IMG/VR virus record: IMGVR_UViG_3300034122_000903
Location: 1-26,873 of that record
From: a virus
Length of the DNA stretch: 26,873 nucleotides
Direction: 5' to 3' (one strand)
Part shown: one piece after another, positions 1 through 26,873 of the stretch
Numbering within the stretch: the first letter of the stretch is position 1
Layout: each line of letters starts with the position of its first letter
Notes under the pieces: generated by a model
Told to the model about the DNA's origin: nothing
What the model saw: only the letters and a program-made list of their open reading frames with translations
Database searches by the model: none
Position numbers and translations under genes: made by a program

Positions 1-769
1 GCGGGCGGGCGGTGATGTTGACCGTGGAAAACACACCGTAGAAGCGGGTGATGCCTCCAGTGTAGTTCAATGGGTTGACGCTGATCGTGCATCCGTTGCC
101 GAGCAAAGAGACATTCGTCTTAAGGCGGATCAGACCGGAAACGAGATAGGTCTCTCCATTTACAAAGCTGACCGTTCCACCACCTTGGGCATCGACAGCA
201 TTGATTGCGTTCCGAATGGCCACAGTATCATCTGTGATCCCATCACCGACAGCGCCGAAGTCTTTGACCGACACGAAGTCACGGAGGCGGGATTGGACGG
301 TGCGGGTGACAGCGCCCGTGCTGCCTTGGGTGTAGCCTACTAGAGACGAACCAGAAGCAGCGGCGATGGCTGCGAAATCAGCCCCCACTTCCTGCAACGC
401 TGCCTCTACTGTCGTTCCGGTATAGTACCCACCGGCGTCGGCGATGCTGATCTCCGCAGCTTGGTCGTGCTCATCGACGAGGTCGTTCACCGTGGCCGCG
501 TTCACCCGCATATCGACCCGAGCACCCGCTTGGAAGCTGGCGGCCGAGGAGCCGTCCTGCGCCCGCACAACAGTCAGGGAATTACTAACCCGGGCCGTGA
601 CCTTGATGATCTCAGTCGTGCTTGCGGGGGACACCAGCGTGGCGTAGAAGTACTCGCCTGCCGAGAGGGCAGGAAACTTGCTCCCGTCAGCCACAACGAT
701 GGCTGTGTCCGAGGCGGTAGCCCCAGTGGCCAGTGTGCTCGACGCGTTGTTCTTCAGAATGACCGGCAT
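1..769 (-). CDS. Tailspike / tail fibre with pectate-lyase-type beta-helix, partial (3' end off window)
   Basis: The reading frame opens with ATG at 769 and stays open to the window edge, giving 256 residues without a stop. Residues 1-100 form a small beta-rich domain (NNASST..., AGEYFYATL, EIIKVTAR, VVRAQDGS) that is clearly paralogous to the whole of the neighbouring 109-aa protein. Around residues 165-190 is VKDFGAVGDGITDDT followed by AIRNAINA, the hallmark entry motif of the pectate-lyase-3 right-handed beta-helix family used in phage tailspikes, then GGGTVSF and further helix rungs. I infer a virion-attached N-terminal domain followed by a host-polysaccharide-binding or -degrading beta-helix. 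It starts 7 bases after the stop of the 109-aa gene, in the same operon. The 5' part is G+C-rich and the beta-helix part is visibly more A+T-rich, as expected for a host-range module that is often exchanged. Catalytic residues cannot be judged because the C-terminus is missing. Confidence 0.85.
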   Translation of the reverse strand, partial: MPVILKNNASSTLATGATASDTAIVVADGSKFPALSAGEYFYATLVSPASTTEIIKVTARVSNSLTVVRAQDGSSAASFQAGARVDMRVNAATVNDLVDEHDQAAEISIADAGGYYTGTTVEAALQEVGADFAAIAAASGSSLVGYTQGSTGAVTRTVQSRLRDFVSVKDFGAVGDGITDDTVAIRNAINAVDAQGGGTVSFVNGETYLVSGLIRLKTNVSLLGNGCTISVNPLNYTGGITRFYGVFSTVNITARP

Positions 770-776
770 AGCGTCC

Positions 777-1106
777 TCACAGCAGAAGGAAGTCGATGGA
801 GTCGAGATACTCTTGCGCGTTGCCCGCAAGAACCCGAAGCTCAAAGCGGCTATTAGCCGCGAAAGGAACCGCCAGAGTGCCATCCTGCCCCCTCACCGCC
901 GTCATGGTGTCGTCGGTACGGGCCGTGACCTTGACGATCTCGAAGTTGTCGTTGATGTCCTGCAGGGTCGCCTTGAAGTACTCTCCCGCTCCGAGCGTAG
1001 GGAACAGCGCACCTGTGCCGGCCGTTACGACAATCGTCGTATCCGTATTACTGATCCGCGCAGTCGTCGTCGTGGTGGCGTTGTTGCTGAACTTGGGCGT
1101 TGCCAT
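777..1106 (-). CDS. Free-standing tailspike N-terminal (virion-anchor-like) domain protein
   Basis: This 109-aa protein aligns over nearly its full length with the first 100 residues of the next gene's tailspike. Shared blocks include NNA near the N-terminus, DT.IVV, FP.L.AGEYF.ATL, EI.KVTAR, T.VR.QDG and a final RV stretch. It ends in SIDFLLL with no beta-helix. It is therefore a single-domain paralogue of the tailspike head domain. I infer a tail-tip adaptor or connector that assembles with, or competes with, the tailspike for its docking site; a fibre that lost its receptor-binding part is the alternative. It lies 8 bases after the 256-aa gene and 7 bases before the tailspike start, inside the late operon. 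Confidence 0.85.
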   Translation of the reverse strand: MATPKFSNNATTTTTARISNTDTTIVVTAGTGALFPTLGAGEYFKATLQDINDNFEIVKVTARTDDTMTAVRGQDGTLAVPFAANSRFELRVLAGNAQEYLDSIDFLLL

Positions 1107-1114
1107 TGTCTACC

Positions 1115-1885
1115 TCACGCAAACTTAGGGGCGGAGGCGACCATCGTCCCCCGATAGTTACCAAGGTTGGCACGGGCCCGACGCTCAGTGAGCGTGAACA
1201 GCCCCTGCTTGGCGTGGTACGACGCCAGCTCTCTGTCGCTCCAAGCTACACCCGGCATGACGAGCAGATGCTGCAACGTCGAGTGCACGATCACTTCTTC
1301 GAGGTCGTTGAAGATCGTAAGGTCCATGCCGGCCGCAGTGCGTGTCGGCTTCAATGCGTAGAACATACGCATAGCATATGGCTTCTCGTCATCCGGCAGC
1401 GGCAGAAGGATGTACTTATCCGGCGTGAGCTGGGTCACAGCCCGCGGCTCGGATGCCAAAGCAACCACCGCCTCGGGCAGCACAAACGGCTCGTTGTCGT
1501 TGAACAGGTTCTCGTTGTAGTCGAAGGTGTTGTACGAGCCGGGTGGTGTCAGGCTCCAGAGTACAGACGGGTCCTCGCCACTGTATAGGTCGGCCCACTC
1601 AGGGTATTGATACAGCGCCTGCTCCAGCGTCAGCTTGTGCATTGGGCGGTCGTTGACCAGCGCGTCGAACAAGACATGGACCTCAGTGTCCACAGGCTTG
1701 TCGTAAACGTACTCGTGCACCCCCGGGAGCAGGTTGAACCGCGGCTGGGTGTAACGCCATGCGAGCGTGCGCTCGCAGACCCGGATCGCTGCGTCGCGGA
1801 TGTGTTGGATCGCCAAGGGCTGAGGGCACCCGGGCACGTTGGGCAGGACCTTAGGCAAGAGATCAGTGAACGCGCGAGTTGGCAT
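1115..1885 (-). CDS. Putative head-tail adaptor / virion structural protein (256 aa)
   Basis: The 256-aa product begins with an N-terminal amphipathic helical part (LLPKVLPNVPGCPQPLAIQHIRDAAIRVCE is continuous in the protein; key features are PGCP, IQHIRDAA and CERT). A beta-rich centre contains PGVHEYVYD and L.P.PDD, and the helical C-terminus has LEEVIVHSTLQHLL. This helix-beta-helix layout resembles podovirus adaptor or tail-tubular-like proteins and mirrors that of the preceding gene. The ATG at 1885 overlaps the last base of the upstream stop (TAATG-type coupling), so the two are probably made together. Position after the capsid genes and before the last tailspike supports a neck or tail role. 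No catalytic motif is seen. The function is inferred from layout and context, not from a firm family match. Confidence 0.7.
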   Translation of the reverse strand: MPTRAFTDLLPKVLPNVPGCPQPLAIQHIRDAAIRVCERTLAWRYTQPRFNLLPGVHEYVYDKPVDTEVHVLFDALVNDRPMHKLTLEQALYQYPEWADLYSGEDPSVLWSLTPPGSYNTFDYNENLFNDNEPFVLPEAVVALASEPRAVTQLTPDKYILLPLPDDEKPYAMRMFYALKPTRTAAGMDLTIFNDLEEVIVHSTLQHLLVMPGVAWSDRELASYHAKQGLFTLTERRARANLGNYRGTMVASAPKFA

Positions 1886-2529
1886 CAGATCACCTCACCC
1901 TTATCCATACCGGCCTGCTTCGTGTCGGTTATCTTGCGGCCCTGCAGAGTGGCGCCGAGTTGCTGGGTGAAGCTGTCGTAGAACAGCTTGGCCCGGCCGG
2001 AGTCCACATGCTCATCGTCGATCGACTGGGCCAAGAACACGGTGCCATCCACAATGACAGGAAAGTACACGTCCGAGATCACCGAGATCGTGTCACCAAG
2101 CGCGTAGTCCACCGGGCTCTTGGCGTACTCCCCGACGAGCACAACCCCAGCTGCAGGGCGGGGGTAGAGGAAGTAGCGATCCGGGTTCTTGACGTGTCGC
2201 ATGAAATTAACTGGCGTGCCGGAGGTTTCCGTCATCCAATTGGGGTAGTTCCGGTTCATCGTCTCCCGGTCAACCTCGTTGATCGCCGCGCCGTTCTTAA
2301 CTTGGAAGATGTCGAGGAGGCGGATGGCATCAACAGGCAGTGACTGAACCGCAGAGTCCGCGGTGGTCGGGATGTCGACGATGTCGGAGAACAAGTCAGG
2401 CCGCAGGATGGCCATGCGCTTGAGCGTCTGGTTGACATAACCAAGCATGACCGCATCGCTGTAGCGAAACGGAGCGAGCGTATCTTGGACGATACGCCGA
2501 ACTTCGGTTATGACCTCCGCTGGTGTCAT
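1885..2529 (-). CDS. Phage adaptor-like protein (DUF6682-type)
   Basis: The 214-aa product opens with a helical domain typical of phage connector/adaptor proteins (VITEVRRIVQD, then YSDAVMLGYVNQTLKRMA and LRPDLF). A beta-rich region follows (LPVDAIRLLDIFQV, FYLYPRP-like RYFLYPRP), then a C-terminal helix containing LFYDSFTQQLG. The pattern fits what I remember as DUF6682, a family of phage adaptor-like proteins; this is recall, not a search. Its likely role is to bridge the portal ring and the tail. It starts with ATGA overlap on the 82-aa gene and is followed by another adaptor-like protein with one-base overlap, suggesting two stacked neck rings. Other genes in this position of podoviral operons have the same job. 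Confidence 0.75.
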   Translation of the reverse strand: MTPAEVITEVRRIVQDTLAPFRYSDAVMLGYVNQTLKRMAILRPDLFSDIVDIPTTADSAVQSLPVDAIRLLDIFQVKNGAAINEVDRETMNRNYPNWMTETSGTPVNFMRHVKNPDRYFLYPRPAAGVVLVGEYAKSPVDYALGDTISVISDVYFPVIVDGTVFLAQSIDDEHVDSGRAKLFYDSFTQQLGATLQGRKITDTKQAGMDKGEVI

Positions 2530-2774
2530 TCAGGCAAGCCCCTTGATGCGTCCGCCGACAACTCGGGCGAAGTATACACAGGTGGCTCGGGGATGTCATC
2601 AGTTGAAAGTTCAATTCGCTTGGTGCGGCGCTTGGCCTTCTCAACCACCGAGGCCGGCGCAAAACGCTCCGGGTATGCTTCCTCCTCGGTCACTTCTTCG
2701 CACTTGGGGTGCCGGGCTAGGATTTCGTTCCACTCGTAGATGAAGCCATCGGCCTTGTTCCGTAGGTACCGCAT
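2526..2774 (-). CDS. Conserved small phage protein (82 aa)
   Basis: This 82-aa protein starts MRYLRNKADGFIYEWNEIL and continues HPKCEEVTEEEAYPERF, then a basic VVEKAKRRTKR and an acidic, Pro-rich tail. The N-terminal motif reads like a short structural peptide found beside neck genes in environmental phages, but I cannot give a function. It is locked into the operon by TAATG overlap with the upstream 46-aa gene and ATGA overlap with the adaptor gene downstream. It may be a minor virion or assembly protein (inference from position only). Confidence 0.75.
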   Translation of the reverse strand: MRYLRNKADGFIYEWNEILARHPKCEEVTEEEAYPERFAPASVVEKAKRRTKRIELSTDDIPEPPVYTSPELSADASRGLPE

Positions 2775-2914
2775 TACTTCTTACTCCCTGTTTTGGTCAC
2801 ACCTTTGATGGTGCCCTTGTTTTCGGCGGCGTAGAATACGCTCGTGCCCTTCTTCTTGCCGTACTGCTGTTGCATAGCAGTCTTGATCTTCTTACCCTTG
2901 GCGTTCAGTGGCAT
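2774..2914 (-). CDS. Very small Lys-rich protein (46 aa)
   Basis: ATG at 2914 opens a 46-codon frame ending TAA at 2774-2776, where the stop shares one base with the next start (TAATG). The peptide starts MPLNAKGKKIKTAMQQQYG and carries KKKGTSVFYAAENKG and a KTGSKK tail, so it is strongly basic. The phrase YG.KKG..VFYA is typical of small phage late proteins. It sits 1 base after the 76-aa DUF5872-like gene. I infer a DNA- or capsid-interior-binding peptide; there is no direct evidence. The close coupling on both sides and the sensible composition make it a real gene in spite of its size. Confidence 0.75.
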   Translation of the reverse strand: MPLNAKGKKIKTAMQQQYGKKKGTSVFYAAENKGTIKGVTKTGSKK

Positions 2915-2915
2915 G

Positions 2916-3146
2916 TCACGTCCTCTTGCCTGATGGTTTGACCGGCCACGACTTACGCGCTGGGCCCGTCTTCTTGCTCGCCATGGCGCGCTTCTCTGTT
3001 GCGCTCATCTTTGCAGCAGCGGCGGCGGGACGACAAGCTGGATAGGCACGCGAGGACTTCTCAGACCCGGAGCGTCCGCACTCCTTGCCGGTCTTGACGT
3101 CAACCCACTTCTCACCAAACCATTTGCCGAGCCCCCCCTTGCTCAT
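2916..3146 (-). CDS. DUF5872-like small basic protein
   Basis: The 76-aa product begins MSKGGLGKWFGEKWVDVKTG and continues with KECGRSGSEKSSRAYPACRP, the characteristic GLGKWF.EKWVD plus CGRS....YP.CRP signature that I recall as DUF5872, a family seen in tailed phages and in some giant eukaryotic viruses. The C-terminal third is Lys/Arg/Ala-rich. A longer frame starting at 3212 exists, but the ATG at 3146 makes an ATGA overlap with the stop of the 55-aa gene and starts exactly at the conserved motif, so I use it. The two Cys residues flanking a basic loop could bind metal, which is inference. The function of the family is not established. Confidence 0.85.
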   Translation of the reverse strand: MSKGGLGKWFGEKWVDVKTGKECGRSGSEKSSRAYPACRPAAAAAKMSATEKRAMASKKTGPARKSWPVKPSGKRT

Positions 3147-3310
3147 TTCTTCACCCGATTGTCCGGGCCGCTCCACCCACCGCCGCGCTTCTTGTACTCC
3201 TTGGCAGCCCACGCGTTGGCGTAGGCAGAGGGGTACACATCGAACTTGGCCTTAGCTGCAGCTTTGACCTTGGACCAGAGTGCGGGGTTGGTGGGTTTGG
3301 GGCTCGCCAT
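3143..3310 (-). CDS. YPSAYANAW-motif small basic protein (55 aa)
   Basis: ATG at 3310 opens a 55-codon frame ending TGA at 3143-3145, giving TAATG overlap upstream and ATGA overlap downstream. The peptide contains LWSKVKAAAKAKFDVYPSAY followed by ANAWAAKEYKKRGGGW. The K..YPSAYANAW..K.YK.RGG pattern recurs in small proteins of environmental phages and large DNA viruses (recalled family-level resemblance). It is strongly basic and has no membrane segment. Together with its neighbours it forms a run of four tiny basic late proteins. A nucleic-acid or virion-interior role is inferred from charge and position. Confidence 0.85.
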   Translation of the reverse strand: MASPKPTNPALWSKVKAAAKAKFDVYPSAYANAWAAKEYKKRGGGWSGPDNRVKK

Positions 3311-3591
3311 TACCACTTCACCTTATGCGACCAGTACCGAGCCGACAGTTTGTCTGGACTGGCATCCTGTGCGTTGTGTCGGGCGTAGTACGATTTTTTC
3401 CGAGCTTTATCTTTCTCGCTCGTCGGGTTCTTCCCAGCGCCCGTGACGCCCTGCTGCCCAAACCGGATCGTCTTGATCTGGTCGCCGCTTTTAGCCACAA
3501 CGACGTGGCTCTTGGTGGGATGGCTGGGCGTGCGTTTCGGCTGATTGAATCCGCTCACACCAGCGCGCTCAAGACGAGGGTCTTTGGCCAT
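3310..3591 (-). CDS. DUF6321-like small basic protein
   Basis: The 93-aa protein reads MAKDPRLERAGVSGFNQPKR, then TPSHPTKSHVVVAKSGD, IKTIRFGQQGVTGAGKNP, a Lys/Arg-rich middle and a C-terminal LSARYWSHKVKW. These blocks match what I remember of DUF6321 (SHVVVAK.GD.IK.IRFGQQGV.GAGKN). The protein is Lys-rich and lacks Cys and membrane segments. It starts with TAATG overlap on the 368-aa fibre gene and ends with TAATG overlap on the next small gene, so it is translated as part of the late operon. The molecular role of this family is unknown to me; presence in virions or DNA binding is inferred. Confidence 0.85.
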   Translation of the reverse strand: MAKDPRLERAGVSGFNQPKRTPSHPTKSHVVVAKSGDQIKTIRFGQQGVTGAGKNPTSEKDKARKKSYYARHNAQDASPDKLSARYWSHKVKW

Positions 3592-4697
3592 TACGCAATC
3601 CTTTCGGCTACAATGATGGCAGAGGGGATAGCCGGTACAGCAGGCGGACCTGCGGCAGCAGCGGTGTGGTCAAGAGTTACAGCGACGTTTTCTGGAAGCC
3701 AGAGAACCTGTACGTACTGTCCTGCGGTCACGGTGACGTAGAAGATGATCTGGAAGAAAGTGTTACCGCCATCGGCAGCCTTGGGCACCGTCACCTTAGT
3801 CGCCGACCGATCTATGTTGGTGCCGTTCAGGGCCAGCCACACAGTGGTGTCGTGGTCATTGCTGTCAGAGTTTGACAACTGCAAGTTCGGAGCGACCATG
3901 TAGGTACCAGCCGCGGCGAAGGTCAAGCGCGTTAGATTGGTCCCGTCAGTGACCATGGTAATGCCGGCGCCAGACACTTCGGTCGTGCCGAACTTAACCG
4001 GCGTAGCTGCGGTCGTGCTGCCCGTCTGGTCTGTGATGTCAGAGAACGCAGCAAATGCACGGCCGGTAATCGTGGCATACGGCACCTTGCCACTCAAGAC
4101 GTCGATGTTTGTGACGTTGACCTCGCCCGTGCCCTTAGGTGTAATGTCGATGTCGATGTTGGTGTTAGTGCCGTCTGCCAACAAGGTATTGTTGGTCAGC
4201 GTCAGCCCGGCCGCAGCTGCAGATGTGAAGAACGAATCCGACGTGATCGCAGTGATCCCGCTGAAGCTACCGGTGAACACGACGCCGGAAACCGTGCCGC
4301 CCGTTATGGAGACGCTGTTCGAGTTCTGAGTGGCAATGGTGCCCAACCCGAGGTTGGTCCGTGCACCCGAGGCGTCTGAGGCGCCGGTGCCGCCATCGGC
4401 GATGGCGAGGTCGGTGATCCCTGCGATGGTGCCGCCGGTAATGGCTGCCTTAGCGATGGCGACAGAGCCGGTCCCGTTGGGGGCCAGCGTGAGGTTACCG
4501 TTCGTGTCGAGCGTGCGGATGGTGTTGCCGTCGAACTGAACGTTGTCCACCGAGGCAGAGCCGGTCCCGACCTTGAGCGCCGTGCCCACACCAGTCCCGC
4601 TGTAGACCGTTTTCTCCGCAGCCTCAGGACCGCCGTCCACGTGCAGGACTTGGTCGAAGGTGTCCTTGATCTTTTGCGTCGTCAGGTTGGTGGCCAT
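3591..4697 (-). CDS. Tail fibre protein with C-terminal C1q/TNF-like beta-jelly-roll
   Basis: The 368-aa product has no membrane or signal segment and is built of Gly/Thr/Ala-rich beta repeats. A typical fibre linker IADGGTGASDASGARTNLG lies near residues 98-117, with T(I/V)SG and ITGGTIAG repeats on both sides. From about residue 240 to 350 there is a compact all-beta domain (RLTFAAAGTYMVAPNLQLSN, WLALNGTNI, then FYVTVTAGQYVQVLW) resembling the C1q/TNF-like jelly-roll that ends many phage fibres. I infer a trimeric fibre with a receptor-binding C-terminal knob. It lies between the 603-aa tailspike and the small basic protein cluster, so this phage appears to carry at least two tailspikes plus this fibre. 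Confidence 0.8.
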   Translation of the reverse strand: MATNLTTQKIKDTFDQVLHVDGGPEAAEKTVYSGTGVGTALKVGTGSASVDNVQFDGNTIRTLDTNGNLTLAPNGTGSVAIAKAAITGGTIAGITDLAIADGGTGASDASGARTNLGLGTIATQNSNSVSITGGTVSGVVFTGSFSGITAITSDSFFTSAAAAGLTLTNNTLLADGTNTNIDIDITPKGTGEVNVTNIDVLSGKVPYATITGRAFAAFSDITDQTGSTTAATPVKFGTTEVSGAGITMVTDGTNLTRLTFAAAGTYMVAPNLQLSNSDSNDHDTTVWLALNGTNIDRSATKVTVPKAADGGNTFFQIIFYVTVTAGQYVQVLWLPENVAVTLDHTAAAAGPPAVPAIPSAIIVAERIA

Positions 4698-4709
4698 GGT
4701 GGTTGTTCC

Positions 4710-4832
4710 TTACAGTAGGATCGCGGGCAGTACGACTGTAGCACCTAAGGCTGTTGCGATGAAGTCCCTGTGCGTTGGTGGGTATTCTGTGTCGTTAGGG
4801 CCATTACCCGACAAACCTATTCCTGTAAGCAT
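4710..4832 (-). CDS. Possible 40-aa peptide overlapping the tailspike 3' end
   Basis: An ATG at 4832 opens 40 codons in a different frame from the tailspike, overlapping its last 29 bases and filling most of the 106-base gap before the fibre gene. The peptide contains YPPTHRDFIATALG followed by a hydrophobic ATVVLPAILL tail. The gap is otherwise unexplained in an operon with almost no spacers, which favours a gene. There is no clear ribosome-binding site, and I recognise no homologue. It could be a chance frame left by tailspike exchange. Confidence 0.3.
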   Translation of the reverse strand: MLTGIGLSGNGPNDTEYPPTHRDFIATALGATVVLPAILL

Positions 4833-6615
4833 CGTACCGAAGCGTAATGGACTTGATATTGTTGTCGAGAGCATAGTTCCCGCCCTGCAAGACGATATTC
4901 CCAGCCGCAGATCGCACGGTGATGGGGTCTGTCGCTCCAGCCTGCGCGTGGATGGTAACTTCAAACCCAATTGGGAACCGCTGAGACCCGTCAGCGGCAA
5001 TAACCGTGTCAAGGTTTGCACCGGCGCCAGTGCCGGATGAAAGCGCCCACACCCCAACGCCCACTAGCGTTGCCGTAGCCCCAGACATCGTCACGGCATT
5101 GTTTTGCAGGATCGGCGCGGTTGAATAGCCAGAGAATTGATTGGTGCTTCTGATCTCAAAGTTTTTGATGCGCGTTGATGCGTTTCCAGCCCTAATGTTG
5201 TATGGAAGCGTGCCGCCGTTTTGAACAAACGTGCAAGCATCAATGAGCATCCCATCCACATCAGCGACGAGAATATGCTCGTTTGCGGAGTAAATTGACC
5301 CAAACCTGCACCCCTGCACGACGTGGGCAGCGGCGCGATTTGTTGCAACATTCAACAGCGGGCGCGCGTTTTCAAAACCACACCCGATAAGGACGACTTG
5401 TTTGCCTTCGCTGTAAAGGCCGGCACCATCAAGGCCAGCAGCAACCCTAGTCTGGTTTGCGTTAAAGATGGTCTCAATAAACGTGATACGGCTCGGGCTT
5501 TGCGTTGATGCCTGAGTTGTCAGGGCTGCGTTGTTTCTGGTTCCTGATCCAGTTCCACCATTCTGGGTGATAGATGAGGCGATGCACGACGCCTCAAGAA
5601 CAGTTCCCGACAAAGACAGGCCCTCATCCACGCAGAAAGAAATCAGAACGTCATCAAGGTGAAGGCGCTGGACAAACGGGCCAGCCGTTGAAGTCCCGAC
5701 AGCCCGTAAGCCATACCGACCGCAATCTACAATATCAAACTGCCGCAGAGTGATCGTGTCCACAAAGGTAGCGCCAGACGGTGAGAGAGAGATGCCGTCC
5801 TGCGCTGCCATAGCTAGGTCACCAACAATTTTCGCATTCTCAAATGTGATGCGGACTGTGGAGCTGTCAGTCGGAACCCTAAATACCGCAGCGTTGGTAG
5901 CAGGCGAAAAGATGGTGTTTCTGCGGCTTGCACCCTTAATCCAAACGTCCGAACGAATGATGACGTTGAAACGGTAAACGCCGACCGGGAATGTCAGAGG
6001 ACCAAGCCGCTCGGTGCTTTGGCTGATGAAGTCGATTACCTTTTGAACCACAGTGGTCTGGTCAAGCACGTTGCTTGGAACAATGCCCCAAGCGGCTGCA
6101 TTGAAGCCACCATCTGCTCCTGTTTTCGCATAGAGCTTCACACCGCCAGCCGTTGTGACGTGCTGGTCGGTGGCCCCGGATGCTGCAACCTCGTAGGCAA
6201 ACCCTTCCTCACGCGTCTGTACGACGTCGCCCGTAGCGGCCACGAGTGTCGTGTCGGCGAGCAGTGCAGCCACGTCTTTGAACCAGTGCAGCCGCGAGGC
6301 ATCAGACCCCTGCAGCGTGTTGGTCGCACTGTCGATCGTCTTGTTGGTCAGAACTCCCGAGCCTGCCAGTGTGGCGAAGTCGCCATCGGTAAGCGCGGTG
6401 TTGAACTGGGCGGTCGTGCCCGTGATGGTGTTGGACCCGAGAGCCATGGTCTTATTCGATAAGACCTGCACATCAGCCTGCATACCCTCAGCCAGCTGCG
6501 AGCGCGAGATGCGCTTGGTCTCGCTGGCCGTTGCGTCGAAGATCACGAGATCGTCGTTATTGGCGCTGTTTGCGCCAGAGAGAGCCGTGAGGTCTGTGAT
6601 CCGCTTGCCGGGCAT
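4804..6615 (-). CDS. Tailspike with right-handed beta-helix (603 aa)
   Basis: Residues 1-110 form an N-terminal virion-binding part starting MPGKRITDLTALSGA, with the common fibre phrases LVIFDAT, SETKRISRSQLAEGM, VLSNKTM and LTNKTIDSATNTLQG. From about residue 185 (FISQSTERLGPLTFPVGVYR) to 500 the protein shows repeated short beta rungs such as VWIKGASRRNTIF, IDACTFVQNGG and VVLIGCGFEN, typical of a parallel beta-helix. The C-terminal 100 residues form a separate beta domain (IVLQGGNYALDN, SITLRYD). I infer a host-glycan-binding or -degrading spike. It lies directly after a UUCG hairpin and two virion-type proteins. The beta-helix section (about 5080-6050) looks more A+T-rich than the flanks, suggesting module exchange. 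The enzyme class cannot be read from the sequence. Confidence 0.85.
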   Translation of the reverse strand: MPGKRITDLTALSGANSANNDDLVIFDATASETKRISRSQLAEGMQADVQVLSNKTMALGSNTITGTTAQFNTALTDGDFATLAGSGVLTNKTIDSATNTLQGSDASRLHWFKDVAALLADTTLVAATGDVVQTREEGFAYEVAASGATDQHVTTAGGVKLYAKTGADGGFNAAAWGIVPSNVLDQTTVVQKVIDFISQSTERLGPLTFPVGVYRFNVIIRSDVWIKGASRRNTIFSPATNAAVFRVPTDSSTVRITFENAKIVGDLAMAAQDGISLSPSGATFVDTITLRQFDIVDCGRYGLRAVGTSTAGPFVQRLHLDDVLISFCVDEGLSLSGTVLEASCIASSITQNGGTGSGTRNNAALTTQASTQSPSRITFIETIFNANQTRVAAGLDGAGLYSEGKQVVLIGCGFENARPLLNVATNRAAAHVVQGCRFGSIYSANEHILVADVDGMLIDACTFVQNGGTLPYNIRAGNASTRIKNFEIRSTNQFSGYSTAPILQNNAVTMSGATATLVGVGVWALSSGTGAGANLDTVIAADGSQRFPIGFEVTIHAQAGATDPITVRSAAGNIVLQGGNYALDNNIKSITLRYDAYRNRFVG

Positions 6616-6638
6616 GGGCGTGTCCTCTTGTGAGTGTA

Positions 6639-6660
6639 GCGAGGCCCCGAAGGGCCTCGC
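6639..6660 (-). terminator. UUCG-capped intergenic hairpin (attenuator or RNA-end stabiliser)
   Basis: A perfect 9-bp stem (GCGAGGCCC at 6639-6647 with GGGCCTCGC at 6652-6660) encloses CGAA on the plus strand, which is the exceptionally stable C(UUCG)G tetraloop in the minus-strand transcript. It follows the stop of the 158-aa gene by a few bases. No U-run follows on the minus strand, so it is more likely a partial terminator, an RNase processing site or a 3'-end protector than a full intrinsic terminator. Confidence 0.75.
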
Positions 6661-6665
6661 AGTTA

Positions 6666-7142
6666 TTAGACAAGGACGTAATCGAAGATCACGTCGATGT
6701 GCGTTGCAGTCGTCACGTTGCTGCCAGTCTTGCCTACGGTGACGGCCGTACCCGCGTCGTTTGCGGTGTAAGACGCACCATCTGCAAGGACAGCCGCACC
6801 AGTGCCACCATCGGTCAGCACCGTGCTCTGCGTCAGGTTAGCCTGAGCAAAGGCAACGAGCTTACGTCCGGTGGACAGCGTGCCGAGTACATCCACTGTG
6901 GTCACAGCGCCAGCAGCACCACCAACGGCGATAGCTTTGCACGACACCATGCGGATGGACTTGCCAGCAACGGCCGGAACAAGCGTGGCACCAGCGTTGA
7001 TCTCAGCGATCGTAAACCGCTGACGCACGTTCTGGACCATGCCGGTAATCGACACAGTACCCGTTACGGTCAGCGTCTGCAGAGTTGCATTGCCGCTGTT
7101 GATCCGCACGTTGTCCTGCGAGATACCTGTATAGACACCCAT
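6666..7142 (-). CDS. Virion structural protein, capsid-decoration-like (158 aa)
   Basis: This beta-rich 158-aa protein starts MGVYTGISQDNVRINSGNAT and contains VRQRFTIAEINAGATLVPA, KSIRMVSCKAIAVGGAAGA and a C-terminal HIDVIFDYVLV. Thr/Val/Ala-rich composition with no charged enzyme motifs is typical of small head proteins. It has a strong AGGAGG ribosome-binding site just before its ATG and is flanked on both sides by UUCG hairpins, which suggests high, separately tuned expression. It is two genes downstream of the major capsid protein. A decoration or head-fibre role is inferred from this context and from its resemblance to phage late proteins. Confidence 0.7.
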   Translation of the reverse strand: MGVYTGISQDNVRINSGNATLQTLTVTGTVSITGMVQNVRQRFTIAEINAGATLVPAVAGKSIRMVSCKAIAVGGAAGAVTTVDVLGTLSTGRKLVAFAQANLTQSTVLTDGGTGAAVLADGASYTANDAGTAVTVGKTGSNVTTATHIDVIFDYVLV

Positions 7143-7161
7143 CTTATCCTCCTGAGTTGGA

Positions 7162-7183
7162 GGTAGGGGCCGAAGCCCCTACC
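7162..7183 (-). terminator. UUCG-capped intergenic hairpin after the capsid-proximal gene
   Basis: GGTAGGGGC (7162-7170) pairs with GCCCCTACC (7175-7183), with CGAA between them, so the minus-strand RNA again carries a C(UUCG)G tetraloop on a 9-bp stem. It begins one base after the stop codon at 7185-7187 and ends just before the AGGAGG ribosome-binding site of the next gene. There is no U-tract. The same architecture as the hairpin at 6639-6660 but a different stem sequence points to selected function. Confidence 0.75.
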
Positions 7184-7184
7184 G

Positions 7185-7661
7185 TTAGGCCGACGGGATT
7201 TCGCCGAGTTCGGCGCCCATGTTCACCACCGCCAGAGAAACCTTCACACGAGCAGCGTCAATGCTGGCCGAGTTCAGGGTCATCAGGACGTTGGTATCGA
7301 CTGCGCAGTAGTAAGCTGCAGCATCCGCGTAACCACCGGTGGTACCGACAGCGGCGTTCAGGTCGAAACCATCCAGCCAGAAATCGGTGGTGCCGCCGCC
7401 GATGCCGACGTCGATGTTAGCTGCAGCGCCTTCGGCGCGAACAACCGTACCAACACCGGACAGGACAAACGAGCCCTTCGGCAAGACAGCGATGACCAGC
7501 GTGTCGCCCGACCCCAGCGCAGCAGCGCTGGCGGCGGTGCGGGCAGCCGCGATCTTAGCGAAATCGAGGTCGATCTCGGTGACGCTAACGCGGTCTGCGC
7601 CGTTGGCGGTGAAGCCAGCCGAGTTCTTGTAGAACCCGAGAGAGTCAGTGTAAGCAACCAT
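7185..7661 (-). CDS. Virion structural protein, likely capsid stabiliser (158 aa)
   Basis: The 158-aa protein has the pattern seen in capsid-adjacent proteins of marine and freshwater phages: an N-terminal FYKNSAGFTANGADRV, IDLDFAKIAAARTAA, then LVIAVLPKGSFVLSGVG, NIDVGIGGGTTDFW, a YADAAAYYCAVDTN stretch and a final VKVSLAVVNMGAE. It appears all-beta apart from the Ala-rich helix. It follows the major capsid gene by 13 bases and is followed at once by a UUCG hairpin, an arrangement used for abundant proteins. I infer a decoration or cement protein; the exact role is unknown. Confidence 0.75.
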   Translation of the reverse strand: MVAYTDSLGFYKNSAGFTANGADRVSVTEIDLDFAKIAAARTAASAAALGSGDTLVIAVLPKGSFVLSGVGTVVRAEGAAANIDVGIGGGTTDFWLDGFDLNAAVGTTGGYADAAAYYCAVDTNVLMTLNSASIDAARVKVSLAVVNMGAELGEIPSA

Positions 7662-7673
7662 GATCTGGTCTCC

Positions 7674-8600
7674 TTATGCGAACTGGACGACGGCTTGCGC
7701 CAGCGCCTCAGGCTTCGTGACTTTGTAGCCGTACACCTGCAGGCCGCGCACGATGTTGCCGAAGGTGGACTGGGCACGGATAGTTTCCATCTCAGTCATC
7801 TGCGACGCGAAGGTGAAGCCCATCTTGTGACCGGCGATGATCGAAGTCTTGCCGGACGAGACGTTCAGGTTGTGCGACACGTAGAGGGTGAAGCGGTCGA
7901 TCATGCCGAGACGGCCGTTGCGGACCGGGCTGGTGCTGTCGCCGGTCAGCGAAGCATCCTTGAGTTCGGACTTCTTGATGAGACCAGCCATGCGGGCCGG
8001 GATCACAAGGTAGCGGTCCGACTCCGGCACGTTGGCCTCGTCGAGCACGGTGCCCATGTCAACGATCAGGTCGACAACCGGAGTGGTGGCCGATGCGCCG
8101 TCCTTGGTCACGGTCAGCGGCGAGCCGGTCGTGCCGAGGTTGAACGCTGCCGACTGCTGACCAGCAGTGGCACCCTTGTTGGCTGCGGCGATGTCCGGCA
8201 GCATGTCGGTCAGCACGCGCTGGTCGATCTTCACCTTCATCTGCTCGGAAGCGTCTTTCGACCACATGTCCATCAGCTTGATGTCCGACTGAACACGGTC
8301 GATGTCGTCTTCGATGCAGGAGAAGTACTCACCTTTGTCGATGAGCAGCTGCAGCTTGGGCGAATCCGGGTTCTCGACGACAAGGTTCTGACCCTTGACG
8401 TACTCACGGATGGTGATGTTGGGCTGGGTACGGATGTTAACCGTATCGCCCATGCGGCGAATTTCGCCTTCGTAGTCGGTGTTCGAGATCGCCGACAGCA
8501 CGGTGGCGTCGTAGAAGTTCTCGATCAGTTTGCCGGACCAAATCTCGGGAATAAAATTCCCCGAGTAGTCGGGACGGCCGGGAGCAACGGGATAGGCCAT
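7674..8600 (-). CDS. Major capsid protein (HK97-fold, P22-coat-like)
   Basis: The 308-aa protein begins MAYPVAPGRPDYSGNFIPEI, followed by WSGKLIENFYDATVLSAISN and a GD.VNIRT.P..T.REY segment, a common start of coat proteins in podovirus-like phages. The C-terminal half has NVPESDRYLVIPARMAGLI, a DRFTLYVSHNL strand and a closing RGLQVYGYKV. A GTG-initiated five-residue extension exists, but ATG at 8600 has AAAGGA at good distance and is preferred. It lies between the scaffold gene and two virion-type proteins, the standard order. It forms the icosahedral shell, probably with the scaffold protein upstream. Assignment to the P22-coat branch is from memory of the sequence style and is less certain than the coat-protein call. 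Confidence 0.9.
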   Translation of the reverse strand: MAYPVAPGRPDYSGNFIPEIWSGKLIENFYDATVLSAISNTDYEGEIRRMGDTVNIRTQPNITIREYVKGQNLVVENPDSPKLQLLIDKGEYFSCIEDDIDRVQSDIKLMDMWSKDASEQMKVKIDQRVLTDMLPDIAAANKGATAGQQSAAFNLGTTGSPLTVTKDGASATTPVVDLIVDMGTVLDEANVPESDRYLVIPARMAGLIKKSELKDASLTGDSTSPVRNGRLGMIDRFTLYVSHNLNVSSGKTSIIAGHKMGFTFASQMTEMETIRAQSTFGNIVRGLQVYGYKVTKPEALAQAVVQFA

Positions 8601-8624
8601 GTGGTGTCCTTTCACTTAGCCAGT

Positions 8625-9617
8625 TTATGTTATGCGACCTTCGCGCTGTGCGGCGAAGATGTCGCGTTCGATCCGGTCACGCTCCTGCTCACGACCCTTA
8701 TACAGACCTTTGCGCACGTCGTCAAAGAACTTGGCAACGTCCGTCCGGTTGTATGCCTTGGCCTCATTGGCAGTCATGCTGCTCGCTGAGGTACGGCCAC
8801 GCCCGGGGGAAATCTGTTTTTCGAGTTGAGAGCTGGCTACGCTCCGAGGTGATTGAGCAACAGAACCGCCATTCATTGACTGCCATGTCTTGAAGAACCC
8901 TGCGACCCGTCGTGCATCCAGCTGGTTCTGCGCGTTGTCGAGGTACGACTGCCGGGCTACGCCCGACAACGGATCGACTTCAAGCAGCCAGTTGTGGAAG
9001 CCCTGCTCGGCGTTGATTTCACGCCAATCTGGGACTTCTGCCGACAGTTCAGACCAGAACATCTGCTCAGAGTTAAGCGCCTGTCGCTGTGCAACGCTCT
9101 CCACCTTGGGGACGACAGTGGTCTGCATCTGCATAACCATCCGTTTGAGTTCCGAGACTTCTTGCTGCGCTGCAGCAACTTCCTCACGGGCAGCACGGCG
9201 CATGACCTCAATCGAGTCGCCGTAATCCTCAACGTCCTTGTCGGTGATGAGCTTCGCCGCGGCAACCTGTGCAGTGTTTACCTGCTGGGGCGCGGAAAGC
9301 GACGCGATCAGCTGTTCGAGCTGAGTGACGCGTTGACCCATCTGATTGTTCTCCGCCCGGAGGCGGGCCGTATCAGCGTTGTACATACCTTGAAGGGTAC
9401 GATACCGCTGCTCGGCGGTCGGGTTATCGTTCGTGGTGCCGGTTCGCCCTTGCTCTGCAGGCGCCGACTCAGCGGCAGAACCGCCCTCACCGTTGGCTTC
9501 GGTCGGCTGTTGGGCCTCACCCTCCGCCGGGGACTGGCCCTCGTCGGTCGGATTGAGTTCTTCATACAGCTTCGCAACAGCCTCGGACTGTTTGCGGATT
9601 TGCGCGGGAATAGCCAT
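8625..9617 (-). CDS. Capsid scaffolding protein
   Basis: The 330-aa product is highly charged and mostly helical. Residues 20-75 are a disordered Glu/Gly/Ala/Pro-rich stretch. Residues 78-115 and 140-165 are coiled-coil-like (RYRTLQGMYNADTARLRAEN, VTQLEQLIASL, EEVAAAQQEVSELKRMVMQM). A compact part follows (MFWSELSAEVPDWREIN, FHNWLLEVDPLSG), and a basic C-terminal region (FFDDVRKGLYKGREQERDRI) can serve as the coat-binding tail. This plan and its place between portal and coat genes are those of tailed-phage scaffold proteins. It guides coat assembly and leaves or is degraded before DNA filling. The ATG at 9617 is preceded by GAGAGGAG. Confidence 0.9.
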   Translation of the reverse strand: MAIPAQIRKQSEAVAKLYEELNPTDEGQSPAEGEAQQPTEANGEGGSAAESAPAEQGRTGTTNDNPTAEQRYRTLQGMYNADTARLRAENNQMGQRVTQLEQLIASLSAPQQVNTAQVAAAKLITDKDVEDYGDSIEVMRRAAREEVAAAQQEVSELKRMVMQMQTTVVPKVESVAQRQALNSEQMFWSELSAEVPDWREINAEQGFHNWLLEVDPLSGVARQSYLDNAQNQLDARRVAGFFKTWQSMNGGSVAQSPRSVASSQLEKQISPGRGRTSASSMTANEAKAYNRTDVAKFFDDVRKGLYKGREQERDRIERDIFAAQREGRIT

Positions 9618-9649
9618 TTGGACGCTCCTCTCGGGTGTGCGTGGTTGGA

Positions 9650-9877
9650 TCAGCTGCCCCTACGGGACTTTGCTGCTAAGTCAGGGGACTCACTGACGAG
9701 CTTGTAAAGCTCGCCTAAGACCTGACACCGCCCCTGTGCAAGTGTCACGTTCTGTCCCACGCTGGGCAGCCGTTCAAGCTCAGACATCCGCCACTCTCCC
9801 AGCCATTCTTGGATGACTGGGTATTGACGGACGCTGTTAGCCAGCGCGTGGATTACTTCGGGTGTGGCCTGCTTCAC
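9650..9877 (-). CDS. Small protein between portal and scaffold (75 aa)
   Basis: The frame starts with GTG at 9877, overlapping the portal stop as GTGA, and encodes 75 residues: an acidic-to-neutral helical peptide with IHALANSVRQYP, IQEWLGEWRMSELERLP and ELYKLVSESPDLAAKS. No motif is recognised. Small helical genes at this spot are common in phages of this layout. It may help portal or scaffold assembly (positional inference). Tight coupling to the portal gene supports translation. Confidence 0.75.
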   Translation of the reverse strand: MKQATPEVIHALANSVRQYPVIQEWLGEWRMSELERLPSVGQNVTLAQGRCQVLGELYKLVSESPDLAAKSRRGS

Positions 9878-11901
9878 TGCGGCCCCCCGGTCATTAGGTT
9901 AGTCCCTCCAGCCGGTGCACCGGCGAGGTCCATGTTCTGCCCTGCAGGCTGCCCACCACCGGGTGCCGGCATCTGCTGCGCTGCAGCGGCAAGCCGTTCG
10001 TTCATCGCCAGCTTCTCACGCGACGGGACGATGTCATCGACCGACATCTGCAGCCCCTTAGCGACCTCACGCAGCAGCGCTGCGCGACCCTGCGGCCCGA
10101 TGATGTTGATGTCGAACTCGTTGGCCGTGGCGTTGAGGAACTCCACGCGGCGGACGTTGACCGTCTCTTTGACAGCGAGGTTAACCGCGCCCTTAGCAAC
10201 GACCTGTGCATCGCCCTTGATCGACTCATCGGGATCGTAGCGCATGTTGTAGACAAACTGGCGTTGCACGATGGTCTTGAGCACGTCGTTGTCGATGTGC
10301 ATCACCACCTGCCGAATGCCCTTGCCCGCGGAGCCCATCAGCATGGAGAGGCCCGACGCGGTGCGTCCTGCCCCCTGCACGTTGGTGTCGCCGTAGATGT
10401 AGGCCGGGATGCCGCTGTGGTCGTCAGCCATGCGCGAGAAGCGGTCGTAGACCCCCACGAGCGTGTTGGCGTTGTCGTTGGGCTGGTTGAACCGCACTGC
10501 CGGAGCCGACGAACCCAGTGGGTCGTTGAGCACCTGCCAAATTTTCCACGGCTGCAGCTGGGTGATGTCCTCGTTGGGGGGCAGGCGTTCGAGGTTAACC
10601 TCGACCTGCGGCCCGGAGGCAATCGCCATGTTGTTGACCAGAGCCCGGGCTGCTGCGTTGCAGACGTTCTGGATGTCCTCGATGATCTCGGGGATGGCCT
10701 TGCCCCAGAAGGCGCCGGGCTGCTTGATGAAGCTGGTCTTGGCGTAGGGCTTCTCGCCCAGCGGGTCGTAGTTGAGCACCGCCTTGATGATGTAGTTCCC
10801 AACGCACCAGATGTTGGCGTCGTACTCGCGGTCGACGTCGGGCACTTCCTCCTCGGTCATGCCCCACTCTTGCAGCATCCGGCCGCTGATCTTGCCCCAG
10901 AACTCCAACGCGTCGTAGACCTCGGTCGGGCGCAGCTCGGTGTGGAACTTGCGCTCCTCCTCCTCACGTGAGTCCTTCTGCCACTCCTGCACCCACGACT
11001 GGGTGTTGCCGATCTCCAGCACTTTGCGGATGGCTTGGTCGTCGTAGCCCGGCACACCGATGAGATCGGCCAGCTGGGTCCGCGTCATCTCATGGTACTC
11101 AAACAGGTACCCGTCATTGATGCGGGTGATGCCCGGCTCGGGGTAGATGTTAAACGGGCTGACGCGCTCGAACTCAGGCGCAATGCGCTCACCGGGGACG
11201 AGCTTGCTGCCCTCCCACTTGAGGTAGCGCTGGCGCCGAACGATCGGCCCCTTGATGAACGCCGCCGGGAAAGTCACGAGGTCAGTGATGAACTCGTTGA
11301 ACGCATCCGCCCAGCCGCCTTGGGCGAACTGGTCGTCGATCTTGATCCGCATCTTGTCGACGCGGTTCTGCGCCGCCTGCAAGATTTTGAACCGGAACTC
11401 CTGCCCGACCATCTCTTTAAGCTCGGCGATCTGGCTCTTGCTTGGCGCCTGCCCTGACGACTGCAGAATCTCCATCACGCGCTCGGCGAAGGCCAGCTGC
11501 AGTTCTTCTGACTCTTTGGGCGACAGGTCTGGGATGGGTGTCGGCACGAGGTCCCACGGAGGCGAGCCGTTGTCGAGCAGGATGTCCCGCAGCCAGCTCT
11601 CGGCCGCACGACACTTGACCTCGGTAATCATCATGTAGACTTCGGAGCCGCCCTGCGCCCTGATGGCATTGAGCTTATCTGCCTCATACTCCCCGTTGCG
11701 CTGCCGCATGGCCATGAGCATGATGTCGGTGATGGGGTCACGCGAGATGCGTGATGCGTCCCAGCACTCCTTGAGGTAAGCCGTGATGCCAAGCATGACA
11801 GGGCTGCTCTGCCGCGCTGCAAGGTCCTTCTCAGCCTGTTCACGCTCTTGGCGAACAAGCTCATCGTTACCGACGACGCGAAGAATGGTCAGACCTGCCA
11901 T
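9874..11901 (-). CDS. Portal protein (podovirus/P22-like)
   Basis: At 675 aa this matches the size of large podoviral portals. The N-terminal part is helical and charged (DELVRQEREQAEKDLAARQS, ITAYLKECWDASRISRDP). The core shows features of this portal group: VKCRAAESWLRDILLDNG, WADAFNEFITDLVTFPAAFI, ERVSPFNIYPEPG, FIKQPGAFWGKAIPEIIED, then ARALVNNMAIASGPQVEVN. A wing/stem section has GIPAYIYGDTN and GRTASGLSMLMGSAGKG. The C-terminus is a long Ala/Gln/Pro/Gly-rich tail that could form a barrel or lie disordered. It forms the dodecameric DNA entry ring at one capsid vertex and contacts TerL and the adaptors encoded downstream. The gene starts 12 bases after the 71-aa basic gene. Confidence 0.92.
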   Translation of the reverse strand: MAGLTILRVVGNDELVRQEREQAEKDLAARQSSPVMLGITAYLKECWDASRISRDPITDIMLMAMRQRNGEYEADKLNAIRAQGGSEVYMMITEVKCRAAESWLRDILLDNGSPPWDLVPTPIPDLSPKESEELQLAFAERVMEILQSSGQAPSKSQIAELKEMVGQEFRFKILQAAQNRVDKMRIKIDDQFAQGGWADAFNEFITDLVTFPAAFIKGPIVRRQRYLKWEGSKLVPGERIAPEFERVSPFNIYPEPGITRINDGYLFEYHEMTRTQLADLIGVPGYDDQAIRKVLEIGNTQSWVQEWQKDSREEEERKFHTELRPTEVYDALEFWGKISGRMLQEWGMTEEEVPDVDREYDANIWCVGNYIIKAVLNYDPLGEKPYAKTSFIKQPGAFWGKAIPEIIEDIQNVCNAAARALVNNMAIASGPQVEVNLERLPPNEDITQLQPWKIWQVLNDPLGSSAPAVRFNQPNDNANTLVGVYDRFSRMADDHSGIPAYIYGDTNVQGAGRTASGLSMLMGSAGKGIRQVVMHIDNDVLKTIVQRQFVYNMRYDPDESIKGDAQVVAKGAVNLAVKETVNVRRVEFLNATANEFDINIIGPQGRAALLREVAKGLQMSVDDIVPSREKLAMNERLAAAAQQMPAPGGGQPAGQNMDLAGAPAGGTNLMTGGPQ

Positions 11902-11913
11902 GCTGGTATCACC

Positions 11914-12129
11914 TTAGTACATCGGGTTTTTCTTAGGACGCGGGCTGGACTTCATGCCAGCCTTGGCCTTGGCCTTAGGCTTGGCGTCCATGCGCCCGGC
12001 CTCGGCATCCTGCCGCTCACGTGCTGCAGCGCCGCCCATGGCGCGCGTCAGTGTCGCGTATGCACGTCCCGTTTCTGCATCCATGGGGCGTGGGGACTTC
12101 TTTGGCGCCAGTGATTTCTTCTTGTCCAT
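11914..12129 (-). CDS. Small Lys/Arg-rich protein (71 aa)
   Basis: The 71-aa product, MDKKKSLAPKKSPRPMDAET at the start and KPKAKAKAGMKSSPRPKKNP near the end, is extremely basic at both ends, with an Ala-rich helical centre (YATLTRAMGGAAARERQ). It lies between the terminase terminator hairpin and the portal. Good initiation is provided by GGGAGG upstream of its ATG. Basic low-complexity proteins here may bind packaged DNA or the portal channel, which is inference. It belongs in character with the basic mini-proteins at 2.8-3.6 kb. Confidence 0.7.
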   Translation of the reverse strand: MDKKKSLAPKKSPRPMDAETGRAYATLTRAMGGAAARERQDAEAGRMDAKPKAKAKAGMKSSPRPKKNPMY

Positions 12130-12188
12130 GACGGACCTCCCTTACAGTTTCGCAGAATATAACCCGATACTGCACATCTAGCAAGAGA

Positions 12189-12217
12189 AACCCCTCCGGG
12201 GGTGGGCCGGAGGGGTT
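12189..12217 (-). terminator. Hairpin downstream of the large terminase gene
   Basis: AACCCCTCCGG (12189-12199) pairs perfectly with CCGGAGGGGTT (12207-12217) around a 7-base loop. In the minus-strand RNA the stem is followed by UUCUCUUGC, a weak U-rich tail. It sits in the 141-base gap between the TerL stop and the next gene. It probably gives partial termination or RNA processing that sets the level of capsid gene transcripts relative to terminase. Confidence 0.7.
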
Positions 12218-12270
12218 AAGTCGAGCAGGCCGCGGAACAGGGAGGAGAATCCGTCGGTGCACTTTATGTA

Positions 12271-13677
12271 TCACGCCCACCCTTTAGCGTCAACCCGTCT
12301 CACCTCTCGCCGCGTGTGCAGCATCTCGCCACTGTCGAGACTGCCGATGTGCATCATCAGATAACTAATCGCGTCACCGATGTGGCTGTGCTTGCCGGCA
12401 TCACCGGACTTCTCCAACCCGTCGCCGTTCTTCTTGAACCGGTAGCCTCCCATCAGGGCTGCCTTAAGCCGAATGCAGCTGGGGTCCACGAGGAACCCGG
12501 GGTCACCGTCAACCTGTCGCATGAGGTAGTCGTCGACTGCTGCGATGCGCGGGGTGATGTTGTTGGTCCGGGCCGGCATGACCCTGAACCCCTCGGCTTT
12601 AATGATGTCGACCGCGGAGCGCTCGTCGGTCTGCGCCCGCTGGACACCGGCCGGGTCAACCACGATGATGATGGGTGCGCCGGCAAACTTCTCGTAGAGC
12701 AGGGGCTTGAGCACCGTGCGCATGAACCTCTGGATGCCCATGTCGTAACTGACGGCCTCCGCCATGATGAGGGCACGCCCGCGTGGGTCCTGCTGTCCGA
12801 TCACCGCGGCAGGTGTGAGGCCAAGGTCCATGCCGACAATGATAGGACGAGTGCCGTTGGTAATGGGACGCAGCGGAGACTTTGCCATGTGGTAGTCCGG
12901 CCGGAAGTATTTGAACACCGGCGTACCTGCGAGGGAGAGCCCGTACTCACCGTCAATGAACACCCGGACGTACTCCTCCGAGCGACCTTGGGTATCATAG
13001 TATCCCGACGGTAAGTTCTCGATGTTCTCTGCATAGGGGCTCCGGCCTGAGGGTTGCTTGAACACATCCCAACCGTTGTTGTTGGGGCTGACCCCGTCCT
13101 TGGGGTCGATCTTCTCCATCTGGTAGAACCACCACGTATCCATGGTGGGCGGGTTGGTATCGGCCCACATCCCATGCCACGTCGCCCCGCCATCCTTGGC
13201 GCTGGGGAATCGCCCCACCCGCTTAGACATAGCGTCCACAATGTCAGGATGGATGTCGCGGCACTCGTTGAACCACGCGAAGGTCAGTTCGAGAGAGTTC
13301 AGGTTAGCCACATCATCCGCGTCATCCAGCGCCCGGAACATAATCTCGCACTCCACGTCACCCACCTTGAAGAAGTAGGTCTTGGTGGTGCGCATGAAGT
13401 TGCCACAGACCCCCGAAGGGAACCAGTCTAGGAAGGTTTTGATGGTGGTATCGGAGAGTTGGCGAACAGTTTCGCGGACCACAGCGCAGCGGGTCTTACG
13501 AATGCCTTGAGCGTTCGGTTTCTGCTGGCTGGCTCGGCGGATAATCTCAAAGCAGCAGGCCACGGACTTACCAGAGCCGACGGGGCCCATGATGACCCGC
13601 ATCTTCTTGTCCGACTGCATGAACTGGGTGACCGTGGGGGTCGGTGTGTAGGAAATATCAAGCGGCATTGTAGACAT
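12271..13677 (-). CDS. terL: Terminase large subunit
   Basis: Counting from ATG at 13677 (468 aa), Walker A is GPVGSGKS at residues 31-38 and Walker B is LTFAWFNE at 131-138 with the catalytic Glu last. The RNase-H-like nuclease domain supplies acidic residues in GMDLG (D284), IVVDPAG (D341) and HIGDAISY (D435). The ATPase pumps DNA through the portal and the nuclease cuts genome units. A longer TTG-started frame reaches 13779, but its Pro-rich extension lies over another good small frame (13658-13813), so I reject it. ATG at 13668 is an alternative start. The gene overlaps the small gene upstream by 20 bases, indicating coupling, and is followed by a terminator-like hairpin. Confidence 0.93.
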   Translation of the reverse strand: MSTMPLDISYTPTPTVTQFMQSDKKMRVIMGPVGSGKSVACCFEIIRRASQQKPNAQGIRKTRCAVVRETVRQLSDTTIKTFLDWFPSGVCGNFMRTTKTYFFKVGDVECEIMFRALDDADDVANLNSLELTFAWFNECRDIHPDIVDAMSKRVGRFPSAKDGGATWHGMWADTNPPTMDTWWFYQMEKIDPKDGVSPNNNGWDVFKQPSGRSPYAENIENLPSGYYDTQGRSEEYVRVFIDGEYGLSLAGTPVFKYFRPDYHMAKSPLRPITNGTRPIIVGMDLGLTPAAVIGQQDPRGRALIMAEAVSYDMGIQRFMRTVLKPLLYEKFAGAPIIIVVDPAGVQRAQTDERSAVDIIKAEGFRVMPARTNNITPRIAAVDDYLMRQVDGDPGFLVDPSCIRLKAALMGGYRFKKNGDGLEKSGDAGKHSHIGDAISYLMMHIGSLDSGEMLHTRREVRRVDAKGWA

Positions 13678-13813
13678 GCACCACATATAGGGGTTTGCCG
13701 GGCTTCGGACGGGCGGCGCGGGCGGTCCGGTAGGACTTTCGGGCTGCTTGGAGGGTGGCGACGAAGGCTTGAGTCGCAAACAGGCTGTAAAACGCGTGGA
13801 CCTCAGTCTTCAT
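13658..13813 (-). CDS. Small gene between terS and terL (51 aa)
   Basis: ATG at 13813 lies inside the last codons of the terS gene and opens 51 codons ending TGA at 13658-13660. The peptide starts MKTEVHAFYSLFATQAFVAT, then LQAARKSYRTARAARPKPGK and PLYVVHVYNAA. It overlaps terS by 11 bases and terL by 20 bases, bridging what is otherwise a 125-base hole in a gapless operon. The composition is balanced and basic, and GGAA lies 9 bases before the start. I recognise no family. It may aid terminase assembly (inference). The competing explanation is a longer TerL N-terminus from a TTG codon. Confidence 0.6.
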   Translation of the reverse strand: MKTEVHAFYSLFATQAFVATLQAARKSYRTARAARPKPGKPLYVVHVYNAA

Positions 13814-14279
13814 CAGCGTATTCCACGTCTTCGATCTGGGGTGCAGGGGGTTTGGCCGTCACATCCAGTGTCTGTTCACCCAAATTGATGGTGATCGTGA
13901 CGCCACCGGCGCTGTTTGCGTTCTCCCCGGCGGGTGTGGTGTCCAGTCCTGCCCACTTGACCGTGGATTTGATGAGGTCGGCCTTCACCGCGGGGCTCAC
14001 GATGGGGTCGTGGATGAGAATCCAGCTGGTCTTGAGCAGTTCTTCGGCCTGTGCACGCGCCTTGACCCTGAATGTGAGGCCCTTGGTACGTACTTCCTCC
14101 CTGAAAGACTCCACTCGCTTGAGGAAAGTGGCGTCGTCCTTGAACGTGAGGAGGTCTGATGCCTCGAACTCGTGCCGATCCAGCAGTTCGTCGAGCTTTT
14201 CCCCACTGCCTTCCATGAGAAGGGCGAGTTCAAAGGCGAACCTGTCGGTCCATTTGGTGTGAACAGGGCTCATGTACAT
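13803..14279 (-). CDS. terS: Putative terminase small subunit
   Basis: The 158-aa product (from ATG 14279) is helical and charged, with RFAFELALLMEGSGEKLDEL, LLDRHEFEASDLLTFKDDA, a probable coiled section FLKRVESFREEVRTKG and AQAEELLKTSWILIHDP, then a short beta tail GVTITINLGEQTLDVTAK and an acidic C-terminus. This helix-turn-helix-plus-oligomerisation plan, its length and its place directly before terL fit a small terminase subunit that recognises DNA and recruits TerL. A TTG-started 170-aa version exists upstream; ATG at 14279 or 14273 is more plausible, although none has a strong ribosome-binding site. It is the first gene of the minus-strand late operon. Confidence 0.75.
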   Translation of the reverse strand: MYMSPVHTKWTDRFAFELALLMEGSGEKLDELLDRHEFEASDLLTFKDDATFLKRVESFREEVRTKGLTFRVKARAQAEELLKTSWILIHDPIVSPAVKADLIKSTVKWAGLDTTPAGENANSAGGVTITINLGEQTLDVTAKPPAPQIEDVEYADED

Positions 14280-14358
14280 GGGGGGATGGTAACTCTTGGA
14301 GGCGGGGGCGGTCAATAGTGTAAAGATTTGGTTTTTTGGGCTGGGAAATTTTTTATAA

Positions 14359-14388
14359 ATTGTACTTAGGGGGGTGTGTAATTGTAAA
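14359..14388 (-). promoter_or_regulatory. Sigma70-type promoter for the minus-strand morphogenesis operon
   Basis: On the minus strand TTTACA (14388-14383; 5 of 6 to TTGACA) is followed after 18 bases by TACAAT (14364-14359; 5 of 6 to TATAAT). It points to the terS gene, with a start near 14352 and a leader of about 70 bases. The -35 hexamer is the same TTTACA word that is repeated many times in the 15.5-15.9 kb block. Confidence 0.5.
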
Positions 14389-14537
14389 GATTGGTAATTT
14401 TGGGTCTTGTTGTGAGAGGTTTACTACAATAGCGGGGGGCTAGAAAAGTCCAGTCCAACCCCCCACCCCCCTTGCCTGCCTGCTATCGCGCGGCGCGCGT
14501 GCTATAGGGCAGAAAAAGCGCCTATGCGACGCCTAAT

Positions 14538-14566
14538 TTGACCTAAGCGGCGTGCTATGCCATAAA
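14538..14566 (+). promoter_or_regulatory. Weak sigma70-like promoter candidate for the plus-strand genes
   Basis: TTGACC (14538-14543) and CATAAA (14561-14566) are separated by 17 bases. The -35 match is good and the -10 match only moderate. Transcription would begin near 14573, giving a leader of about 130 bases before the 121-aa gene. Confidence 0.35.
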
Positions 14567-14705
14567 GGAGTTGTAGCAAGTGAATGAGTAAACGGTGACG
14601 GCCAGACGGCCACGCTCTTTGACATCGTTAACCTGACCCTAGGCACGTAGTGCCGATGATGGGTGGCACAAGTCTCAACCCTTATGCCATATGAAAGGAA
14701 ACACT

Positions 14706-15071
14706 ATGGCCGACTATATCAAGATGGCGCCCGTGACCCTCACGTTCCAAGTCACGCTCGACGGCGTGACGGCGGGCGGCGGTGTCCGCGCAGTGCAAGA
14801 CAGCGCCGTTGTGATCCGCGCAAGCGGACCGAATGCCGAGTTTTTCGGCGTCGACGTTAACAAGTTTGGCGGGCTTTATGCCTTCGACAGCCGCAAGGCC
14901 AAAGGCAAAAAAGTCAAGGCCGAGGCAGCGGCTCCGGCTCCGGTCGCCAAGGCTCCGGTCGCAGCCAAAGGCAAGGCCAAGGCTCAGCCTGCAGCGCCTG
15001 CAACGGTTGCAGGCTTTACCCCCGAGCAACTCGCAAAACTGCAGGCGCTCAAAGATGCAGGCATCATCTAA
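14706..15071 (+). CDS. Small protein with Ala/Lys/Pro-rich tail (121 aa)
   Basis: ATG at 14706 follows AAAGGA by 6 bases; a longer frame from 14691 would contain that ribosome-binding site, so it is rejected. Residues 1-65 form a globular part (YIKMAPVTLTFQVTLDGVTA, VVIRASGPNAEFFGVDVN, FGGLYAFDS). Residues 66-100 are an Ala/Lys/Pro linker of histone-H1 style (KGKKVKAEAAAPAPVAKAPV). The last 20 residues are an amphipathic helix, FTPEQLAKLQALKDAGII. Clean G+C-rich codon use and a strong hairpin directly after the stop suggest high expression. A nucleic-acid-binding role is inferred from the basic linker; I do not recognise the family. Confidence 0.75.
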   Translation: MADYIKMAPVTLTFQVTLDGVTAGGGVRAVQDSAVVIRASGPNAEFFGVDVNKFGGLYAFDSRKAKGKKVKAEAAAPAPVAKAPVAAKGKAKAQPAAPATVAGFTPEQLAKLQALKDAGII

Positions 15072-15077
15072 AAACAG

Positions 15078-15099
15078 GGTGGGCGCGAAAGCGCCCACC
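15078..15099 (+). terminator. GNRA-capped hairpin after the 121-aa gene
   Basis: GGTGGGCGC (15078-15086) pairs with GCGCCCACC (15091-15099) around GAAA. It is followed by TTCCCTCTTTC, a pyrimidine-rich stretch with interrupted T's. It begins 6 bases after the stop, so it is a probable attenuator or 3'-end stabiliser before the 63-aa gene. Confidence 0.7.
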
Positions 15100-15125
15100 T
15101 TCCCTCTTTCACAAGGAAACCTAAG

Positions 15126-15317
15126 ATGAAGCACGAAACCAAAGCCGCGCTGCGCGATCGCCAGCTCAAGATCGACACGCACATTTCCAAGCGCGGACAA
15201 GACAACGCGCAGCGTTACCTCGCCGCCCGCCACCACAAGGTGGACTGGCAGATGATAGGCCAAGCGCTGATGGGCGTGATCGCCACCCTGCTGTTCCTCT
15301 TCTTCGCCCTGACCTAA
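15126..15317 (+). CDS. Small C-terminally anchored membrane protein (63 aa)
   Basis: The N-terminal 40 residues are hydrophilic and basic (MKHETKAALRDRQLKIDTHI, KRGQDNAQRYLAARHHKVDW). The C-terminus is one hydrophobic helix, MIGQALMGVIATLLFLFFAL, so it should sit in the inner membrane with its basic head in the cytoplasm. AAGGAAA lies 9 bases before the ATG. It is the last gene before a strong terminator. A holin is possible but the tail-anchored layout is not typical; a membrane-associated early protein is equally likely. Confidence 0.75.
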   Translation: MKHETKAALRDRQLKIDTHISKRGQDNAQRYLAARHHKVDWQMIGQALMGVIATLLFLFFALT

Positions 15318-15328
15318 CTTAACACTGA

Positions 15329-15359
15329 CCCGCCCGGCTAACCACCGGGCGGGTTTTTT
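15329..15359 (+). terminator. Rho-independent terminator
   Basis: CCCGCCCGG (15329-15337) and CCGGGCGGG (15345-15353) form a perfect 9-bp stem with a 7-base loop, followed by TTTTTT. This is a textbook intrinsic terminator closing the 14.7-15.3 kb plus-strand unit and insulating the repeat-rich region downstream. Confidence 0.93.
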
Positions 15360-16041
15360 GTTGTCCGCACGGCAGGCAGTTGCGTGTTAAGTTTGCTCGT
15401 TTCACTCGCCATACGTCGGGGGCCTGTAGCTCTCTACACTACGTAGCCCTTACATCATGCCTAGTATAGTGCCAAACAGTCGGGGGGCTGTAACCTATTG
15501 ATATTAAACAACTATCTATTTTTCCTTTACACTACCCTTACAAAAAGTGTGTAAGATTTGTATGGTTTACATCTTTACACCACAGTGGAAAAGCCAATGA
15601 AACCAAGGAGTTAGCGGATGTAAACCAGTGTGTAGTAGTAGTAAAGTATCTATACTATCTATAATATATACGTTTTTTTCAATAATCCCCCCCGGGAAAC
15701 GCGTTTCAATTCGGTTGAGTGTAAACCTTTACATTACAACCGCTCAAGTTGCGCTATTTTAGGGGGCTATCTTCCAAAAATTCGTAGATTTTCTAGATAG
15801 TGCCCAAACAAATTCAGTAATATCAAGGACTTGCACTATCTATTTTCCGTTTTCGTGTAAAGATACTTTACCTACCTAAACCTCAATTCGTAGATACTTT
15901 ACACTCTATTTCCCCCCTTCCCCCCAAAATTTGACAGCGCCGGGCAAAATTGGGCATATTGCTGGGGCTGGCCGAGGTCCACCCAAAACACCTCTGGTCC
16001 GGCAGTCTTAACAATCTTAACACACAATGGAGACCGCCATC
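15360..16041. repeat. A+T-rich, iteron-like non-coding region
   Basis: No credible gene is found across this stretch of about 680 bases. The words TTTACA or TGTAAA occur at 15526-15531, 15566-15571, 15574-15579, 15619-15624, 15720-15725, 15728-15733, 15856-15861 and 15898-15903, on both strands. Inverted pairs include TGTAAA-CC-TTTACA (15720-15733) and GTAAAG-ATA-CTTTAC (15857-15871). AGATACTTTAC is repeated at 15861-15871 and 15892-15902, 31 bases apart. ACTATCTAT occurs at 15511-15519, about 15654-15662 and 15835-15843, with a related inverted copy near 15795. Runs of G5-G6 or C6 punctuate the block. It lies just upstream of the plus-strand operon. It may be a replication origin, a multi-operator region or a set of TTTACA promoters. 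Confidence 0.65.
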
Positions 16042-16314
16042 ATGGCTAACTGGACCAAACTCGCCGACCTCGCCGCTCAAGTTTACACTAAGACCCTTAC
16101 AGTCCGCCCTGTCCGCCGCCCTTACATCAGTCAGGCTGATGCTGTCTATGACTACACCGTAGGTCATGAGATGGTGGTGGTTGACCAGTCGTCCCCCCTT
16201 AACAACTGCCGGATCACTGTCTGTGATCGTCATGAACTGAAGCGCCACTACGGCGTCACTCACCTTAACATCCAATTCAACCCCGGCTTCGCTCCGGTAG
16301 AGGTGGCACTATGA
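16042..16314 (+). CDS. Hypothetical protein opening the plus-strand operon (90 aa)
   Basis: I use ATG at 16042 (MANWTKLADLAAQVYTKTLT) because GGAG lies 9 bases upstream; the ATG at 16027 would place that site inside the gene. The protein continues RPYISQADAVYDYTVGHEMV, VVDQSSPLNNCRITVCDRHE and LNIQFNPG. It looks like a small alpha/beta protein. No motif or family is recognised. The stop overlaps the next start as ATGA. As first gene after the repeat block it should be among the first transcribed. Confidence 0.75.
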   Translation: MANWTKLADLAAQVYTKTLTVRPVRRPYISQADAVYDYTVGHEMVVVDQSSPLNNCRITVCDRHELKRHYGVTHLNIQFNPGFAPVEVAL

Positions 16315-16508
16315 GCATTGCAAATACCCTCGACCCCAAGACGATCCGTGTCACCATGTCTGTCATTGGCTACCTCGGCACCAATGAGTTCTACCGTAAG
16401 GTGGACAAGGTCATCCAGTCTGACCCGACCATCCCCTATGAGGATGCCCTCTTGGCCGTCGTCACCAAGACCCACAACCACATCAATGTCATCAAGGAGG
16501 CTATCTAA
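16311..16508 (+). CDS. Hypothetical protein (65 aa)
   Basis: A 65-aa soluble helical protein containing RVTMSVIGYLGTNEFYRKVD and YEDALLAVVTKTHNHINVIK. It has ATGA overlap with the upstream gene and shares one base with the start of the next (TAATG), so all three are translationally coupled. No family is recognised. The same codon preference as its neighbours suggests a shared history. Confidence 0.75.
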   Translation: MSIANTLDPKTIRVTMSVIGYLGTNEFYRKVDKVIQSDPTIPYEDALLAVVTKTHNHINVIKEAI

Positions 16509-17272
16509 TGTTCGGCTCTAACTTCATCCTGCCCCGTGGTGGCATCCTGTCCTATGAGCAGGCTCTCAATAAGCACAACTCGATCGTCCCCATTAGGGGG
16601 CGGTCTACCGAAACGAGACCGCTTGGTCAGCGCAAGAACGATAACTTCACCATCCGTATCTTAGCCAACACTGGCTCTATTGCCATCCGGCTCTACTCCA
16701 CTGACATCATCACCTACCACACCGATGGCACCATTGACCTAGAGCCTTACTCATCCAAGCTGACTGACGATGCCGTCCGTGGTGTCTTCCGTGGTTCTAT
16801 CGTCCCTCAGTATACCAACCCTGTCGGTCCTGTCATATGGGTCCAGCACAAGGGGTATCGCATCCCTGACTTCGCCACACTGGACAAGGACCTTAACCTA
16901 ATCGGTGGGTCCAAGCCCTTCACTCACTTCCAAGTGGACAAGACCAAGGGTGCCGCTGCTCTCAAGCAGTCAGGCTACAAGCAGTTCGCCTTGTGGCTTA
17001 ACACACAGCTCAGACTGGGCATCGACCCTAGAGAGGGCAGCTATTGGGGCAGCTTCTACCCTTCCACTGAGATGATCCGGTCACTCGACCAGCCTGAATA
17101 CTACCACGACATCGCTCGGGGTATGCCTCGCACCAACGTCGATGACCAACTGACTAACCTACGGCGTGCTGTCCATAAGTATTACGACACCGTCACCGAG
17201 ACTGAGGTGCCGTTCCTCGACGATTGGCGGCAGCTTAACAGCATCCGTGCTAGTCAGCGTCAGTGGGCCTAG
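16508..17272 (+). CDS. Conserved phage protein with PIRGR/RPLG N-terminal domain (254 aa)
   Basis: The N-terminal 110 residues contain LSYEQALNKHNSIVPIRGRS, then RPLGQRKNDNFTIRIL, IAIRLYSTDIITYHTDGTID and further beta strands. This resembles an uncharacterised phage domain in which RPLG precedes a strand, a Y.T pair and a H.DGT turn. The 266-aa gene at 22684 has a matching order (KPLG, FTVYYLSTM, PNNTLRMVSDGGY), so the two look like distant paralogues. The C-terminal half is helical. The stop codon TAG runs directly into a hammerhead ribozyme whose stem II includes its last base, so cleavage would leave this gene at the 3' end of an RNA with a 2',3'-cyclic phosphate. Function unknown. Confidence 0.78.
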   Translation: MFGSNFILPRGGILSYEQALNKHNSIVPIRGRSTETRPLGQRKNDNFTIRILANTGSIAIRLYSTDIITYHTDGTIDLEPYSSKLTDDAVRGVFRGSIVPQYTNPVGPVIWVQHKGYRIPDFATLDKDLNLIGGSKPFTHFQVDKTKGAAALKQSGYKQFALWLNTQLRLGIDPREGSYWGSFYPSTEMIRSLDQPEYYHDIARGMPRTNVDDQLTNLRRAVHKYYDTVTETEVPFLDDWRQLNSIRASQRQWA

Positions 17273-17332
17273 TCGAAACACCCTTCGGGGTGTCTGAGTA
17301 AGGTGGCTCCTTGCTCACTGATGAGACAAGCC
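17269..17332 (+). ncRNA. Hammerhead ribozyme 1, type II topology
   Basis: All conserved core elements are present in order. GTC (17272-17274) is the 3' strand of stem II, then GAAA (17275-17278). Stem III is ACACCC (17278-17283) with GGGTGT (17288-17293), capped by TTCG. C17 at 17294 follows U16.1 at 17293. Stem I is TGAGTAAGG (17295-17303) with CCTTGCTCA (17309-17317), loop TGGCT, then CTGATGA (17318-17324) and GAC (17325-17327), which pairs with GTC to close stem II. Stems I and III are closed by loops and stem II is open, which defines type II. Predicted cleavage is between 17294 and 17295. Stem II overlaps the stop codon of the upstream gene and is short (3 bp, possibly extended by GGC/GCC across an internal loop). 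Confidence 0.93.
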
Positions 17333-17347
17333 ATTATGGAGAACACA

Positions 17348-17767
17348 ATGCCAATGACCACCAACGACATCCGCATCCTTGCTCTGCTGCTCGACATCGA
17401 GCCTAAGTTTCTGTCCGCTCCAGACGCTGGGCTGCTTGTTATGGTCTACGAGGAGTTGGGACACCGCGCCCAGCTTGGTGAGGGTCGCTTCAAGTCGTTC
17501 TACGACAGCCTGCCAAACGACATCGCCATTAAGTTTATGGTCGATCGCCGGACCCTTGAGTGGATGCTGGAGAACAAGTGCCACTTCATTACCGACACTA
17601 ACAAGCCGACACTGGCAGAGCGCCTCGAACGGGGGGCTAGGACTGACATCTGGGCCGACACTAGCCACGACGACAGCGACGATGGCATCTACGATGCAGT
17701 CGAGGATGCCCAGTTTGCTATGGTGGAAGCTGCTGAGCTGCTACGTAAACATGGTCTGGATAAGTAA
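17348..17767 (+). CDS. Acidic hypothetical protein enclosed by two hammerhead ribozymes (139 aa)
   Basis: ATG at 17348 is preceded by GGAG with 6 bases between; the longer frame from 17303 runs through the ribozyme and is rejected. The protein reads MPMTTNDIRILALLLDIEPK, GLLVMVYEELGHRAQLGEGR, FKSFYDSLPNDIAIKFMVDR, then a hydrophilic Asp-rich segment (WADTSHDDSDDGIYDAVEDA) and a final helix with VEAAELLRKHGLDK. It is strongly acidic and soluble; no family is recognised. Its mRNA would be cut at 17294/17295 and 17792/17793, giving a 498-nt RNA that carries only this gene. The leader TTATGGAGAACACAATG is repeated exactly in front of the AAA+ gene. It may be a partner or regulator of the downstream ATPase (inference from position). 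Confidence 0.8.
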   Translation: MPMTTNDIRILALLLDIEPKFLSAPDAGLLVMVYEELGHRAQLGEGRFKSFYDSLPNDIAIKFMVDRRTLEWMLENKCHFITDTNKPTLAERLERGARTDIWADTSHDDSDDGIYDAVEDAQFAMVEAAELLRKHGLDK

Positions 17768-17830
17768 GTCGAAACAGGGGGTAACCTCTGTCTGTAGCAG
17801 GTGGCTCCTGCTGCACTGATGAGACAAGCC
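17765..17830 (+). ncRNA. Hammerhead ribozyme 2, type II topology
   Basis: This is a second full hammerhead with the same plan. GTC (17768-17770) is followed by GAAA (17771-17774). Stem III is ACAGGGG (17774-17780) with CCTCTGT (17785-17791) and a GTAA tetraloop, including one G-U pair. C17 is at 17792. Stem I is TGTAGCAGG (17793-17801) with CCTGCTGCA (17807-17815), loop TGGCT, then CTGATGA (17816-17822) and GAC (17823-17825). Cleavage is predicted between 17792 and 17793. Stem I pairs 3 to 6 differ from ribozyme 1 but remain paired, and stem III has a different sequence and loop, so pairing is maintained by covariation while the core and stem-I loop are identical. It begins at the stop codon TAA of the 139-aa gene. 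Confidence 0.93.
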
Positions 17831-17840
17831 AAGCAACCAA

Positions 17841-17867
17841 GGCTCTGCCGTCGCAGACGGTCAAGCC
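17841..17867 (+). promoter_or_regulatory. Leader hairpin before the AAA+ ATPase gene
   Basis: GGCT (17841-17844) pairs with AGCC (17864-17867) and CCGTC (17848-17852) with GACGG (17856-17860), leaving a symmetric CTG/TCA internal loop and a GCA loop. The hairpin lies between ribozyme 2 and the GGAG ribosome-binding site. It is absent from the otherwise similar leader of the 139-aa gene. It could protect the 5'-hydroxyl RNA end made by cleavage. Confidence 0.55.
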
Positions 17868-17882
17868 CTTATGGAGAACACA

Positions 17883-18875
17883 ATGCGTCCATCCCTTCTG
17901 TCTGACACACTTAAAGACCTCATCTCGATCAACCGCACCGTGGCTATCGAGGGGGCACCGGGTGGTGGCAAGACCACTCTCGTCCAGTCTGTGACTGAGG
18001 CTCTCGGTCTGCACTACGTCGAGCGTCACCTGCCGACCATGCTGGTCGAGGACTTCGGCATCCCTGTCATTGGGGGCGAGACCCTACGTTACATGATCCC
18101 CGACTGGTTCCCTGCCAAGGGCTCTCGTTATGACGATGGCCGTGGTGGGGTGCTCTGCTTCGATGATCGGAACCAAGCTCCGGCCGACATCCAGAAAGTG
18201 CTGGCTAACATCTGCCAAGCACGCAACCTCCACGGCACACCCCTTGCCAAGGGCTGGACTGTCATCTCGACGGGTAACCGTCAGTCTGACCGGGCTGGGG
18301 CCAACAGGGTGCTGTCCCACCTTCGCAATCGTGAGACGGTCCTAGAGTTCGACACCAACCTCGACGACTGGTCGTCGTGGGCCCTGACTAATGGGATCAA
18401 GCCTGAGGTGGTGGCGTTCATCCGCTTCCGTCCCGGTCTGCTCCATGACTTCGATGCCAACAAGGACCAGAACCCAACGCCTCGTTCATGGGCTGAGGGT
18501 GTCAGTGCTGTGCTGGGGGCTGTCCCCGCTGAGGCTGAGTATGACTGCTTCAAGGGCGCCGTTGGTGAGGGGGCCGCGGCTGAGTTCGTGGGGTTCCTCA
18601 AGATTTACCGCAAGCTGCCTAACCCCGATGCTATCCTGCTCAACCCTGACAGTGCTGACGTGCCGTCTGACCCGGCCACTCTCTACGCCCTGTCTGGTGC
18701 TATCTCCAGCCGCATCTCTCAGGCCAACATCGACCGGGCTGTCACTTACCTGTCCCGCTGCCCGGCTGAGTTCTCAGTGCTGGCTATGTCGATGGCTGTC
18801 CGCCGTGACCCTATGGTGACCTCCACCAAGGGCTTCATTGACTGGTCCATCAAGCACCAGTCGGTGCTGTTCTAA
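17883..18875 (+). CDS. MoxR/CobS-type AAA+ ATPase
   Basis: From ATG 17883 (330 aa), Walker A is GAPGGGKTT at residues 24-32. The Walker B region is GGVLCFDDRNQAP near 88-100 and sensor 1 is STGN at 129-132. The conserved arginine stretch ANRVLSHLRNR follows, with TPRSWAEGVSAV further on as a probable sensor-2 area. MoxR-type AAA+ proteins remodel partners and typically pair with VWA proteins; here a DUF3150-like and a peptidase/VWA gene follow within 1.3 kb. The second acidic residue in Walker B is Asp where Glu is usual, which may slow hydrolysis. The start chosen has GGAG 6 bases upstream in a leader identical to that of the 139-aa gene; the ATG at 17871 contains that site. Ribozyme 2 would give this mRNA a new 5' end about 90 bases upstream. 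Confidence 0.88.
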   Translation: MRPSLLSDTLKDLISINRTVAIEGAPGGGKTTLVQSVTEALGLHYVERHLPTMLVEDFGIPVIGGETLRYMIPDWFPAKGSRYDDGRGGVLCFDDRNQAPADIQKVLANICQARNLHGTPLAKGWTVISTGNRQSDRAGANRVLSHLRNRETVLEFDTNLDDWSSWALTNGIKPEVVAFIRFRPGLLHDFDANKDQNPTPRSWAEGVSAVLGAVPAEAEYDCFKGAVGEGAAAEFVGFLKIYRKLPNPDAILLNPDSADVPSDPATLYALSGAISSRISQANIDRAVTYLSRCPAEFSVLAMSMAVRRDPMVTSTKGFIDWSIKHQSVLF

Positions 18876-18890
18876 GTATGCAACACACAA

Positions 18891-18911
18891 GGGGTGGCAC
18901 TGCGCCACCCC
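18891..18911 (+). terminator. Intergenic hairpin after the AAA+ gene
   Basis: GGGGTGGC (18891-18898) pairs with GCCACCCC (18904-18911) around ACTGC. No T-run follows; AAGGAG of the next gene comes 9 bases later. It is probably an RNA stability or partial termination element. Confidence 0.6.
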
Positions 18912-18930
18912 ACAACACAAGGAGTAATAC

Positions 18931-19221
18931 ATGCCTGCGTTTAGTATCATGGTGTCCTACGACATCAGTGCTTACCGGAACGTCACGGTTGAAGCTGACA
19001 ACCTCGCCGCTGCCGTAGAGTGGGTCAGAGATGATCCTGATGTATGGGACTTCTTCGCCGCAGACTACGAGACGGCACACAACTATCGTATCATCGAAGT
19101 CCTTGACGAGAACGACATCATACTGGTCGAGGACATCCAGATCAGTGAACCGGACGGACAAACAACCCTTCCCGCCGAGGTGGTCCTCGCCAACCTCACC
19201 GCTTCTATCATCTCCAACTAA
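18931..19221 (+). CDS. Hypothetical protein (96 aa)
   Basis: The 96-aa acidic protein begins MPAFSIMVSYDISAYRNVTV, followed by EADNLAAAVEWVRDDPDVWD, YRIIEVLDENDIILVEDIQI and a Leu/Ala-rich end. The AYRNV.VEA.....A...V..DP pattern resembles small phage proteins of alpha-beta fold, but no function is known to me. AAGGAG precedes the ATG. It lies between the AAA+ ATPase and the DUF3150-like gene and may belong to that complex. Confidence 0.72.
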   Translation: MPAFSIMVSYDISAYRNVTVEADNLAAAVEWVRDDPDVWDFFAADYETAHNYRIIEVLDENDIILVEDIQISEPDGQTTLPAEVVLANLTASIISN

Positions 19222-19232
19222 GGACACATATC

Positions 19233-20099
19233 ATGACCAACCATCTCTCCGATCGTGCGCTGCTGGTGCAGCTTAACATCTCACAGTGGACAGCACGCAA
19301 GCTGGACAAGAAGGCCACCCGTGAGGTGGCTGATGCCAACTATGCCAGCCGTGACGCTGGTAACTACCACAAGAAGCTGCTGCCCATGAGTGACAGCTTG
19401 GCTAACATCCACACCATGACGGGTAGCATCCGTCAGGAGTTCTTGACCAACACCCTGCCGTGGGGGCTGAACAACACCCATATGCTGCCGACCTCCAACT
19501 ACCTTGGCTTCATGACTACCTTCCGCAAGCGCAAGTCTGAGTGGGAGCAGGTGGTGAGTAAGTTCCTCTATGACTACCCATCCCTCCAGACCACCGCCCA
19601 GCGGTTCCTCGGTAACCTCTACAACTCCGAGGACTACCCAGATGTCCGTGACCTACAGCATAAGTTCAGCATGGACCTCGTGGTCCTGCCTGTCCCGACC
19701 TCTGACTTCCGTGTCCAGCTTGCTGACGATGAGCTGTCCAACATCCACGCTGACATCAAGCGCCGGGTGGAGGAAAGTTCTGGGATGGCTATGAAGGAGG
19801 CTTGGCAGCGCCTTTACGACCGTGTTAAGCATATGGTCGAGCGGCTCTCCAAGCTGGACGATCCCAAGTCTCGCTTCCATGAGAGCACGTTGGAGCATGT
19901 GACTGAACTGTGCCGTATCCTGCCCCGTCTGAACTTCACTGACGACCCACATCTGGAGGCGATGCGACACGAGGTGGAGGGTAAGCTGGCTGGTCTGAGC
20001 AAGGACGCCGTGGTCAACGACCCTGTGTTCCGGCAGACTAAGATCGATGAAGCGTCTGACATCATGGCCCGTATGGGTGCTTTCATGGGTGCAGCATAA
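19233..20099 (+). CDS. DUF3150-like helical protein
   Basis: The 288-aa product is almost entirely helical. It opens with SDRALLVQLNISQWTARKLD, then VADANYASRDAGNYHKKLLP, IRQEFLTNTLPWG, and a long charged C-terminal half (IHADIKRRVEESSGMAMKEA, LYDRVKHMVERLSKLDDPKS, LTELCRILP-like VTELCRILPRLN). The L.ISQWTARK.DK start and its position between a MoxR/CobS ATPase and a VWA protein fit DUF3150, which I recall as travelling with such pairs on phages and plasmids. The role may be a scaffold or substrate adaptor for the AAA+/VWA machine; this is inference. The DUF assignment is from memory. Confidence 0.7.
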   Translation: MTNHLSDRALLVQLNISQWTARKLDKKATREVADANYASRDAGNYHKKLLPMSDSLANIHTMTGSIRQEFLTNTLPWGLNNTHMLPTSNYLGFMTTFRKRKSEWEQVVSKFLYDYPSLQTTAQRFLGNLYNSEDYPDVRDLQHKFSMDLVVLPVPTSDFRVQLADDELSNIHADIKRRVEESSGMAMKEAWQRLYDRVKHMVERLSKLDDPKSRFHESTLEHVTELCRILPRLNFTDDPHLEAMRHEVEGKLAGLSKDAVVNDPVFRQTKIDEASDIMARMGAFMGAA

Positions 20100-20130
20100 C
20101 GCTGCACCACACAAACAAGGAGTAATCAAC

Positions 20131-21264
20131 ATGCAGTCTCTCGACACACTCAAGACCCGCCTTGCCAAGGCCAAGACCTCGCTCATCCTAGAGCATCCCT
20201 TTGTCGGTGCTATCGCACTGGGTATGCCACATACCTACTCTGATGCGGTGCCTACCGCTGCCACCAATGGCAAGCGTGTGCTCTACAACCCTGCGTTCGT
20301 CTCCGATCTGACGGACGACCAGCTTAAGTTCCTCGTGGCACATGAGTGTATGCACCCCATGCTGGAGCACAACTTCCGCCGTCAGTCCCGCGACCCTAAG
20401 AAGTGGAACAAGGCCGCTGACTACGTCATCAACCAACTGCTGGTGGACGAGGGTATCGGTGCGTTCATCGACGGTGGCTGCCTCAACAAGGCGCTCTATG
20501 ACGCCGGGCAGGGTGTGTCCGAGCAGATTTACACCCTGATACCTGACGGTGACGAGGGCGGTGGCAACGGTGGTGGTGACATCGGTGGCACTGGCCAAGA
20601 CCTTGAGGACGGTGAGGGCACGGCACAGGACCAAGCCCAAGAGGCTGCCGAGTGGAAGGTCAAGGTGGCACAGGCTGCACAGGCTGCCAAGATGATGGGT
20701 AAACTGTCGGCTGGCATGGCCCGGCTTGTGGACAGCATACTCAATCCAACGGTTGACTGGCGTGATGTGCTCCAGAAGTTCGTCACCAAGCACAAGACCG
20801 ACGAGCGCAGCTTCTCCCGGCCCAACCGTAGGTTCCTGTCTCAGGGTCTCTACATGCCAAGCCGTAGCGGTGAGGTGATGGGTCCGATCGCTTTCCTTGT
20901 GGACTGCTCCGGCTCTGTCGATGACGTGCAGCTTGCTCAGATGGCAGCAGAAATCCGTATGGTCCACGAGGACCTGCGTCCTGAGAAGCTGCATGTGGTA
21001 TACTTCGACAGCGAGGTGTCCCATTACGAGTGCTACGGCCCGGATGACAGCCTTGACATCCGCTTCCACGGTGGTGGCGGCACTGACGTGCGTGCTGCCT
21101 TTGACTACCTCGACCAGCATGGTCATGCCGACGGTGTCGTCTGCACCGTGGTGCTCACTGACGGCTACACCCCCTACCCAGATGGTGCCAGCAACCCTGT
21201 CATCTGGGCCATGACGACCGACATGACGGCTCCCTTCGGTGAGCACTGCCGGGTCCGCATGTGA
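20131..21264 (+). CDS. Zn-peptidase-like / VWA-domain protein (DUF2201 type)
   Basis: From ATG 20131 (377 aa; AAGGAG upstream), residues 61-80 read TDDQLKFLVAHECMHPMLEH, with an HECMH zinc-binding motif (71-75) of the HExxH type. After a Gly/Asp-rich linker (about 140-170) comes a von Willebrand A domain with the complete MIDAS set: DCSGS at 258-262, Thr in GGGGTD near 318 and Asp in LTDGY near 344. This metallopeptidase-N plus VWA-like combination is the DUF2201 family. VWA proteins of this sort are partners of MoxR ATPases, which is exactly the arrangement here. I infer a metal-dependent remodelling complex acting on a host or phage protein. The frame upstream to 20047 is rejected because it overlaps the previous gene. 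Confidence 0.85.
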   Translation: MQSLDTLKTRLAKAKTSLILEHPFVGAIALGMPHTYSDAVPTAATNGKRVLYNPAFVSDLTDDQLKFLVAHECMHPMLEHNFRRQSRDPKKWNKAADYVINQLLVDEGIGAFIDGGCLNKALYDAGQGVSEQIYTLIPDGDEGGGNGGGDIGGTGQDLEDGEGTAQDQAQEAAEWKVKVAQAAQAAKMMGKLSAGMARLVDSILNPTVDWRDVLQKFVTKHKTDERSFSRPNRRFLSQGLYMPSRSGEVMGPIAFLVDCSGSVDDVQLAQMAAEIRMVHEDLRPEKLHVVYFDSEVSHYECYGPDDSLDIRFHGGGGTDVRAAFDYLDQHGHADGVVCTVVLTDGYTPYPDGASNPVIWAMTTDMTAPFGEHCRVRM

Positions 21265-21569
21265 TGGCTGGCAAGGCAAGCAAGACGACGACGGGGTGGC
21301 GGCGACGCTACCTCGTCCAAGTATGGAGCCGGAGCAGAACATTCGAGGTTGTGCTGGTGAGGGGGAGTGCTAAGCGGGTGCGCCGTAATGTCCACCGCGT
21401 GAGTGTGCTTACCAATGCGGGCACGTGGGAGTGGTATGATATGGACGACTACACCCACAGCATCAGCCGTAAGTTCTTCGAGGCCAGTGATCGTGGTGAG
21501 ATGCTGGCGTATGCTACCCGCCTACGGATGGACGGCTTCCGTTTGCTGGGGGAGATGCCTACATGGTAG
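21264..21569 (+). CDS. Hypothetical basic protein (101 aa)
   Basis: ATG at 21264 overlaps the VWA stop (TGATG). The N-terminal half is very basic (KTTTGWRRRYLVQVWSRSRT, VRGSAKRVRRNVHRVSVLT) and the C-terminal half carries WEWYDMDDYTHSISRKFFEA. It appears to be an alpha-beta protein without known motif. It may bind nucleic acid (inference from charge). Confidence 0.7.
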   Translation: MAGKASKTTTGWRRRYLVQVWSRSRTFEVVLVRGSAKRVRRNVHRVSVLTNAGTWEWYDMDDYTHSISRKFFEASDRGEMLAYATRLRMDGFRLLGEMPTW

Positions 21570-21892
21570 ACTTCCCAGAAAGCTACGGCTTCGCCCCTAG
21601 TATGGGGCGACAGCTTATGCAGTCTAGGTTCACCGTCGAGGTGGGTGTGTTCAGACCGCGGGAAGTTACCGGCTACTATGTCAGTTCCTACGGTGGGCGG
21701 GACCGAGGTAAGTCGCGGCTGCCGTTCATCTTCGATGCCATTGGCTTCGTTGCCAAGGATGAGCACACCCCGATCCGAGGTGTGCTATACTACGGGACAG
21801 GTGAGCAGCCGGTCCCCCATATCACAGGCACATTGCAACAGGTGGTGACTGCATTGTGCACGCTCCACCGTATGAAAGGACACATGAAGTGA
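21563..21892 (+). CDS. Hypothetical protein (109 aa)
   Basis: A 109-aa protein with FTVEVGVFRPREVTGYYVSS, YGGRDRGKSRLPFIFDAIGF and a C-terminal helix LQQVVTALCTLHRMKGHMK. It overlaps the previous gene by 7 bases and its stop overlaps the next start (GTGA). No family is recognised; it is likely soluble. Confidence 0.7.
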   Translation: MVDFPESYGFAPSMGRQLMQSRFTVEVGVFRPREVTGYYVSSYGGRDRGKSRLPFIFDAIGFVAKDEHTPIRGVLYYGTGEQPVPHITGTLQQVVTALCTLHRMKGHMK

Positions 21893-22149
21893 TACCAACA
21901 GAACTTTTTGTATCGTGGGTGGCGCTGGTCATCGCCGCCGCATGGATCATCCACCAGTGGCAGGAACTCAGGGAGCGTGACGACATCCTTGAGGAGGTGA
22001 AGGCTGCACTGGAGGCGGCTGACAAGTCACTCGACCTATATCAAACCATCCTGCGGGATGTAGCTATTGGACATGCAACTCTGGAGGTAACCAACGATGG
22101 TCGCATCATCGCAACGCACTGCTCTGCTGGAAAAGTATCGCTACATTAA
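21889..22149 (+). CDS. Membrane-anchored coiled-coil protein (86 aa)
   Basis: I start at GTG 21889 because it overlaps the preceding stop and has AAAGG 9 bases upstream; the ATG at 21856 would lie deep in that gene. Residues 3-22 (PTELFVSWVALVIAAAWIIH) form a membrane helix. They are followed by a charged coiled coil (QELRERDDILEEVKAALEAA, DKSLDLYQTILRD) and a short beta end TLEVTNDGRIIATH. The layout is like an inner-membrane-tethered cytoplasmic or periplasmic rod. An i-spanin is conceivable, but no lipoprotein partner is seen. Confidence 0.65.
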   Translation: MIPTELFVSWVALVIAAAWIIHQWQELRERDDILEEVKAALEAADKSLDLYQTILRDVAIGHATLEVTNDGRIIATHCSAGKVSLH

Positions 22150-22687
22150 CGTCGAACACAACAATTGGTGGGACTGTGTTGAGTCTGACTTCATCGAGGA
22201 CATGAAGCAGGTCGGCATCCATGTGGACAAGATATACTTCTCCGGCTTCTGGTCACAGGGTGACGGCGCCTGCTTCTCAGGCAAGATGAGTAACACCCTG
22301 ACCTACCTCGACCGCCACCATCTGGGCCAGTATCCCATGCTTCGCAAGCTCTTGGAGCATGACGGTGAGGTCTACGTTAGCTGCAAGCAGAGTGGGCGCT
22401 ACTACCACGAGAACTCCACTGAGTTCTGGGCGGACAGCGACACCCTTACCGGCATGGTGGACCAGCCGACTGACTTCCATGAAGCCGTCGTGGAGGAGTG
22501 GCAGCGCCTGCTTGGCGTAGAGCTGGACGACTTCGAGAAGGATGTCACTGAACAGTGGCGCACCTACATGCAGCAACTCTACCGCAAGCTAGAGGAAGAA
22601 TACGACTACCTCACCAGCGACGATGGTGTGTGGGATACGCTGGTAGCAAACGAACTTGTCGAAGATTTAGAGGAGGAAGAAGTATGA
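22097..22687 (+). CDS. Conserved phage protein, NVEHNNWWD/GFWSQGDGA family (196 aa)
   Basis: GGAGG lies 9 bases before ATG 22097, so the 53-base overlap with the previous gene is real. The protein has YRYINVEHNNWWDCVESDF, VDKIYFSGFWSQGDGACFSG, a YVSCKQSGRYYHENS segment and a very acidic helical C-terminus ending EDLEEEEV. The W.D...DF..DM...GI.VD...FSGFWSQGDGA pattern recurs in many phage genomes as an uncharacterised protein, sometimes labelled an antitoxin-like protein, a label I would not trust. Function unknown. Confidence 0.78.
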   Translation: MVASSQRTALLEKYRYINVEHNNWWDCVESDFIEDMKQVGIHVDKIYFSGFWSQGDGACFSGKMSNTLTYLDRHHLGQYPMLRKLLEHDGEVYVSCKQSGRYYHENSTEFWADSDTLTGMVDQPTDFHEAVVEEWQRLLGVELDDFEKDVTEQWRTYMQQLYRKLEEEYDYLTSDDGVWDTLVANELVEDLEEEEV

Positions 22688-23484
22688 CACAGATCAAGAG
22701 TTACAAACAGGCTGAGTATATCGCAGAGAAGGCACGCAACATCGCCAAGGGCAAGCCACTGGGGCCCACCCACTGGCGTATGTTCAAGGACGGTGACGAG
22801 TTCACGGTCTATTACCTGTCCACTATGGTGGCCCGCATCCTGCCCAACAACACGCTGCGTATGGTGTCTGACGGTGGTTACAATGTCCACCTGCCCAACG
22901 GTGCGATCTACTCCATCCACAAGGTGCTGCCCGTCAGCTTGGTCAACCGTAGCAAGGGGCACTACCGACTGCACATCGCACAGCACGGTGAGGACGTAGC
23001 CTCGATACCGCGGGATGAGTTTGGCGTTACTGACTGGGAGGCATGGCGCAAGGGTGGGGTCCGCTACTACGATGGCCTGACCATCGACCTCGCAACACGC
23101 ACGGCTGTGTCCTATGCTGAGCCCACGATGGAGGTTGACGCTGCTGCTCGCAAGCTGTGGTTAAAGCAACTCAAGACACTCAAGCGCCACCTCAAGACCA
23201 TCGCCAAGCTGGGCGGGTTCACCGCCCGTCTGGAAATCCCTGACGACGGCAAGCGTCGGTGGGAACTTACACGGTTCTCGCACTCCGCTAGGGACATGAA
23301 CCTCGCCATTGCTGCCCTGCGTGGCGACATCACAGAGGAGTTCTTGGAACGTGTGACCCACGACCTAGCACTGCAACAATACTATCTGCCTGATATTGCG
23401 GAGCAACTGCGCCTCATCGACAGGTTCTTCATCACTCACAGCACCGCCCTGCGTCTCGCGCTCGGCGTCATCACACCCAAGTAA
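22684..23484 (+). CDS. Conserved phage protein with KPLG N-terminal domain (266 aa)
   Basis: ATG 22684 overlaps the upstream stop (ATGA) and has GAGGAGG upstream; the longer frame from 22555 is rejected. The N-terminal 110 residues (GKPLGPTHWRMFKDGDEFTV, YYLSTMVARILPNNTLRMVS, DGGYNVHLPNGAIYSI) follow the same order of elements as the 254-aa gene at 16508. The rest is helical and basic (LWLKQLKTLKRHLKTIAKLG). I infer an internal phage paralogue pair with a shared small beta domain. No enzyme motif is visible. Confidence 0.78.
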   Translation: MTQIKSYKQAEYIAEKARNIAKGKPLGPTHWRMFKDGDEFTVYYLSTMVARILPNNTLRMVSDGGYNVHLPNGAIYSIHKVLPVSLVNRSKGHYRLHIAQHGEDVASIPRDEFGVTDWEAWRKGGVRYYDGLTIDLATRTAVSYAEPTMEVDAAARKLWLKQLKTLKRHLKTIAKLGGFTARLEIPDDGKRRWELTRFSHSARDMNLAIAALRGDITEEFLERVTHDLALQQYYLPDIAEQLRLIDRFFITHSTALRLALGVITPK

Positions 23485-23495
23485 GGACAGACACA

Positions 23496-24092
23496 ATGGA
23501 ACACGCATACCCTCACCTCGTCCCGGTCGAAGCCTCGTTGGTTATTGCCAACGTGCTGCCCTCCGGCTCTGCCTTCGGTGTCCGCATGGACAACGGAGAG
23601 AACTGCTACATCCCGGTCAACGTCGCCACGGCAACGCAGATCACAGTGGGCATGGAGATCACTGCCAAGCTGGTGCCCAACCGCTTCCCTGACAAGGCAG
23701 AACGGACACCGTGGCTCACTGTGTTCCTGTCCCGCAACCCCTCACCGATCAAGACATCTGTGCCTGTGCAGTATGCCATGCCCTTCGAGCAGTTCGACAT
23801 CGAGCCCTCGGTTCCGGCGGAGCCGTCGATGGCAGACAAGGTGCGGGGCACCATGCGTAAGGGTGGGGTGTGGACAGTGTCGTCTCTCTACTCAGAGCTT
23901 GTGCCCGGTAAGGTCAGGACTGACGGCCTGACGGAATACAACGCCATCTCGGCCGCTATCCGGGCGATGTATGCTAGGGGTGAGTGTGCCAAGTTCCAAC
24001 TGTGGCGGAACTCTGACCAGAGCAAGCCAAGCCGGGAGTGGTTCACCTGCCACCCCGACAAGGCGGACGTTGATGAGTGGGAGGAGCAGTGA
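23496..24092 (+). CDS. OB-fold-like plus winged-helix-like protein (198 aa)
   Basis: Residues 8-80 look like a small beta-barrel of S1/cold-shock style (LVIANVLPSGSAFGVRMDNG, CYIPVNVATATQITVGMEIT, AKLVPNRFPD, WLTVFLS). After a linker rich in Pro/Ser/Glu, residues 112-185 resemble a winged helix (KGGVWTVSSLYSELVPGKVR, YNAISAAIRAMYARGECAKF). I infer a nucleic-acid-binding protein, perhaps RNA-binding or a transcription factor. Both domain calls come from the pattern of strands and helices and need structure prediction. Confidence 0.72.
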   Translation: MEHAYPHLVPVEASLVIANVLPSGSAFGVRMDNGENCYIPVNVATATQITVGMEITAKLVPNRFPDKAERTPWLTVFLSRNPSPIKTSVPVQYAMPFEQFDIEPSVPAEPSMADKVRGTMRKGGVWTVSSLYSELVPGKVRTDGLTEYNAISAAIRAMYARGECAKFQLWRNSDQSKPSREWFTCHPDKADVDEWEEQ

Positions 24093-24304
24093 TGCCTGTC
24101 TATCGACTGACTGTCTCGGTCCGGACGCTGGACCACGTCGAGCCTGAGGCTATGGCGCACTACGTAGCAGACGCAGTAAGCAGTTGGGGTGGGCAGTTCC
24201 ACCCCGACGACCCTCTGTTCGCAGCGAACCTGCGGGCCAAGGCCACGTGCCGTGGAGAGACGGTGCTGGATGCAGACTACGACACATTCTTGGAGGATAA
24301 CTGA
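24092..24304 (+). CDS. Hypothetical protein (70 aa)
   Basis: ATG 24092 overlaps the upstream stop (TGATG) and GGAGGAG lies just before it; the GTG frame from 24077 would include that site. The protein starts MPVYRLTVSVRTLDHVEPEA and ends YDTFLEDN. It is small, acidic and alpha-beta. No family is recognised. Confidence 0.72.
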   Translation: MPVYRLTVSVRTLDHVEPEAMAHYVADAVSSWGGQFHPDDPLFAANLRAKATCRGETVLDADYDTFLEDN

Positions 24305-24525
24305 TGTTTGGAAGTAGACAATCTGACGTCCCGTTTCTGCGGGATATGAAGTCCGCCGCTGCCAGTGCCGTCATGGTGATGGATGGTATCCGGGGGCTGC
24401 CATCGAAGCCCGCGTGCAACTCTGTCTACACAGCACTGGCTGACAAAGAGGACCTAACCGCTGAGGACCTTGAGACATTGGCCAACCGCATCGGACGACT
24501 GGCTTGGGAAAGGGCACGAGCATGA
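24304..24525 (+). CDS. Hypothetical protein (73 aa)
   Basis: A helical 73-aa protein with FLRDMKSAAASAVMVMDGIR and LTAEDLETLANRIGRLAWER. It starts in a TGATG overlap and ends in an ATGA overlap. No known family. Confidence 0.72.
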   Translation: MFGSRQSDVPFLRDMKSAAASAVMVMDGIRGLPSKPACNSVYTALADKEDLTAEDLETLANRIGRLAWERARA

Positions 24526-24710
24526 CCACATACCTGACAGTCCTGTGGATCACCATGCACGGCGGCCCCCTTGACGGCAGCACCTATGGCATCCCGTTCC
24601 TGACCGAGGAAGCCTGCAGGCAGGCGATGGTGCCCGTGGGCGATGCCCTCGACTACGATTACAGCATGGAGTGCACCCCCATGCCCGTTGAAGTGGAGAT
24701 GGAACCATGA
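24522..24710 (+). CDS. Hypothetical protein (62 aa)
   Basis: ATG 24522 gives ATGA overlap with the previous gene. The protein, MTTYLTVLWITMHGGPLDGS, then FLTEEACRQAMVPVGDALDY and a methionine/acidic tail, has a short hydrophobic N-terminus that could be a strand or weak signal. Short proteins with E.AC..A and a second Cys near the end are common phage accessory genes. Unknown function. Confidence 0.7.
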   Translation: MTTYLTVLWITMHGGPLDGSTYGIPFLTEEACRQAMVPVGDALDYDYSMECTPMPVEVEMEP

Positions 24711-24862
24711 GGGGTTTGTTCACTGACTTCTTCTTGGTGTTTGGGACCATCTTTTCCTACTTGGCCTACCAGAACGCCGTCGAAGCCCACCGTCACACGC
24801 ACGAGCTGGCCTGCCATGTAGGGGCCGAAGAGCTGTGCCTATTCCACAAGGTGGAGCCATGA
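24707..24862 (+). CDS. Very small membrane protein (51 aa)
   Basis: ATG 24707 overlaps the preceding stop (ATGA) and the frame ends in TGA at 24860-24862, again overlapping the next start. The peptide has an N-terminal membrane helix (FTDFFLVFGTIFSYLAYQNA) and a His/Glu/Cys-rich tail (HRHTHELACHVGAEELC). The tail could bind metal. It is a real gene by its double overlap and sensible composition; role unknown. Confidence 0.65.
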   Translation: MRGLFTDFFLVFGTIFSYLAYQNAVEAHRHTHELACHVGAEELCLFHKVEP

Positions 24863-24936
24863 CCCAACAGACCTGCCCACCCTGCAACAACAACTGCAAC
24901 CAAGGCCGGGACTGCCCGGCGAGGAGAGGGAAATGA
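24859..24936 (+). CDS. Four-cysteine micropeptide (25 aa)
   Basis: This 25-codon frame starts at ATG 24859 and stops at 24934-24936, overlapping both neighbours by 4 bases. It reads TCPPCNNNCNQGRDCPARRG after MTQQ. The CxxCxxxCxQGRxCPAR pattern recurs in tiny phage proteins (recalled), and conservation of such a short motif argues for a function. Four Cys residues could form a single zinc site. GGTGGAG precedes the start. Confidence 0.65.
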   Translation: MTQQTCPPCNNNCNQGRDCPARRGK

Positions 24937-25304
24937 GTAAATTCGCAGGACACAAATACCAATGGACAAGGGCATTCACCTCTGTGCGCCACCATTGGGA
25001 ACTTCGTGGGCCGAGAGGCGGCATCCACTTCCACGTCTCAATCATGGACGACAGCAAGTGGGACCCGTCATGTGGCCTTGAGTTTCATCATTGCTTTGAT
25101 CCGACTGGTGGAAAGACAGCGCCACATCACGTCAATTGCCCGGTGACAGGTGGTCAGTGCTGGCACGATGGCACTTCGCTGTATGCCTCTGAGCATGTGT
25201 GGCCATTGGTCGAGCATTACTTGAGAGACGGGGATCACCCTGCCGTCTTCCGCATCCTTGAGCGCGAGTATGAAAAGCACTTTGAAAGGAGTGATGACGA
25301 ATGA
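24933..25304 (+). CDS. Hypothetical His/Trp-rich protein (123 aa)
   Basis: A 123-aa protein with FTSVRHHWELRGPRGGIHFH, GLEFHHCFDPTGG and NCPVTGGQCWHDGTSLYASE, rich in His and Cys and therefore a possible metal binder. A helical C-terminus contains VFRILEREYEKHFE. ATGA overlaps occur at both ends. Codon choice here is less uniform than in the 16-24 kb genes. No family assigned. Confidence 0.72.
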   Translation: MSKFAGHKYQWTRAFTSVRHHWELRGPRGGIHFHVSIMDDSKWDPSCGLEFHHCFDPTGGKTAPHHVNCPVTGGQCWHDGTSLYASEHVWPLVEHYLRDGDHPAVFRILEREYEKHFERSDDE

Positions 25305-25708
25305 CCATCGACATGACCAACAACCGTGTGCCGTATGGCCTGCTGACCGCCGAAGAAAAGGCTGCGCTGCGTGAGCATAAGAAGGCGGGTGGAGATTTTG
25401 AACACCACTGTGATGGCGTCTGGTTCAAGTCCGCTCCTTGTTGGCTTTACAACATAATCTACCGCACCGTCCCCCTGCCCGCAAAGACCCAAGACGTGAT
25501 CGCATGGGAGAAGCTGCCTGATTGGGTTGAGTGGGTGGCGAGGGATTCTGATGAAGGCGTCTTTGGCTACGACTTTGAGCCTTTGGTTTGCGTTGTGGCG
25601 TGGTCAAGCCCGAGCGAATATCACCGCCGCATCGACGACTTCCCCGGCATCGTGCAGGTGGGGACGTGTAATTGGCGAGACAGCAAGCAGCGGAGGCCAC
25701 GGGGATGA
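25301..25708 (+). CDS. Hypothetical phage protein (135 aa)
   Basis: The protein begins MTIDMTNNRVPYGLLTAEEK and has ALREHKKAGGDFEHHCDGVW, CWLYNIIYRTVPLPAK and IPW-like VEWVARDSDEGVFGYDFEP segments. The L...E...L..H...GG..E.......W....P.W.....YR pattern is widespread in small phage and prophage proteins of unknown function. ATGA overlaps at both ends tie it into the operon. Confidence 0.72.
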   Translation: MTIDMTNNRVPYGLLTAEEKAALREHKKAGGDFEHHCDGVWFKSAPCWLYNIIYRTVPLPAKTQDVIAWEKLPDWVEWVARDSDEGVFGYDFEPLVCVVAWSSPSEYHRRIDDFPGIVQVGTCNWRDSKQRRPRG

Positions 25709-25893
25709 GTGAGCCATCGCATGACGCACAGCAAGTCTGCATCCACCTCAAGTGGGGGTGGCTCCCTGTCGTGATGGTGCGGAAGTCGTACCCAGAGGAT
25801 GGATACAGTTGGGCGTGGGGGAGATGGCGCATGGCGAGACTTGGTGAAGTTGTGCATCTGAACTCGCTGTTGATGAAGACATGGAGGGACTGA
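25705..25893 (+). CDS. Hypothetical protein (62 aa)
   Basis: ATG 25705 overlaps the upstream stop; the frame from 25672 is rejected for lying inside that gene. The peptide has VCIHLKWGWLPVVMVRKSYP and SWAWGRWRMARLGEVVHLNS and is Trp-rich and basic. No family is known to me. Confidence 0.68.
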   Translation: MSEPSHDAQQVCIHLKWGWLPVVMVRKSYPEDGYSWAWGRWRMARLGEVVHLNSLLMKTWRD

Positions 25894-25894
25894 C

Positions 25895-26341
25895 ATGAAC
25901 GACGAAGAACTGGTGAAGATGGCACGACTTGCTCAGCGCGATGACCGCATGGCCACAGGTGCGCTGTATGGTGATCTCGCCGACCGCATTGAGCAACTCA
26001 TCAACTTGAACGAGGCTCTGGTAGAACTGCTTGATGCCGCCCGTGCTGACGCCAAGGAGGCCGAGGCTTATGCGGAGGAGTTGGAAGCCAAGGTTAAAAA
26101 CCTGACGAAGCATCATGCAAATATGGCAGACCCGCGCTACTGGGAGGGCCGCTATCGAGATGAAAAGGCCAAGCTGGCGAAGGCGGTGGAGGCTTTGGGC
26201 AGCATCGAACTTTACGGGTCTGATACTTTGTCGGGCCGAACAGACGGGCCAGCTGACGCAAAATGGCATCGAGAGGGTGTCAAAGAAATGCGCGACCGCG
26301 CCCGCACCACGCTGGCCGAGATTGAGGGAGAGAAGGAATGA
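25895..26341 (+). CDS. Modular accessory protein with ADRIE and coiled-coil segments (148 aa)
   Basis: The protein starts MNDEELVKMARLAQRDDRMA and contains LADRIEQLINLNEALVELLD, a long coiled coil (AKEAEAYAEELEAKVKNLT), PRYWEGRYRDEKAKLAKAVE and a closing RARTTLAEIEGEKE. Start and end are shared with the next genes, so it is one member of a tandem family. Such proteins are common in alphaproteobacterial prophages (recalled). DNA encoding its last 16 residues is repeated 200 bases downstream. Function unknown. Confidence 0.75.
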   Translation: MNDEELVKMARLAQRDDRMATGALYGDLADRIEQLINLNEALVELLDAARADAKEAEAYAEELEAKVKNLTKHHANMADPRYWEGRYRDEKAKLAKAVEALGSIELYGSDTLSGRTDGPADAKWHREGVKEMRDRARTTLAEIEGEKE

Positions 26342-26348
26342 CTGACGA
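26301..26348 (+). repeat. Junction direct repeat, copy 1
   Basis: Bases 26301-26348 match 26501-26548 with 3 mismatches in 48 positions, spaced exactly 200 bases. The repeat covers the end of one gene (RTTLAEIEGEK) and the first codons of the next. Such gene-junction repeats favour recombination that inserts or deletes one whole gene. Confidence 0.85.
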
Positions 26349-26541
26349 TCTAAAGCCATGCCCGTTCTGTGGGGAAGCAATTGAGATAACGGGTAGTCGT
26401 GTCACCCGCGACATCAAGAAAGCCATACACCCAACTAATGATTGCCTACTGTCAGGCCAAATTTGGTGGCACGTTCCGCAATTTATAAGACCGTGGAACA
26501 CCCGCGCCACGCTGTCCGAGATTGAGGGAGAGAAGGGATGA
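26338..26541 (+). CDS. Lar-like zinc-motif protein with EIEGEKG tail (67 aa)
   Basis: The N-terminus MTDDLKPCPFCGEAIEI carries the LKPCPFCG knuckle typical of Lar-type restriction-alleviation-like phage proteins. A second Cys lies in PTNDCLLSG and the middle has WWHVPQFIRPWNTRA, usual in this group for the distal half. It ends TRATLSEIEGEKG, the tail shared with the 148-aa gene. I infer a Lar-like zinc protein fused to a common module end. Anti-restriction activity is unproven for most such relatives. Confidence 0.72.
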   Translation: MTDDLKPCPFCGEAIEITGSRVTRDIKKAIHPTNDCLLSGQIWWHVPQFIRPWNTRATLSEIEGEKG

Positions 26542-26555
26542 CTGACGAAGAACTG
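26501..26555 (+). repeat. Junction direct repeat, copy 2
   Basis: Bases 26501-26548 repeat 26301-26348, and 26530-26555 repeat exactly at 26763-26788 (26 of 26). The element thus joins three successive gene boundaries. Confidence 0.85.
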
Positions 26556-26774
26556 TGCAAGCGGCTGCGAGAAGGTGCGACGTGGGATGACGACGTTGCC
26601 GCCGCCGACCGCATCGAAGCCCTTATCGACGCGCCCGATGTGACGGAACTGGTGGGGGCGGCGAAAGCACTAATGGCGCGCTGGCCGACAGATCAGCATT
26701 CTGCAAGCCCACTTTACGAAGAAGCCCAGAGGCTGCGCGCCGCCGTCGCAAAACTGAAAGGGGAGAAGGGATGA
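26538..26774 (+). CDS. MTDEEL/ADRIE module protein (78 aa)
   Basis: The 78-aa product reads MTDEELCKRLREGATWDDDV, AAADRIEALIDAPDV, a helical middle and LRAAVAKLKGEKG at the end. It carries the same N-terminal and C-terminal modules as its neighbours with a different centre. ATGA overlap upstream and downstream. Probably a small helical accessory protein; role unknown. Confidence 0.75.
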   Translation: MTDEELCKRLREGATWDDDVAAADRIEALIDAPDVTELVGAAKALMARWPTDQHSASPLYEEAQRLRAAVAKLKGEKG

Positions 26775-26873
26775 CTGACGAAGAACTGGTGAAGCGGCTT
26801 AATGCCATCAATCGAAACTACGAACTGGCCAGAGGAGTTCACAGTGACATTCGAGCAGCCGCCGACCGCATCG
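26771..26873 (+). CDS. MTDEEL/ADRI module protein, partial
   Basis: ATG 26771 overlaps the previous stop and the frame runs to the window edge: MTDEELVKRLNAINRNYELA, then a segment ending AAADRI. It is the fourth member of the tandem module set. The first 26 bases around its start are an exact copy of the previous boundary. Confidence 0.7.
   Translation, partial: MTDEELVKRLNAINRNYELARGVHSDIRAAADRI

Follow-up and report, generated by a model that had tools for sequence, protein, structure and literature searches.

Type II hammerhead ribozymes at gene junctions of an uncultured phage: probable cistron separators ahead of a MoxR-type AAA+ operon

Two hammerhead-like motifs lie one on each side of a single small gene in an uncultured phage, raising the question of whether they release that gene as a separate, perhaps circular, RNA or serve some other role at the junctions where they stand. 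The window, i.e. the whole stretch of 26,873 bases of an IMG/VR virus record that was analysed, encodes phage head, portal and terminase proteins on the minus strand, while its plus strand bears an AAA+ operon; phage genes for structure and packaging surround the ribozyme pair. When the window DNA was compared with named phages, no similarity was found.

Two type II hammerheads around a 139-aa gene

Full-length matches to the Rfam family Hammerhead_II (RF02276) were detected on the plus strand at 17271-17335 (ribozyme 1; 35.2 bits, E 8.7e-4) and at 17767-17833 (ribozyme 2; 36.6 bits, E 3.7e-4), and both were also recognised with a structural descriptor and by folding. When only the window's own record was searched with RF02276, the E-values were 2e-7 and 9e-8, respectively. 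The gathering score of this family, a curation threshold, is 37, missed by ribozymes 1 and 2 by 1.8 and 0.4 bits, and a default Rfam scan of the window was empty because both score under it; relatives of these ribozymes at the same (syntenic) junction score 39.2-41.2 bits, above the gathering score. The core pattern CGAAA...TC...CTGATGA matched twice in the window, a number reached by none of 100 shuffled sequences. Both copies read CGAAAC...GUC/U...CUGAUGA (the slash marks the predicted cut), which is the type II order of the core elements CUGAUGA, GAAA and NUH cut site, and no core in the type I/III order (CTGANGA-CGAAA) was found in the window. Other weak Rfam matches (anti-hemB, ceN40 and ar14 among them) were dropped, as they were far under their cut-offs.

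Folding of both copies produced a three-helix hammerhead in which helices I and III are closed by loops and helix II is open. In ribozyme 1, the 5' strand of helix II (GUC, 17272..17274) pairs with GAC at 17325-17327 and is followed by GAAA (17275-17278) and by the helix III hairpin CACCC-UUCG-GGGUG plus U and C (17279..17294), with the cut predicted after C17294. Then come the helix I hairpin (17295..17317, with loop UGGCU at 17304-17308) and the 3' part (17318..17333), consisting of CUGAUGA (17318-17324), the GAC strand of helix II and AGCCA (17329-17333), the pseudoknot partner of loop I. In ribozyme 2, the GUC strand, GAAA and the helix III hairpin (17775-17790) lie within 17768..17792 and the cut is predicted after C17792, whereupon the stretch 17793..17831 holds the helix I hairpin (17793-17815, loop UGGCU at 17802-17806), CUGAUGA (17816-17822), GAC (17823-17825) and AGCCA (17827-17831). 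The pseudoknot between loop I (UGGCU) and the 3' tail (AGCCA) is present in both ribozymes, and the hairpins that would form the 5' ends after cutting have predicted energies of -12.3 and -14.5 kcal/mol. The window copies share with Hammerhead_II the full-length match, the core, the three helices and this pseudoknot. The sequence analysis thus confirmed both motifs as genuine type II hammerheads, for which cleavage is predicted, and the cuts after 17294 and 17792 proposed in an initial annotation coincide with the predicted sites.

The genes at these junctions are all on the plus strand. Upstream, a 254-aa gene without assigned family (16508..17272) ends in TAG at 17270-17272, so that its stop codon overlaps helix II of ribozyme 1. 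The gene between the ribozymes (17348..17767, 139 aa, Shine-Dalgarno GGAG at 17338-17341) ends in TAA at 17765-17767, adjoining ribozyme 2, and, in agreement with the initial annotation, it is the only one assigned fully inside the 498-nt interval between the cuts; its protein had no family and no match in named phages, PHROGs or Pfam. Downstream of ribozyme 2 lies the gene for a MoxR-type AAA+ ATPase of 330 aa (17883..18875; phrog_1297, E 1.7e-65; Pfam AAA_5). Between that ribozyme and the AAA+ Shine-Dalgarno, the centroid fold placed an extra hairpin at approximately 17846..17867 (CCGUC/GACGG enclosed by an outer stem GGCU/AGCC), which is weak, with a z-score of only -1.0 for the whole segment. 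The remainder of the operon (19233..21264) gave a weak DUF3150 match and a DUF2201/VWA-like protein. For 20047-21264, PHROGs assigns an HNH endonuclease (phrog_1314) and Pfam DUF2201 metallopeptidase plus VWA-like domains, and the HNH label looks wrong. A promoter scan of 14300-24000 returned a total close to chance and none near the ribozymes on the plus strand. A strong terminator-like hairpin, with 11 pairs followed by TTTTGTTG, is present on the plus strand at 15327-15355, upstream of the plus-strand operon.

The AAA+ junction in related phages

Relatives of the AAA+ protein were gathered twice, giving 80 loci, 77 of them with sufficient upstream sequence. A type II hammerhead was present upstream of the AAA+ gene in 31 of these 77 (29 by the descriptor, and L185 and L208 by eye), in most cases at a distance of 74-93 nt from the start codon, and type I and III descriptors found none upstream of the 80 relatives. 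The ribozyme is not essential to the AAA+ gene, since the other 46 of the 77 are without a recognised one there; in many of these the upstream gene extends into the AAA+ start. In L191-L198, which are without the ribozyme, a TTGACA promoter-like site was seen by eye immediately ahead of the AAA+ gene; such a site and the ribozyme may substitute for each other in starting the AAA+ mRNA. At the position before the AAA+ gene that a hammerhead occupies in many relatives, L167 has another element (5900-5990), made up of several hairpins and perhaps a pseudoknot; it had no Rfam match and one copy in the viral contigs, and is possibly a degenerate ribozyme or one of an unknown kind.

At the level of whole records, exactly one ribozyme match was found in each of five relatives of 51-60 kb and likewise in several shorter ones. 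Two of 12 records had no match at the whole-record threshold; in one of the two, that of L155, the descriptor does recognise a ribozyme. The 139-aa gene and the second ribozyme occur in three records only, namely the window, the 100% identical L147/L148, and L047, and relatives of the 139-aa protein were found only in L147 (identical) and L047 (81%). What is conserved is one ribozyme directly before the MoxR-type AAA+ gene. Since near-complete relatives have this single copy and the pair is found in three records, the simplest ancestral state is a lone ribozyme in front of the AAA+ gene, with the pair as a local elaboration.

The structure of the AAA+-linked ribozymes is maintained by covariation. 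In 20 distinct examples, all helix II pairs, the first five pairs of helix III and the first eight of helix I were kept, with many compensatory changes and several pair types per position; pairs were counted by position with a script, as MAFFT misaligned helix III. Since a match to the descriptor already presupposed two pairs in helix II and the three outermost ones in each of helices I and III, the independent evidence consists of the inner pairs and the pseudoknot only. In L169-L171, the latter is kept by a compensatory replacement of UGGCU/AGCCA with AACC/GGUU.

Position of type II hammerheads in phage genomes

The same descriptor gave at least 198 matches in at least 121 loci of viral contigs, the two copies of the window included; reversed sequence gave none. 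Because the scan was seeded with a GTC/GAC pattern and the figures apply to the matches listed, under simple ORF rules, the frequencies describe this sample only. Among the matches listed, 177 non-redundant phage ribozymes were considered and frames of at least 60 codons were counted: a distance of 0-8 nt separated the end of the upstream stop codon from C11.1 in 133 of 169 ribozymes, compared to a null of 3.7%, with a sharp peak where the stop overlaps or adjoins the GUC strand. The same stop placement was found at only 3.3% of hairpins elsewhere in the same contigs.

Helix III was closed by a UNCG or GNRA loop in 70 of the 101 ribozymes with four-base loops and stems of at least 5 bp among the matches listed, compared to 5.4% of 19,446 background hairpins. 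A pseudoknot of at least 4 bp was seen in 63% of the 177 non-redundant ribozymes among the matches listed, vs. 21% with shuffled tails. On the downstream side, a start codon with a Shine-Dalgarno followed at a median of 29 nt past the core, and by a crude count 64 of 81 inter-ribozyme intervals held one ORF, both again among the matches listed. The paired copies that the initial annotation had proposed to seek in related phages are therefore common as ribozyme-gene-ribozyme units elsewhere in phages, but this particular pair is limited to the three records above.

Probable cistron separation and its alternatives

Each motif probably acts as a co-transcriptional cistron separator at its gene junction, giving each gene a hairpin-capped mRNA; with a stop codon directly before it and a Shine-Dalgarno directly after, this is the simplest reading. 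A long phage transcript would be read through the junction, and the ribozyme would fold once helix I and CUGAUGA had been transcribed and would cut between helix III and helix I. As the type II topology closes both of these helices, both cut ends would carry a hairpin: the upstream mRNA would be closed, a few bases beyond its stop, by a tetraloop-capped hairpin bearing a 2',3'-cyclic phosphate, and a 5'-OH hairpin, with the message's own Shine-Dalgarno behind it, would open the downstream mRNA. We infer cleavage and end groups from known hammerhead chemistry. At ribozyme 1, helix III would form the 3' end of the upstream mRNA and helix I the 5'-OH end of the 139-aa mRNA, and at ribozyme 2 helix III would form the 3' end of the 139-aa mRNA and helix I the 5' end of the AAA+ mRNA. 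No new promoter or terminator would be needed for each gene or gene block to obtain in this way its own mRNA, translated and degraded independently. The essential cut in this phage group would be that ahead of the AAA+ operon, and the 139-aa gene would be a later cassette with a second ribozyme copy, its mRNA being released as a linear monocistron. The earlier proposal that cutting would separate the AAA+ operon mRNA from upstream genes is supported.

Because the stop codon overlaps or adjoins helix II, a terminating ribosome would cover the core, and cutting may await the end of upstream translation; this putative gating is read from the position of the stop. Any protection of the mRNA ends would presumably depend on the host, as RNase J1 of Bacillus subtilis degrades the 5'-OH product of the glmS ribozyme (PMC11780869) so that cutting would, in some hosts, make the downstream mRNA less stable instead of protecting it. 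Against the separator reading, the tetraloop caps may serve ribozyme folding only, and the abutment of the stop codon could reflect genome compactness and not coupling. The broader proposal that phage type II hammerheads are in general translation-gated cistron separators, with the stop placed in helix II and the topology selected for capping both ends, is rather unlikely; if true, it may cover most phage type II hammerheads and would answer the question of their purpose.

Alternatively, the ribozyme with its 5' UTR could serve mainly as a short homology block for the gain and loss of accessory genes, the pair around the 139-aa gene being the footprint of one insertion. In L047, ribozyme and 5' UTR together form an exact direct repeat of 84 nt (5341-5424 and 5834-5917) on either side of the 139-aa gene, which shares only 81% identity with its window counterpart, and the repeated ribozyme is identical to the one found singly in L157-L160; this repeat suggests gene conversion or cassette insertion. 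In addition, L150 has a single ribozyme whose helix III is that of window ribozyme 1 and whose helix I nearly copies that of ribozyme 2, and L150 and L158 carry other genes at the same junction. The L047 repeat and these other genes suggest gene gain and loss through a repeated ribozyme-UTR element in this group. As the explanation of the ribozymes, homologous exchange is nonetheless unlikely, as it accounts for the pair but not for a functional ribozyme structure conserved by covariation, and exact repeats are rare, both hairpins being common to only 2 of 153 within-locus pairs among the matches listed. Quite improbable is a down-regulation of the downstream genes, in which the 5'-OH product would be degraded, perhaps under translation or ion control. 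The fate of the glmS product in Bacillus is a precedent, and Perreault et al. (2011; PMC3088659) proposed salt-responsive control for a hammerhead that a halovirus carries 13 nt ahead of a helicase gene, but each downstream gene retains a close Shine-Dalgarno and start codon, and each 5' end would carry one of the strong hairpins described above.

The initial annotation went further and took the excised 498-nt piece as a possible circle, closed by reverse hammerhead ligation or by an RtcB-type host ligase. In this reading, the circle would be the functional product, as a stable template or, as in retrozymes, a mobile RNA. The ends left by hammerheads suit such ligation, and, since both ribozymes use GUC/GAC, the half-ribozymes at the ends of the piece would rebuild a full hammerhead. 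Yet no piece could be excised from the five near-complete relatives with one ribozyme, and the 139-aa gene with the second ribozyme is an accessory state of three records; excision or circularisation as the function found no support. Moreover, among neighbouring ribozymes with variant helix II, their own pairing was kept in 15 of 17 and the circle-closing pairing in 6 of 17, which argues against selected self-ligation, although not against a host ligase. RtcB was not found in ten phage records, and in comparable arrays spliced or circular products were sought and none detected (PMC3088659). A translated circle is not conserved either, as the spacing of 498 nt, divisible by three, is 493 in L047. 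A functional circle is thus unsupported and highly improbable.

The paired layout around a phage gene, taken as new in the initial annotation, had already been described by Perreault et al. (2011; PMC3088659, Fig. 3) as clustered hammerheads flanking individual genes in prophages; such arrays were seen to cleave in vitro, and one of them in E. coli as well. Like the window, those arrays belong to phages, place successive type II hammerheads around unrelated single genes and are predicted to yield single-gene RNAs. The present case differs in concerning a particular uncultured phage group, with one ribozyme tied to an AAA+ operon, and in giving figures for the abutment of stop codons, for tetraloop caps and for cassette turnover. 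The terms 'stop codon' and 'tetraloop' are absent from the main text of that paper. A 2017 review describes hammerheads flanking small non-conserved ORFs in phages and their role as an open question (PMC6155905). The analogy with retrozymes of plants and animals holds in that two hammerheads bound a unit of a few hundred bases, but fails in that retrozymes have type I or III hammerheads in retrotransposons and form RNA circles (PMC7761336), whereas the window has the type II core order, in a phage, around a protein gene. Within the open-licence literature searched, the ribozyme-gene-ribozyme layout is already known and the positional figures are new.

Hammerhead-class cuts between or ahead of genes are also used in engineered ribozyme operon separators and RiboJ-like insulators, which yield defined 5' ends; these are synthetic, and the window would be a natural phage case. 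If cistron separation is right, some phages tune operons through self-cutting RNA and not through promoters, terminators or RNase III sites, and the measured positional rules turn a vague idea of 'processing' into specific tests. A good model array is found in L071, where nine type II hammerheads lie in series (C11.1 at 775-4790 of the reverse strand) and TAG-GUC-GAAA follows nearly every gene of the operon.
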